Positions 1 through 49,001 of a DNA stretch of 49,001 nucleotides are shown piece by piece. The translations under genes and the position numbers were made by a program. The DNA comes from Rhodospirillaceae bacterium (GTDB taxonomy: Bacteria; Pseudomonadota; Alphaproteobacteria; Dongiales; Dongiaceae), in the NCBI GenBank assembly GCA_016794165.1, contig JAEUKV010000328.1, forward strand, positions 1-49,001, in the 5' to 3' direction. Numbering within the stretch: the first letter of the stretch is position 1; the number at the start of each line of letters is the position of its first letter. Under the pieces are notes generated by a model that saw nothing but the letters and a program-made list of their open reading frames with translations, searched no databases and was not told the origin of the DNA.

Positions 1-1394
1 GGTTCGACGTAGCGCGCGATATCGCCCCAGTCCTTCAAGGCACCCACCCCCATCCCGGCGACGAAGGCGGCACCCAGGGACGAGCCGGGATGTCGGTCGA
101 TGCGCGTCACCGGCCGGTCGATGGCATCGGCTGCAATCTGCAGCCAGAGATCGCTGGCGGCGCCGCCATCGGCGGCGAAGACGCGCGTCACTCCGAGTCC
201 CGCCTCCAGGAAGGTTTCGACATGGTGGCGAAAGCCGAAGACGACACCCTCCAGCGCGGCGCGCCAGACATGGCGGATATCATGGTTGAGGCCGAGACCG
301 ACCAGCGTGCCACGGGCATGTGGATCGTTGAGCGGCGTCTTCTCGCCGAGGAAATAGGGCAGGAACAGCACGCCGCTCGCGGCGTCGATCTCGGCCGTGC
401 GACGGTCGAGCCATTGATGGATCGAGAGGCCGGCGGCACGCGCCGACTCCACCTCGCCACCGGCCCAGTTCTTCACCACCCAGTTGAGAAAACTGCCGCT
501 CGAAGCCATGCAGCCGTTGGGAAAATAGAGTCCCGGCACGATGTGGTAGTCGAGGAACAGGCGGCGATCGGTGACCGGCTTGTCCGAGGAGAGCAGGATA
601 TCCCCGGCGCCGCCGAATTTCAGGACCAGATCGCCATTGCGCGCGGCGCCGCAAACGAAGGCGGAGGCGACATGATCGGCACAGCCCGCGACGATCGGTA
701 TGCCCGGCCGGAGCCCGGTATGCGCCGCGGCCTGAGCCGTCAGCGCGCCGACGATTTCATGGCTCTTGCGGATCGGCGGCAGGAGCTGGGGATCGATACC
801 GGCAAGGGCGATGAGGTCCGGATGATATTCGCCGGTGGCAAGACCGACGAAGCCCGCTTCCAGCGCCCAGTTGTGCTCGACCTGGATGGAGCCGCAGAGT
901 CTGCTGGTGACAAAGTCCGACGCACCGACCACGTGGCGCGCTTTGGCGAACGAAGCGGGCTCGTTCTCGCGCAGCCACATCAGCTTGGGCCCGACCAATT
1001 GCTGGCTGTAGCCGGTACCGGAGAGACCGAGGAACCGCTCTTCCGTCATGCCCTGACGAAAGGCCGTCAATTGCGCCGTCGCCCGCGCATCGTTCTGCTG
1101 GATGCTCCGCCGCAGCGGGTTTCCTGCATCGTCGAGCAGGATCGCCGTCGGCAGCATGCCGGTAACACCGATGGCGGCGATGGCATCGGCGCGCAAGCCG
1201 CTCTTCCGCAGCAGCGCGCGGCAGATCTCGCCGCAGTTTTCCCACCATTGCGCCGGGTCCTCTTCCGACCAGTTGGCATGATCGGAATGGAGGGTCACCG
1301 GCCGGCTCTCGATCGCCAGCGTTCTTCCGGCATCATCGATGACGATGCCGATCGTCGACGTGGTGCCGATATCAATTCCGATCAGATAGGCCAT
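1..1394 (-). CDS. FGGY-family carbohydrate kinase (partial, 3' end outside window)
   Basis: Sugar kinase of the FGGY family, which phosphorylates a ketose or polyol with ATP in the cytoplasm. The translation opens with the ribonuclease-H-like phosphate loop MAYLIGIDIGTTST. A GCADH motif places the likely catalytic base at Asp240, and a glycine-rich AADGGAASDLWLQ segment near residue 420 fits the C-terminal nucleotide-binding half. 464 codons are visible; the family is usually near 500, so only the last few dozen residues are missing. The ATG at 1394 is 28 nt after the BtpA-type gene, so it is the last visible gene of the sugar operon. SDR dehydrogenase, ABC importer and kinase together suggest polyol uptake, oxidation to a ketose and phosphorylation. 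The exact substrate (xylulose-, ribulose-, erythrulose-like) cannot be read from sequence. Confidence 0.9.
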   Translation of the reverse strand, partial: MAYLIGIDIGTTSTIGIVIDDAGRTLAIESRPVTLHSDHANWSEEDPAQWWENCGEICRALLRKSGLRADAIAAIGVTGMLPTAILLDDAGNPLRRSIQQNDARATAQLTAFRQGMTEERFLGLSGTGYSQQLVGPKLMWLRENEPASFAKARHVVGASDFVTSRLCGSIQVEHNWALEAGFVGLATGEYHPDLIALAGIDPQLLPPIRKSHEIVGALTAQAAAHTGLRPGIPIVAGCADHVASAFVCGAARNGDLVLKFGGAGDILLSSDKPVTDRRLFLDYHIVPGLYFPNGCMASSGSFLNWVVKNWAGGEVESARAAGLSIHQWLDRRTAEIDAASGVLFLPYFLGEKTPLNDPHARGTLVGLGLNHDIRHVWRAALEGVVFGFRHHVETFLEAGLGVTRVFAADGGAASDLWLQIAADAIDRPVTRIDRHPGSSLGAAFVAGMGVGALKDWGDIARYVE

Positions 1395-1422
1395 GGCCGG
1401 ATCATCTCAATGAAGGGCCATC

Positions 1423-2220
1423 TCAGCGGATCTTGCCCACCTTGTCCATGAATCGCTTGACCCGAACCGGGTCCACCGCCTTCCAGGTATCGCCATCCAC
1501 CTTGAAATGCGTGCCGATCACGGCGCCGTCGCCGATCTTGAGGATGTCGGCGACATTGTCGATATTGACTCCGGTATTGGCGAAGACCGGCGTGTCGGGC
1601 AGTGCTTCCTTGGCCAGTTTCAGATTGGCGGTTTCCACCGCCTGGCCGGTCATCGGGCCCGAAACCAGCACGACGTCTGCCAGCGACGAGAAGACGGCAC
1701 TCTTTGCCCGCGCGGCGATCGAGCGGTCGCCCACCGGCGAGGCAAACTCGGCGTTGATGTTGAACATCAGCTTCATGTCCAGCCGGCTGGCATCGCTGCG
1801 CAGACGCAGCGCCGTCGCCGCATCCGGCGCCCACAGGCCCATGTCGGAATCGTAGACCCCGGTGAAGATCTCGCGCACGAAGCGGGCGCCGCTGGCAATG
1901 CCGAGACTGACGCTGGCGACCGGGTCCCACAGGTAGTTGACCCCGAACGGGATCCTGATCTGCCGCTTGAGTTCGCCCACGGCGAAGGCCATGGCGGCCA
2001 GGGATTGCGGCGAGGCCTTCAGGAGATACGGCCGGTCGCCTTCATTGCCGAACATGACCGCATCGACGCCACCCTCCTGCAGGGCCGCGATATCGGCGGC
2101 GGCGAGATCGATGATCTTCTGCATCCCGCCATCCTTGTCGTAGAGCGGCGAGCCGGGCAGCGGTGCCAGGTGAATCATGGCGATGATCGGTTTGTGGCTG
2201 CCGAAGGTTGTCTGGAGCAT
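1423..2220 (-). CDS. BtpA/SgcQ family TIM-barrel protein
   Basis: A 265-residue protein of the BtpA/SgcQ family, recognised by its opening (KPIIAMIHLAPLPGSPLYD), the segment GGVDAVMFGNEGDRPY, and the C-terminal VFANTGVNIDNVADIL and GTHFKVDGDTWKAVD phosphate-site-like loops. BtpA is known from photosystem I biogenesis in cyanobacteria and SgcQ from an uncharacterised E. coli sugar cluster; the fold is a ribulose-phosphate-binding-type barrel, but no reaction is established. Here it sits 26 nt behind the ATPase gene and 28 nt before the FGGY kinase, so a catabolic role on a sugar phosphate (aldolase, epimerase or isomerase) is the natural inference. A photosystem role is unlikely in this setting. 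Start ATG at 2220, with a modest AGAG upstream. Confidence 0.85.
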   Translation of the reverse strand: MLQTTFGSHKPIIAMIHLAPLPGSPLYDKDGGMQKIIDLAAADIAALQEGGVDAVMFGNEGDRPYLLKASPQSLAAMAFAVGELKRQIRIPFGVNYLWDPVASVSLGIASGARFVREIFTGVYDSDMGLWAPDAATALRLRSDASRLDMKLMFNINAEFASPVGDRSIAARAKSAVFSSLADVVLVSGPMTGQAVETANLKLAKEALPDTPVFANTGVNIDNVADILKIGDGAVIGTHFKVDGDTWKAVDPVRVKRFMDKVGKIR

Positions 2221-2246
2221 GATCGATTCTCTGCTTTCTGGGAGGT

Positions 2247-3368
2247 TCAGGCGAGTTGCGGTCGGCTGAGCGCTGTGCCGCTGGCCGCATCGAAGAGATG
2301 CATCTGAGTGAGGTCATAGTGGAGTTGCAGCATAGCGCCGGGCCGGGCCATGAAGTCCCGCGGCATGCGGGCCATGATCTCTGGCCCGCCAGTTCCGCCC
2401 AGCTCGGCCACCAGGATGACCTCGGGTCCGAGCAGTTCGACCGCGACCACCACCACGCTGGCGGGAGAGGAACGATCGCCCATCGGCGATTGATGGAAAT
2501 CCTCCGGCCGCAGACCGACGATCACCTCGCTGCCGCTGCGCGCGGCATAGGCGGCGCGGAAGGCGTCCGGAATCGGCAAGCTGGCGGCGCCGACCACAGC
2601 CTTCAAGGTCCCCTGACCCTCCCCCTCGAGTCGCCCGGCCACCAGGTTCATGGGCGGGCTGGCGAGAAAACCGGCGACGAAGGTATTGACCGGGTTGCGA
2701 TAAACCTCGAGCGGCGCACCTACCTGGACGATGCGGCCATCCTTCATGATGCAGATGCGCTGGCCCATGGTCATGGCCTCGATCTGATCGTGGGTGACGT
2801 GGACAATGGTGGTGCCGACCTTGTGATGCAGCTTGATGAGCTCGGTGCGCATGGCGGCGCGCAGCTTGGCGTCGAGATTGGAGAGCGGCTCGTCGAGCAG
2901 AAAGGCCTTGGGTTCGCGCACCAGGGCGCGGCCGAGGGCAACGCGCTGGCGCTGGCCGCCCGACAACTGGCCGGGCTTGCGATCGAGCAGCGGCTGAATG
3001 CCCAGCATGTCCGAGATGGCGCGGATCCGCCGATCGATCTCGGCGCGGTCGAAGCCCCGCAGCTTCAGGCCGAAACCGAGATTCCCGGCCACGGTCATGT
3101 GCGGATAGAGGGCGTAGTTCTGGAACACGATGGCGATGTCGCGATCGGCCGGATCGACATCGTTCATCCGCTTTCCACCGATCAGCAGGTCGCCCTTCGA
3201 GATCGATTCCAGCCCACCGATCATGCGCAAGGTGGTCGACTTCCCGCATCCGGACGGACCCAGGAAGATCATGAACTCCCCGTCCTTGATCTCCAGGCTG
3301 ACATCGTCGACGGCGAGGACGGCATTGCCGTACACCTTGCTGATGTTTCGTAGCTCAATTCCGGCCAT
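2247..3368 (-). CDS. Sugar ABC transporter ATP-binding protein (MalK/UgpC type)
   Basis: The 373-residue cytoplasmic ATPase of the sugar importer. It shows Walker A GPSGCGKST (residues 37-45), the Q-loop Gln in VFQNYALYPHM (about 83), the signature LSGGQRQR (135-142), Walker B AFLLDEP (155-161) and the switch His in HVTHDQIEAMTMG. After residue 240 a TOBE-type regulatory region carries the RPEDFH element typical of MalK/UgpC/MsmK proteins. It lies 12 nt behind the MalF-type permease and completes a full importer with the binding protein and second permease. ATPases of this class can serve several transporters. The ATG at 3368 is preceded by GGAAC about 8 nt upstream. Confidence 0.96.
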   Translation of the reverse strand: MAGIELRNISKVYGNAVLAVDDVSLEIKDGEFMIFLGPSGCGKSTTLRMIGGLESISKGDLLIGGKRMNDVDPADRDIAIVFQNYALYPHMTVAGNLGFGLKLRGFDRAEIDRRIRAISDMLGIQPLLDRKPGQLSGGQRQRVALGRALVREPKAFLLDEPLSNLDAKLRAAMRTELIKLHHKVGTTIVHVTHDQIEAMTMGQRICIMKDGRIVQVGAPLEVYRNPVNTFVAGFLASPPMNLVAGRLEGEGQGTLKAVVGAASLPIPDAFRAAYAARSGSEVIVGLRPEDFHQSPMGDRSSPASVVVVAVELLGPEVILVAELGGTGGPEIMARMPRDFMARPGAMLQLHYDLTQMHLFDAASGTALSRPQLA

Positions 3369-3380
3369 ATGTAATGTTCC

Positions 3381-4271
3381 TCAGCGAATCGAACGCATGT
3401 AGCGATAGAGATAGGCCGTGAGGCCGAGAATGGCGGTGAGCAGGATGATCGACATCGCGGAGGCCTCGCCGATGTTGAGGCCGACGAAAGCAGTCCGATA
3501 GATGAAGTAGCTGACCAGATCAGTGGCGACGCCCGGACCGCCCCGGGTCATGATGTAAATGAGATCGTAGGTCTTGACCGCGAAGATCAGCCGGATGAGC
3601 AGCGTCACGATAATGACGGTGCGCATCATCGGCAGGGTGATGTGGATGAAACACTGGAACGCGTTGGCGCCGTCGACCCGCGCCGCCTCATAGGGTTCCT
3701 TCGGCAGGGAAGCGAGCCCGGCCAGCAACAGCACGATCATGAACGAGACCTGGTGCCAGATGTCGACCATGATCACGGTCCAGATGGCGATCTTGGTATC
3801 TCCCAGCCAGTTGACCGGGCCGAGGCCGACGGTGCTGAGCAGGTAATTCACGATGCCGAGATTGGGATGCAGAAACATGCGCCAGATCAGCCCGACAATG
3901 ACCGGGTTCATCAGCAGCGGGCAGAGCAGGATCGCGTAATAGATCGGCTTGAACCGCTCGACCTTGTTGAGCATCAGCGCAATGCCGAAGCCGATGACGA
4001 ATTCAAGCAGCACGACGCCGATCACGAAGCGGATGGTAAGCCAGGCCGAATGCCGGAATTCGGCATCGGCGAGGGCGAGACGGAAATTGTCGAACCCGGT
4101 GAAGATGTCGAAATTGGGCGCGATCAGCGTGTATTCATGCAGACTGGTATAGAGCGCCGAGAGGACGGGGAAGAGGATGATCAGGAACAGCACGGTCAGG
4201 CTGGGTGCCGCCAGGACATAGCCGAACCGGGCATCGCGCCGATCCGCCGCACTGGCCTTGATGCCTGACAT
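3381..4271 (-). CDS. Sugar ABC transporter permease (MalF/UgpA type)
   Basis: A 296-residue inner-membrane permease with six predicted hydrophobic segments and the cytoplasmic EAA loop EAARVDGANAFQCFIHITLP, which docks the ATPase. A short polar N-terminus precedes the first membrane helix (YVLAAPSLTVLFLIILFPV), as in UgpA/LacF-type subunits. The first ATG (4280) abuts an AGGA, leaving no spacing. The ATG at 4271 has the same AGGA 9 nt upstream and is preferred. The gene lies between the binding-protein gene and the MalK-type ATPase in the same operon. Substrate specificity depends on the binding protein and is not visible here. Confidence 0.94.
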   Translation of the reverse strand: MSGIKASAADRRDARFGYVLAAPSLTVLFLIILFPVLSALYTSLHEYTLIAPNFDIFTGFDNFRLALADAEFRHSAWLTIRFVIGVVLLEFVIGFGIALMLNKVERFKPIYYAILLCPLLMNPVIVGLIWRMFLHPNLGIVNYLLSTVGLGPVNWLGDTKIAIWTVIMVDIWHQVSFMIVLLLAGLASLPKEPYEAARVDGANAFQCFIHITLPMMRTVIIVTLLIRLIFAVKTYDLIYIMTRGGPGVATDLVSYFIYRTAFVGLNIGEASAMSIILLTAILGLTAYLYRYMRSIR

Positions 4272-4310
4272 ACCGATCATTCCTGCTTCCCCGCCCCTCG
4301 GTCGATGGCG

Positions 4311-5588
4311 TTACTTCAGCTTGCCGTCCTTGCGCGCGAGTTCGGCCATCTCGGCCTCGATCGCCGCCAGGGCGTCAGACGGGCTCTTCTCGCCGGCAAC
4401 CGCCAGGCTCAGCTCGCGCCCCAGCACCTCGACCAGCTGTGGCGTGTAGGTGAAGACCGGAAAGTTGTGGCTGGTGAGCAGCATCTGCTTCAGCGCCGGG
4501 AAATAGGCGTATTTGGCGTTGAGGTCGGGATCGTCGAAGACATCGGTCCGGGTCGGCGAGCCGCCGGCCAGGGCACGCTTCTTGGCGATCTCCTTCGATT
4601 CCACCCATTTCAGGAAGGTCCAGGCAGCGTCGGGGTTGGGGCTCGACTTCGGTATCGCCCAACCCCAGGCACCGTTGAGACTGCCGCCCTGTTCCGGCGT
4701 CGGCCCCGGCACCGGCATGATCTCCACCTTGCCGACCACGGCCGACTTGCTGGGGTCGTCATAGGCGGTGCGGAAGAAGTTGTAGGTGATGTAGCTGTAG
4801 GCCTTGCCCTGCGCCATCACGTTGAAGGCTTCGTCGAAGCTGAAGCTCGCGGAGCCGACCGGACCGAATTTGTCGATCATGGTCTTGTACTGCTCAACCG
4901 CCTTCACTCCCGCCTCGTTGTTGAGGGTCGGGTTCCAGTCGGCATCGTGATAGGTACCGCCATTGGCGAAGAGATAGTTTGACCATTCCATGGCGATCGG
5001 ATCGGGGCGCAGGCCCTGATTGACGACGCCGTGCATGCCGTCCTTGGTGAAGAATTCAACCTGCTTCAGGTACTCGTCCCAGGTCGCGGGCACCTTGAGG
5101 TCCATGCCGTATTTCGCCTTGAAATCGGCTTGGTTCTGCGCATCCGCCAGCAGGTCCGTGCGATAGGTCAGGCCCATCGCGTAGTTGTAGAACGGCAGCA
5201 TGTAGGTGGTGCCGTCGACCTGGCCCACCAGATCCATCAGGGCGGGCACGTAGACCGAGGTATCGAAATTGTCGGCCTTGATGCGCTCGTCGAGCGGCTG
5301 CATCCAGCCCGCCTTCACGAACTCGCCGACCCAGTAGAAGTCAACGACGATGGCCGAGTAGCTGCCCTGTGGCGATACCAGCTGCGGCACCAGCTTGGTG
5401 TGCATTTCGGCATAGTTGACGACTTCGAGATTGACCTCGATGCCGGTCTCCTTGGTGAATTCCGGAATGAGTTCCTTGACGAACTGGGTATCGGGAACGC
5501 CTTCCATCAGGATGTTTACCGTTTCGGCCATGGCCGAACCGGTGAAACCCAGGGCCACGACCGACCCCAGAAGCAGCTTCTTGAACAT
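4311..5588 (-). CDS. Extracellular sugar-binding protein (ABC transporter, family 1)
   Basis: The 425-residue periplasmic solute-binding protein of the sugar importer. A cleavable signal peptide is clear: MFKKLL, a hydrophobic core, then a TGSAMA-type cleavage site near residue 21. The mature part has the family 1 pattern (VNILMEGVPDTQFVKELIPEF, later TWDEYLKQVEFFTKDGMHG and NGAWGWAIPKSSPNPDAAW), resembling sugar, polyol and glycerol-phosphate binders. Strong Shine-Dalgarno GGGAGG with 7-nt spacing before ATG 5588. The gene lies between the two permease genes, so the order permease, binding protein, permease, ATPase differs from the commoner binding-protein-first layout. The ligand is unknown; the SDR and FGGY kinase suggest a polyol or free monosaccharide. 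Confidence 0.94.
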   Translation of the reverse strand: MFKKLLLGSVVALGFTGSAMAETVNILMEGVPDTQFVKELIPEFTKETGIEVNLEVVNYAEMHTKLVPQLVSPQGSYSAIVVDFYWVGEFVKAGWMQPLDERIKADNFDTSVYVPALMDLVGQVDGTTYMLPFYNYAMGLTYRTDLLADAQNQADFKAKYGMDLKVPATWDEYLKQVEFFTKDGMHGVVNQGLRPDPIAMEWSNYLFANGGTYHDADWNPTLNNEAGVKAVEQYKTMIDKFGPVGSASFSFDEAFNVMAQGKAYSYITYNFFRTAYDDPSKSAVVGKVEIMPVPGPTPEQGGSLNGAWGWAIPKSSPNPDAAWTFLKWVESKEIAKKRALAGGSPTRTDVFDDPDLNAKYAYFPALKQMLLTSHNFPVFTYTPQLVEVLGRELSLAVAGEKSPSDALAAIEAEMAELARKDGKLK

Positions 5589-5632
5589 TGTCCAACCTCC
5601 CTCTTATCGCCCTAATGAGGATTGGCGACCGG

Positions 5633-6445
5633 TCACTTAAGGGCTCCCAGTGACAGGCCTTTGATCAGGTACTTTCTTAGAAACGGCAGCAATGCGAATA
5701 CCGGCAGCAACGACACCACCGTGGCCGCCGCCAGGGGCGCGATTTCGACGCCGGCATGGGTCTCCATGCTGGCCAGCCCGATCGGCAGCGTCTGGGTGCT
5801 GGCACCGCTCAACACCAGGGCAAACAAAAACTCGTTCCAGCTCAGGATGAAACCGAGCAGGCCGGCGGCGAGGATGCCGGGTGCCGCCACCGGCACCGCG
5901 ATCTTGATGAAGGCCTGCCAGCGCGTGGCGCCGTCGATGCGCGCCGCTTCCTCGAGGCTCGCCGAATCGCCCTCGAAGAAAGACACCAGCATCCAGGCGA
6001 GGAAGGGCAGGCTGATGGTCAGATGCGAGAGCACGAGGCCGAGATGGGTCTGCATCAGGCCGGTGGTGAAGAATAAGGTGAAGAGCGGCAGGACCAGGAT
6101 GATCGGCGGCAGCATCTGGCTCGCCAGCACCCCCAGGCGCAGCATTGCACCGCCGGTATTGAAACGCGCAAAGGCATAGGCCATGGCAGTGGCCAGCGGC
6201 AGGGAAATGGCGGTCGACAGCAGCGCCACGAGCAGACTGTTGAAGAACCAGCGCTCGAACGGATAGACGGAGAAGATCTCGACGTAGTTCTCCAGCCCGA
6301 TATGGCCGATCTCCGGTGGAATCCGGTAGGCGGTCAGCTTGTCGGTGAGGCTGACGCGCAGCACCCAGACCAGGGGCAGCAGGATGGCAAGCGAAAACAC
6401 CGTCAGGACCAGATGCGGCAGAATTGTGCTCCATTTGATCCGCAT
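5633..6445 (-). CDS. Sugar ABC transporter permease (MalG/UgpE type)
   Basis: A 270-residue inner-membrane permease with about six membrane segments. Its EAA loop, EEAARIDGATRWQAFIKIAVP, matches the consensus for the MalG/UgpE partner subunit. An upstream TTG at 6457 would overlap the SDR stop. The ATG at 6445 has GAGG six nucleotides upstream and is the better start. It directly follows the SDR gene, and 44 nt separate it from the binding-protein gene. It forms the heterodimeric channel with the MalF-type permease. Confidence 0.94.
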   Translation of the reverse strand: MRIKWSTILPHLVLTVFSLAILLPLVWVLRVSLTDKLTAYRIPPEIGHIGLENYVEIFSVYPFERWFFNSLLVALLSTAISLPLATAMAYAFARFNTGGAMLRLGVLASQMLPPIILVLPLFTLFFTTGLMQTHLGLVLSHLTISLPFLAWMLVSFFEGDSASLEEAARIDGATRWQAFIKIAVPVAAPGILAAGLLGFILSWNEFLFALVLSGASTQTLPIGLASMETHAGVEIAPLAAATVVSLLPVFALLPFLRKYLIKGLSLGALK

Positions 6446-6453
6446 GTCCGACC

Positions 6454-7230
6454 TCAATCCATCCTGACGCCGCCGGTGACGTTCAGCGCCTCGCCGGTGA
6501 CGAAGCCGGCGAGGTCGCTGGCCAGGAACAGCACGGTCTTGGCGACGTCCTCGGGTTCTTCAAGACGGCCCAGCGGCGTCTGATTGACATAGTCGTCGAT
6601 CACTGCCCGCGGCGTCATCTTGCGCAGGGCGGCTTCCCATTCGACTTCACGCGATTGCATGCCCGTCTTGACGAATCCGGGGCAGACGCAGTTGACCCGG
6701 ATGCCATGCTCGGCCATTTCGCGTGCCAGGGCCTGGGTGAACCCCACCACCGCGAACTTGCTGGCCGAATAATGCGCCAGCCACGGCGCGCCCCACTTGC
6801 CGGCAAGCGAGGCCGTGTTGACGATGACCCCCTTGTTGCCCGTCGCAAGGAAGTGACGCACGGCCGCCTGGTTGGTGAGGAAGATGCCCTTGGCATTGAC
6901 GTCGAAATTGAATTCCCAATCGGCATCATCGAGATCGACCACCAGCTTCATCGAGGAGACACCGGCATTGGCGGCGAGAACGTCATAGCCACCGAATGCG
7001 CCCGCAACCCGGTCGAACGCGGCGGTGACGCTGGCACGGTCGCGCACATCGATGGCGACACCCAGATGCCCCGAGCCGAGTTCCCGGGCGGCGGCAGCGG
7101 CGCCGGCTTCGTTGAGGTCGGCGATGGCAACCCGCATGCCCGCCGCGGCGAACAGACGCGCGATGGCGAGGCCAATACCCGTGGCGCCACCGGTGACGAT
7201 GGCGCGCTTCCCCTTCAGATCGGTGAGCAT
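6454..7230 (-). CDS. SDR family NAD(P)-dependent polyol/sugar dehydrogenase
   Basis: A 258-residue classical short-chain dehydrogenase. It has the cofactor loop TGGATGIG (residues 13-20), NAG (about 88-90) and the catalytic triad Ser141, Tyr154, Lys158 in HYSASKFAV, ending GFVTGEALNVTGGVRMD. The acidic residue after the second strand (AIADLNE) favours NAD over NADP. As first gene of the sugar transport operon it probably oxidises the imported polyol to a ketose for the FGGY kinase, though a sugar or sugar-acid dehydrogenase is equally compatible. The ATG at 7230 is preferred over a TTG nine nucleotides upstream. The promoter region just upstream carries GlpR-like operators, so it is probably repressed by the divergent DeoR-type regulator. 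Confidence 0.93.
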   Translation of the reverse strand: MLTDLKGKRAIVTGGATGIGLAIARLFAAAGMRVAIADLNEAGAAAAARELGSGHLGVAIDVRDRASVTAAFDRVAGAFGGYDVLAANAGVSSMKLVVDLDDADWEFNFDVNAKGIFLTNQAAVRHFLATGNKGVIVNTASLAGKWGAPWLAHYSASKFAVVGFTQALAREMAEHGIRVNCVCPGFVKTGMQSREVEWEAALRKMTPRAVIDDYVNQTPLGRLEEPEDVAKTVLFLASDLAGFVTGEALNVTGGVRMD

Positions 7231-7240
7231 CCCTGTCAAA

Positions 7241-7260
7241 CCTATCGTTATCGATCATAA
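7241..7260 (-). promoter_or_regulatory. GlpR-like operator 1 (DeoR-family site)
   Basis: Read on the minus strand this site is TTATGATCGATAACGATAGG, close to the known GlpR-type DeoR operator layout (TATGTTCGATAACGAACATA-like). It lies just downstream of the predicted start of the SDR operon. Its outer part forms a perfect 8-bp inverted repeat with site 2 (ATCGATCA / TGATCGAT, 7250-7269). Binding by the adjacent DeoR-family protein is inferred. Confidence 0.55.
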
Positions 7261-7280
7261 GTGATCGATTTCGGTCATTA
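7261..7280 (+). promoter_or_regulatory. GlpR-like operator 2
   Basis: GTGATCGATTTCGGTCATTA repeats the half-site TGATCGA followed by a mirrored GGTCA, spaced like sites 1 and 3. It abuts site 1 and overlaps the predicted -10 element of the SDR operon, the expected place for a repressor. Confidence 0.5.
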
Positions 7281-7305
7281 TCAGCCGACAGGAATCCAAA
7301 ATCAA
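7277..7305 (-). promoter_or_regulatory. Candidate promoter of the sugar operon
   Basis: On the minus strand TTGATT (7305-7300) and GATAAT (7282-7277) are separated by exactly 17 bp, a good match to a sigma-70-type promoter pointing into the SDR-ABC-BtpA-kinase operon. Operator 2 overlaps the -10 box and operator 1 follows it, so repression by promoter occlusion is likely. Confidence 0.5.
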
Positions 7306-7340
7306 GCGTATCCGGGTAGATTTCTTCCGCCTTCCAGCTA

Positions 7341-7360
7341 TTATGATCGAAATTGATCAT
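7341..7360 (+). promoter_or_regulatory. GlpR-like operator 3, upstream of the DeoR-type gene
   Basis: TTATGATCGAAATTGATCAT contains the inverted pair ATGATC (7343-7348) and GATCAT (7355-7360) with a 6-nt spacer. It is the best palindrome of the three sites. It sits 20 nt before the regulator's start, overlapping a TATTAT (7339-7344) that could be its -10 box. Autorepression is the likely role. Confidence 0.55.
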
Positions 7361-7379
7361 CAATGGTTGCATGGGCTTC

Positions 7380-8204
7380 ATGACCGGGCAGAGCACGAAA
7401 GCCATCTCCGAGCGTCGGGGCGAGCGCATCCCGCCAACCCAGCGTGACGCCATCCTGCGCGACCTGGTGGAACGGCGCGGTTTTGCCACCGTCAGCGATA
7501 TCGCCGCCGAACTGGGCGTCTCCGAGATCACTGTCAGGCGCGACCTCACCCGCCTTGAGGGTCAGGGCCTGCTGCTGCGCACCCATGGCGGCGCGGTGGC
7601 GGCCAAGCCGGGCGGTGCCGATACCGTCGATCTCGACGAACCGAGCTTTGACGCCCGGCGTCGGCGCAACGGCGACGCAAAGGAAAGGATCGGCCAGGCC
7701 GCCGCCGCCCTGGTGCGTCCGGGTGCCACGATCGGCATCGATGTGGGCACCACGGCGCTGGAAATGGCGCGGCAGTTGGCGCCCCGTGCCGACATCAAGA
7801 TCTTCACCAACAATGTGCGCGCAGCCACCCTCCTGGCCGATGGCCCGGCCGCGGTCTATCTGCCCGGCGGGCAATTACGCGCCAAGGAACTGTCGATCCA
7901 TGGCTCCATCGCCGTCGACCAGTTGCAGCACTACTGGCTGGATCAGGCATTCCTCGGCATTTCCGGCCTGACCGACCAGGGCATGTTCGACTATTCGCTC
8001 GAGGACACCGAGATCAAGCGCGTCTATATCGAACGGGCCAAGCAGATCGTGGCGCTGTGCGATTCCTCGAAGTTCGGGCGGCTGTCGATGGTGCGTGTCG
8101 GGACGCTGCGGGAACTCGACATCCTGATCACGGAGGTTGCGCCCCCCGCCGGACTGCAAGAGGCGTTGGTGCGGGCCGAGGTGCGGATTATAGTCGCCGA
8201 TTGA
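7380..8204 (+). CDS. DeoR/GlpR family transcriptional repressor
   Basis: A 274-residue regulator. The N-terminal DeoR winged helix-turn-helix reads RDAILRDLVERRGFATVSDIAAELGVSEITVRRDL, followed by LLLRTHGGAV. The C-terminal sugar-phosphate-binding DeoRC domain begins near residue 80, with GIDVGTTALEMARQL and IKIFTNNVRAATLL. Family members are usually displaced by a phosphorylated pathway intermediate. Divergence from the sugar operon and three GlpR-like sites between them make it the probable repressor of that operon and of itself. ATG at 7380 is chosen; ATG 7371 and TTG 7353 are in frame, but none has a clear ribosome site and 7353 would lie inside operator 3. The cupin gene follows after 35 nt and may be co-transcribed. 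Confidence 0.93.
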   Translation: MTGQSTKAISERRGERIPPTQRDAILRDLVERRGFATVSDIAAELGVSEITVRRDLTRLEGQGLLLRTHGGAVAAKPGGADTVDLDEPSFDARRRRNGDAKERIGQAAAALVRPGATIGIDVGTTALEMARQLAPRADIKIFTNNVRAATLLADGPAAVYLPGGQLRAKELSIHGSIAVDQLQHYWLDQAFLGISGLTDQGMFDYSLEDTEIKRVYIERAKQIVALCDSSKFGRLSMVRVGTLRELDILITEVAPPAGLQEALVRAEVRIIVAD

Positions 8205-8239
8205 ATACACCATCATCGTCACTGGCAGAGAGGCATCTG

Positions 8240-8917
8240 ATGCGACCGGGTTGTCCCGCCCTCGAGCGGCTGGCGGATGCCATCGATCACCATCTGTCGG
8301 GCGTTTCGGGGGAGGCGGCGGCCATCGCCGAGGTGCGCGGGGCGCTGGCGCGGTTTCGCGCGGCGGCACCCGACCGGACCCTTGCGGCCGGGTCGTCATC
8401 ACCCATTTGCGGCCATCTCGATGCGGCGCTGGCCCTGGCCGCGCGGCAATCCGGCGAAACGCTGCTCGCCGACATCCGGGCCGCCCTGCCCTTTCTCGCC
8501 TGGATCACCTACAACGCCTATCCGGCGGACGAGATCGGCCCGCTGTTTCCCGCGCAGCATGCCTTTGCCAGCCTGGCGGCTCCCTACGACGCCACCTATG
8601 AGCTGGATTTCGATCTCGGCCTTCTGCTGATTGCCCCCCATACCCTCTACCGGGACCACCGGCACCAGGCGGCGGAACTCTACCTGCCGTTGACCGGTCC
8701 CTCCCGCTGGCGCTTCGGCATCGGCGCCGCCTGGGAGACCCGCGCCGCCGGCGAACCCGTCTGGAACCCGCCCCAGAAACTCCATGCAACGCTGGTGGAA
8801 GACGTCCCCCTCCTCTGTCTCTATGCCTGGACCCGGGACGTGCACTTGCCTGCCGAACTGGTGCCGGCGACGGACTGGCTCGCCATCGAGGCCGACCTCG
8901 TGGCGCAGGCGTCATAG
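8240..8917 (+). CDS. DMSP-lyase-like cupin protein (DddQ/DddL superfamily)
   Basis: A 225-residue protein with a C-terminal cupin barrel. The motif YRDHRHQAAELYLPLTG gives His142, Glu146 and Tyr148, with His182 about 40 residues later. This is the metal-ligand spacing recalled for DddQ-type dimethylsulfoniopropionate lyases (His-x3-Glu-x-Tyr, then His). An alpha-helical N-terminal half precedes the barrel, also as in that family. The gene follows a sugar-type DeoR regulator and precedes sugar-acid dehydrogenases. No DMSP or acrylate genes are visible nearby, so a role as sugar or sugar-acid isomerase or lyase is at least as plausible. The ATG at 8240 has AGAGAGG six nucleotides upstream; the open frame extends further 5' only inside the DeoR gene. 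Confidence 0.7.
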   Translation: MRPGCPALERLADAIDHHLSGVSGEAAAIAEVRGALARFRAAAPDRTLAAGSSSPICGHLDAALALAARQSGETLLADIRAALPFLAWITYNAYPADEIGPLFPAQHAFASLAAPYDATYELDFDLGLLLIAPHTLYRDHRHQAAELYLPLTGPSRWRFGIGAAWETRAAGEPVWNPPQKLHATLVEDVPLLCLYAWTRDVHLPAELVPATDWLAIEADLVAQAS

Positions 8918-8961
8918 GAACACAGCCCAAACAGCGTCAGGCAGCGGCTTCCGCCTTGCCA

Positions 8962-8980
8962 AGAGGGCGGATCGCCCTCT
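8962..8980. repeat. Perfect 8-bp inverted repeat (possible hairpin)
   Basis: AGAGGGCG and CGCCCTCT flank a GAT loop, followed at 8982-8993 by the perfect palindrome TGCCTGCAGGCA. Both lie in the 172-nt gap between the cupin gene and the DenD-like gene. There is no T-run, so it is at best an imperfect terminator or attenuator. Confidence 0.4.
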
Positions 8981-9089
8981 ATGCCTGCAGGCAGGATCGT
9001 CGTTGGCACGATTTGCCGAATGAATCGCCGGTGCGGCGCCGCTGATCGCCCGACACACACCCATCCTTGCAGAGAGAGGCCAAGTCTTC

Positions 9090-10076
9090 ATGCATATCCT
9101 CATCATCGGCGCCGCCGGCATGGTCGGACGGAAGCTCACGGATCGCCTGGTCCGTGACGGCGGCCTGGGCGGACAGGCTTTGGAGCGGCTGACCCTGGTG
9201 GATGTGGTGGCACCGACGGCACCGCAGGGCTATACCGGCGAGGTCGACCTGCGCACCGCCGATCTTTCGCTGCCGGCCGAGGCCGCGGCACTCGCCGCCA
9301 CGCGACCCGACGTCATCTTTCATCTGGCGGCCATCGTCTCCGGCGAAGCCGAGGCGGATTTCGAGAAGGGCTACCGCATCAATCTCGACGGCACCCGTTT
9401 CCTGTTCGAGGCGATCCGGCTGGAAAGCGCCCGCGCAGCCTATCGCCCCCGGCTGGTCTTCACCTCGTCGATCGCCGTTTTCGGGGCGCCCTTCCCCGAG
9501 AGGATCGACGACACCTTCCTCAGCGCGCCGCTCACCAGCTACGGCACGCAGAAGGCAATCTGCGAATTGCTGCTCTCGGACTACACGCGGCGCGGTTTCT
9601 TCGAGGGAATCGGCATCCGCCTGCCCACCATCTGCGTGCGTCCTGGCAAGCCCAACAAGGCTGCCTCAGGTTTCTTCTCCAACATCCTGCGCGAGCCGCT
9701 GGTGGGGGAGGAGGCGGTCTTGCCGGTCGCTGACGACGTCCGCCACTGGCACGCCAGCCCGCGGGCGGCGGTCGGTTTCCTGATCCATGCCGCCACCATC
9801 GATTCCGACCGCATCGGCCCGCGACGCAATCTCAGCATGCCGGGACTCTCCGCGACCGTGGGCGAACAGATCGCGGCGCTGCAAAAGTTGGCCGGCGACA
9901 AGGCCGTCCGGCTGATCCGCCGTGCGCCCGACCCCACCATCGCGCGCATCGTCGCCGGCTGGCCGCGCGACTTTAGGCCCGAACGGGCCCTCGGCCTCGG
10001 CTTCAAGGCGGAAAGCACGTTCGACGAGATCATTCGGATTCACATCGAGGACGAGCTCGGCGGCAGGATCGCCTGA
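9090..10076 (+). CDS. denD: D-erythronate dehydrogenase-like NAD-dependent epimerase/dehydratase family protein
   Basis: A 328-residue extended SDR. It has the cofactor loop GAAGMVG near the N-terminus, the [22 protein letters not shown] segment, and the catalytic Tyr151-x3-Lys155 in SYGTQK, preceded by TSSIAVFG. The [11 protein letters not shown] and [13 protein letters not shown] segments are hallmarks of the DenD group, which oxidises D-erythronate at C2. The long C-terminal substrate domain is complete. It is followed by a second SDR after 40 nt, and a hydroxypyruvate-isomerase/OtnI-like gene converges from the other side, as expected for four-carbon acid-sugar catabolism. AGAGAGG lies about 10-11 nt before ATG 9090. 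The neighbourhood supports an acid-sugar dehydrogenase, but erythronate itself is inferred. Confidence 0.82.
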
Positions 10077-10116
10077 CCAACCATCGCGAAGAACCGATCA
10101 ACCCAAGGATAGCAGC

Positions 10117-10869
10117 ATGACCATCAAGACAGCGATCGTCACCGGCGCCGGCACCGGCGTTGGCAAGGCCATCACCGGAGGGCTGCTGGCCGCCGGCTAT
10201 CGTGTCGCCCTGAGCGGCCGCCGACGCGACGTCATCGAGGCGGTGGCGCGGGAATTCGATCCCGCCGGCAGCAGCACCCTGGTCATCCCCACGGATATCG
10301 GCGATGCCGCCGCGGTCGCGCGGTTGTTCGATCAGGTGAAAGCCGCCTGGGGGCGGCTCGATCTGCTGGTCAACAATGCCGGCAGCGGCGCCCCGGCGAT
10401 CCCGCTCGACGAGCTTACCGCCGAGCAATGGAACACCGTGGTCGCGGCCAATCTCAGCGGCGCCTTCTTCTGCACCCAAAACGCCTTTCGCCTGATGAAG
10501 GCACAGAAACCGCAGGGCGGGCGCATCATCAACAACGGCTCGATCTCGGCTACCACGCCGCGACCGCATTCGGCGCCCTATACCGCGACCAAGCACGGCA
10601 TTCTGGGCCTCACCAAGTCCACCGCCCTCGACGGCCGCCCGTTCGATATTGCCTGCGGCCAGATCGACATCGGCAACGCGGCCACGCCGATGACGGCGAA
10701 GATGGCGACCGGCGTGCTGCAGGCCAATGGCACCACCGCCGCCGAACCAACCATCGACCCGAAACATGTCGCCGATGCCGTGGTCTATATGGCGAGCCTG
10801 CCGCTCGATGCCAATGTACTCAACATGACGGTGATGGCGACCAAGATGCCCTTCGTCGGCCGCGGCTGA
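10117..10869 (+). CDS. SDR family oxidoreductase
   Basis: A 250-residue classical short-chain dehydrogenase. It has TGAGTGVG (residues 9-16), NNAG (86-89) and catalytic Ser142, Tyr155 and Lys159 in PYTATKHGI. The Arg-rich stretch SGRRRD after the second strand suggests NADP(H). AAGGA lies seven nucleotides before ATG 10117. It follows the DenD-like gene in the same direction and ends two bases from the convergent isomerase gene. It is probably a second redox step on the same sugar acid, or a reductase for a pathway aldehyde or ketone. No closer family assignment is possible by eye. Confidence 0.88.
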
Positions 10870-10871
10870 TT

Positions 10872-11645
10872 TCAGAAATCGAGCGCGCCCATCCAGCCCA
10901 GCCCCGCCAGGGTGCCGGCAGCGGGGCGGTACTCGCAGCCGACGAAGCCGCCATAGCCAAGCTCATCGAGGCTGCGCAGTATCCGGAGATCGTCGAGCTC
11001 GCCGGTGCCGGGTTCGTGCCGCGCCGGTACGGCGGCAATCTGCACATGGCCAATCAGCGGCAGCAATTCGCGCAGGCCGGTGAGAACATCGCCACGGATG
11101 ATCTGGCGATGATAGATGTCGAACTGGAGGCGGAGGTTGGGCCGCGACACCTCGGCGATGATGTCGACGGCTAGGTCGAAGCTGTTGAGGAAATAGCCTG
11201 GCATGTCGCGGGAATTGATCGGCTCGATCAGGATGTCGATATCCGCATGTGCCGCGCGATCGGCGGCGAGGCGCAGCGCGCGGACATAGGTGGCGCGCGC
11301 CTCCGGATCGGTGCTGGCAGCGAGGCCGCTCATCACATGCAACCGGCCGCACCCGGTCGCCGAGGCATAGTGCAGGGCCTGGTCGACCGATTGGCGGAAC
11401 TCCTCCGCCCGGTCCGGCAGGGCGGCGAGGCCGCGATCCCCGCCTGCCCAATCGCCGGGGAACAGGTTGAACAACGCCGGCGCAAGCCGGGTTCCTTGCA
11501 GCGCGGCGGCGAGCTGCTCGGCGGAATGATCGTAGGGAAAGAGACATTCGACCGCCTGGAAACCCGCCAGGCGCGCCTGCTCGAAGCGCTCGAGGAAGTC
11601 CCATTCCGTGAACATCATGGAAATATTCGCGGCAAGTCGCGGCAC
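10872..11645 (-). CDS. Hydroxypyruvate isomerase / 2-oxo-tetronate isomerase family protein
   Basis: A 257-residue AP-endonuclease-2-like TIM barrel of the Hyi/OtnI family. It opens PRLAANISMMFTEWDFLERF and has the metal-site segments LIEPINSRDMPGYFLN and LQFDIYHRQIIRGD, then CEYRPAAGT near the end. Family members isomerise hydroxypyruvate/tartronate semialdehyde or 2-oxo/3-oxo-tetronate. The nearby DenD-like enzyme favours the OtnI reaction, converting 2-oxo- to 3-oxo-tetronate. The GTG start at 11645 is supported by AAGGGG six nucleotides upstream. It lies 36 nt behind the RraA-like gene, so the two probably share a transcript. No OtnK or OtnC homologue is visible nearby. Confidence 0.87.
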   Translation of the reverse strand: MPRLAANISMMFTEWDFLERFEQARLAGFQAVECLFPYDHSAEQLAAALQGTRLAPALFNLFPGDWAGGDRGLAALPDRAEEFRQSVDQALHYASATGCGRLHVMSGLAASTDPEARATYVRALRLAADRAAHADIDILIEPINSRDMPGYFLNSFDLAVDIIAEVSRPNLRLQFDIYHRQIIRGDVLTGLRELLPLIGHVQIAAVPARHEPGTGELDDLRILRSLDELGYGGFVGCEYRPAAGTLAGLGWMGALDF

Positions 11646-11681
11646 GGTCGCCCCTTTTCATGCGCCTCGCGGCACGGGATC

Positions 11682-12395
11682 CTATTTCTCTTCCCCGCCG
11701 CCGGAAGCCGCCGCCTCGTAGCGCGCCTTGTTCTCGGCATTGGGCGGGTAAAGTCCCGGCAGGGCGGCACCCCTTTCGACCTCACCCATGATCCAGGCCT
11801 CCAGCCGCTCCTGCTCGGCGGCGATGGCGACGACATCCTCGACCAGGGCCGCGGGAATCACCACGGCGCCGTCGTCATCGACCACGATTAGATCGTCCGG
11901 AAACACCGCAACGCCGCCGCAGCCGATCGGCTCCTGCCAGTTGACGAAGGTGAGGCCGGCGACGGAGGGGGGCGCGGCCACGCCCTGGCACCAGACGGGC
12001 AGACCCGTGCCGAGCACACCCGCCACGTCGCGCACGACCCCATCCGTCACCAGGGCGGCGACGCCGCGCTTCCGCATCCGGGCACACAGGATGTCGCCGA
12101 AGATGCCGGCATCGGTCACACCCATGGCATCGACCACGGCGATACAGCCTGATGTCATGGCTTCTATGGCCGCCCGGGTCGACCGGGGTGAGGACCAGGA
12201 TTCCGGTGTGGCGAGATCCTCCCGCGCCGGCACGAAGCGCAGGGTGAAGGCGCGACCGACACAGCGAGTCTGGCCGGTATGCAGCGGCCGCGTGCCACGC
12301 ATCCAGATGTTCCGCAACCCCTTCTTCAGCAGCACCGTGGTCAGGGTCGCGGTGGATACGGTGCTGAGGATGTTCCTGGTTTCCGTGTCGTCCAT
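11682..12395 (-). CDS. RraA-like aldolase/decarboxylase family protein
   Basis: A 237-residue protein of the RraA / HMG-CHA aldolase fold. The diagnostic G-D plus R-D pair is present: Gly100-Asp101 in FGDILCARMRKRG and Arg122-Asp123 in DGVVRD. In characterised class II pyruvate aldolases the Arg-Asp pair binds substrate and metal, so an enzymatic role (aldol cleavage or decarboxylation of a 3-oxo or oxo-acid) is more likely than RNase E regulation. At 237 residues it is longer than E. coli RraA. The ATG at 12395 is chosen because GGAG lies just upstream; the frame remains open 29 codons further, but that part looks non-conserved. It could supply the carbon-releasing step of the acid-sugar route in place of OtnC. 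Confidence 0.83.
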   Translation of the reverse strand: MDDTETRNILSTVSTATLTTVLLKKGLRNIWMRGTRPLHTGQTRCVGRAFTLRFVPAREDLATPESWSSPRSTRAAIEAMTSGCIAVVDAMGVTDAGIFGDILCARMRKRGVAALVTDGVVRDVAGVLGTGLPVWCQGVAAPPSVAGLTFVNWQEPIGCGGVAVFPDDLIVVDDDGAVVIPAALVEDVVAIAAEQERLEAWIMGEVERGAALPGLYPPNAENKARYEAAASGGGEEK

Positions 12396-12498
12396 GATCT
12401 CCACTTGTCCCACATTGACCTGGGCTGACCTATACCATGGCGCTTCAGCACCGGGCCAACAATGTCCTGCCTGATCCGCCATGACCGGCTTCCGCCGA

Positions 12499-13314
12499 TC
12501 ATGGCGATTTCTTCAATCGATCGATTAGCGCCATGGCGGCCTGGGGATTGCGCACCTTGAAACCACTGATGACATAGAGAAACACATCGCGGTTGCCCTT
12601 TTCCGCTCGGCCCTTACCCAGGACATCGAGGCCGGGCGGCAGGGTGCCGCCAGCGAGGGCCCGGGCGCGCGCGGACCAGAGGTCGAGCGCCGCCGCGGAA
12701 TAGCCGAGTTTCTCGCTTTCCTGCGTCCCCATCAGGCGCAGATAGGAGAAGGGCGCGGTGAACGCGGCGATCTGCGGATAGTCGGAATCCGCTGCCAGCA
12801 CGATGGCAACCTCGTGCTCCCGCGCCAGCGCAATGAAGTCCGGCGACCGGAAGCTCGCATGCCGCACCTCGACCGCGTGACGGATCGGTCGGCCGTCGAT
12901 TGTTCGCGGCAGCAGGGCCAGGAACTTCGCGAAATCCTCGGGATCGAAGGCCTTGGTCGGCATGAACTGCCAGTTGATCGGCCCGAGCTTCTCCCTGAGT
13001 TCGAGGACGCCGCTGGCAAGGAACCGCTCCACCGAAGGGCCGGCCTCGGCCAGGACCCGGCGGTTGGTGGCAAAACGGGGACCCTTGAGCGCGAAGACGA
13101 ATCCCGGCGGTGTTTCCTCATACCAGCGGGCAAAGCTCTCGGGTTTCTGGGAACCGTAATAGGTGCCGTTGATCTCGATCGAGGTCAGCTTCTCCCCGGC
13201 ATAGGTCAGTTCGCGCTTCTGCGCCAACCCATCGGGATAGAAGGTGCCGCGCCACGGCTCAAAGACCCAGCCGCCAATACCCACATGAATGCGCGCGTCA
13301 GACTTCTTCGCCAC
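12499..13314 (-). CDS. DUF72 domain-containing protein
   Basis: A 271-residue DUF72 (YecE-like) protein, recognised by IHVGIGGWVFEPWRGTFYP, LTSIEINGTYYGSQKPESFARW, FALKGPRFATN, RHAVEVRHASF and RLMGT. The fold is a TIM barrel; no function is established for the family. GTG 13314 has GGGGAG eight nucleotides upstream and is preferred over the TTG at 13320, which is too close. It lies 98 nt behind the isochorismatase-like gene in the same direction, so read-through is possible. There is nothing to tie it to a particular pathway. Confidence 0.88.
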   Translation of the reverse strand: MAKKSDARIHVGIGGWVFEPWRGTFYPDGLAQKRELTYAGEKLTSIEINGTYYGSQKPESFARWYEETPPGFVFALKGPRFATNRRVLAEAGPSVERFLASGVLELREKLGPINWQFMPTKAFDPEDFAKFLALLPRTIDGRPIRHAVEVRHASFRSPDFIALAREHEVAIVLAADSDYPQIAAFTAPFSYLRLMGTQESEKLGYSAAALDLWSARARALAGGTLPPGLDVLGKGRAEKGNRDVFLYVISGFKVRNPQAAMALIDRLKKSP

Positions 13315-13412
13315 TGCCAAGACTCCCCAGCGACCCGGTAAGATCCAGGGGGACTCTTCTTCGCCCCGGCACAGAGGTCAATAGGCGATTGGCTACCCAG
13401 AAACGGTGGAAA

Positions 13413-14090
13413 TCAGAACGATGCCAGTTCCGCCAGCAATTCGGCCGTGCTGCGGCGGCGGCAATAACCCTTGATCGCCCGTTCGGAAAATTCCTGCCGT
13501 TCGGCAGTGTAGGTGGCGCACGCATCCGGGACCAGGGTCACCAGATAGCCATGATCCGCGGCACCCCGCACCGTGTTCTCCACGCATTGATCGCTGAGCA
13601 CGCCGAAAACGACCAGATGCTCCAGCCCCATGTTGCGGAGTACATAGTCGATATTGGTCGTGCCGAAGGGGCCGGAAGCCGTCTTGCGGATGATGATGTC
13701 GTCTTCCGCCGGAGCGAGTTCGTCGATCACCTGCGCCTCCCAGGAACCGCGCGGGTTGTTGATGAAGGACGCCTTGTGGTCGATGCCGCGGTCGCGCCCG
13801 TCCCGGGTCAGGCTTTCGATGATGACGAAGATGTTTTCGACGCCGATCCCGCGCGCGGCGGCGTGGATTTTTTGCTGGTTGGGAATGACCAGCGATTCGA
13901 GGCGTTCGTGAAAATAGCGATACTTCGCCGCTTCCGCATTGGGCTCGAGCGAACTGCGGCGCTTTGCTGCCGCGCAATCGGCATTCTGCATGTCGACACT
14001 GATTATCGCCGTGCGCTGCGGCACGATCGGTCTTTCGCGATAGGCAGGGCCCAGCAGTTCCGGGCGGTCTGGCTTGGTCTGTTCGGTCAT
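13413..14090 (-). CDS. Isochorismatase-like cysteine hydrolase
   Basis: A 225-residue alpha/beta hydrolase of the isochorismatase/nicotinamidase superfamily. The full triad is visible: Asp33 (SVDMQNADC), Lys136 (IIRKTASGPFGTT) and Cys169 (VLSDQCVENTVRGA). That arrangement means amide or carbamoyl hydrolysis (nicotinamidase, N-carbamoyl amidases, ureidoacrylate hydrolase), not isochorismate chemistry. The ATG at 14090 follows AGAGGA with good spacing. It is 13 nt behind the N-formylglutamate-amidohydrolase-like gene, at the end of a Liv-type transporter operon, and so may release ammonia from an imported nitrogen compound. The specific amide is unknown. Confidence 0.88.
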   Translation of the reverse strand: MTEQTKPDRPELLGPAYRERPIVPQRTAIISVDMQNADCAAAKRRSSLEPNAEAAKYRYFHERLESLVIPNQQKIHAAARGIGVENIFVIIESLTRDGRDRGIDHKASFINNPRGSWEAQVIDELAPAEDDIIIRKTASGPFGTTNIDYVLRNMGLEHLVVFGVLSDQCVENTVRGAADHGYLVTLVPDACATYTAERQEFSERAIKGYCRRRSTAELLAELASF

Positions 14091-14103
14091 GCGGTCCTCT
14101 CGC

Positions 14104-14919
14104 TCAAGCTGACATCGTTTCTCGGGCAATCCGGTCAATCTGCGGACCGAGGCGGACGATCAACTCCGTCAGCCGGTCCGCCCAGGCCGCAATTCCGGTT
14201 TCATCGCTCAACATGTCCTGGCGGATTTCGATCAGGACATGGGGAATGCCGCGGCGCTCGCCATGCTGCGGGATCGAACAATCGTCGTCGTCCTCGACCT
14301 TGTAGGGCTGGTTGTCGCCCACGACGAGGCCATGCCGATCGATCGCGTCCAGCAACAGGCCGGCCAGCCGGCGGTCCCGATTATAGGCGAAATCGACATG
14401 CCAGGGGCGGATCTCGCCGGGATAGTCCGGCGTGAAACTGTGAATCGAGAACAGCGCCGTCGGACTCCCGGCCGCGCGGCGGCGATCCAGGAGGTCGGCA
14501 ATGGCTTGGTGGTAGGGTTCGAAAAAAACACGGCGACGCGCTGTGATGTCCGCTGGGGTCAGGGCGGCATTGCCGGGAATCGGAGTGCCGGCGCTTTCCG
14601 CCGGAATCGATCCCGGTGCCGCCAGGGGCCGGTTGCAGTCGATGGCGAGGCGCGAATAGCCGCTCAGCACCAGCGTGGCGGACAACCTTGCCGCCACCCG
14701 CCGCGCGAGATCAGCCGCGCCGATGTCCCAGCCGATATGGCTTTCCAGTTGCGCCGGTGTCAGCCCGAGCGAACCCAGCGACCGCGGCAGGCGCCGGCTG
14801 GCGTGATCGCAAATGAAAAGGGCGGTGGCATTGCTCGCCGGGTTGACGATTTCCACCGCCGGCGGCTCATCCGGCTGAAGCAATCCGTTGGCAATCGACC
14901 GATCGGTTTTGGGATGCAT
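14104..14919 (-). CDS. N-formylglutamate amidohydrolase (HutG2-like) family protein
   Basis: A 271-residue protein of the N-formylglutamate amidohydrolase family. Marks are LFICDHASRRLPRSLG, HIGWDIGAADLARRVAARL, YSRLAIDCNRP, SIHSFTP and HVLIEIRQDMLSD, which carry the His/Glu metal-site residues of this M14-like zinc hydrolase fold. Classical members release formate from N-formyl-L-glutamate at the end of histidine degradation, but no hut genes are present. The gene starts 9 nt after LivH and precedes the isochorismatase-like gene. Opposite is a glutamine-synthetase-like ligase, so hydrolysis of another N-acyl or gamma-glutamyl intermediate is possible. The ribosome site before ATG 14919 is weak. 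Confidence 0.88.
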   Translation of the reverse strand: MHPKTDRSIANGLLQPDEPPAVEIVNPASNATALFICDHASRRLPRSLGSLGLTPAQLESHIGWDIGAADLARRVAARLSATLVLSGYSRLAIDCNRPLAAPGSIPAESAGTPIPGNAALTPADITARRRVFFEPYHQAIADLLDRRRAAGSPTALFSIHSFTPDYPGEIRPWHVDFAYNRDRRLAGLLLDAIDRHGLVVGDNQPYKVEDDDDCSIPQHGERRGIPHVLIEIRQDMLSDETGIAAWADRLTELIVRLGPQIDRIARETMSA

Positions 14920-14928
14920 GATGTCGAT

Positions 14929-15816
14929 CTACGGCCGCACGCTGTGGACGGCCCCGAAAAGCCCCTGTGGCCGGTAGAGGAGCACGACGACCACCAGCGT
15001 GAGCGCGATGGCGTCGCGGAAGGGCTGCACGGGCTCGGGGAGCGCCGCTTGCAGGCCGATCTCGATGGCGCCCAGGAAGAACCCGCCGATGACCGCGCCG
15101 GTGAGATTGCCGATGCCGCCCAGAATGGCCGCGATGAACGCCTTGAGAACCGGCAGGAAACCCATCAGCGGATCGACCGAGCCACGCTGGGCGATCCACA
15201 GCAGGCCGGAGACCCCGGCAAGCAGGCCGGAAATGGCAAAGGCCGCCAGGATCACGCGGTTGGCGCGGATGCCCATCAGCCGCGTGGTCGGGAAATCAAC
15301 CGCGGCGGCGCGGATCGCCATGCCCAGGAGGGTGCGCTTGAGGAACAGGGTCAGGAGACCGACCATTGCCAGCGTCGCCAGGATCGACAGGCTCTGGATG
15401 ACACCGATGTGGAACGGGCCGACGGTAAAGGCGCCGGTCAGGAAATCGGGAATGGGTACCGGGCGCGGCCTTGCGGAGATCAAGTTCTGGAACAGCACCT
15501 GCAGGATGCCACTCACGGCAAAGCTGGTGATCAGGAGGCTGGTGGGACCCGCCCCGCGCAGCGGCCGGAACGCCACCCGCTCCATCGCCGCCGCCGCCAG
15601 CATGGCAACGATCAGCGCCAGCGGGATGATGAGAACCGCCGGCACGGCCAGCATCAGGGAGAAGAACACTGTGTAGCCGGTGATGGTAAGGATCTCGCCA
15701 TGGGCGAAATTGATCATGCCAAGGACGCTGAATACTACGGCAAGGCCCAGCGCCAGCAGCGCATAGGTGCCGCCGAGGCTGAGTGCATTGACGCATTGCT
15801 GAACGAAGATTTCCAT
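14929..15816 (-). CDS. livH: Branched-chain amino acid-type ABC transporter permease (LivH)
   Basis: A 295-residue inner-membrane permease of the LivH type, recognised by the start (MEIFVQQCVNALSLGGTYALLALGLAVVF), SVLGMINFAHGEI, RAAAVDFPTTRLMGI and AILGGIGNLTGAVIGGFFLG. ATG 15816 has GAGG six nucleotides upstream; an in-frame extension to 15861 reads into the LivF stop region and is rejected. It is the fourth gene of the minus-strand transporter operon. These HAAT-family systems carry amino acids but also urea, amides and other nitrogen compounds, which suits the amidase-like genes behind it. Confidence 0.94.
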   Translation of the reverse strand: MEIFVQQCVNALSLGGTYALLALGLAVVFSVLGMINFAHGEILTITGYTVFFSLMLAVPAVLIIPLALIVAMLAAAAMERVAFRPLRGAGPTSLLITSFAVSGILQVLFQNLISARPRPVPIPDFLTGAFTVGPFHIGVIQSLSILATLAMVGLLTLFLKRTLLGMAIRAAAVDFPTTRLMGIRANRVILAAFAISGLLAGVSGLLWIAQRGSVDPLMGFLPVLKAFIAAILGGIGNLTGAVIGGFFLGAIEIGLQAALPEPVQPFRDAIALTLVVVVLLYRPQGLFGAVHSVRP

Positions 15817-15829
15817 CGCGCGCCTCGAC

Positions 15830-16543
15830 CTAAGCCTGCCCCAGATAGGCTTTCTGAACATCCGCCGACGCCTTGAGCGCCTCGGCGGTCCCTTCCAGCA
15901 CCACGGTCCCGCCGCTCACCACATAGCCGCGATCGGCGATGTCGAGTGCCTGATGCACGTTTTGCTCCACCAGCAGGATGGTGATGCCGAGATCGCGCAA
16001 CCGCCCGATCAGGTCGAAGATCAGCTCCACCACGATGGGTGCCAGGCCCAGCGACGGCTCGTCCAGCAGCAGGAGCCGCGGCCGCGACATCAGCGAGCGG
16101 GCGATTGCCAGCTGCTGCTGCTCGCCCCCCGACAGCGTGCCGGCGAGTTGCCTGCGGCGACTGGCCAGGATCGGGAACAGTTCCATCATCTGGTCCCACA
16201 ATTCCGCCGTGTTGCCGCGCCGCACCTGCGTCGCTGCCCCGATCCGCAAATTCTCCTCGACCGTGAGCGGCGCGAAAATGCGCCGCCCCTCTGGTGTCAG
16301 GGTCATGCCGCGGCGCACGATGCGTTCCGGGCTTTCCCCGGTCACATCGTGGCCGTCGAAGCGCACACGTCCCTGCTGGGCGGGCAGCAGGCCGATGATG
16401 GCCTGCAGGCTCGTGGACTTGCCGGCGCCATTGGCGCCCAGCACGGTCACGATCTCGCCCGCCTCGACGACCAGGCTGACATCACGGACCGCCTTAATCG
16501 GCCCGTAACTGACAGCCAGCCCGTCGACTTCCAGCAGGGACAT
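15830..16543 (-). CDS. livF: Branched-chain amino acid-type ABC transporter ATPase (LivF)
   Basis: A 237-residue ATPase of the LivF type. It has Walker A GANGAGKST (36-44), the LivF-characteristic LTPEGRRIFAPLTVEENL, the signature LSGGEQQ (137-143) and Walker B LLLLDEP (157-163), followed by SLGLAPIVVELIF. It sits 17 nt behind the binding-protein gene and 13 nt before LivH. It pairs with the LivG half of the fused LivM-LivG protein to form the heterodimeric ATPase. Confidence 0.96.
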   Translation of the reverse strand: MSLLEVDGLAVSYGPIKAVRDVSLVVEAGEIVTVLGANGAGKSTSLQAIIGLLPAQQGRVRFDGHDVTGESPERIVRRGMTLTPEGRRIFAPLTVEENLRIGAATQVRRGNTAELWDQMMELFPILASRRRQLAGTLSGGEQQQLAIARSLMSRPRLLLLDEPSLGLAPIVVELIFDLIGRLRDLGITILLVEQNVHQALDIADRGYVVSGGTVVLEGTAEALKASADVQKAYLGQA

Positions 16544-16560
16544 GTTGCCACCTTCCCCCG

Positions 16561-17724
16561 TCAGAGGCTCGGCGCCGGAATCAGCGCCGCATCCGGCGCT
16601 TCCTGCAGCACCAGTTCCCGATCCCCCTTGACCACCTTGATCAGCGAGACCTGGCGCAACGGCACGCCGTTGGTCCCCTTGTAGGTGATCGTGCTGGTGG
16701 CGCCCTGGACATTCTCCAGCTCGCGCACCGCCTGCCAGATCGCCTCGCGATCGACCGAATCCGCCTTCAACACTGCCGCCTCCAGCACCTTGATGAGGTC
16801 ATAGCCGATGGCACTGAAGATGGTGTCGGGGTTTTCTCCGTTGGCTGCCTTGTATTTGGCGTTGAAGGCCTCGAGCGGGCTGCCCGGCGCGGCGAAACCC
16901 GCGGTCGAGAAGACGACGCCCTCCGCCACATCGCCCAGCGCGAAGGTGGTGGGTGAGTCGATACCGTCGGAACCGATCACCGGCGCGGTGATGCCGGCCG
17001 CACGCAGCTGCTTGATGAAGGCTGGAAAATCGGGTTCGTAGGCCGCCGTCATGATGACGTCGGCGGCTGGCTCCAGCGATTTGATCTTGGTGACCTGGGC
17101 GCTGAAATCCTGCTGGCCGATGCTGAAATTGTCCTCGCCGACGACCTTGCCGCCGAGGGTTTCGAACACCGTTTTGAAGTAGTTCGGCAGCTGCGTGTAG
17201 GAGGTATCGGGCGAGATCAGGATATAGGCATTTTTATAGCCGCTATCGATCGCGTATTTGGCCGACACGGTCGCCTGCACATTGTCGCCGGGAAAGTTGG
17301 TGAACATGTGATCGCCCACTGCCAGCGGCAGGTTGGGCGAGGAGGCGCAGGTCGAGAAGGCGGCGACGCCCGCCGACTGCGCCATCTGGCCGGCGCCGAT
17401 CGAGGGATCGGCGTCGCAGGGCGTCACCAGGACGCTGGCGCCGTCGTCGATCAGTTCCTGCGCCGCGATCGAGGTCTGCGCCGGATCGGAGCGCGAATCC
17501 TTGAGGCGAAGGTCGATCTTGTATTTGCCGCCGATACCGCCGGCGGCATTGATTTCGTCGATCGCCAGCTGCATGCCCTTTTGCGCCGGCACATCGGCAT
17601 AGGCAAGGCCGCCGGTCAGGCTGATGGCAGCACCGACCACAAGATCGTCGGCCGCTGCCTGCTGCGGCAGCATGGTTGCCAGGGTGAGCGCACCGGCTAT
17701 GGCATAGATCGGAACAAGTTTCAT
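16561..17724 (-). CDS. Branched-chain amino acid-type periplasmic binding protein (LivK-like)
   Basis: A 387-residue periplasmic binding protein of the peripla_BP_6 family. The signal peptide MKLVPIYAIAGALTLATMLPQQAAA is clear, with cleavage near residue 25. The mature part starts DDLVVGAAISLTGGLAYADVPAQKGMQLAIDEINAAGG in typical Leu/Ile/Val-binding style, with DSRSDPAQTSIAAQELIDD and FSTCASSPNLPLA. Strong GAGAGGAGAGG before ATG 17724; the start overlaps the LivMG stop by four bases. Such proteins bind amino acids, amides, urea or aromatic acids. The ligand here is unknown, but the neighbouring amidases and amine enzymes suggest a nitrogen compound. Confidence 0.93.
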   Translation of the reverse strand: MKLVPIYAIAGALTLATMLPQQAAADDLVVGAAISLTGGLAYADVPAQKGMQLAIDEINAAGGIGGKYKIDLRLKDSRSDPAQTSIAAQELIDDGASVLVTPCDADPSIGAGQMAQSAGVAAFSTCASSPNLPLAVGDHMFTNFPGDNVQATVSAKYAIDSGYKNAYILISPDTSYTQLPNYFKTVFETLGGKVVGEDNFSIGQQDFSAQVTKIKSLEPAADVIMTAAYEPDFPAFIKQLRAAGITAPVIGSDGIDSPTTFALGDVAEGVVFSTAGFAAPGSPLEAFNAKYKAANGENPDTIFSAIGYDLIKVLEAAVLKADSVDREAIWQAVRELENVQGATSTITYKGTNGVPLRQVSLIKVVKGDRELVLQEAPDAALIPAPSL

Positions 17725-19634
17725 GACCCTCTCCTCTCTGTCGTGGTTGCGTCTGGGTGGTGGGTTTTCTCGTGACTCCGGCCGATATAGGCTTCGATCA
17801 CGACCGGATCGCGCCGGACCTCGTCCGGCGTGCCGCTGGCGATCATCTGGCCCTTGTTGAGAACGACGATGCGGTCGCACAGCTGCATCACCAGCTCAAG
17901 GTGATGCTCGACCAGCAGCAGGCCGAGACCATGCCGGTCGCGCATCCGGCGCAGAAGGCCCATCAGGGCCTGGGTTTCCGCCGAATTCATGCCGGCAGCC
18001 GGCTCGTCGAGCATCAGGTAGCGCGGCTTCATGGCAAGCGCGCGGGCGATCTCGACCCGCCGCTGCTCGCCATAAGCGAGCGCGCCGGCGCGCCTTTGGG
18101 CAAGATGCGCGACGTCCAGTTCCGCGAGTGCAGCCAGGGCCTCGGCACGGAGATCGCCACCGCGCCCGCTGGCCGAGACCGCGACCTCGATGTTCTCCAG
18201 CACCGTCATGTCCTTGAACAGGCGGATGTTCTGGAAACTGCGCGCGACACCGGCGCGGGCGATGCGATAGGCCGGCTGGCCAGCGACGTCGGTACCATCG
18301 ATCATCACGCGGCCGCCATTGGGCGGCACCGCGCCGGAGATCGCGTTGAGCATGGTGGTCTTGCCGGAGCCGTTGGGGCCGATCAGCCCGACGATCTCGC
18401 CTGGCCTGAGTGTCAGGCTGACACCGTCGAGGGCCCTGAGCCCGGCGAAATTCTTGGCAATGTCGACCGCCTGCAACTCGCGACCAGACGCCGGGGCCAC
18501 CGACTCCGGCTGGAATGGCGCGGCCGTCGCTTCACTGTTCGATGCATCATCATTCCGGCGGCCGAACAGCCAGTGGTCGATCTCGGCCAGGCCGAAAATA
18601 CCGCCGGGACGGCTGTACATGACCGCCAGGATGCCGAGGCCGAGGGCCAGCTGCGTGAGGCCGAAGACCTGCGGCAGGCCGAGCGCCGGCAGGATCGGGC
18701 CCTCTTCGAGGCGCCGTGCCAGTTCCATCACCACCGTCACCAGCGCGGTGCCGGCGACAGCGCCCGTCACCGAGGCGATGCCGCCGATGATCAGCATGGC
18801 GAGGATCGCGAAGGTATCGACGAAAAAGAACTTCTTCGGGCTGAAGGCGCCGAGGAAATGCGCCAGCAGCGCACCGGCCACCGCCATCAGCATCGCGCTC
18901 ACCACCCAGGCCGCGAGGCGCCGCTGGAAGATGTTGACACCCATGGCCCCGGCCGCCAGCTCGTCTTCGCGGGCGGACCGCAATTCCAGCCCGACCGGCA
19001 TTTCGCGGAACAGGCGCGCGACCAGGATGGCTACGCCCACCCAGAGAAGCAGCGTCGGAAAACTGATCAGCCGCTCGACACCGAAAAAGGTCTGGCTGCC
19101 GCGGGTGAAGTCCTTGGAGCCGATCAGGATGCTGTGCACGATCACGAGAAAGGCCAGCGTGGCGATCGAGGCTGCCGATCCGGTGAGGCGCGAGATCGGC
19201 GCGCCGACGACAAGGGCAAACAGGCCGACCACGACGATGGTCACGAGACAGGCTTCGTTGAGCCCCATATGCGCCGCCGCCAGGAAATCCGGCAGATTGG
19301 GGAGCGTCATCGCCTTCTTCTCCGGCGTCATCGTCAGGATCGAGGAGAGATAGGCTCCGACCCCCATGAAGCCGACATGGCCGAAACTCATGATGCCGGA
19401 ATTGCCGGAATAGAGCCCGTTGGCCACCACGGCGATGAGATTGATGAGGAACACCATGGCGATGCGCTGCTCGGAGGCGCCGAACAGGGTCGCCGCCAGC
19501 ACCGTGAGGAGTGCCACGGGCGCGATCAGAGCCAGCGCGCCGCCGAAGGCTGGCCGCGTGCGCGCAGGCAAAAGGACGTCAACGATCCGGTTGATCTCGA
19601 CTCTCCCTGATCTCGGCTTGCTGCCGTTTGTCAT
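17721..19634 (-). CDS. Fused LivM permease - LivG ATPase
   Basis: One 637-residue frame carries both halves. Residues 1-355 are a LivM permease (ANGLYSGNSGIMSFGHVGFMGVGAY, GAMGVNIFQRRLAAW, MLIIGGIASVTGAVAGT). A polar linker at about 356-385 leads to a LivG ATPase with Walker A GPNGSGKTT (419-427), ARSFQNIRLFKDMTVLEN, the variant signature AYGEQRR (520-526) and Walker B YLMLDEP (539-545). The fusion fixes the permease-ATPase ratio in the inner membrane and is known in other alphaproteobacteria. ATG 19634 with an AGGG just upstream is chosen; longer in-frame extension runs into the divergent promoter. It is the first gene of the transporter operon, divergent from the RpiR-type regulator. Confidence 0.92.
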   Translation of the reverse strand: MTNGSKPRSGRVEINRIVDVLLPARTRPAFGGALALIAPVALLTVLAATLFGASEQRIAMVFLINLIAVVANGLYSGNSGIMSFGHVGFMGVGAYLSSILTMTPEKKAMTLPNLPDFLAAAHMGLNEACLVTIVVVGLFALVVGAPISRLTGSAASIATLAFLVIVHSILIGSKDFTRGSQTFFGVERLISFPTLLLWVGVAILVARLFREMPVGLELRSAREDELAAGAMGVNIFQRRLAAWVVSAMLMAVAGALLAHFLGAFSPKKFFFVDTFAILAMLIIGGIASVTGAVAGTALVTVVMELARRLEEGPILPALGLPQVFGLTQLALGLGILAVMYSRPGGIFGLAEIDHWLFGRRNDDASNSEATAAPFQPESVAPASGRELQAVDIAKNFAGLRALDGVSLTLRPGEIVGLIGPNGSGKTTMLNAISGAVPPNGGRVMIDGTDVAGQPAYRIARAGVARSFQNIRLFKDMTVLENIEVAVSASGRGGDLRAEALAALAELDVAHLAQRRAGALAYGEQRRVEIARALAMKPRYLMLDEPAAGMNSAETQALMGLLRRMRDRHGLGLLLVEHHLELVMQLCDRIVVLNKGQMIASGTPDEVRRDPVVIEAYIGRSHEKTHHPDATTTERRGS

Positions 19635-19668
19635 GCATCCCTGTGGCGCCCTGGGGCAGCCGGCCTTC

Positions 19669-19696
19669 ATAGTAGGTAATTCGTTCTTGCTGTCAA
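19669..19696 (-). promoter_or_regulatory. Candidate promoter of the Liv operon
   Basis: On the minus strand a perfect TTGACA (19696-19691) is followed after 16 bp by TACTAT (19674-19669), which points into the LivMG gene 35 nt away. The RpiR-type dyad lies just upstream of the -35 box. Confidence 0.5.
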
Positions 19697-19707
19697 TCGT
19701 CATTTCT

Positions 19708-19721
19708 GTAGTATTCACTAC
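19708..19721. promoter_or_regulatory. Candidate RpiR operator (GTAGT-N4-ACTAC dyad)
   Basis: GTAGTATTCACTAC is a perfect 5-bp inverted repeat with a 4-nt spacer; with flanks it resembles the TGTARTnnnAYTACA sites described for HexR, an RpiR-family member. It lies between the divergent Liv operon and the RpiR-type gene, about 12 bp beyond the Liv -35 box, so it could control both directions. Confidence 0.5.
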
Positions 19722-19783
19722 GATCATCGCGGGAGGCTCAGACGAAAACCACGGCACCCCATCTGGCGACCATCGAGCAGCGC

Positions 19784-20692
19784 GTGCGCGCCCTGCTGCC
19801 GCAGCTGACGCCCGGCGAGAAGCGGGTGGCGCGGGCGATTCTCGCGGCCTATCCAATCGCCGCTCTTGGCACGATTGCCGAGCTGTCGCAGCGCGCGACT
19901 GCTGGCGCGCCCACCATCCTGCGCCTGACAGCCAAGCTCGATTTCGACGGCTATTCGCATTTCCAGCGCGCCGTGCGCGAGGAGGTGCAGGAGAAAATGC
20001 AGTCGCCGCTCTCGCTGATGGACAGCGCGCCGCGCGTGCCGACCGGGCGACGCGGGTTCTTTGGTGCCTTCATCGACGACATCACCACCGCCCTGCAACG
20101 CACCCAGCGACACCTCGACAACGGCGTGCTGGAGGACGCGATCGAGGCGCTGGCCGATTCCCGCTACAAGATTCTGGCTATCGGCGGGCGCAGCAGCCAT
20201 GTCCTCGCCAAGCACCTGGTTTTTCACCTGCATCAGCTGCGCGCCCATGTGCAGGAGGTCGTGGCCGGCGCGATCCCGGTCTATCATCAGGCCGCGGATC
20301 TCAACCGCAGCAGCCTGGTGGTCGCCTTCGACTTCCGCCGCTACGAGCGCCAGACCATCGAATTCTGCCAGCAGGCCAGCAAACGCGGCGCCCAGGTCAT
20401 CCTGGTCACCGACCCCTGGCTTTCGCCCATCGCCGAATGCGCCGATTGGGTGTTGCCGGTCGAGGTGGACGTGCCCTCGCCCTTCGACAGCTCTCTTGCC
20501 GCCATGGCCGTGGTCGAGGCGATGCTGGCCGGCAGCCTCGCCCGGCTGGGGCCGGACGCACGCGAGCGCATGGCCCGGCTGGAGGAAATCGCCGGCATCG
20601 ACAAGGTGATCAGCAGAACCGATGATGCCGTGATCGAACGCAGTGGAAGCAAACAGGCCGCCAAACGCCAGGATCGGAGACCAAAACGGTGA
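19784..20692 (+). CDS. RpiR family transcriptional regulator
   Basis: A 302-residue regulator, as drawn from the GTG at 19784. The N-terminal RpiR-type helix-turn-helix reads LTPGEKRVARAILAAYPIAALGTIAELSQRATAGAPTILRLTAKLDFDGYSHFQ. The C-terminal SIS sugar-phosphate-binding domain contains ILAIGGRSSHVLAKHL and YERQTIEFCQQASKRGAQVILVTD. The true start may be upstream: the in-frame codons back to 19742 encode a family-like TKTTAPHLATIEQRV, and a strong GGGAGG (19731-19736) sits five nucleotides before an ACG at 19742, where ATG would be expected. The GS-like gene overlaps its stop by four bases (GTGA). It probably regulates both divergent transcription units. Confidence 0.9.
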   Translation: MRALLPQLTPGEKRVARAILAAYPIAALGTIAELSQRATAGAPTILRLTAKLDFDGYSHFQRAVREEVQEKMQSPLSLMDSAPRVPTGRRGFFGAFIDDITTALQRTQRHLDNGVLEDAIEALADSRYKILAIGGRSSHVLAKHLVFHLHQLRAHVQEVVAGAIPVYHQAADLNRSSLVVAFDFRRYERQTIEFCQQASKRGAQVILVTDPWLSPIAECADWVLPVEVDVPSPFDSSLAAMAVVEAMLAGSLARLGPDARERMARLEEIAGIDKVISRTDDAVIERSGSKQAAKRQDRRPKR

Positions 20693-22008
20693 CCAGCGCA
20701 TCTGACCTTGCCATCTTCCTCACCAATGACTTGACCGGAATCAGCCGCGGTCGCGCCTTCCCCATCGACGACCTCCGGGACCGCATGGTCGCAGGCTGCG
20801 GCTGGGTGCCGGCCAATCTGGCGCTGACGCCCTTCGGCGTCATCGGCGAAAACCCCTTCGGTCCGATCGGCGATCTGCGCCTGCAGCCCGACCGGGACAG
20901 CGACGGGTACAATCTCATGGGGATCGATGGCGAGCCCGACCTCCATGCCTATCTCTGCGATATCGTCGCGACCGACGGACAGCCCTGGGGCGGCTGCGGG
21001 CGCAGCTTTGCCAAGCGCGCCCTCGCCGATCTCGCCGGCGAATTCGGCCTGACTCTGAAGGCGTCCTTCGAACACGAATTCTTTCTGCTCGACCACCCGG
21101 CGAGACTGGACGGTGCCTTTACCCTGAGCGACTTCCGCGCGGCCCAGGGATTCCTGGGCACCGCCATGGGCGCCCTCGGTCGCGCTGGCGTCCATCCCGA
21201 GATGATCCTGCGGGAGTATGGGCCGAGACAGTTCGAGGTGACCATGAAGCCGGCCACCGGCCTTGCCGCCGCCGACCGCGCCGTCATCCTGCGCGACGTC
21301 ACGCGCGACATCGCCCGCCAGTTCAAGTCCCGCGCCTGCTTCAGCCCGATCATTGACCCAAGTTCGGTTGGGAGCGGCGTGCATCTGCACTTCAGCCTGA
21401 CCGCCTCCGACGGTACACCACGGACCCACGATCCGGCGGCGCCCGGCGGCATCAGCCAGCAGGCCGCCAGCTTCGTGGCCGGGATCCTGCGCCACATGCC
21501 CGCCCTCTGCGCGCTCACCGCGCCCAGCGCGATTTCCTATCTGCGGCTGACGCCACATCGCTGGAGCGCCGGGTTCAACTGCTTCGGCTATCGCAACCGC
21601 GAGGCCGGGGTCCGGATCTGTCCGGTCGACGATTCGCCGGGGCGCGACGTCAGCCGCCAGGTGCACCTCGAATTCCGCGCCTCCGATGCCACGGCAAGTC
21701 CGTTCATGGTGCTGGGTGCCCTGGTCCGCGCCGGGCTTGAGGGCCTGCGCGCCAAGCTGCCGGCGCCGCCTCTGGTGGAAGGCGACCCTGCCGACCTTTC
21801 GCCCGCGCAATTGCAGGCCATGAACATCCGGCGCCTGCCCGAATCGCTGCCCGAGGCGCTGGCCGAGATGCGCCGCGACGACGTGGTGATGGGCTGGCTG
21901 CCGCCCGAGCTCCAACAGGGCTATGCCGCCCTCAAGACCGCCGAACTGGCGCGCGTGGACGGCATGACGCCGCAGCAACAATGTGACCTCTATGCCAGCT
22001 GCTATTGA
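20689..22008 (+). CDS. Glutamine synthetase family ligase (GlnA/PuuA-like)
   Basis: A 439-residue protein of the glutamine synthetase superfamily. It has the N-terminal beta-grasp region (AFPIDDLRDRMV), the metal-site Glu motif SFEHEFFLL, SGVHLHFSL and FNCFGYRNREAGVRICP for substrate and ATP phosphate contacts, and RQVHLEFRASDATASPF. It is shorter and more divergent than GlnA and lacks the adenylylation-type tyrosine loop I would expect, so it is better read as a gamma-glutamyl-amine ligase (PuuA-like) acting on an amine, amino alcohol or amino acid. The GTG start at 20689 overlaps the regulator's stop. It heads the enzyme operon followed by two aminotransferase-type genes. Confidence 0.87.
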   Translation: MTSASDLAIFLTNDLTGISRGRAFPIDDLRDRMVAGCGWVPANLALTPFGVIGENPFGPIGDLRLQPDRDSDGYNLMGIDGEPDLHAYLCDIVATDGQPWGGCGRSFAKRALADLAGEFGLTLKASFEHEFFLLDHPARLDGAFTLSDFRAAQGFLGTAMGALGRAGVHPEMILREYGPRQFEVTMKPATGLAAADRAVILRDVTRDIARQFKSRACFSPIIDPSSVGSGVHLHFSLTASDGTPRTHDPAAPGGISQQAASFVAGILRHMPALCALTAPSAISYLRLTPHRWSAGFNCFGYRNREAGVRICPVDDSPGRDVSRQVHLEFRASDATASPFMVLGALVRAGLEGLRAKLPAPPLVEGDPADLSPAQLQAMNIRRLPESLPEALAEMRRDDVVMGWLPPELQQGYAALKTAELARVDGMTPQQQCDLYASCY

Positions 22009-23329
22009 GCGCAACGACGACCTGATGGCGCGCGATGCCGGCAGCATTGCCGGTATCCAGAAGCTGCGCTTCGGCCCCTTTGCGATTCGCGCGGGCGATG
22101 GCAACCGGCTGATTGCGGCGGACGGGCGATCGCTGATCGATTTCTCGGCCTCCTGGGGTGCCGCCAGTCTCGGCCACGGACACCCCGCCCTGGTCGAGGC
22201 CGTGCAACGGACACTCGGCGCCATGCCTGGCGCCAGCATCCTCTCCACCGTGAATGAGCCGGCTGTGTCTCTGGCCGAGAAACTGCTGGAACTGACGCCG
22301 GGCCAGGGCGAGCGGCGGGTCTGGTTCGGCCATTCCGGATCCGACGCCAACGAGACCATCATCCGCGCCGTCGAGGCGGCGACCGGGCGAAAGCGCGTAA
22401 TCGCCTTCGTCGGCGCCTATCATGGCGGCACCACGCTTTCCATGTCGGTTTCCGGCCATACGGCCCAGGCCCATGCGACGCCACGCCCGGGCCTTTTCCT
22501 GCTGCCCTATCCCAATCCCTACCGGCCGCATTTCCCGGGTGCCGTCGGCGAGGCGACATTGGCCCATCTCGACTACCTGCTCGCCACCGTCTGCCCAGCT
22601 CATGACACGGCGGCGATCCTGATCGAGGCGATCCAGTCCGATGGTGGGTTGCTGGTGCCGCCGCCCGGATTCCTCGCCGCCGTCGCCGATCGCGCCAGGC
22701 GCCACGGCATCCTAGTGGTCTGCGACGAAGTGAAGGTCGGGCTCGGCCGGACCGGCATGATGCATGCCTTCGCCGCTGAGGGCGTGGAACCCGACCTCAT
22801 CAGCTTCGGCAAGGGGCTGGGTGGCGGGCTGCCTCTCTCGGCGGTGGTGGGACCGGCCGACATCCTCGACCGACAGACGGCCTTTGCCATGCAGACCCTG
22901 TGCGGCAACCCGGTCAGCTGCGCCGCCGGCAATGCGGTGCTGGAGACCATCGCCAAGGAAGGCCTGGTGGACAATGCGGCCCAGCGCGGCGGCGAGATCA
23001 TGACCGGCCTGCGGCGACTGGCGGAGCGCCATCCCCAGATCGGCGATATCCGCGGCCGCGGCCTCGCCATCGGCGTCGAATTGGTCGCGGACCGAACGAG
23101 CCGGGAACCGGCCAGCCGGTTCTGCCAAAAGGTCGTCTATCGCTGCTTCGAGCTGGGGCTCTTGCTGTTCTACGTCGGGCTGCGCTCGAATGTGCTGGAA
23201 CTGACACCACCCATGACCCTCACCGCCCGCGAAGTCGAAAAGGGCCTCGACATCCTCGATCGGGCGATCGGCGATGTGGCCACCGGCCGTGTGCCGGATG
23301 CTGCCATCGCCGCCTATGCCGGCTGGTAA
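21992..23329 (+). CDS. Class III aminotransferase (GABA/ornithine aminotransferase family)
   Basis: A 445-residue PLP enzyme, with the PLP phosphate site HSGSDANE, AFVGAYHGGTT, the cofactor Asp245 in VVCDEVKVGLGRTG and the Schiff-base Lys274 in SFGKGLGGGLPLSAVVG. The fold places it with 4-aminobutyrate, ornithine and putrescine aminotransferases. The start overlaps the ligase gene: ATG 21992 is chosen over GTG 21983, and neither has a good ribosome site, which fits translational coupling. The neighbouring ligase and the kinase-M23-aminotransferase fusion suggest an amine-degradation pathway in which this enzyme removes an amino group. The substrate is unknown. Confidence 0.9.
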   Translation: MPAAIERNDDLMARDAGSIAGIQKLRFGPFAIRAGDGNRLIAADGRSLIDFSASWGAASLGHGHPALVEAVQRTLGAMPGASILSTVNEPAVSLAEKLLELTPGQGERRVWFGHSGSDANETIIRAVEAATGRKRVIAFVGAYHGGTTLSMSVSGHTAQAHATPRPGLFLLPYPNPYRPHFPGAVGEATLAHLDYLLATVCPAHDTAAILIEAIQSDGGLLVPPPGFLAAVADRARRHGILVVCDEVKVGLGRTGMMHAFAAEGVEPDLISFGKGLGGGLPLSAVVGPADILDRQTAFAMQTLCGNPVSCAAGNAVLETIAKEGLVDNAAQRGGEIMTGLRRLAERHPQIGDIRGRGLAIGVELVADRTSREPASRFCQKVVYRCFELGLLLFYVGLRSNVLELTPPMTLTAREVEKGLDILDRAIGDVATGRVPDAAIAAYAGW

Positions 23330-23354
23330 CCCCCAAAGCGAGATCTCAACCGAT

Positions 23355-26399
<3,045 letters not shown>

Positions 26400-26445
26400 A
26401 CGATGTGTGTGCCTTGCGGGACGAGATAACGCCCGCGCGACGCCG

Positions 26446-27699
26446 TCAGATGCCGGCTTCGCGATTGGCGCCCTTCAGTCCGCGCCGCAGGGCACCCCAG
26501 AAGGCGCGCCAGTTTCCCATGAAGCCAGCGCGCAGGATCATGGCCAAGGGTCGGTAGCGCCGCACCCGAAGATGCGGCTGCCCGGCACAGGCAAGGCCGA
26601 GATTGCGCGCCGGCTGGCCGAGCTTCCGGTCGAGATGGTCGCCATGCATCGGATAGAGCTCGGGCACCGAAAAACGATCCAGCGCCAGGGCACCCGCGGC
26701 CGCGGCCCGCTCGATCAACCGAGCGCCGGCCCGGGTCCGCGCAATGGCGATGTTGACCCCCTGCCCCTCGCGATGGATCGGGACGCCATTCTCCATGATC
26801 CAGCCATCGGGGGCGGCAACATCGGCCAGTTCGCCGATGGCATCGGGACAGATCTTGCAGCGGAACTGCATGTCGTAGGTCCAACTCGCCTGGGGATTGT
26901 ACCAGGCATCGTCATAGGTGAGATCGAAGCTGCGGCCGTCTCTGGTTTCCAGATGCGTCGTTCCCGGCCAGCCATAGCCGCGCCAGCGGAACAGCGACAA
27001 TTCCTCGGCCGCCACGCCGAAATGGGCGGCGATGTCCTTGGCCGTGCCGGTCGACGGCACGCCGCCGCAGAACAGGGTCAGGCAGTATTTCACCAGCGTC
27101 CGCGCCCGGGCATCGACCCGGGCCAGATTGCGAATGGCCGCGATGTCGCAGGGCTTGGCGATGACGGCGAGCCGCAGTCCACGCGCAAGCAGGGCGTCGA
27201 TGTGGACCAGGGGCGCTCCCGGACCATAGCGCGACTGGGACCCCTCGATCACCTCGGCGGGTGTGTAGCTGACATGGGCATCGGTCAGGATCGGATCCGT
27301 CGTGGCTGCCTTGACGTGGACGATCGCATCCACTTCGCCGCTTTGGAGCAGGTAACATCCGAGAGCCGTGAGCGTGCCGCCGGCCGCGGCGCGGTGACGG
27401 ATGGCGGGATCTCCCGCCCAGGAGCGATGGATCGAGACCACCGGCCCCCAGACCGGATCGATGGCACCGAAGCCTTCCGGATCCGCCGCAGTGGGGCCGG
27501 TCACCACCGCGCCGGGGCAGACCTCCAGGATGCGGGCTTCCACATCCTGGTCGATCGCACCCTTGATCTGGGGCCGCAGGTGACCGTAGGAGGTGAGGCG
27601 CATCTCCACCTTGTCGCGACCGGCCATGCTCTCGCAGATGCCGCAATTCGCGCACAGGCCATGCTCGACCACCGATTTCAGGCTGCTGACCCGGCTCAT
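26446..27699 (-). CDS. Coenzyme F420 hydrogenase/dehydrogenase beta-subunit family Fe-S flavoprotein (FrhB-like)
   Basis: A 417-residue FrhB-family protein. An N-terminal cluster motif Cys16-x2-Cys19-x2-Cys22 (GLCANCGICES) leads into AAAGGTLTALGCYLLQSGEVDAIVHV and further cysteines in AKPCDIAAIR, KYCLTLFCGG and FRCKICPD, the set seen in family members that carry flavin and Fe-S clusters. True F420 hydrogenase is not expected here; bacterial relatives act as ferredoxin-dependent reductases, for example on polyprenyl, sugar or tetrapyrrole substrates. GAGGG precedes ATG 27699. It lies 24 nt behind the Baeyer-Villiger-type monooxygenase in the same direction, so the two are probably co-transcribed, but its role in oxidation chemistry is unclear. 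Confidence 0.83.
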   Translation of the reverse strand: MSRVSSLKSVVEHGLCANCGICESMAGRDKVEMRLTSYGHLRPQIKGAIDQDVEARILEVCPGAVVTGPTAADPEGFGAIDPVWGPVVSIHRSWAGDPAIRHRAAAGGTLTALGCYLLQSGEVDAIVHVKAATTDPILTDAHVSYTPAEVIEGSQSRYGPGAPLVHIDALLARGLRLAVIAKPCDIAAIRNLARVDARARTLVKYCLTLFCGGVPSTGTAKDIAAHFGVAAEELSLFRWRGYGWPGTTHLETRDGRSFDLTYDDAWYNPQASWTYDMQFRCKICPDAIGELADVAAPDGWIMENGVPIHREGQGVNIAIARTRAGARLIERAAAAGALALDRFSVPELYPMHGDHLDRKLGQPARNLGLACAGQPHLRVRRYRPLAMILRAGFMGNWRAFWGALRRGLKGANREAGI

Positions 27700-27723
27700 G
27701 CCCTCTTTGCTCCGCTGGGTCCG

Positions 27724-29340
27724 TCAGGCCGCGGCATTCATGCGCAAACGAAACCCAGCATAACCCTGCCGGGCAATCTCGTCACACTGGTCGCAATAGG
27801 CCTTGAAGCCCGCCACATAGGCCAGGAACACATGCGGCTTGCCGGGGACGTTGGCGCCGATATACCAGGATTGCGCCCGGGGATAGAGCGTCCGGTCGGC
27901 ATCCTGCCAGACCTGCCGCGCCCATCCTTCCTGCGCCGCCGGCTCGGCCTCGATCTCGCCGATCTGCTGCGCGCGCGCATGGTCGATGAGGGTGCTGATC
28001 CATTCCACATGCTGCTCGCCTGCGAGCAGCACATTGGCGAGCACCGACGGACTGCCCGGACCGGTCACGATGAACATGTTGGGAAACCCGGCGACGGCCA
28101 TGCCCAGATAGGCGGTGGCACCGTCCGCCCAGGCGGCACTCAGCTTGCGGCCCTGCCGGCCGGTGATCTCGATCCGCTGCAGCGCGCCGGTAAAGGCATC
28201 GAAGCCGGTGGCCAGGACGAGCGTGTCGAAGGAATAGCTGGCCTTCCCGGTCTTCAGGCCATCGGGGGTGATGCTTTGGATCGGATCGCCGTGGATGTCG
28301 ACCAGGGTCACGTTGTCCCGGTTGTAGGTCTCGTAATAGCCGGTATCCACGCAAAGCCGCTTGGCCCCGAGCGGATGATCCCTGGGGCACAGCAATTCGG
28401 CCACCTTGGGATCGCGCACGGTCGCGCGAATCTTGCGGCGCACAAAATCGGCGGCCAGACGGTTCGCTTCTGCGGATTCCATCACATCGGTAAAAAAATA
28501 CTGGATGTTGAAACCGCCCTGCTGCCAGCATTTTTCGAAGGCTGCCTCGCGGTCTTCGGGCGAGAGGTCCATGATGGTCAGGATCGCCTCTTCGGCGTAG
28601 TCGCCGGCATAGGAGTTGCGTGATTTCCGCCGCAAGCTGGCATAGTCGCGCTTCATCGCCGCGACCTTGTCGTCGGACATCGGCGCGTTCCAGGCCGGAA
28701 CCGAGAAATTGGCCGTGCGCTGGAACACGGTGAGATACTCGGCCGCTTGCGCGATGAGCGGGATCGACTGGATGCCGGAGGAACCCGTGCCGATGATCCC
28801 CACGCGGCGGCCGGTGAAGTCGACGCCTTCCCGCGGCCAGTCGGCGGTGTGGAAGACATCGCCGGCGAAGCTGTCCAGCCCCGGCACATCCACCTTCTTG
28901 GGAACCGACAGGCAGCCCGTCGCCATGATGAGGAAGCGCGCCAGGAACCGCTCGCCGCGATCCGTCGTCACCGCCCATTTCGCCGCCGACTCGTCATAGG
29001 TGGCATCCGTGACCTGGGTTCCGAACTGGATGTCGCGCCGCAAGTCGAACTTGTCGGCGACATGCCGGGCATAGCGCAGGATCTCGGGCTGTGTTGCATA
29101 GCGGTGCGACCATCGCCATTCCTGCTGCAGCTCGTCGGAGAACGAGTAGGAATAGCTCATGCTTTCGATATCGCAACGGGCACCGGGATAGCGGTTCCAG
29201 TACCAGGTGCCGCCGACATCGTCGCCCTTCTCGATGGCGCGGATCGAAAATCCCAGCCCGCGCAGGCGATGGATCGCATACATGCCGGCAAAACCGGCAC
29301 CGACGATAAGGACGTCGACCTCGCGCACTTGACCAACCAT
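27724..29340 (-). CDS. Baeyer-Villiger-type flavin monooxygenase
   Basis: A 538-residue class B flavoprotein monooxygenase. It has the FAD site GAGFAG (14-19), GGTWYWNRYPGARCD, the BVMO fingerprint FAGDVFHTADWP (158-169) and the NADPH site GTGSSG (184-189). Size and the GTWYWNRYPG element match cyclohexanone/phenylacetone-type enzymes, which insert oxygen beside a ketone to give an ester or lactone. The ATG at 29349 directly abuts GAGGAG; the ATG at 29340 has it nine nucleotides upstream and is preferred. It is divergent from the di-iron desaturase gene across a 197-nt region containing one of the two twin promoters. It may act after an alcohol dehydrogenase produces a ketone. Confidence 0.93.
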   Translation of the reverse strand: MVGQVREVDVLIVGAGFAGMYAIHRLRGLGFSIRAIEKGDDVGGTWYWNRYPGARCDIESMSYSYSFSDELQQEWRWSHRYATQPEILRYARHVADKFDLRRDIQFGTQVTDATYDESAAKWAVTTDRGERFLARFLIMATGCLSVPKKVDVPGLDSFAGDVFHTADWPREGVDFTGRRVGIIGTGSSGIQSIPLIAQAAEYLTVFQRTANFSVPAWNAPMSDDKVAAMKRDYASLRRKSRNSYAGDYAEEAILTIMDLSPEDREAAFEKCWQQGGFNIQYFFTDVMESAEANRLAADFVRRKIRATVRDPKVAELLCPRDHPLGAKRLCVDTGYYETYNRDNVTLVDIHGDPIQSITPDGLKTGKASYSFDTLVLATGFDAFTGALQRIEITGRQGRKLSAAWADGATAYLGMAVAGFPNMFIVTGPGSPSVLANVLLAGEQHVEWISTLIDHARAQQIGEIEAEPAAQEGWARQVWQDADRTLYPRAQSWYIGANVPGKPHVFLAYVAGFKAYCDQCDEIARQGYAGFRLRMNAAA

Positions 29341-29447
29341 CGCCGTCATCTCCTCTGCTCAGGCGCGTCGCCGAGCCATTTGCAAGTCGCTGCAGTCAGC
29401 TTGAAATGGCTGCTTTCTGCCGAAAACTGGGGGGCCCAAAGTAATAC

Positions 29448-29482
29448 TTGACAGCCATACAGTTTTCTTGATGATAGTACAA
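29448..29482 (+). promoter_or_regulatory. Twin promoter/operator A, upstream of the desaturase gene
   Basis: TTGACA (29448-29453), a 17-bp spacer and ATGATA (29471-29476) point to the desaturase gene, 56 nt downstream. The 35-bp block matches twin B upstream of the GMC gene at 28 positions, including CATACA and CTTGATGATA inside and beyond the spacer. The conserved spacer suggests a bound regulator and not just RNA polymerase; the BetI/TetR-type protein at 32262 is the candidate. Confidence 0.6.
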
Positions 29483-29537
29483 CAACAATCGTAGCGACGT
29501 CCGGCCGGTCCTGGCCGGCAGCGGGAGGATCGGCAAC

Positions 29538-30413
29538 ATGGCCAAGGCGGGTTCGACGATCGCCAAGGAAATCGAGATCGGCCGGCGGTATTCCCCGGAT
29601 ATCGCCTGGCCCACCATTCGCCTTGCCATCGGCGTCTACGCCGCGCTCGGCGCCAGTATCTGGGCCGCCGTGAGCGGCCTGATGCCCTATTGGGCGGCCG
29701 GCATCATCAACGCCATCGTCCTCTATTCCGCCTACACCGTCATCCACGAGGCCGTGCACAACAACATCGTGCCGCGCAACAGGCGCCTCGCCTGGGTCAA
29801 CAAGTTGCTTGGCTTTGCCGTCTGCATCCTGTTGTGGATGTTCTTCTATCCACACAAGAAGTCGCATATGGCGCACCACACCAAATGCAACACCGATGAG
29901 GATCCGGACATCTACGCCCGGGGCGAATTCGGAACGGTCGCCTTCTGGCGCATTCCGCTGGCGGCTCTCAGCCATTTCAACCCATTCGGCCTGCGTCGCG
30001 ACTGCGAGCGCTTCAACGTGACGGCACGGGAGCGCGCCATTTCCTACGCAACCTTTGCCGCCTACAGCGCCGTCGTCATCGGCCTGGTCGCTTTCGGCTA
30101 TGGCTACGAACTTCTGGTCCTGTGGTTCATTCCCTGGCTGATCGGCTATTCCATCATGCTGGTGTTCTTCACATGGATACCGCATCATGCCCATACTGAA
30201 ACGGGCCGCTATCGGAACACGCGCTGCTCGATCTGGCCGGGTGCCAATTTCCTGACCCAGGGCCAGCATATGCATCTCATTCATCATTTGATGCTGTGGA
30301 TTCCCTACTATCAGTACGAACAGGTCTTTCGCGAAATCCGTCCCTATCTCGAGCAGAACAACGCGATGATCGACGGCTTCTGGCCGCGCATCGACCAGCC
30401 GGCGAACAGCTAG
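29538..30413 (+). CDS. Membrane di-iron fatty acid desaturase / hydroxylase family protein
   Basis: A 291-residue integral membrane protein with four hydrophobic stretches and the histidine clusters of membrane di-iron oxygenases: HEAVH (70-74), HMAHH (110-114), HHAH (216-219) and HMHLIHH (244-250). Spacing fits the fatty-acid-desaturase and carotenoid-hydroxylase/ketolase group, which uses O2 and electrons from a ferredoxin-type reductase to hydroxylate or desaturate hydrophobic substrates. A reductase with flavin and 2Fe-2S domains is encoded nearby, which would complete the system. It converges on the GMC gene. GGGAGG lies upstream of ATG 29538. Whether it acts on fatty acids, terpenoids, sterols or a small alkyl compound cannot be told. 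Confidence 0.88.
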   Translation: MAKAGSTIAKEIEIGRRYSPDIAWPTIRLAIGVYAALGASIWAAVSGLMPYWAAGIINAIVLYSAYTVIHEAVHNNIVPRNRRLAWVNKLLGFAVCILLWMFFYPHKKSHMAHHTKCNTDEDPDIYARGEFGTVAFWRIPLAALSHFNPFGLRRDCERFNVTARERAISYATFAAYSAVVIGLVAFGYGYELLVLWFIPWLIGYSIMLVFFTWIPHHAHTETGRYRNTRCSIWPGANFLTQGQHMHLIHHLMLWIPYYQYEQVFREIRPYLEQNNAMIDGFWPRIDQPANS

Positions 30414-30439
30414 GCCGGCGCGGCTCTCTCGGACCAACT

Positions 30440-32068
30440 TCAACCGACCGGCGGTCGGTAGGCCGGGGCCAGGGCCGGTGCGCCGGCAATCATGTCGGCG
30501 GCCTTCTCCGCGATCATGATGGTGGGGGCGTTGAGATTGGCACTGGTGACCGAGGGCATGACCGAGGCATCGACCACGCGCAAGCCCTCGATGCCCCGCA
30601 CGCGCAACTCCGGATCGACCACCGCCATCCCATCGACGCCCATCTTGCAGGTGCAACTCGGGTGAAACTCAGTTTCCGCCTTCGCTCGGATGAAGGCGTC
30701 GATGTCGGCATCGCTACGCACATCCGGCCCGGGCAGAATTGGTGTCGGCTGGAGAGATTTCAGCGCCGACCCATTGAGAATCTCCCGCACCAGGCAAATC
30801 CCATCGCGGAATTCCTGCCGATCCGAATCGGTAGCCAGGAAGTTGAAGGCGATTACCGGCTTGTCATGGGGATCGGCCGAGGCGAGGTGGATGCGGCCGC
30901 GGCTCTCCTGGCGCAGCTGCGAGAGGTGCAGCATGAACCCGCGCGCCAGCTTCAGCCTCGTGCCCACCTGCTCGATCGAGACCGGGCCCAGATGGAACTG
31001 CAGATTGGCATGTGGCAGATCCGGTCGCGATCTGGCAAACCCGCCGATTTCGTAGATGTTGGACGCGGCCGGACCGGAGCGGTCGAGCAGCCAGCGCGCC
31101 CCGACATAAAGCTTGGCCAGCGGGTTATCCAGCCACTCGATCGACACCGGTTTGGCGAGGCCGAATTTCAGCCCGACATCCATGTGATCCTGCAGATTGG
31201 CGCCGACGCCGGGCAAATCGAGCTGAACCGGAATATCGTGGCGCGCTAGCTCGTCCGCTGGGCCGATGCCCGAGAGCATCAGCAGCTGCGGCGAGTTGAT
31301 CGCCCCACCCGACAGGATCACCTCACGTTTGGCCGTGACCTCGACCACCTCGCCGCCGCGCTCATAGCGCACGCCAACCGCCCGGCCACCCTCGATCAAG
31401 AGCTGGTGGACCAGCGCCCCGGTGAGAACGGTGAGATTGGGCCGGTTCATGGCGGGATGGAGATAGGCGACGGCGGCGCTGCAACGCTCACCGCGCCGCT
31501 TGGTGCTGTCGAGGCGCGCAAATCCCTCCGGCTGCGCCCCGTTGAGGTCATCCGATATGACATGGCCGGCTTCGCCCGCCGAATCGAGAAAGGCATCAAA
31601 GATTGGAGATTCCAGGCGGCCGCGCTCCGTCGACAGCGGCCCGCTGTCGCCGCGATAGAAGCTGCCGCCGCGATCGCTGGTCTCGGCGCGCTTGAAATAG
31701 GGCAAGCAATGGGCGTAGTCCCAGTGCGGCAGGCCGGTCGCCGCCCAGCGGTCGAAATCCAGCGGGTGGCCGCGCAGATAGACCATCGAATTGATCGAGG
31801 AGGAACCGCCCAGCACGCGCCCACGCGGCACCGGTATCCGCCGGCCGTCCATGCCGGCCTGGGGTGCGCTTTCGTAACTCCAATTGGTGCGCGGATCGAG
31901 ATACTGCCGGTAAACACCCGCCGGCATGCGCATCATCAGCCCGCCATCGCGCGGCCCGGCTTCCAGAAGCAGCACACGCGCCTGGGGATCCGCGCTCAGG
32001 CGATTGGCAAGTACACAGCCCGCCGAGCCACCACCGACAATGATGAAATCGAACGCATTCCGGCGCAT
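30440..32068 (-). CDS. GMC family oxidoreductase (choline/alcohol dehydrogenase type)
   Basis: A 542-residue flavoprotein of the glucose-methanol-choline family. It has the N-terminal FAD motif IIVGGGSAGCVLANRL, GRVLGGSSSINSMVYLRGHPLDFDRWA, GAINSPQLLMLSGIGP, and the active-site HPSCTCKMG with VVDASVMPSVTSANLNAPTIMIAEKAAD at the end. The overall pattern is that of choline dehydrogenase BetA and the alkane-pathway alcohol dehydrogenase AlkJ; both oxidise primary alcohols to aldehydes using membrane acceptors. The ATG at 32068 sits four nucleotides after GGGGAG; ATG 32071 and an upstream frame to 32167 are alternatives. Divergent from the BetI-like regulator and reductase genes, it has twin promoter B directly upstream. 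Confidence 0.93.
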   Translation of the reverse strand: MRRNAFDFIIVGGGSAGCVLANRLSADPQARVLLLEAGPRDGGLMMRMPAGVYRQYLDPRTNWSYESAPQAGMDGRRIPVPRGRVLGGSSSINSMVYLRGHPLDFDRWAATGLPHWDYAHCLPYFKRAETSDRGGSFYRGDSGPLSTERGRLESPIFDAFLDSAGEAGHVISDDLNGAQPEGFARLDSTKRRGERCSAAVAYLHPAMNRPNLTVLTGALVHQLLIEGGRAVGVRYERGGEVVEVTAKREVILSGGAINSPQLLMLSGIGPADELARHDIPVQLDLPGVGANLQDHMDVGLKFGLAKPVSIEWLDNPLAKLYVGARWLLDRSGPAASNIYEIGGFARSRPDLPHANLQFHLGPVSIEQVGTRLKLARGFMLHLSQLRQESRGRIHLASADPHDKPVIAFNFLATDSDRQEFRDGICLVREILNGSALKSLQPTPILPGPDVRSDADIDAFIRAKAETEFHPSCTCKMGVDGMAVVDPELRVRGIEGLRVVDASVMPSVTSANLNAPTIMIAEKAADMIAGAPALAPAYRPPVG

Positions 32069-32166
32069 CATTCTCCCCACTTCCGACTCGCGCGGCTGGA
32101 ACGACTGATGCGCTGCCGCGTCCCACCCCGCCCGGCAAGGGCGCCAAACCGCCGCGGAGAAAGACA

Positions 32167-32201
32167 TTGTCTTATCATCAAGTAATTTGTATGTGTGTCA
32201 A
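32167..32201 (-). promoter_or_regulatory. Twin promoter/operator B, upstream of the GMC gene
   Basis: On the minus strand TTGACA (32201-32196), 17 bp, then ATGATA (32178-32173) point into the GMC gene. Of 35 positions, 28 equal twin A at 29448. Because it lies between GMC and the regulator-reductase unit, a protein bound here could control both directions. Confidence 0.6.
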
Positions 32202-32261
32202 GGACGAGATCGCGGTATCTCGGGCGGCGTTTGCACCGACCGCCGTCAGGGAGGATCAGGC

Positions 32262-32912
32262 ATGAGAACCAGCATCGAGAAGATTCGGCGGCGCGATCTG
32301 GTCGAGGCGGCCTTCCAGACCTTTCTGGATCACGGCATGAACGGCACCACCGTTGCCCGGATCGGCGAGCAGGCCGGCATGTCGCACGGCATCGTCAACT
32401 ACTACTTCAAGAGCAAGGACCAATTGCTGAGTGCCGTGATCCGGCACGCCTTCGCCCTGATCCTGCGACAGGCGGTCGATCGCATGCGCCTCGCCACGAC
32501 TCCGCGCGAGCGCATCTCCGCGATTATCGCCGGCAACTTCTCGGAGGACCTCTTCAACCGCGAAACGGCGGCCGCCTGGATTTCCTTCTATGCCGAAGTC
32601 GCCACACGCCCCGAATTCGAGCGGTTGCAGGACACCTTCTATCGGCGTCTGCACAGCAACCTCCTGCACGACCTGAAAAAGATCACGACCCCCGCCGAGG
32701 CGGAGAATATCGCCCTCGGTATCAGTGTCTGGATCGACGGTCTGTGGCTGCGCTGTGCCATGCGGCGGATGGGTGTCGAGCGGGACGCCGCCATAGCGGC
32801 CATCGAAAGCTATGTCGACACCAGCTTGGCGCAGGCCAACAATACGGCAAGCGGTACGACGCGCAAGAGCCCGGCACGGCGACGCGCGGCGGTGCCGGCC
32901 AATCGGCGCTAG
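32262..32912 (+). CDS. TetR family regulator, BetI-like
   Basis: A 216-residue TetR-family repressor. The N-terminal DNA-binding region reads IRRRDLVEAAFQTFLDHGMNGTTVARIGEQAGMSHGIVNYYFKSKDQLL, with the BetI-style IRR start and GIVNYYFKSK recognition helix. The C-terminal part (FNRETAAAWISFYAEVATRPEFERLQDTFYRRL) matches the BetI ligand domain, and a basic tail (TRKSPARRRAAV) follows. AGGGAGG precedes ATG 32262. It is divergent from the GMC gene and 20 nt ahead of the reductase. E. coli BetI senses choline; here the ligand may be choline-like, but this is inference. It is the best candidate to bind the twin promoter blocks. Confidence 0.92.
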   Translation: MRTSIEKIRRRDLVEAAFQTFLDHGMNGTTVARIGEQAGMSHGIVNYYFKSKDQLLSAVIRHAFALILRQAVDRMRLATTPRERISAIIAGNFSEDLFNRETAAAWISFYAEVATRPEFERLQDTFYRRLHSNLLHDLKKITTPAEAENIALGISVWIDGLWLRCAMRRMGVERDAAIAAIESYVDTSLAQANNTASGTTRKSPARRRAAVPANRR

Positions 32913-32932
32913 CCAGCCAAAGAAGGACCGCA

Positions 32933-33937
32933 ATGACCCACGAACTGACTGTGCGCGGCGTGGTCGACGAAACCGCGGACACCCGGTCGATCGAATTCGA
33001 CGTGCCGACCGCGCTTTCCGCCACCTTCGCCTACAAGCCCGGCCAGTTCCTGAGCTTCGACATCGCCGTGGACGGCGTATCGCTGCGGCGCTGCTACTCC
33101 CTTTCCAGCACGCCCGGGATCGATCCGTTCCCGAGGGTCACGGTCAAGCGGGTCGCCGACGGCCGCGTGTCCAACTGGATCAATGACAGGGTCAAGGCGG
33201 GGGACCGCCTGTTGGTGGCGCCACCCGCCGGCCGCTTCGTTCTCGCCGACGAGGCGGCGCCGCTGTGCCTCTATGCCGGGGGCAGCGGCATCACCCCCAT
33301 CATCTCGATCCTGAAATTCGCGCTGGCCACCTGGACCACGCCCATTCGCCTGTTCTATGCCAATCGCAGTGCCGATACCGTCATCTTCCAGGCAAGCCTC
33401 GACCGGCTTGCGGCGGAGCATCCGACGCGGCTGCGGATCCACCATCACCTCGATCTCCGCGACGGGCTGACCACCCAGGGGGAAATCGACGACTTCGTCA
33501 AGGATACCCCGGGCTGGCGGCACTACATCTGCGGCCCGGCGCCCTTCATGGCGCTGGTGGAATCGACGCTGGCGGCGCGGCAGGTACCGGCTGGCGACAT
33601 CCATGTCGAGCGATTCACCGCGAGCGAGGACGACGCCGTGCCCCAAGCGCCGGCGGCGGGTGCTGTCGAAGCCGAGATCATTATCACCCTTGATGGTGAA
33701 ACCCGGCAGATTCGCGGGCGGGCCGGCGAAACCGTTCTGGAAGCAGCGCGCCGGGCCGGGTTGCAGCCCCCCTCAAGCTGCGAATCCGGCATCTGCGCGT
33801 CCTGCCTTGCCAAGATCACGCGGGGGCGTGCCACCATGACCCACAACGAGGTGCTCAACGACGATGAGATCGCCGAGGGCCTGACCCTGACCTGTCAGGC
33901 CGTGCCGGCATCCGACGAATTGCACGTCGAATACTGA
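32933..33937 (+). CDS. Ferredoxin-NAD(P)H reductase with C-terminal 2Fe-2S domain
   Basis: A 334-residue three-domain electron-transfer protein. An FAD-binding barrel (RRCYSLSS at 52-59) is followed by an NAD(P) domain (GGSGITPIISIL near 116-127, later CGPAPFM) and a plant-type 2Fe-2S domain with Cys283-x4-Cys288-x2-Cys291-x29-Cys321. Such proteins (PaaE, GbcB, KshB, HmpX-like) pass electrons from NAD(P)H to an oxygenase. The only obvious oxygenase partner nearby without its own reductase domain is the membrane di-iron protein at 29538. AGAAGGA precedes ATG 32933. It is co-directional with the regulator (20-nt gap) and converges on the MDR gene. Confidence 0.94.
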   Translation: MTHELTVRGVVDETADTRSIEFDVPTALSATFAYKPGQFLSFDIAVDGVSLRRCYSLSSTPGIDPFPRVTVKRVADGRVSNWINDRVKAGDRLLVAPPAGRFVLADEAAPLCLYAGGSGITPIISILKFALATWTTPIRLFYANRSADTVIFQASLDRLAAEHPTRLRIHHHLDLRDGLTTQGEIDDFVKDTPGWRHYICGPAPFMALVESTLAARQVPAGDIHVERFTASEDDAVPQAPAAGAVEAEIIITLDGETRQIRGRAGETVLEAARRAGLQPPSSCESGICASCLAKITRGRATMTHNEVLNDDEIAEGLTLTCQAVPASDELHVEY

Positions 33938-33961
33938 CGCGGGAAGATCCGTTCAGATGCG

Positions 33962-34969
33962 CTAGATCTTCAGCACGACCTTGCCAACGGCCTTCCCGCT
34001 TTCGAGATGGGTATGGGCCGCCGCCGCCTCGGAGAGATCGAAGATGCGATCGACCAGGACCCGAAGCTGGCCGCTGGCGACCAGTGACAGACCCTGCCCG
34101 ATATGATGGGCCTGCGCACGTAGGCGCTCTTCAAGGCCGAGCCACATGGGTGTCAGCATCATGACGTTGTGGATGGTGAGGTTGCCGTTATAGGCATCGG
34201 TCTCGGCCGTGTCCCCCGGTGTCCCCATCAGGGTCACCACCCGGCCATAGGGCGCCATCGCCCTGAAGGTCTGCAGCATGATCTCGGCGCCGACATTGTC
34301 GAAGGCAACGTCGAGGCCGCGCCCTCCGGTCCAATCGCGCGCGGCGGCCACAAAATCCTGCTCGCGGTAGGGAATCGCGAGATCGGCGCCGAGTTCCCGC
34401 GCCAGTTCCGCCTTCGCTGCGCTGCCAACGGTCGTTGCCACCCGGGCGCCCCGTAGTTTGGCCAGCTGCACGCCGACATGCCCGGTACCGCCGGCCCCGG
34501 CATGGATGAGAACGGATTCACCGGCCTTGACGTCGGCGCGGTCGCAGAGCGACTCCGCGAGCGTGATGAAGACCAGCGGCAACGCCGCCGCTACCGTGAA
34601 GTCAATCGCATCGGGAATTGTCACCACCACGTCGGCCGGGACGGTGGCGAACTCGGCATAGGTGCCGGGGGCGCCGCCGATGCCGCCATAGCAGAAACAC
34701 ACCCGATCACCGGGCCTGACCGCCGTCACGCCGGCGCCGACCGCCTCGACGATACCCGCACCGTCATGACCCAGGATGAGCGGGCCGCCAGAATCGAGAT
34801 AGCCGCCCAGCTGGCGAAAGAAGGTATCGGCCGGATTGAGCGCTGCTGCCTTCAGCCGTACCAGCACGTCGCCCCGCCCGGCCGGCCAGCGCAGATCTAC
34901 CTCTCTCTGCTGCAGGACATCTGGGCCGCCCTTCGCTGTGGCGACGATTGCCTTCATCTTCTTTGTCAT
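33962..34969 (-). CDS. MDR-type quinone oxidoreductase / zinc-independent alcohol dehydrogenase
   Basis: A 335-residue medium-chain dehydrogenase/reductase. It starts KAIVATAKGGPDVLQQREVDLRWPAGRGDVLVRLKAAALNPADTFFR and has GHDGAGIVEAVGAGV, the cofactor site HAGAGGTGHVGVQLAKLRGA and FDNVGAEIML. The zinc-ligand cysteines of classical alcohol dehydrogenases are absent, so it belongs with NADPH quinone oxidoreductase (QOR/zeta-crystallin) and enoyl-reductase types. It starts 14 nt after the betaine-type permease stop, so it is the last gene of that transporter operon. That position suggests it acts on the imported compound or a product of it. Confidence 0.92.
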   Translation of the reverse strand: MTKKMKAIVATAKGGPDVLQQREVDLRWPAGRGDVLVRLKAAALNPADTFFRQLGGYLDSGGPLILGHDGAGIVEAVGAGVTAVRPGDRVCFCYGGIGGAPGTYAEFATVPADVVVTIPDAIDFTVAAALPLVFITLAESLCDRADVKAGESVLIHAGAGGTGHVGVQLAKLRGARVATTVGSAAKAELARELGADLAIPYREQDFVAAARDWTGGRGLDVAFDNVGAEIMLQTFRAMAPYGRVVTLMGTPGDTAETDAYNGNLTIHNVMMLTPMWLGLEERLRAQAHHIGQGLSLVASGQLRVLVDRIFDLSEAAAAHTHLESGKAVGKVVLKI

Positions 34970-34983
34970 GGGAGTTCCTATCT

Positions 34984-37101
34984 TCAGCCGAGTCCGAGTT
35001 CCGCACGCTGGCGCCGGCTCCAGGCCTGGGTCAGCCGGTCGGCGATCATGGCAATGGCCGCCATGCCGAGGCCGGCCACCATGCCGACGCCGAAATCGCC
35101 GTTGCCAAGGCCCACATAGACCTGCTGGCCAAGCTCCTTGGTTCCCACCAGCGCCGTGATGACCAGCATGGAGATGCCGTACATGATGGTCTGGTTGAGG
35201 CCGAGCATCAGGCCCGGCCGGGCCAGCGGCAGTTTCACCTGGAAGAGCAGCTGCCGGGTCGTGCAGCCCATGCAGGTGGCAGCCTCAACCACCTCGGTCG
35301 ACAGGCTGCGCAGGGCATTCTCCGAATAACGGATGGCAGGCACGATCGCATAGAGGCAGATCGCGAGCAGCGCCGTGAACTCGCCGACCTTGAAGATCAT
35401 GACGATAGGGATCAGCAGGACGAACAGCGGCATGGTCTGCAGCGTATCGTTGATCGGGCGCAGGATATGGGAAACGCGCGGGCTGTGCGCTGCCCAGATG
35501 CCGAGCGCAGTACCGACCAGGAAAGACAGCAGGACTGCGATGCCGCAAAGATAGATCGAGAGAATCGCGTATTCCCAGATTCCCGCGACCAGCAGATAGA
35601 CGAGCCCCAGCCCGGTGCCGAGCGCCAGCGAACGACCCCCGACCTTCCAGGCCAGCGCCGTTCCCAGGGCGACGAGCCCCAGCCACGGCAGATTGGTGAT
35701 GCCGAAGAAATAGACCGCCGACCAGATCACGATGCCGATCCCCGCCATCAGCGACCAGGTGCGCGCGGCATAGACGGCAAGGCCGCCCAGCACCAGAACA
35801 TAGAGCACCGTATGGATGGTCGACCAGGCGAAGCCCCAGGTGGCCGGCTTGACCGTCGCCTCGAGCCCGAGCCTGACCGGTAGCATGGCGAAATAGAATG
35901 CCGCCTTCTTGATCAGTTCGATCCAGCTCTTGCCAGCCACGATGAAGGTGGAGATCGCGCTGTCGATCGAGCGCGCTGGGAAAAAGCGCCAGTCCCGCGG
36001 CCATTCGGCCAGCGCCGGCAACACTTGAGCGAGCAGCAGGAACAAGGCGACCAGGGCCAGACCGATCAGTAGATGCCGATGCCGCGTCAAGGCGGCTTGT
36101 GCCGGCGGATCACCTGCACGGTCGCGCGCCGCGATCGCCCAGGTAATGCGATCCATGATCATGGCGATGAGGGCGATGACGATGCCGGCCAGGAAGGCTT
36201 CGCCAAAGGACGCCTTGCGCATGGTCGAGAGCACCGCCCAGCCGATATCCGCCGAGCCGCCGATGATCGACGCCACGATGACCATGCTGAGTGCCGCCAT
36301 GGTCGTCTGGTTGATACCGAGCATGATCTGGCGCCGGGCGGCGGGAACCTGAACCAGCCAGAACAGTTGTCGTGGCGTGGCACCCGACATGCGACCGGAC
36401 TCGACGACCTCCTCGGGGACTTCCTTGAGTCCGAGCTGCGTGTTGCGCACCATTGCCGGGAAGGCATAGAGCAGACTGGTGATGAGACCGGTCACGGGGC
36501 CGAAGCCGAACAGCTTGATGACCGGGAGGAGATAGGCAAAGGTCGGCACGGTCTGCAGGAAATCGAGCGTGGGGACGATGATGCGCTCGGCCGCGCGCCA
36601 GCGATAGGCAGCAACACCCAGCAGAAAGCCGATGGCAACCGAAAGCGGCACCGAAATCGCGACCAAAGAGAGCGTGTTCATGCTCTCGATCCAGAAGCCG
36701 ACCACCACCATATAGAGCATGCCGACCACGCTGAAAGCCGCGAGGCGCCACCCAGATACCCGGTACGCCAGCATTGCCACGATCGAGATCGTCGCGGGCC
36801 AGGGCAGCCAGTGCAGGACCGCCTGCACGGCGGCGATCGGCCATTGCAGCAGCCAGGCGATGCCCTTGAAGATGAAGCCGAAGCTGTCGACGAACCAGCT
36901 CATGAACTGATTGAGTGCCGGCGTGATGGGCAGAACCAGCTCCGCCGGGTAGGTCTTGAGCCAGGGCAAGAGGGCGTTGAAGCCGGGACTTACCAGAAGG
37001 AACGCGGTGATGGCCAGCCAGACCAGCGCCTGCCGGTCGAGCCCGCGCACCAAATCGCCGCCGATGCGGCGGCTAGGCAGCGTTTGGCTGTGACTTTGCA
37101 T
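34984..37101 (-). CDS. Glycine betaine/choline-type ABC transporter permease, double-domain
   Basis: A 705-residue inner-membrane protein holding two ProW-type permease domains in tandem. The first (about 150-330) has QTVPTFAYLLPVIKLFGFGPVTGLITSLLYAFPAMVRNTQLG and an EAA-like loop EEVVESGRMSGATPRQLFWLVQVP. The second (about 480-690) has QTMPLFVLLIPIVMIFKVGEFTALLAICLYAIVPAIRYSENAL and TEVVEAATCMGCTTRQLLFQVKLP. Single-domain ProW-type proteins are about half this size and act as dimers, so this is a fused dimer. The start (ATG 37101) overlaps the ATPase gene by 29 bases, implying translational coupling. It forms the channel of the quaternary-amine-type importer. Confidence 0.93.
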   Translation of the reverse strand: MQSHSQTLPSRRIGGDLVRGLDRQALVWLAITAFLLVSPGFNALLPWLKTYPAELVLPITPALNQFMSWFVDSFGFIFKGIAWLLQWPIAAVQAVLHWLPWPATISIVAMLAYRVSGWRLAAFSVVGMLYMVVVGFWIESMNTLSLVAISVPLSVAIGFLLGVAAYRWRAAERIIVPTLDFLQTVPTFAYLLPVIKLFGFGPVTGLITSLLYAFPAMVRNTQLGLKEVPEEVVESGRMSGATPRQLFWLVQVPAARRQIMLGINQTTMAALSMVIVASIIGGSADIGWAVLSTMRKASFGEAFLAGIVIALIAMIMDRITWAIAARDRAGDPPAQAALTRHRHLLIGLALVALFLLLAQVLPALAEWPRDWRFFPARSIDSAISTFIVAGKSWIELIKKAAFYFAMLPVRLGLEATVKPATWGFAWSTIHTVLYVLVLGGLAVYAARTWSLMAGIGIVIWSAVYFFGITNLPWLGLVALGTALAWKVGGRSLALGTGLGLVYLLVAGIWEYAILSIYLCGIAVLLSFLVGTALGIWAAHSPRVSHILRPINDTLQTMPLFVLLIPIVMIFKVGEFTALLAICLYAIVPAIRYSENALRSLSTEVVEAATCMGCTTRQLLFQVKLPLARPGLMLGLNQTIMYGISMLVITALVGTKELGQQVYVGLGNGDFGVGMVAGLGMAAIAMIADRLTQAWSRRQRAELGLG

Positions 37102-38143
37102 CGGCCAATACCGCAATGACGCTGCCCGGCGTCACCATGCCAAGGGCGTTGCCGGCCACGTCGACGACGCGCAACCCAGCGGGTCGGGCCGCCAGTTCCG
37201 GCAACAGATCTTCCAGCTTGACGCGACCGTCGATCTTCGGCGCGTCGGCTGCAACACTCAGACTGGCATCGATCGCGTCCGCCGAGGTGAGGACCCGGGA
37301 ACGCGGCACTTCGCTGGTGAATTCGGCGACATAGGAATCCGCCGGATTGAGCACCAGATCGGCCGGTGCGCCCATCTGTACGATCCGGCCATCGCGCATG
37401 ATGGCCATCCGATCGGCGATCCGCAGGGCCTCGAGGAAGTCGTGCGTGATGAAGACAATGGACTTGCGCAGCAATTGCTGCAGCCGCAGGAACTCGTCCT
37501 GCATCTGGCGGCGAATGAGGGGATCCAGTGCCGAGAACGGTTCATCGAGGAACCATAGTTCCGGATCGACCGCCAGCGAGCGGGCGATGCCGACCCGCTG
37601 TTGCTGGCCGCCGGAGAGCTGATGGGGAAAGGCCGCCTCCCGCTCCTTCAGGCCGACCAGCTCGATCATCTTGCGCGCCCTGGCGTGGCGCTCGCCCTCG
37701 CTCGAGCCCTGCAGGCGCAGCGGAAAGGCGACATTGTCCAGCACGGTGAGATGCGGCAGCAGGCCGAAGCTCTGAAACACCATGCCCATCTTGTGGCGGC
37801 GGATGTCGATAAGCTCGTCGGGCGAGGCCTTGAGCAGGTTGCGCCCATCCAGGCGCACTTCGCCGGCCGTGGGCTCGACCAGGCGCGAGAGGCACCGCAC
37901 CACGGTCGACTTTCCGGACCCCGACAGGCCCATGATGACGAAGATCTCGCCCACCCGCACGTCGAAACTGACATCGCAGGCCGCCACGATATGGCCGGTT
38001 TCGCGGATGCGCCGCGCCAGGGCGGCGGTGTCGCCTGGTGCGTCCGTTCCCGTGAAGAAGCTGGCGGCGTCCTTGCCGTAGACCTTCCACAGATTTCGGC
38101 AGGACAGCTTGATTTGATCGCTTGCCTGTCCATTGTCGGGCAT
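37073..38143 (-). CDS. Glycine betaine/choline-type ABC transporter ATPase (ProV/OpuAA-like)
   Basis: A 356-residue ATPase with the N-terminal ProV-type insertion before the ABC core (LWKVYGKDAASFFTG). It then has Walker A GLSGSGKST (72-80), QSFGLLPHLTVLDNV, the signature LSGGQQQR (176-183), Walker B LWFLDEP (196-202) and THDFLEALRIADRMAIM. The C-terminal stretch (KLEDLLPELAARPAGLRVVDVAGNALGMVTPGSVI) looks like a single CBS-type element, the osmosensing region in OpuA. ATG 38143 has AAGGA six nucleotides upstream, better than GTG 38158. It follows the binding-protein gene after a 175-nt gap with a strong hairpin, and overlaps the permease start. Confidence 0.95.
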   Translation of the reverse strand: MPDNGQASDQIKLSCRNLWKVYGKDAASFFTGTDAPGDTAALARRIRETGHIVAACDVSFDVRVGEIFVIMGLSGSGKSTVVRCLSRLVEPTAGEVRLDGRNLLKASPDELIDIRRHKMGMVFQSFGLLPHLTVLDNVAFPLRLQGSSEGERHARARKMIELVGLKEREAAFPHQLSGGQQQRVGIARSLAVDPELWFLDEPFSALDPLIRRQMQDEFLRLQQLLRKSIVFITHDFLEALRIADRMAIMRDGRIVQMGAPADLVLNPADSYVAEFTSEVPRSRVLTSADAIDASLSVAADAPKIDGRVKLEDLLPELAARPAGLRVVDVAGNALGMVTPGSVIAVLADAKSQPNAA

Positions 38144-38271
38144 CGCCAATCCTTCCACGCTTCCGGAGTTGCGCCCACATCGGCGCCCAGCCCAGCGGCT
38201 TCATACTGCCAGCGACGACCCGATTGGGAAAGCGCTCAACCGCCCCTGGATGAAGACACGCCAAACATCGG

Positions 38272-38300
38272 GGGCCAGGTCCCCGCCGGGAACCTGGCCC
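38272..38300 (-). terminator. GC-rich hairpin between binding-protein and ATPase genes
   Basis: Read as RNA of the minus strand, arms GGGCCAGGTTCCC and GGGGACCTGGCCC pair over 13 bp with one G-U wobble and a GGC loop. It begins 18 nt after the binding-protein stop and has no U-tract. It probably acts as a 3' stabiliser or partial terminator lowering expression of the downstream ATPase and permease, not as a full operon end. The rest of the 175-nt gap shows nothing else. Confidence 0.65.
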
Positions 38301-38318
38301 TCATGTCTGTGCGGTCGG

Positions 38319-39290
38319 TCAGCTTGTCGCCTTGGAAACCCAGTTCTGCCAGACGCTTTCGTTCTGGTCCATCCACTCCTGGACGACTTCCTTGATGTCG
38401 CGGCCCTTGTTGTCCACTTCGAACATCAGCTTTTGCTGGGTGGTGTTGTCGAGGCTCATCGCCTCAAGCACCTTCCAGGCGGCCGGCCACTTGTCCTTCA
38501 TGCCCTTCCAGGCCACCTTGCTGACATTGGCGGCCGGACGGCTGCAATCCCCGACTTTGTCCGGAATCGGCCCCTTGGTCGGATCTTCGTCGCAGCCCTC
38601 TTCATAGGGCGGCAGGTCGACCCACTTCATCTCGACTTCCGAGAACAGCCAGTGCGGCGCCCAGAACATGACCAGAACCGGCTCCTCGGCCGCGACCGCG
38701 CTCTTGATTTCCGCCACCATGGCGCCTTCGCTGCCGCCCGGAATGGCCGTCATCGGCAGGCCGAGGGCCGCGATCAGCGGCTCGGCGCGAGCACCCCAAT
38801 CGGCCGGATAGTCGATCACCCGGCCATTGGGCATGGTCTCCGGCGTGGCAAAGGCCTCGCCGCAGTTCATCAAGGCCTTCCAGTCGGGCAGACCCGGACA
38901 TTTCGCTTCCATATAGGCCGGATAGACCCAGGATTCGACGGCGTCGATGCCGAGCGGCCCGAGCAGGACCAAATCCCCGCTGGCCACCGCCTTGGGATAG
39001 ATCTCGCCGACATTGTTGTCCCAGTTTTCGGGATTGGCGGTGAGGTTGCCGCTCACCATTGCTTCATATTGCGGCACGGCACCCGCGGTCACATATTCGA
39101 CCGTGTAGCCCATCTTTTCCAGAACCGAGCCATAGATGTAGGACGAGGCCAGCTGGCCGGTCCATTCGTTGAGGGCGAGCTTGATCGGATCCTTGGATTC
39201 GGGAACCGATTGTGCCTGAGCAACACCCGCCACCAGTACCATCGTCGCCGTGGTCGCGAGCAGCCGCCACGATTTTGCTAGATTTCCCAT
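38319..39290 (-). CDS. Glycine betaine/choline-type substrate-binding protein (OpuAC-like)
   Basis: A 323-residue periplasmic binding protein of the OpuAC/ProX family. The signal peptide MGNLAKSWRLLATTATMVLVAGVAQAQS is clear, with cleavage near residue 26. The mature part has IKLALNEWTGQLASSYIYGSVLEKMGYTVEYV, ENWDNNVGEIYPK and EEPVLVMFWAPHWLFSEVEMKWVDLPPY, whose conserved Trp residues form the aromatic cage for quaternary ammonium groups. Cysteines in KCPGLP, MNCGEA, EEGCDEDP and GDCSRP may form disulfides. ATG 39290 has AGGGA eight nucleotides upstream; ATG 39296 is two codons earlier but too close. It is the first gene of the transporter operon. The ligand is inferred to be betaine-, choline- or carnitine-like. 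Confidence 0.92.
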   Translation of the reverse strand: MGNLAKSWRLLATTATMVLVAGVAQAQSVPESKDPIKLALNEWTGQLASSYIYGSVLEKMGYTVEYVTAGAVPQYEAMVSGNLTANPENWDNNVGEIYPKAVASGDLVLLGPLGIDAVESWVYPAYMEAKCPGLPDWKALMNCGEAFATPETMPNGRVIDYPADWGARAEPLIAALGLPMTAIPGGSEGAMVAEIKSAVAAEEPVLVMFWAPHWLFSEVEMKWVDLPPYEEGCDEDPTKGPIPDKVGDCSRPAANVSKVAWKGMKDKWPAAWKVLEAMSLDNTTQQKLMFEVDNKGRDIKEVVQEWMDQNESVWQNWVSKATS

Positions 39291-39465
39291 TCGCATCTTC
39301 CCTGTTCTCCCTTCGTTGGCCGTTCGGCAGTTGACCGCTCCGGTAGGCTCCGCAGTCAGGTCACTACTCAACGCGAGCTTGGTCGCTCATTGAAATCACA
39401 TTGGCTTGATAACGCAAACCCGATTCAGAACGCGGCATCCAGCCGGCACAATCTATCCAATCCCC

Positions 39466-39491
39466 GACTTTGCCCGCCCTGACTTTGCCCG
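39466..39491 (+). repeat. Direct repeat of an 11-mer
   Basis: GACTTTGCCCG occurs at 39466-39476 and again at 39481-39491, 15 nt apart start to start. It may be a pair of regulator half-sites or a chance duplication; nothing further supports a role. Confidence 0.45.
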
Positions 39492-39571
39492 GGGAGGTTT
39501 GGATCGCAGATACACCACCCCGTCATTCCCCGCATCGCCCATCATGATGGCCAATTCTGCGCCTACACGTT

Positions 39572-39601
39572 ATTTTATTATCCAATCAAAAAATTGGACA
39601 A
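39572..39601 (-). promoter_or_regulatory. Candidate promoter with internal dyad for the betaine-type operon
   Basis: On the minus strand TTGTCC (39601-39596), an 18-bp spacer and TAAAAT (39577-39572) resemble a promoter. Within the spacer region TCCAAT and ATTGGA (39581-39598) form a perfect 6-bp inverted repeat around six bases, a classical repressor position. It would give a leader of about 280 nt before the binding-protein start. Confidence 0.4.
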
Positions 39602-39676
39602 GCATCAAGGAAATTCTGAGCATGACCTGGATCGGGGCGGGCGGGGGTCCTTCGAACCCGCGCCCCGGATCCTGGC

Positions 39677-41686
39677 TCAGCAGTAATCCCGCGGCAGATC
39701 GTAGGATTCCTCGTCGCTGAAGATGCGCACGCCACTGTCGAATGCATCCATGCGCGCGGTGATATGGAAGACATCCCGTGCCGCGGCGAGGCTGGTGACA
39801 CTGACGGTACGGGCCTCCCAATCCGGCCCTTTCAGCATCTGCTCGTAGCTGATCTCGACCCGATAGCTGAGCGGATCGTTGTTCCGGATCCGGTAGGTCT
39901 CGATCACGCGACAATCGGAGGTGACGCCGATCTCGCTGAAATGATAGCCCCCGGCATCCTTGGTGTTGACGAGCACGGTCTCGCCGGCCGCTATGTCGAT
40001 CTGTACGTCGCGGGCGCTGCGACCTGGCCGAGTGACATGACCCGGGGCCGGCGGTGCCGCCTCGGCCGGCGGCACCGCGATGGGCGGATCCCCGGTGTCA
40101 CTGGGGCGCACGGGCAGGAACAACTGGCAACCGTCGGTGTGGAGGCTCAGCGTCACTGCCTCGGGTGCCGGCATCATCATCGGCCAGTAATTGGTCGAGA
40201 CCGCGACGCGCAGGCGATGGCCGGGCAGAAAGGCGTGAGCGATGTAGTTGAGAGGAATCCGCGCGCTGTAGCGCCGGCCGGGCTCAAGGTCGACCGGCGC
40301 GGCCTGGTCGTCCTTGTGGTTGAGGCTGAAGACGCAGAAGGTGACGCGGGTCGAGGTGCCGTCGGCGGCGACGTCGTTGAGGCGCACGGCAACGCGCGCC
40401 ACCGGCCGGTCGACGCTGAACGCCAGTTCCACAATGGGCTGGCCGAAGATCTCCAGCCGTTCGGCCAGCATTGCGCCGTCGAAACACAGCGACATGCCAT
40501 CATCGGCGCGCTGGTCGTCCGGATAGTCCCCGTCGCTGTCGCCGTAGGAACACCATTCGACCGATCCCAGGCCGCAATTCTGCGGCGATTTGACAGCGAG
40601 CGTCACGCTTTCGGTCGCTCCGAGGCGGCGGTCACCGAAAGGAATTTTCCGGGTTTCGATCCGCGGGCTCGGCCAGTCGGTCTCGGCGATCCAGCGGCCC
40701 GGTCGCTCCATGGCGCAAGGGTCGGGCGTATATGAATCGTTCATCCATGCGATCAGGCGCGGATCGCGCTCCACGCCGGTATCGATATCTTTCAACCAGC
40801 GGTCCCACCAGCGCAGGGCCTCCTGCAGGAAACCCGCCTGCGGACCGGGCAGGGCGTTGTGGGGATAGGCGTGACCCCAGGGGCCGATCCATCCCTTCAC
40901 CGGCGCCTTGATATGCTGGCACAGGCGCGGCACGGCGTTGGAATAACCGTCCTCCCAGCCGCCGATGGCAAAGACCGGACAGGCGATGGCCGTGTAGTCC
41001 TCGATCACCGAGGCCTGGCGCCAATAGGCGTCGCGGCGCTGATGGCCACCCCAGATGTGGAACGGAAAGCGGTAGTGCCGCAGGCGCGCCAGCCATGCCT
41101 CGCGCCAGATATCACCCACGATTTCCGGATCCGGCGGCAGCACTGCATAGGCGTACATTGCCGAGGCCCAGGAGAAATTGTCGTGCAGCAGCACGCCCTG
41201 CATGTAGTGGACGTCGTCGTTGTAGCGGTCGTCGGAGGCGTCGACCGTGATGATCGCGCGCAGGGCCGGCGGCCGGTGTGCGGCCACCTGCAACGCATTG
41301 AAGCCGCCCCACGAAATTCCCATCATGCCGACCCTGCCGGCGCACCAGGACTGTCGTGCGATCCAGTCGATGGCGGCGACAAGATCGGCCTGCTCTGCGG
41401 GGGTGTATTCGTCGTCGGGGAGGCCGTCCGATTCGCCGGTGCCACGCAGGTCGATGCGCAGAACCGCATAGCCGTGTCCCGCGACATAAGGATGCATTTC
41501 ATCGTCGCGATAGCGCAGGCCGTCACGCTTGCGATAGGGAACGCATTCGATAACGGCCGGGACGGGTTTGTCATCGGCGTCTTCGGGCAGCCACATGCGC
41601 GCGGCGAGCCGGGTTCCATCGGGCAGTGGAATCCAGATGTTCTCGATATGACGGACGGCATGGGGGAATGTGGTCACGACGGTCAT
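39677..41686 (-). CDS. CocE/NonD (X-Pro dipeptidyl-peptidase-like) hydrolase
   Basis: A 669-residue serine hydrolase of the CocE/NonD, S15-like family. The alpha/beta-hydrolase domain has the nucleophile Ser125 in GISWGGF, Asp246 in GGWEDGY and His272 in GPWGHAYPH. A C-terminal galactose-binding-like jelly roll from about residue 430 contains SLNHKDDQAAPVDLEPGRRYSARIPLNYIAHAFLPGHRLRVAVSTNYWP, as in cocaine esterase and PepX. No signal peptide is seen, so it acts in the cytoplasm. It diverges from an Opp-type peptide transporter, which suggests X-Pro dipeptide release or cleavage of imported acyl-peptides. Substrates in this family vary (esters, beta-lactam esters, X-Pro peptides). Confidence 0.9.
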   Translation of the reverse strand: MTVVTTFPHAVRHIENIWIPLPDGTRLAARMWLPEDADDKPVPAVIECVPYRKRDGLRYRDDEMHPYVAGHGYAVLRIDLRGTGESDGLPDDEYTPAEQADLVAAIDWIARQSWCAGRVGMMGISWGGFNALQVAAHRPPALRAIITVDASDDRYNDDVHYMQGVLLHDNFSWASAMYAYAVLPPDPEIVGDIWREAWLARLRHYRFPFHIWGGHQRRDAYWRQASVIEDYTAIACPVFAIGGWEDGYSNAVPRLCQHIKAPVKGWIGPWGHAYPHNALPGPQAGFLQEALRWWDRWLKDIDTGVERDPRLIAWMNDSYTPDPCAMERPGRWIAETDWPSPRIETRKIPFGDRRLGATESVTLAVKSPQNCGLGSVEWCSYGDSDGDYPDDQRADDGMSLCFDGAMLAERLEIFGQPIVELAFSVDRPVARVAVRLNDVAADGTSTRVTFCVFSLNHKDDQAAPVDLEPGRRYSARIPLNYIAHAFLPGHRLRVAVSTNYWPMMMPAPEAVTLSLHTDGCQLFLPVRPSDTGDPPIAVPPAEAAPPAPGHVTRPGRSARDVQIDIAAGETVLVNTKDAGGYHFSEIGVTSDCRVIETYRIRNNDPLSYRVEISYEQMLKGPDWEARTVSVTSLAAARDVFHITARMDAFDSGVRIFSDEESYDLPRDYC

Positions 41687-41738
41687 CTGGATCCTTTCCG
41701 GATTGGAGCGGGTAACGGACAGGCTGGCCTGATGCGAA

Positions 41739-41753
41739 CTGGAACTGTTCCAG
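41739..41753. promoter_or_regulatory. Dyad upstream of the CocE-like gene
   Basis: CTGGAACTGTTCCAG is a perfect 7-bp inverted repeat around a central T, 53 nt before the CocE-like start and in the divergent region shared with the peptide transporter. It looks like a regulator site; the regulator is not in the window. Confidence 0.45.
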
Positions 41754-41800
41754 AGCGCGTTGAGCGCCCATTCAGGTGACGTGCGCCTAAACCATCGCCC

Positions 41801-41849
41801 TTGACAGAATAGAGGTACCCAAGCCTAGATTGCCACCGCTGTATACAGC
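41801..41849 (+). promoter_or_regulatory. Candidate promoter and GntR-like operator of the peptide transporter
   Basis: A perfect TTGACA (41801-41806) is followed after 19 bp by TAGATT (41826-41831), a loose promoter. Just downstream GCTGTATACAGC (41838-41849) is a perfect 12-bp palindrome with the GT-N2-AC core common to GntR-family operators. Together they could control the Opp operon. The remaining part of the 278-nt gap shows nothing else beyond the dyad at 41739. Confidence 0.4.
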
Positions 41850-41964
41850 ACCGGGCGGGCTTCTCAACAGGCCCTTGTGCTCGCGGCGATCACAAGCAAT
41901 AAGTTTTTTTCTGCGAATGTGCGGCCCGGCCCACGGGCCCAAGTGCAAGCAACGGGAGAGGTTC

Positions 41965-43563
41965 ATGATGTTGGCAAATTACTCGGCGCGGATGACGATC
42001 AGCGGGATGATTCTCGCCGCGATCGTCGCATTGGCGCAACCTGCGGCGGCAGAGAGCGTCCTGACGCGTGGCATGGGGTCCACCATCGGAACGCTCGACC
42101 CCCAGATCAATTTCCTCGCCTATGAAGGCTTCATCCTGGACGACATCTACGAGGGCTTGGTTTCCCCTGATCCCGCCGGCGAGCCGGTTCCGGGTGCGGC
42201 CGAGACGTGGGACATCTCGGACGATGGATTGACCTATACCTTCCACCTGCGCGACGGATTGAAGTGGTCGAACGGTGACCCGCTGGTGGCGCAGGATTTC
42301 GTCAATGGCGTCATCCGGACACTCGACCCGGCCACGGCTTCGGACAAGGGCTATATCTTCACCTCGACCATCTCCGTGGTCGGCGCGGCGGCCTTCAATG
42401 GCGGCGAATCGACCGATCCCGCGAGCGTCGGGGTCAGTGCGCCGGACGACAAGACCGTGGTGATCCAGCTTGAGAAGCCGGCTCCCTATGCCCTTTACAT
42501 CCTCAACTCGTTCTATTTCCCGCCCCTGCACAAGCCGAGCTTCGAGGCCTTTGGCGGCGACTTTATCAAGCCGGAAAACATCGTCACCAATGGCGCCTAT
42601 CACCTGATCGAGAACGTGCCGCAATCGCATGTCACGCTGGTGAAGAGCCCGACCTATTGGGGCGCCGACAGTGTCAAGATCGACAAGGTCATCTACCAGA
42701 TCACCGAGGACGACAACACGGCGGTGAAGCTGTTCAAGGCCGGCGAGCAGGACATTACCTATGACATTCCGAGCGACCAGATCGAGGCGTTGACGGCCGA
42801 ATTCGGCGACCAGGTGCATGTCACCAGCAGCACCGAAACGAACTATCTGAGCTTCAACATCACCAAGCCGCCCTTTGACGACATCCGCGTCCGCCAGGCC
42901 CTGGCGATGGCGCTCGACCGCGACGCCATCATCAACAAGGTGGTCAAGGGCGGTTATGTGCTCAACTGCGGCTATGTGATTCCCGTTCCCAATTATCCGC
43001 AGCCACAGCAGGCCGATTGCGCCATGCCCAAGGACGAGCGCGTGGCAAAGGCGCAGGAACTCTATGCCGAGGCCGGCTTCGGCCCCGACAATGTCCTCGC
43101 CCTGTCGATTGAATCGAGCAACAACGACGCCTACAAGAAGATCGCCGAGACCGCAGCGGTGATGTGGAAGCAGACGCTGGGCGTCGAGGCCAAGGTCAAT
43201 GCCCAGGACCGCGATTCCTGGCTGGCCGCCTTCAACGACGGCAACTGGCAGGTGTTCAACGACAACCTGGTGGGCGATTTCGCCGGGCCGGAAACCTTCC
43301 TCGCCTATATGGATCCGCGCGCCGAGGCCGGCTATGGCTGGCAGAGCCCGGAATACGAAGCTGCCTATGACAAGGCGATGTCGACCGAGGACCAGGCCGA
43401 GCGCTACAAGCTGCTGGCGGAGGCCGAGCGCGCGCTGCTGGATACCTATCTGGTGATCCCGCTCTCCTCCTCGCCCAGCCGTGCCCTGGTGAATTCCCGG
43501 GTCTCCGGCTGGGTCGACAACCCGGCCGGCTGGCACAGCACCAAATACATGTCCGTCCAGTAG
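41965..43563 (+). CDS. Peptide ABC transporter substrate-binding protein (family 5, OppA/DppA-like)
   Basis: A 532-residue periplasmic binding protein of the SBP_bac_5 family. The signal peptide reads ISGMILAAIVALAQPAAAES, with cleavage after AAA near residue 29. The mature part has STIGTLDPQINFLAYEGFILDDIYEGLVSPDPAGEPVPGAAETWDISDDGLTYTFHLRDGLKWSNGDPL and later PFDDIRVRQALAMALDRDAIINKVVKGG, the family hallmarks. GGGAGAGG precedes the tandem ATGs at 41965 and 41968. A 13-bp hairpin follows directly and separates it from the permease genes. Ligands of the family are di- to oligopeptides, also opines and nickel; peptidase neighbours favour peptides. Confidence 0.94.
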   Translation: MMLANYSARMTISGMILAAIVALAQPAAAESVLTRGMGSTIGTLDPQINFLAYEGFILDDIYEGLVSPDPAGEPVPGAAETWDISDDGLTYTFHLRDGLKWSNGDPLVAQDFVNGVIRTLDPATASDKGYIFTSTISVVGAAAFNGGESTDPASVGVSAPDDKTVVIQLEKPAPYALYILNSFYFPPLHKPSFEAFGGDFIKPENIVTNGAYHLIENVPQSHVTLVKSPTYWGADSVKIDKVIYQITEDDNTAVKLFKAGEQDITYDIPSDQIEALTAEFGDQVHVTSSTETNYLSFNITKPPFDDIRVRQALAMALDRDAIINKVVKGGYVLNCGYVIPVPNYPQPQQADCAMPKDERVAKAQELYAEAGFGPDNVLALSIESSNNDAYKKIAETAAVMWKQTLGVEAKVNAQDRDSWLAAFNDGNWQVFNDNLVGDFAGPETFLAYMDPRAEAGYGWQSPEYEAAYDKAMSTEDQAERYKLLAEAERALLDTYLVIPLSSSPSRALVNSRVSGWVDNPAGWHSTKYMSVQ

Positions 43564-43570
43564 CTGCCTA

Positions 43571-43600
43571 ACCGGGGTCCGCGCCAGCGCGGGCCCCGGT
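43571..43600 (+). terminator. GC-rich hairpin between peptide-binding-protein and permease genes
   Basis: ACCGGGGTCCGCG and CGCGGGCCCCGGT pair over 13 bp with a single G-U wobble and a CCAG loop, 7 nt after the stop codon. The following ATTTGGTTCT is only mildly U-rich. Such hairpins after binding-protein genes typically stabilise the upstream message and attenuate downstream permease expression. Confidence 0.7.
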
Positions 43601-43634
43601 ATTTGGTTCTCCTCTGATCCGGCCGTAGGGCAGC

Positions 43635-44555
43635 ATGTTTCAATACGTCGTCAGGCGTACGCTTGGCAGTATCCCGACCTTGTTCGTCCTGGCGGCGATC
43701 ACGTTCTTCATGATGCGTGTGGCGCCGGGCGATCCGTTCTCCGGCAATCGCCGGCTGACCCCGGAGGTGCTTGCCAATTTGAGGCGCGCCTTCAATCTCG
43801 ATTTGCCGCTTTGGGAACAGTTCTGGCGCTACATCTGGGGCGTCCTGCATTTTGATTTCGGGCCGTCGATCAAGAACCGGGACTATTCGGTCAGCGAGCT
43901 CATCGGCATCGGCTTCCCCACCTCGCTGGAAGTCGGCATGTGGGCCATGCTGGTCGCCGCGATCATCGGCATCGCGCTTGGTATCGCCGGTGCGCTTCGC
44001 CGCAATACCAGCGTCGACTATTCGGTCGGGGCCATCGCCATGGTGGGCCTTGCCATTCCGATCTTCGTGATCGGGCCGGTGGCGCAGAGCTATTTCGGCC
44101 TGCATCTCAGATGGCTGCCGATTTCGGGCTGGGGAGATTCCTGGACCTATCGGATCCTGCCGGTGCTGACCCTGGCGCTCCCCAACATCGCCTACATTTC
44201 CCGCCTCATGCGCGGCAGCATGATCGAGATCATGCGCACCAACTATGTCCGCACCGCCCGCGCCAAGGGCCTTGGCGAGCGACGCACGATCCTGCGGCAC
44301 GCGCTCAAGGGCGCGCTGCTGCCGGTGGTGGCCTATCTCGGGCCGGCGACCGCCATCACGATCACCGGCTCCATCGTGGTTGAGCAGATCTTCTCGATTC
44401 CCGGCATCGGCCGCTACTTCGTCGATGCCGCGATCAACCGCGACTACCCGCTGGTGATGGGCGTAACCCTGTTCTACGGATCGATCGTCATCTTCGCCAA
44501 TCTGCTCACCGACATCGTCCGCGGCCTGCTCGATCCAAAGGTGAGTTATGAGTGA
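43635..44555 (+). CDS. Peptide ABC transporter permease (OppB/DppB type)
   Basis: A 306-residue inner-membrane permease. It has the family N-terminus MFQYVVRRTLGSIPTLFVLAAITFFMMRVAPGDPF, the cytoplasmic EAA loop MIEIMRTNYVRTARAKGLGERRTILRHALKGALLPV and the IFSIPGIGRYFVDAAINRDYPLVMGVTLFYG terminus. It starts 71 nt after the binding-protein gene, behind the hairpin, and overlaps the next permease by eight bases. It forms the heterodimeric channel with the OppC-type protein. Confidence 0.95.
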   Translation: MFQYVVRRTLGSIPTLFVLAAITFFMMRVAPGDPFSGNRRLTPEVLANLRRAFNLDLPLWEQFWRYIWGVLHFDFGPSIKNRDYSVSELIGIGFPTSLEVGMWAMLVAAIIGIALGIAGALRRNTSVDYSVGAIAMVGLAIPIFVIGPVAQSYFGLHLRWLPISGWGDSWTYRILPVLTLALPNIAYISRLMRGSMIEIMRTNYVRTARAKGLGERRTILRHALKGALLPVVAYLGPATAITITGSIVVEQIFSIPGIGRYFVDAAINRDYPLVMGVTLFYGSIVIFANLLTDIVRGLLDPKVSYE

Positions 44556-45427
44556 GCTGGCGATACAGCCTGGCACGAGCGAGGAACACGGCGTGCAGCC
44601 TGGACTCAGCCCGTTCCGGGCGTCGCTGCATCGCTTCCGCAAGAACCGCCTCGCGGTACTCAGCTGCTGGGTCCTGGCGATCATCGTGCTGGCCTGTTTC
44701 ATCGGCCCGCTGCTCCTGCCCACGGAAGCCGATTGGGACAACACGTCGGCACCCATCGATCTTTTTTCGGCGCATCCGTTCGGCACGGACGATCTCGGCC
44801 GCGACCACCTGATTCGATCGCTGGAGGGCGGGCGCGTATCGCTGGGGCTTGGATTTTTCGGCGCCATCGTCTCGGTCCTGATCAGCGTGGTCTACGGCGC
44901 CACCGCCGGCTATCTCGGCGGCTGGGTCGACAACTGGATGATGCGGGCGGTCGACATCCTGCTCAGCGTGCCGTTCATGTTCCTGGTGATCCTAATCAAT
45001 GTCGGGCTGGGCAAGAGCAATACGTCGCTATTCGTCGCGGTCGTGATCACGCTCTGGCTGACGCCGGCCGTCATCGCCCGTGGCCAGGCGGTCAGCCTGC
45101 GCAGCCGCGAGTTCATCGAGGCCGCAAAGGCCGGCGGCATGACACCCTGGCAGATCATCCTGCAGCATATCGCGCCCAACTCGGTCAACGTGATCATCGT
45201 CTATTCCAGCCTGCTGGTCCTCGAGATCATTCTGACCGAGTCCTTCCTGAGTTTTCTCGGCATCGGCGTGCAGGCGCCGGCGGCGAGCTGGGGCACGCTG
45301 GTCAACGACGGCGCCGGGCGCATCGAAAGCGATCTGCGCCTGCTGCTGCTGCCAGGTTCCATGCTGGCCGCGGTCCTGTTCTGCCTCAATTACATCACGG
45401 ACGGGCTGCGCGATGCCTTCGACCCCA

Positions 45428-45438
<11 letters not shown>
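44548..45438 (+). CDS. Peptide ABC transporter permease (OppC/DppC type)
   Basis: A 296-residue inner-membrane permease. It opens with the cytoplasmic tail typical of OppC (SPFRASLHRFRKNRLAVLSCWVLAIIVLACFIGPLLLP), then HPFGTDDLGRDHLIRSLEGGRVSLGLG, the EAA loop REFIEAAKAGGMTPWQIILQHIAPNSVN and ESFLSFLGIGVQAPAASWGTLVNDG. It overlaps OppB by eight and OppD by eleven bases, so translation is coupled through the operon. Confidence 0.95.
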
Positions 45439-46446
<1,008 letters not shown>

Positions 46447-46450
<4 letters not shown>

Positions 46451-47442
46451 CGGACACGCTGCTTTCGGTCTCCGACCTCAAGGTTCACTTTCCGCTGCAA
46501 CGCGCCTGGCTGGGTGGCGAGAGGCTCGCGGTGCGGGCGATCGACGGCGTCAGCTTCGATCTTCGCGCCGGCGAGACCCTGGGGATTGTCGGCGAATCCG
46601 GTTGTGGCAAATCCACCCTCGGTCGCGCGATCCTGCGCCTGATCGATTCGACCGACGGCCAGGTGGTCTGGATGGGGCAGGACCTCTTCGCCCTCGGCGA
46701 CAAGGCGCTGCGCGCCGAACGCCGGCACATGCAGATCATCTTTCAGGATCCGCTCGCCTCGCTCGACCCGCGCCTCTCGGTCGAGGCGATCATCGCCAAG
46801 CCGCTGCGCACCTTCCATCCCGAGATGTCGCGCAACGATGTCCGCAAACGGGTGTTTGAGGTCATGGAGCAGGTCGGCCTGTCGCCCGCCATGGCCAACC
46901 GCTACCCGCACGAATTCTCCGGCGGCCAATGCCAGCGCATCGGCATCGCGCGGGCGATCATCCTGCGACCCAAGCTGATCGTCTGCGACGAGCCGGTTTC
47001 GGCCCTCGACGTCTCGATCCAGGCACAGATCGTCAATTTGCTGATGGAACTGCAGCAATCGCTGGGTCTCTCGCTTCTGTTCATCTCGCACAATCTTGCC
47101 GTGGTACGGCATATCAGCCACCGCGTCATGGTGCTCTATCTGGGCAAGGTGATGGAAATCGCCGATCGCGACGATTTCTACGCCCGCCCGTTGCATCCCT
47201 ATTCGCAGGCGCTGATTTCGGCCGTGCCGATTCCTGATCCCAGGCTGGAGCGGGCGCGCGAGCGAATCCTGCTGCAGGCCGACCTCCCATCGCCGATCAA
47301 CCCGCCCTCGGGCTGCCGGTTCCGCACCCGCTGCCCGCTGGCCAGCGACATCTGTGCCACCGCCGAGCCGGCGCTGCGCGCTTTCGGCGCCGGACATCTC
47401 GCCGCGTGCCACCTCATCGAAGACGAACCGGTCGAATCATGA
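46447..47442 (+). CDS. Peptide ABC transporter ATPase (OppF/DppF type)
   Basis: A 331-residue ATPase with HFPLQRAWLGGERLAVRAIDGVSF, Walker A GESGCGKST (49-57), QIIFQDPLASLDPRLSVEAII, the signature FSGGQCQR, Walker B LIVCDEPVSALDVSIQAQI and the tail LPSPINPPSGCRFRTRCPLASDIC with its conserved cysteines. The signature has Cys where Arg or Gln is usual (GGQCQR), a minor variation. It pairs with the OppD-type subunit as a heterodimer. Four-base overlaps (ATGA) with both neighbours show tight coupling, including with the S9 peptidase gene. Confidence 0.95.
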
Positions 47443-49001
47443 ATCTTAGCGACACCGCCCGTATCTGGGCCAGCTATCCGGTCTTGTGGACGCCCCGGCT
47501 GTCGGCCGACGGCCAGTGGCTGGCCTGGACCTGGACCGGTCTGACCGAAACCGGGAATGTCTGGGTGGTCCCCACCGACGGCAGCCGGAAGCCGCGCCGC
47601 CTCACCGACGGCCGCGATCACTTCTACGTCAATCATGTCTCGGAAGACGGCGAAACCCTGATCCTCTCCCAATCGATCGGTGCCAACGAGCATGACCGCC
47701 TGTTCCTGCTGGAACGCGAGGGGACAGCGGAACCGCGGCCGTTGACCGCGCTGCAATCGAACCACTACGTCTTCGGTGGCGCCCTGTCGCCGGACGGGCG
47801 CTTCCTGGTCTATGCCGCCGATGTCGATCATGCGACCGGGGAACCCACGGCGGGCAGCTGGATCTATCGCCAGGATCTGAGGAGCGGCGAGCGGCTGGTG
47901 CTGGCCCGGGCCGAAAGCGTCGCCGGCCTTGCGCCGGAAATCTCGCCGGACGGCAACAGCGTGCTCTATGCGCGCTCCGACCATCATCCCGCCGGCGTCC
48001 AGTACTGGGTCGTCGGGATGGACGGCAGCGGCGACCGCGAGGTCCTCAATGTCGGCGACCGCCTGAAAGCCAAGGCACATTGGCTGGGAGCCGGCGACAA
48101 GATCCTGGTTCTCGCCGAGACCGAAACCCATGACCGCGTCGGTGTGCTGGAGGCTGGCACCGGTTCGCTCCGCTGGCTGATCGACGATCCCGCGCGCGCC
48201 ATCGACGATATCCTCCCCGGCAGCGACGGCCGGCGGGCGATGGTCCTGGAATTCGACCAGGGCCGACTGGTCGCCAAGTTGCTGGATATCGCCAGCGGCG
48301 GCGAGCGAGCCTTCGTCAGTCCCGGGCGCAGCCTGCTGCCGATCGGCGAACTGCCGGACGGCAGCTGGGTGGCCGAAGCCTATCATTCCGGTGGTGCCCA
48401 TGAGCTGGTACGGGTGGATCCCGCCACCGGCGCCGAGCGCAACCTCACCGATACCGCCGCTTTGATCGCGGCAAAACCAGCGGATTTCACCGCGGCCACG
48501 GATTTCACCTGGTCCTCTAGTGACGGCCGCCGGATTCAGGGCTGGCTTTACGAACCCAAGACACCGAGCCGCGGCTTGGTCTGCTGGGTGCATGGTGGGC
48601 CCACTTGGCACAGCGAGGATTGGGTCAACCCCATCATCCAGTTCCTGGTCGGCGCCGGCTTCACGGTGCTCGACCCCAATTACCGTGGTTCGACCGGGTT
48701 CGGCCGGGACTTCCGCGAGAGCATCAAGGAAGACGGCTGGGGTGGGGGTGAGCAGCTGGACATCCGCGCCGGCATCGAGGCCCTGCTGGCATGCGGCAAG
48801 GCCACGCGCGGCCGCATCGGCGTCGCCGGCCTTTCCTATGGCGGGTATTCGTCCTGGTTCGCAATCACGCGCTTTGCCGACCTGGTCGACGCGGCGGTGC
48901 CGATCTGCGGCATGTACGAGCTCGGCATCGACTATCACGCCACCGAGATGCCCCATGGCCGCGCCTATAGCGAGGAGATGATGGGCGGCACGCCGGAAGA
49001 T
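47439..49001 (+). CDS. S9 family prolyl-oligopeptidase-like peptidase (partial, 3' end outside window)
   Basis: 521 codons are visible of a probable 600- to 650-residue cytoplasmic serine peptidase. An N-terminal beta-propeller region (repeats such as WTPRLSADGQWLAWTW, GGALSPDGRFLVYAADV, APEISPDGNSVLYARSD) is followed by the alpha/beta-hydrolase domain with CWVHGGPTWHSED, DPNYRGSTGFGRDF and the nucleophile Ser466 in GLSYGGYSSW. The catalytic Asp and His lie beyond the window edge. No signal peptide is seen. The start overlaps OppF by four bases, so it is translated with the transporter and likely cleaves imported peptides, possibly acylaminoacyl- or prolyl-peptides. Confidence 0.92.
   Translation, partial: MNLSDTARIWASYPVLWTPRLSADGQWLAWTWTGLTETGNVWVVPTDGSRKPRRLTDGRDHFYVNHVSEDGETLILSQSIGANEHDRLFLLEREGTAEPRPLTALQSNHYVFGGALSPDGRFLVYAADVDHATGEPTAGSWIYRQDLRSGERLVLARAESVAGLAPEISPDGNSVLYARSDHHPAGVQYWVVGMDGSGDREVLNVGDRLKAKAHWLGAGDKILVLAETETHDRVGVLEAGTGSLRWLIDDPARAIDDILPGSDGRRAMVLEFDQGRLVAKLLDIASGGERAFVSPGRSLLPIGELPDGSWVAEAYHSGGAHELVRVDPATGAERNLTDTAALIAAKPADFTAATDFTWSSSDGRRIQGWLYEPKTPSRGLVCWVHGGPTWHSEDWVNPIIQFLVGAGFTVLDPNYRGSTGFGRDFRESIKEDGWGGGEQLDIRAGIEALLACGKATRGRIGVAGLSYGGYSSWFAITRFADLVDAAVPICGMYELGIDYHATEMPHGRAYSEEMMGGTPED

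What the first reader, a model, noticed from the sequence alone, without database searches (positions are those of the whole stretch)
26446..33937. Candidate oxidation module: di-iron hydroxylase, reductase, GMC dehydrogenase, Baeyer-Villiger enzyme and FrhB-like protein under one regulator
Seen: within 7.5 kb lie a membrane di-iron oxygenase, a flavin/2Fe-2S reductase with no other obvious partner, a choline/alkanol-type GMC dehydrogenase, a class B monooxygenase, an FrhB-like Fe-S flavoprotein and a BetI-like regulator. Known: these families catalyse hydroxylation, alcohol oxidation and ketone oxygenation. Inference: they form a stepwise oxidation route for one hydrophobic or quaternary-amine compound, perhaps imported by the adjacent betaine-type transporter. 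I know of no described pathway with exactly this set.
Basis: partly seen in the sequence, partly recalled or inferred. Interest (0 to 1): 0.75.

Follow-up and report, generated by a model that had tools for sequence, protein, structure and literature searches.

The report
Quaternary-amine oxidation module with Baeyer-Villiger enzyme
A rare bacterial gene set pairs an importer for choline-like (quaternary amine) compounds with a membrane hydroxylase, a choline-dehydrogenase-like enzyme and a Baeyer-Villiger enzyme that cuts carbon chains next to a ketone, which suggests an undescribed way to break such compounds down; the compound itself is unknown.

Summary
The genes are real and correctly named. 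Comparison supports a smaller core than proposed: DES (membrane desaturase/hydroxylase), GMC, BVMO and the ProXVW importer lie together in the window and in one Rhodospirillaceae MAG (L005), although DES is rare (6 relatives found). BVMO forms a 100/99-supported clade with L005 and a Mesorhizobium plasmid (L012); all three have a TmoX-like ProXVW within about 13 kb. None of 64 other whole-genome BVMO loci do (about 9 kb; 32 of them extended to about 18 kb). ProX keeps the four-Trp box and the Glu of the TMAO-binding protein TmoX, so a trimethylammonium-type ligand is likely. A palindrome upstream of DES in a relative, beside a similar regulator, has exact half-sites at both divergent promoters here, supporting one BetI-like regulator. 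FrhB was not found beside the module elsewhere, nor the reductase beside DES. Most likely: import of a quaternary ammonium compound, hydroxylation, oxidation to a ketone, Baeyer-Villiger cleavage, ester hydrolysis. The substrate is unproven. A bold candidate is the butyrobetaine/carnitine/trimethylaminoacetone route, whose last step seems to lack an assigned enzyme (one paper, passages only). Main rivals: separate functions, or apocarotenoid/terpenoid oxidation.

The parts
29538..30413 (+). DES: membrane FA_desaturase-superfamily enzyme (probable di-iron hydroxylase), 291 aa
   Evidence: Pfam PF00487 5e-30; best NCBIfam model CrtR beta-carotene hydroxylase, 95.7 bits, below its 475-bit cut-off; three His boxes invariant in 6 sequences; 6 relatives found
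27724..29349 (-). BVMO: type I Baeyer-Villiger monooxygenase of the PAMO/steroid-monooxygenase group
   Evidence: 52.9% identity to 1w4x, R337 and D66 kept; in a 100/99 clade with L005 and L012
30440..32167 (-). GMC oxidoreductase, choline-dehydrogenase-like (probable start about 32071)
   Evidence: NF002550 716 bits (cut-off 605), TIGR01810 betA 637 (cut-off 732, not met); nearest solved chain is an oxygen-dependent choline dehydrogenase
32262..32912 (+). BetI-like TetR regulator
   Evidence: TetR_C_6; TIGR03384 196.1 versus cut-off 201.3 and NF001978 187.5 versus cut-off 118; the G010 TetR beside DES is 60% identical and identical over the presumed recognition helix
32933..33937 (+). RED: PaaE/GbcB-type flavin, NAD and 2Fe-2S reductase, co-directional with TetR (20-bp gap)
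   Evidence: Pfam Fer2, NAD_binding_1, FAD_binding_6; below the PaaE and GbcB cut-offs
26446..27699 (-). FrhB/FdhB-like Fe-S flavoprotein, 24 bp downstream of BVMO (probable operon); not part of the conserved core
   Evidence: Pfam; contexts of 16 relatives
33962..34969 (-). ADH: quinone-oxidoreductase-like MDR (best model TIGR02824, below its cut-off), last gene of the transporter operon
   Evidence: a 53% relative is divergent from DES in L004
34984..37116 (-). ProW: betaine-type ABC permease
   Evidence: 53% relative in L005
37073..38158 (-). ProV: betaine-type ABC ATPase
   Evidence: 69% relative in L005 and 61% in L012
38319..39371 (-). ProX: TmoX-like substrate-binding protein with four-Trp box
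   Evidence: 4xz6, 4e-61; pocket residues
29467..29475 (+). half-site CTTGATGAT in the BVMO|DES divergent promoter region
32174..32182 (-). half-site CTTGATGAT in the GMC|TetR divergent promoter region
39601..39609 (-). one-mismatch half-site upstream of ProX (weak)
39677..41686 (-). CocE/NonD-type hydrolase, a possible ester hydrolase (membership speculative)
   Evidence: Pfam Peptidase_S15 and PepX_C; a 46% relative lies in the BVMO/ProX locus L015

Best explanation
A horizontally patchy catabolic module for a quaternary ammonium (trimethylammonium-type) compound. ProXVW imports it. DES, fed electrons by RED (inferred) or another reductase, hydroxylates a C-H. The choline-dehydrogenase-like GMC enzyme oxidises the alcohol to a carbonyl. 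The PAMO-type BVMO inserts oxygen beside the ketone to give an ester or lactone. An esterase (CocE/NonD here, perhaps the metallo-hydrolase in L005) hydrolyses it. The BetI-like TetR represses BVMO-FrhB, DES, GMC and TetR-RED from two divergent promoters. Shown: gene content, the recurrent DES+GMC+BVMO+ProXVW set in two organisms, the BVMO clade with its transporter, the pocket residues and the shared half-sites. Inferred: the order of steps, the substrate, repression itself, and the roles of RED, ADH and the hydrolase.
For: L005 holds ProX 53%, ProV 69%, ProW 53% (cut by the locus edge), GMC 48%, BVMO 62% and DES 63% in 11 kb, with a Rieske oxygenase between BVMO and DES whose best model is GbcA (below cut-off). 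Window, L005 and L012 BVMOs form a 100/99 clade; each has a TmoX-like ProXVW (9, about 3 and 13 kb away), against 0 of 64 other whole-genome BVMO loci within about 9 kb (49 with at least 8 kb on both sides) and 0 of the 32 of these that were extended. ProX keeps W55, W102, E131, W177 and W222 of TmoX in window, L005, L012 and L105, while F106 and F220 are changed (pocket from passages of PMC8918994). Of nine clade-specific BVMO positions, D256, Y257, E260 and Q289 (PAMO numbering) are polar or acidic and lie in or beside a stretch that I recall as near the pocket. L004 has DES divergent from ADH, with an ALDH whose best model is betaine-aldehyde dehydrogenase (below cut-off) and a ProV. Half-sites at both promoters: 79 copies in 3.74 Mb, so chance of both is about 1e-5. 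L106 pairs the same ProXVW type with a 47% GMC.
Against: Only one relative (L005) holds the full core. DES has no module neighbour in 3 of 6 relatives. G010 has DES+TetR but no BVMO at 1e-60, and neither do G397, G399 and G400. In G351 DES and BVMO are on different contigs. GMC hits also occur near five BVMOs outside the clade (L014, L050, L071, L079, L096), so GMC-BVMO proximity alone is weak. Two CTTGATGAT in the whole window is not striking (6 of 100 shuffles reach it), the second half-sites are degenerate, and the motif was chosen after I had scanned 17 regions. L012's ProX would have been missed at the 9-kb flank used for the first control. The same ProXVW type occurs in L105 and L106 without a BVMO or DES hit. 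RED was found beside DES in no relative. DES's best family model is a carotenoid hydroxylase.
Confidence: 0.5

Rival explanations
1. Apocarotenoid or terpenoid oxidation: DES is a carotene-hydroxylase-like ring hydroxylase, GMC oxidises the ring alcohol, BVMO cleaves or lactonises the ketone; the betaine transporter is an unrelated neighbour.
For: DES's best NCBIfam model is beta-carotene hydroxylase CrtR (95.7 bits, below cut-off); in G010 DES-TetR lies near an RPE65-family (carotenoid cleavage type) oxygenase and three alpha/beta hydrolases; PAMO/steroid-type BVMOs act on hydrophobic ketones (recalled).
Against: The transporter with its trimethylammonium box recurs with this BVMO clade and with DES; the regulator and GMC are of choline-pathway type; several clade-specific BVMO residues are polar or acidic.
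Confidence: 0.18
2. Neighbouring but separate functions: TetR, GMC and ProXVW form a choline/betaine-type unit, while DES, BVMO and FrhB are unrelated acquired genes.
For: Half of the DES relatives and all 16 FrhB loci examined lie in other surroundings; the ProXVW type occurs without a BVMO or DES hit in L105 and L106.
Against: The same rare DES and the same BVMO clade recur with ProXVW and GMC in L005; half-sites at both divergent promoters; G010 links the same TetR type directly to DES.
Confidence: 0.22
3. Rieske partnership (compatible with the main reading): RED serves one of the Rieske oxygenases elsewhere in the genome (N-demethylation), and DES uses another electron donor.
For: RED matches the GbcB and PaaE models, below their cut-offs; 12 Rieske catalytic matches lie elsewhere in the genome; L005 has a Rieske oxygenase between BVMO and DES; no RED hit in L002-L009.
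Against: In the window RED follows the regulator that is predicted to control DES by 20 bp, so they probably share an operon.
Confidence: 0.3

Closest known systems
Choline/glycine betaine locus (betA, betI, ProXVW-type uptake)
   Same: BetI-like regulator, GMC choline-dehydrogenase-like enzyme, betaine-type ABC importer
   Different: Adds a membrane hydroxylase and a Baeyer-Villiger enzyme; the betA equivalog cut-off and one of two betI cut-offs are not met; the GMC product must be a ketone for a BVMO to act on it as usual
Cyclohexanone/PAMO-type ketone degradation (hydroxylase or alcohol dehydrogenase, BVMO, esterase; recalled)
   Same: Order alcohol -> ketone -> ester -> hydrolysis; BVMO 53% identical to PAMO
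   Different: Linked to a quaternary-amine importer; polar and acidic clade-specific residues
TmoXVW (TMAO uptake)
   Same: Four-Trp box and Glu of TmoX kept in ProX
   Different: 36% identity over the aligned part; both pocket Phe replaced, suggesting a larger ligand than TMAO (inference)
Carnitine degradation through 3-dehydrocarnitine or trimethylaminoacetone
   Same: Quaternary amine, secondary alcohol to ketone; L012 has, beside its ProXVW, a gene whose best models are carnitine dehydrogenases (below cut-off), a BKACE-family gene and a Rieske gene closest to GbcA (below cut-off)
   Different: No BVMO is part of the route described in the passages read (PMC12482172)
GntB / CrtR membrane hydroxylases
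   Same: FADS superfamily His boxes
   Different: Both models match far below their cut-offs

Membership tests
Type I BVMO (PAMO group) | Fingerprint FxGxxxHxxxWP (pattern recalled) and two GxGxxG | tested here: met
   FAGDVFHTADWP, GAGFAG and GTGSSG read in the translation
Type I BVMO (PAMO group) | Catalytic Arg337 and Asp66 (PAMO numbering; D66 role recalled) | tested here: met
Type I BVMO (PAMO group) | Converts a ketone to an ester | not testable with these tools
   needs enzyme assay
Membrane FA_desaturase superfamily | Pfam domain and conserved His boxes | tested here: met
   (12 invariant His in 6 sequences, three boxes)
Beta-carotene hydroxylase CrtR | NCBIfam NF045688 cut-off 475 bits | tested here: not met
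   95.7 bits
Choline dehydrogenase BetA | TIGR01810 equivalog cut-off 732 bits | tested here: not met
   636.8 bits; broader NF002550 met with 716.4 versus 605
BetI repressor | NCBIfam equivalog cut-offs | tested here: inconclusive
   TIGR03384 196.1 versus 201.3 (not met); NF001978 187.5 versus 118 (met)
TmoX-like substrate-binding protein | Pocket W55, W102, F106, E131, W177, F220, W222 | tested here: inconclusive
   5 of 7 kept: all four Trp and the Glu; F106 is V and F220 is M
GbcB or PaaE reductase | Model cut-offs 500 and 420.8 bits | tested here: not met
   161.2 and 238.8 bits
F420-reducing hydrogenase FrhB | TIGR03289 cut-off 331.5 bits | tested here: not met
   33.4 bits; the Pfam FrhB_FdhB domains are met

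The most novel reading that the evidence does not exclude
The module oxidises gamma-butyrobetaine or a close analogue: DES makes carnitine (in place of the 2-oxoglutarate dioxygenase), GMC makes 3-dehydrocarnitine, which loses CO2 to trimethylaminoacetone, a close shape-mimic of phenylacetone, and the PAMO-type BVMO plus an esterase turns this into glycine betaine (or acetate plus trimethylamine). This would supply an enzyme for the trimethylaminoacetone step, which the one paper passage I read cites from cell-free extracts.
Probability: 0.12. Interest if true: 0.8.

Novelty: new variant of a known kind. Interest (0 to 1): 0.52.

Why it matters
If right, Baeyer-Villiger chemistry would join Rieske demethylation, CoA-dependent cleavage and corrinoid demethylation as a way bacteria open quaternary amines, which are abundant osmolytes and precursors of trimethylamine. 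It gives testable enzymes for an old step without an assigned enzyme (trimethylaminoacetone to glycine betaine) and a simple binding test, ProX ligand screening, to find the substrate.

Tried and rejected
DES structure: AlphaFold2 gave mean pLDDT 40, so no fold search was made. DES had no sequence match among solved structures at E up to 1 and none on plasmids at 1e-20. FrhB as a conserved module part: rejected on the contexts of 16 relatives; yet one 41% plasmid relative (L108) lies near a different ProXWV, and FrhB and BVMO relatives share genomes more often than expected (see full report). PAMO-like BVMOs in general as evidence of the module: rejected. The VOC proteins near DES in L005 and L007 are only weakly alike (30% over 43 aa). 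Papers: searches showed no description of this gene set among the titles and abstract starts listed; only passages of PMC13245600, PMC8918994, PMC12482172 and PMC9604523 were seen. PMC9604523 does not mention P253 or R258, so the place of PAMO residues 253-260 near the pocket is recalled.

A slip mended: the reductase query was in a wrong frame (start off by one), so says nothing on RED; the frame was right from then on, and the DES loci were searched again.
Full report
WHAT IS THERE. Left to right: FrhB 26446-27699 (-), BVMO 27724-29349 (-), DES 29538-30413 (+), GMC 30440-32167 (-), BetI-like TetR 32262-32912 (+), reductase RED 32933-33937 (+), then a (-) operon ProX-ProV-ProW-ADH (39371 down to 33962). 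BVMO and FrhB are 24 bp apart, TetR and RED 20 bp; BVMO|DES and GMC|TetR are divergent pairs.

HOW RARE. With DES as query, hits were 2 of 61 genomes (the own genome and 60 relatives, 1e-30), 2 of 17 genomes of the order, 2 of 385 drawn from the class at 1e-50 and 1 of 398 drawn from the phylum at 1e-60; each count includes the window's own genome. A contig scan gave 4 loci (it needs short exact peptide matches, so it can miss relatives) and plasmids none. So 6 relatives are known: G010 (L008), G351 (L009), L004, L005, L006, L007. BVMO occurs in 1 of 17 genomes of the order at 1e-100, the window's own. The locus therefore looks accessory and horizontally patchy.

CONSERVED SET. Fifteen window proteins against the DES loci at 1e-6 (L002 and L003 are shorter cuts of L008 and L009): L005 (Rhodospirillaceae MAG) holds ProX 53%, ProV 69%, ProW 53% (cut by the locus edge), GMC 48%, BVMO 62% and DES 63% within 11 kb, with a Rieske oxygenase (best model GbcA, below cut-off) and a VOC protein between BVMO and DES. 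L004 (5.7-kb contig, so incomplete) holds DES divergent from an ADH of 53%, a ProV of 44% and an ALDH closest to betaine-aldehyde dehydrogenase but below its cut-off. G010 holds DES next to a TetR 60% identical to the window's. L006, L007 and L009 share no module neighbour; L006 has 5.5 kb and L007 0.9 kb on one side. No RED hit occurred in any of these loci.

BVMO CLADE AND TRANSPORTER. In a tree of 70 BVMOs the window, L005 and L012 (Mesorhizobium plasmid) form a clade with support 100/99. Each has a TmoX-like ProXVW: 9 kb, about 3 kb and 13 kb from BVMO. Among 64 other BVMO loci taken from whole genomes (some genomes give two or three; 49 have at least 8 kb on both sides), 0 have ProX, ProW, DES, FrhB or CocE at 1e-6 within the fetched flanks of about 9 kb. 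For 32 of these loci flanks were extended on one or both sides to about 18 kb, again with 0 such hits; this was needed because L012's distance exceeds the first flank. One ProV-like piece appeared at the edge of an extended stretch (G081); 14 kb more there showed a ProV-like ATPase of 44% over 238 aa but no ProX or ProW. Three plasmid BVMO loci outside the clade were also read: L013 and L014 have no ProX, V or W hit; L015 (Phyllobacterium) has an annotated but distant ProX (22% identity), ProVW and a 46% CocE relative, perhaps a second origin of the pairing. GMC hits occur near 5 BVMOs outside the clade, so GMC alone says little. L012's ProXVW stands beside genes closest to carnitine dehydrogenase and GbcA (both below cut-off), a BKACE-family gene that passes the model of 3,5-dioxohexanoate:acetyl-CoA acetone transferase, and an aminobutyraldehyde-dehydrogenase-subfamily gene.

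LIGAND TYPE. ProX's best solved relative is 4xz6, E 4e-61. That 4xz6 is TmoX of Ruegeria pomeroyi is recalled, but all seven TmoX pocket residues given in PMC8918994 (passages) fall on the stated letters of this chain. W55, W102, E131, W177 and W222 are kept in window, L005, L012 and L105; L106 has F at 222; F106 and F220 are replaced in all of these. I read this as a trimethylammonium ligand somewhat larger than TMAO. In BVMO nine positions are clade-specific (D176, W226, D256, Y257, E260, L268, N287, Q289, L385); D256, Y257, E260 and Q289 would suit a cationic ketone, but their closeness to the pocket is recalled, not measured.

REGULATION. Upstream of DES in G010 lies the perfect palindrome ATCATCAAGGATACTTGATGAT (perfect in its two 9-base half-sites). 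Its half-site CTTGATGAT occurs exactly at 29467-29475 (BVMO|DES) and 32174-32182 (GMC|TetR), and with one mismatch upstream of ProX (39601-39609). The genome holds 79 copies in 3.74 Mb, so both intergenic regions being hit has a chance of about 1e-5. Cautions: two copies in the whole window is reached by 6 of 100 shuffles, 17 regions were inspected first, and the partner half-sites are poor; the full palindrome with up to 3 mismatches occurs once in the window, at BVMO|DES (expected 0.09; 9 of 100 shuffles reach it). L004 and L005 show no exact half-site upstream of DES. The two TetRs are identical over AGMSHGIVNYYFKSKD, which I take to hold the recognition helix (assignment recalled).

FRHB AND REDUCTASE. 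In the class 14 genomes besides the window's own hold FrhB relatives at 1e-60 (15 of 308 with it), one of them in the same genus without DES or BVMO (G005). In the 16 loci examined (4 of them under 14 kb) none has DES, BVMO, ProX or RED at 1e-8; one has a 52% GMC (L152). At the level of whole genomes, however, 9 of the 14 also hold a BVMO at 1e-140 somewhere, against 85 of 385 genomes (Fisher p 0.0006; it assumes that all 14 were in that draw and ignores kinship). So FrhB looks like a local addition, but a functional tie to BVMO is not excluded. RED belongs to a type used by Rieske oxygenases, and the genome has 12 Rieske catalytic matches elsewhere; its pairing with DES is inference from operon and regulator only.

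MECHANISM. Import, hydroxylation, oxidation to ketone, Baeyer-Villiger insertion, hydrolysis. The most specific guess uses passages of PMC12482172: carnitine to trimethylaminoacetone and on to glycine betaine has been seen in cell-free extract of a Pseudomonas AK1 (as cited there), and those authors infer novel enzymes. A PAMO-type BVMO is a natural candidate because trimethylaminoacetone mimics phenylacetone in shape, but the electron-poor CH2-N+ group may migrate badly, so the methyl ester of glycine betaine or another product may form. I give this route 0.12.

NOVELTY. Searches listed no bacterial quaternary-amine pathway with a BVMO, judged from titles and abstract starts; the one listed paper that holds all four terms concerns mushroom muscarine, where a Baeyer-Villiger step is proposed (PMC13245600, passages). 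The library is open-access only.

Noticed in passing
19784-26399: A (+) run of RpiR-type regulator, glutamine-synthetase-like enzyme, class III aminotransferase and a phosphotransferase-M23-aminotransferase fusion (PRK06148-type, 1396 bits) abuts FrhB tail to tail; looks like a separate amine-catabolic unit.
   Followed up: partly
38272-38300: Strong GC-rich inverted repeat (arms up to 14 bp, one mismatch allowed) just downstream of the ProX stop and before ProV; may raise ProX mRNA over ProVW.
   Followed up: no
L105 14019-24363 (Pseudohalocynthiibacter plasmid): The same ProXVW type (ProX 50%, ProV 63%) stands a few kb from a different, 337-aa fatty acid desaturase, an oxygenase-type ferredoxin and molybdopterin oxidoreductases: perhaps an independent pairing of a membrane hydroxylase with this importer.
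   Followed up: partly
L108 (Pseudomonas sp. MPC6 plasmid): A 41% FrhB relative lies 5 kb from a ProXWV operon with mandelate racemase, tautomerase and SDR genes.
   Followed up: partly
L008 9431-14232: In G010 DES and its TetR lie near an RPE65-family oxygenase, the basis of the apocarotenoid rival.
   Followed up: partly
L005 10899-12956: A 685-aa FMN/FAD old-yellow-enzyme-type protein lies next to DES in L005; it could be an N-demethylase or an enoate reductase.
   Followed up: no
class-wide: FrhB and BVMO relatives share genomes (9 of 14) more often than BVMO occurs overall (85 of 385), though at separate loci.
   Followed up: partly

Follow-up and report, generated by a model that had tools for sequence, protein, structure and literature searches.

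What makes two short intergenic segments, one ahead of a desaturase gene and the other ahead of a GMC oxidoreductase gene, so similar to each other? In the window, that is, the whole stretch of 49,001 nucleotides from a Rhodospirillaceae bacterium analysed here, block A (29448-29482, plus strand; TTGACAGCCATACAGTTTTCTTGATGATAGTACAA) and block B (32201-32167, minus strand; TTGACACACATACAAATTACTTGATGATAAGACAA) are identical at 28 of 35 positions, a count made in an earlier sequence-only reading of this DNA and borne out by our recount, and at 29 of 36 positions once the preceding C of each is included. The agreement is far above chance, as the best 35-mer match reached 24 in 1000 pairs of dinucleotide-shuffled intergenic regions and 22 in 2000 pairs of shuffled AT-rich 60-bp cores. 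TTGACA, CATACA, CTTGATGATA and ACAA are the stretches common to both blocks. A further copy with up to three mismatches in the 28 shared positions was found neither in the window nor in the 3.74-Mb draft genome (332 contigs), and when the own genome and the order (17 genomes) were searched for near-exact matches to the 35-bp block, only A and B came up.

The two blocks had been described as twin promoters, with ATGATA at a 17-bp spacing as the -10 element. However, this hexamer matches TATAAT at only one of six positions, TTGACA fits the first half-site of an operator as well as it fits a -35 element, and both blocks are situated in divergent intergenic regions. Extended by one base, each block fits four 8-bp half-sites with the consensus YTKGATGA, which are arranged as two 16-bp palindromes with centres 20 bp apart and a 4-bp linker between the units (Table 1). 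In this register, TTGACA corresponds to half-site 1, CATACA to half-site 2, CTTGATGA to half-site 3 and ACAA to half-site 4. The four half-sites thereby account for the shared bases within and outside the spacer, which the sequence-only reading had singled out as unexplained by core promoter needs. The symmetry of A and B is weak, and the fourth half-site is poor in both. When compared with an AT-matched null, each of the four slots in A and in B resembles a half-site, including the outer slots 1 and 4, which are the weakest ones and exceed the null with p values of 0.026 to 0.050.

Table 1. Sequence elements and neighbouring genes in the window (bit scores refer to the named family models)
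Feature	Position	Strand	Remarks
Operator A	29447..29482	+	CTTGACAGCCATACAG-TTTT-CTTGATGATAGTACAA, two imperfect 16-bp palindromes; BVMO-like/desaturase intergenic region
Operator B	32167..32202	-	CTTGACACACATACAA-ATTA-CTTGATGATAAGACAA; GMC/BetI-like TetR intergenic region
Candidate operator C	39574..39609	.	TTTATTATCCAATCAAAAAATTGGACAAGCATCAAG; upstream of transporter solute-binding gene
Promoter-like TTGACA-16-GATGAT	29448..29475	+	Overlaps operator A; 10/12 consensus; shuffles expect 0.0
Promoter-like TTGACA-16-GATGAT	32174..32201	-	Overlaps operator B; 10/12 consensus; shuffles expect 0.0
Flavin monooxygenase (BVMO-like)	27724..29349	-	PF13738, PF00743; divergent from desaturase; probable second target of A
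Desaturase-superfamily membrane protein	29538..30413	+	PF00487, 105.5 bits; proposed target of A
GMC oxidoreductase, choline-dehydrogenase subfamily	30440..32071	-	NF002550; proposed target of B
BetI-like TetR regulator	32262..32912	+	NF001978, TIGR03384, PF13977, PF00440; proposed operator binder
PaaE/GbcB-like ferredoxin-type reductase	32933..33937	+	20 bp after TetR gene; TIGR02160 and NF058606 below cut-off
ProX/choline-type ABC transporter solute-binding protein	38319..39371	-	NF008334, TIGR03414 below cut-off; probable target of C

The candidate binder is encoded nearby. Its gene had been placed between the two blocks; it is actually found outside the pair, on the right-hand side of block B. 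The BetI-like TetR protein scores 187.9 bits with NF001978 (cut-off 118) and 196.7 bits with TIGR03384, just under the cut-off of 201.3, and carries the N-terminal helix-turn-helix domain PF00440 (51.8 bits, cut-off 24) as well as the BetI-type C-terminal domain PF13977 (93.0 bits, cut-off 27). The GMC oxidoreductase passes the cut-off of 605 for NF002550 with 716.7 bits and stays below that of 732 for betA TIGR01810 with 637. To the right of the reductase gene follow a quinone-oxidoreductase-like gene and a choline/betaine-type ABC transporter, whose permease gene (34984-37116) comprises two permease domains in a single 710-residue frame. An aldehyde dehydrogenase gene was not detected among the neighbours examined. 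Each of the two blocks is flanked on both sides by divergently transcribed units, so that additional control of the BVMO-like gene and of the TetR-reductase unit is probable.

Orthologues of this regulator are rare. The class, phylum and order samples contained few, and three were found in total: one in G013 (same family, 61% identical), one in G086 (same class, 63%) and one in G012 (same family, 53%). The TetR proteins of the window, G013 and G086 have the same helix-turn-helix core, AGMSHGIVNYYFK. In G013, a desaturase gene is followed by the TetR gene, and the site is located directly upstream of the pair. It consists of a perfect inverted repeat with 9-bp arms, ATCATCAAG-GATA-CTTGATGAT, which is unique within three mismatches in the 5.9-Mb genome; among eight genomes searched for the inner repeat ATCATCAAG-N4-CTTGATGAT, G013 alone contained it exactly. 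In G086, the site CTTGATGCCCATCCAACAAAGTGGATAATCATCCAG occupies the intergenic region after the TetR gene and before genes for an alcohol dehydrogenase and a reductase, the latter being 60% identical to the window reductase over the stretch compared. The A, B, G013 and G086 sites align without gaps as four 8-bp half-sites. G012 was found only after the model had been fixed and hence represents an out-of-sample case. Within 19 kb of this genome, the two best sites with a 4-bp linker score 29.8 and 18.2, and both reside in the intergenic regions flanking the TetR gene, one of which is shared with a choline-type solute-binding gene while the other precedes an alcohol dehydrogenase gene. None of 5000 shuffles yielded both TetR-flanking sites. 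One of the G012 sites contains the perfect 16-bp unit TTGGATAATTATCCAA. Thus, the earlier proposal of a common operator with the BetI-like protein as its binder gained from the recurrence of half-sites and geometry beside TetR orthologues in three other genomes, whereas its twin-promoter framing was not supported. G012 also encodes a second BetI-like protein (L068:16635-17198; 35% identical), ~7 kb from the orthologue, whose gene has those for a choline dehydrogenase and a further transporter as neighbours.

Scoring matrices were used to rank sites within the window. A first half-site matrix, built with a 4-bp linker from the G013 and G086 sites only and hence without window sites, ranked A (22.3), B (20.2) and C (14.6) on top, followed by a fourth site with only 2.6; for A and B this test is partly circular, because the G013 and G086 sites had been picked as the best matches to these blocks. 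This circularity does not apply in the same way to G012, to site C and to the perfect symmetry of the G013 site. A score of 20.2 was reached by none of 1000 local shuffles and none of 1000 column-permuted matrices, and a score of 14.6 by five and six of them, respectively. The high scores of A and B were limited to the 4-bp linker. With a second matrix derived from four non-window sites, B (30.0), A (27.2) and C (23.0) again ranked highest, with a large drop afterwards. According to 2000 shuffles, 0.0005 positions scoring at least 20 are expected per 49 kb, and shuffling each site itself, which holds composition constant, gave p = 2e-5, the lowest value that this test can return. Around eight other BetI-like genes, site scores did not exceed 9.5, and BetI-like relatives at 43-45% identity in the genus had no site above 9.2. 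A hit on C537 of G086, with a score of -9.4, was dropped.

Site C had been absent from the list of the sequence-only reading. Its exact register is less certain, since the region scores 23.7 with the first matrix when an 8-bp linker is allowed. A genome-wide search with IUPAC patterns returned two more candidates in the rest of the own genome (G000). The first of these, TTGGATGATCGTTCAAACAATTGGATCATTAACAAC (C326:977-1012, on L043), is located just before a short-chain dehydrogenase gene and scores 31.9, which is higher than A and B; it is a possible distant member of the regulon. The other one is the block-like sequence CTTGACAATGGTATAGTTTACTTGATGAATAGATAA upstream of a gene for an FnrL-like Crp-family regulator (C204:18766-18801, corresponding to L042:7267-7302), which scores 26.6 with the four-site matrix and just 8.7 with the first matrix. 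In G086, C440 carries three palindrome units at 20-bp steps (L044:7464-7519), flanked by the gene for a GbcA-like Rieske oxygenase on one side and by that for a dehydrogenase E1 alpha subunit on the other.

Could A and B simply be strong sigma-70-type promoters that resemble each other owing to core promoter needs or to duplication of a promoter segment? The 10/12 consensus matches of TTGACA-16-GATGAT in both blocks would fit this idea, but CATACA and ACAA, which lie outside the hexamers, are shared by A and B as well. Moreover, the motif match in G013 is the inverted repeat itself, with a separate CTTGAC upstream of it, and the G086 and G012 sites possess the half-sites without a TTGACA promoter. 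We therefore regard promoters without an operator as highly improbable. It is likewise improbable, albeit to a somewhat lesser degree, that A and B serve another regulator, e.g. a BetI-like paralogue or an unlinked activator. The genome yields seven BetI-like hits in all, i.e. six besides this TetR, and binding by the latter is a prediction; however, the sites track this particular TetR subgroup in four genomes, and the eight other BetI-like loci mentioned above are devoid of high-scoring sites.

The composition of the operator itself leaves room for another arrangement, in which the inner repeat CATCAAG-N4-CTTGATG alone binds a single dimer, while TTGACA and ACAA represent elements of divergent promoters that overlap each other. 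The G013 inner repeat, which is perfect over nine base pairs, and the weakness of the outer slots in A and B speak for this arrangement. Against it stand the G012 site, where the unit TTGGATAATTATCCAA is perfect and the inner repeat is poor, the three units at 20-bp steps on C440 of G086, and the outer slots, which surpass the AT-matched null in both A and B. On balance, a single-dimer operator appears unlikely, though it deserves to be kept in mind. One observation counts against the reading of A and B as operators of the BetI-like TetR protein: desaturase relatives (L003-L006) lack both the TetR gene and the motif. Including L017, these relatives have neither an adjoining TetR gene nor a convincing site, and relatives of the desaturase or of the TetR protein were not found on plasmids.

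Considering these data together, A and B are very probably the operators of the BetI-like TetR protein, which is predicted to repress its targets jointly until an inducer appears. The elements, their spacing and their recurrence beside TetR orthologues can be read from the sequences, and we infer binding by this protein, occupancy by two dimers, repression, the inducer and regulation of the genes on either side of a block. In this model, two repressor dimers would bind each operator on roughly one face of the DNA, as 20 bp correspond to about two helical turns, and would cover the overlapping TTGACA-16-GATGAT promoter. When inducer is lacking, transcription of the BVMO-like and desaturase genes would be blocked from A, and that of the GMC gene and the TetR-reductase unit from B, the latter providing autoregulation, while the transporter genes would be blocked from C. 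Given the choline-type neighbours, the inducer that releases the repressor would probably be a quaternary-ammonium compound related to choline. In this way, a pair of similar promoters turns into a testable regulon, in which a single regulator would act on three sites in the window and on two further candidates elsewhere in the genome. Within it, the desaturase-like enzyme would be grouped with its likely reductase, with an enzyme resembling choline dehydrogenase and with a choline-type transporter, a combination that points to quaternary-ammonium metabolism.

A precedent for two palindromes in one divergent intergenic region is provided by BetI2 of Ruegeria pomeroyi DSS-3, which binds two flank-sharing palindromes between betI2 and betTA rather than the classical betI box (PMC12442346). 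The box of BetI1 from the same organism is ATTGACG*CGTCAAT (PMC12442346). Similar to the BetI2 case, an alphaproteobacterial BetI-type regulator is encountered here together with a non-classical box, choline-dehydrogenase and transporter genes as presumed targets, and, at A and B, two palindromes covering the promoters of divergent genes. In contrast, the BetI2 palindromes overlap and share AAACTTGAAC, an arrangement not seen at A and B, where the units are 4 bp apart without a common flank and form separate palindromes, 20 bp from centre to centre, with the half-site YTKGATGA. A further difference is that a desaturase-superfamily protein and a reductase are among the presumed targets in the window. 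The window protein shares with classical BetI the TetR_N and TetR_C_6 domains, a TTGA-type half-site overlapping the -35 region and a presumed choline-dehydrogenase-like target. Unlike classical BetI, it scores just below the TIGR03384 cut-off, and its half-site is TTGATGA or TTGGATGA within a 16-bp unit of a tandem array; a classical box of the ATTGACG*CGTCAAT type was not found at the target promoters, which carry the tandem 16-bp YTKGATGA palindromes instead. Judged by sequence, we class the window regulator as a BetI-like protein whose probable operator is a new variant, not as BetI proper. BetI-type operators would thereby be more varied than previously known. Our literature search found no description of a BetI-controlled desaturase of this kind.

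A more far-reaching interpretation, which we consider conceivable but put forward tentatively, is that a BetI-like subgroup of its own relies on 16-bp palindromes, arrayed at 20-bp steps, as the regulon code of an oxygen-dependent quaternary-amine pathway. If so, a desaturase-superfamily hydroxylase in the window or a Rieske oxygenase in G086 would be fed by a related PaaE/GbcB-like reductase, and the choline-type transporter would belong to the same regulon. On the far side of the BVMO-like gene, a single long reading frame (23274-26399) combines phosphotransferase (APH), M23 peptidase-like and class-III aminotransferase domains.
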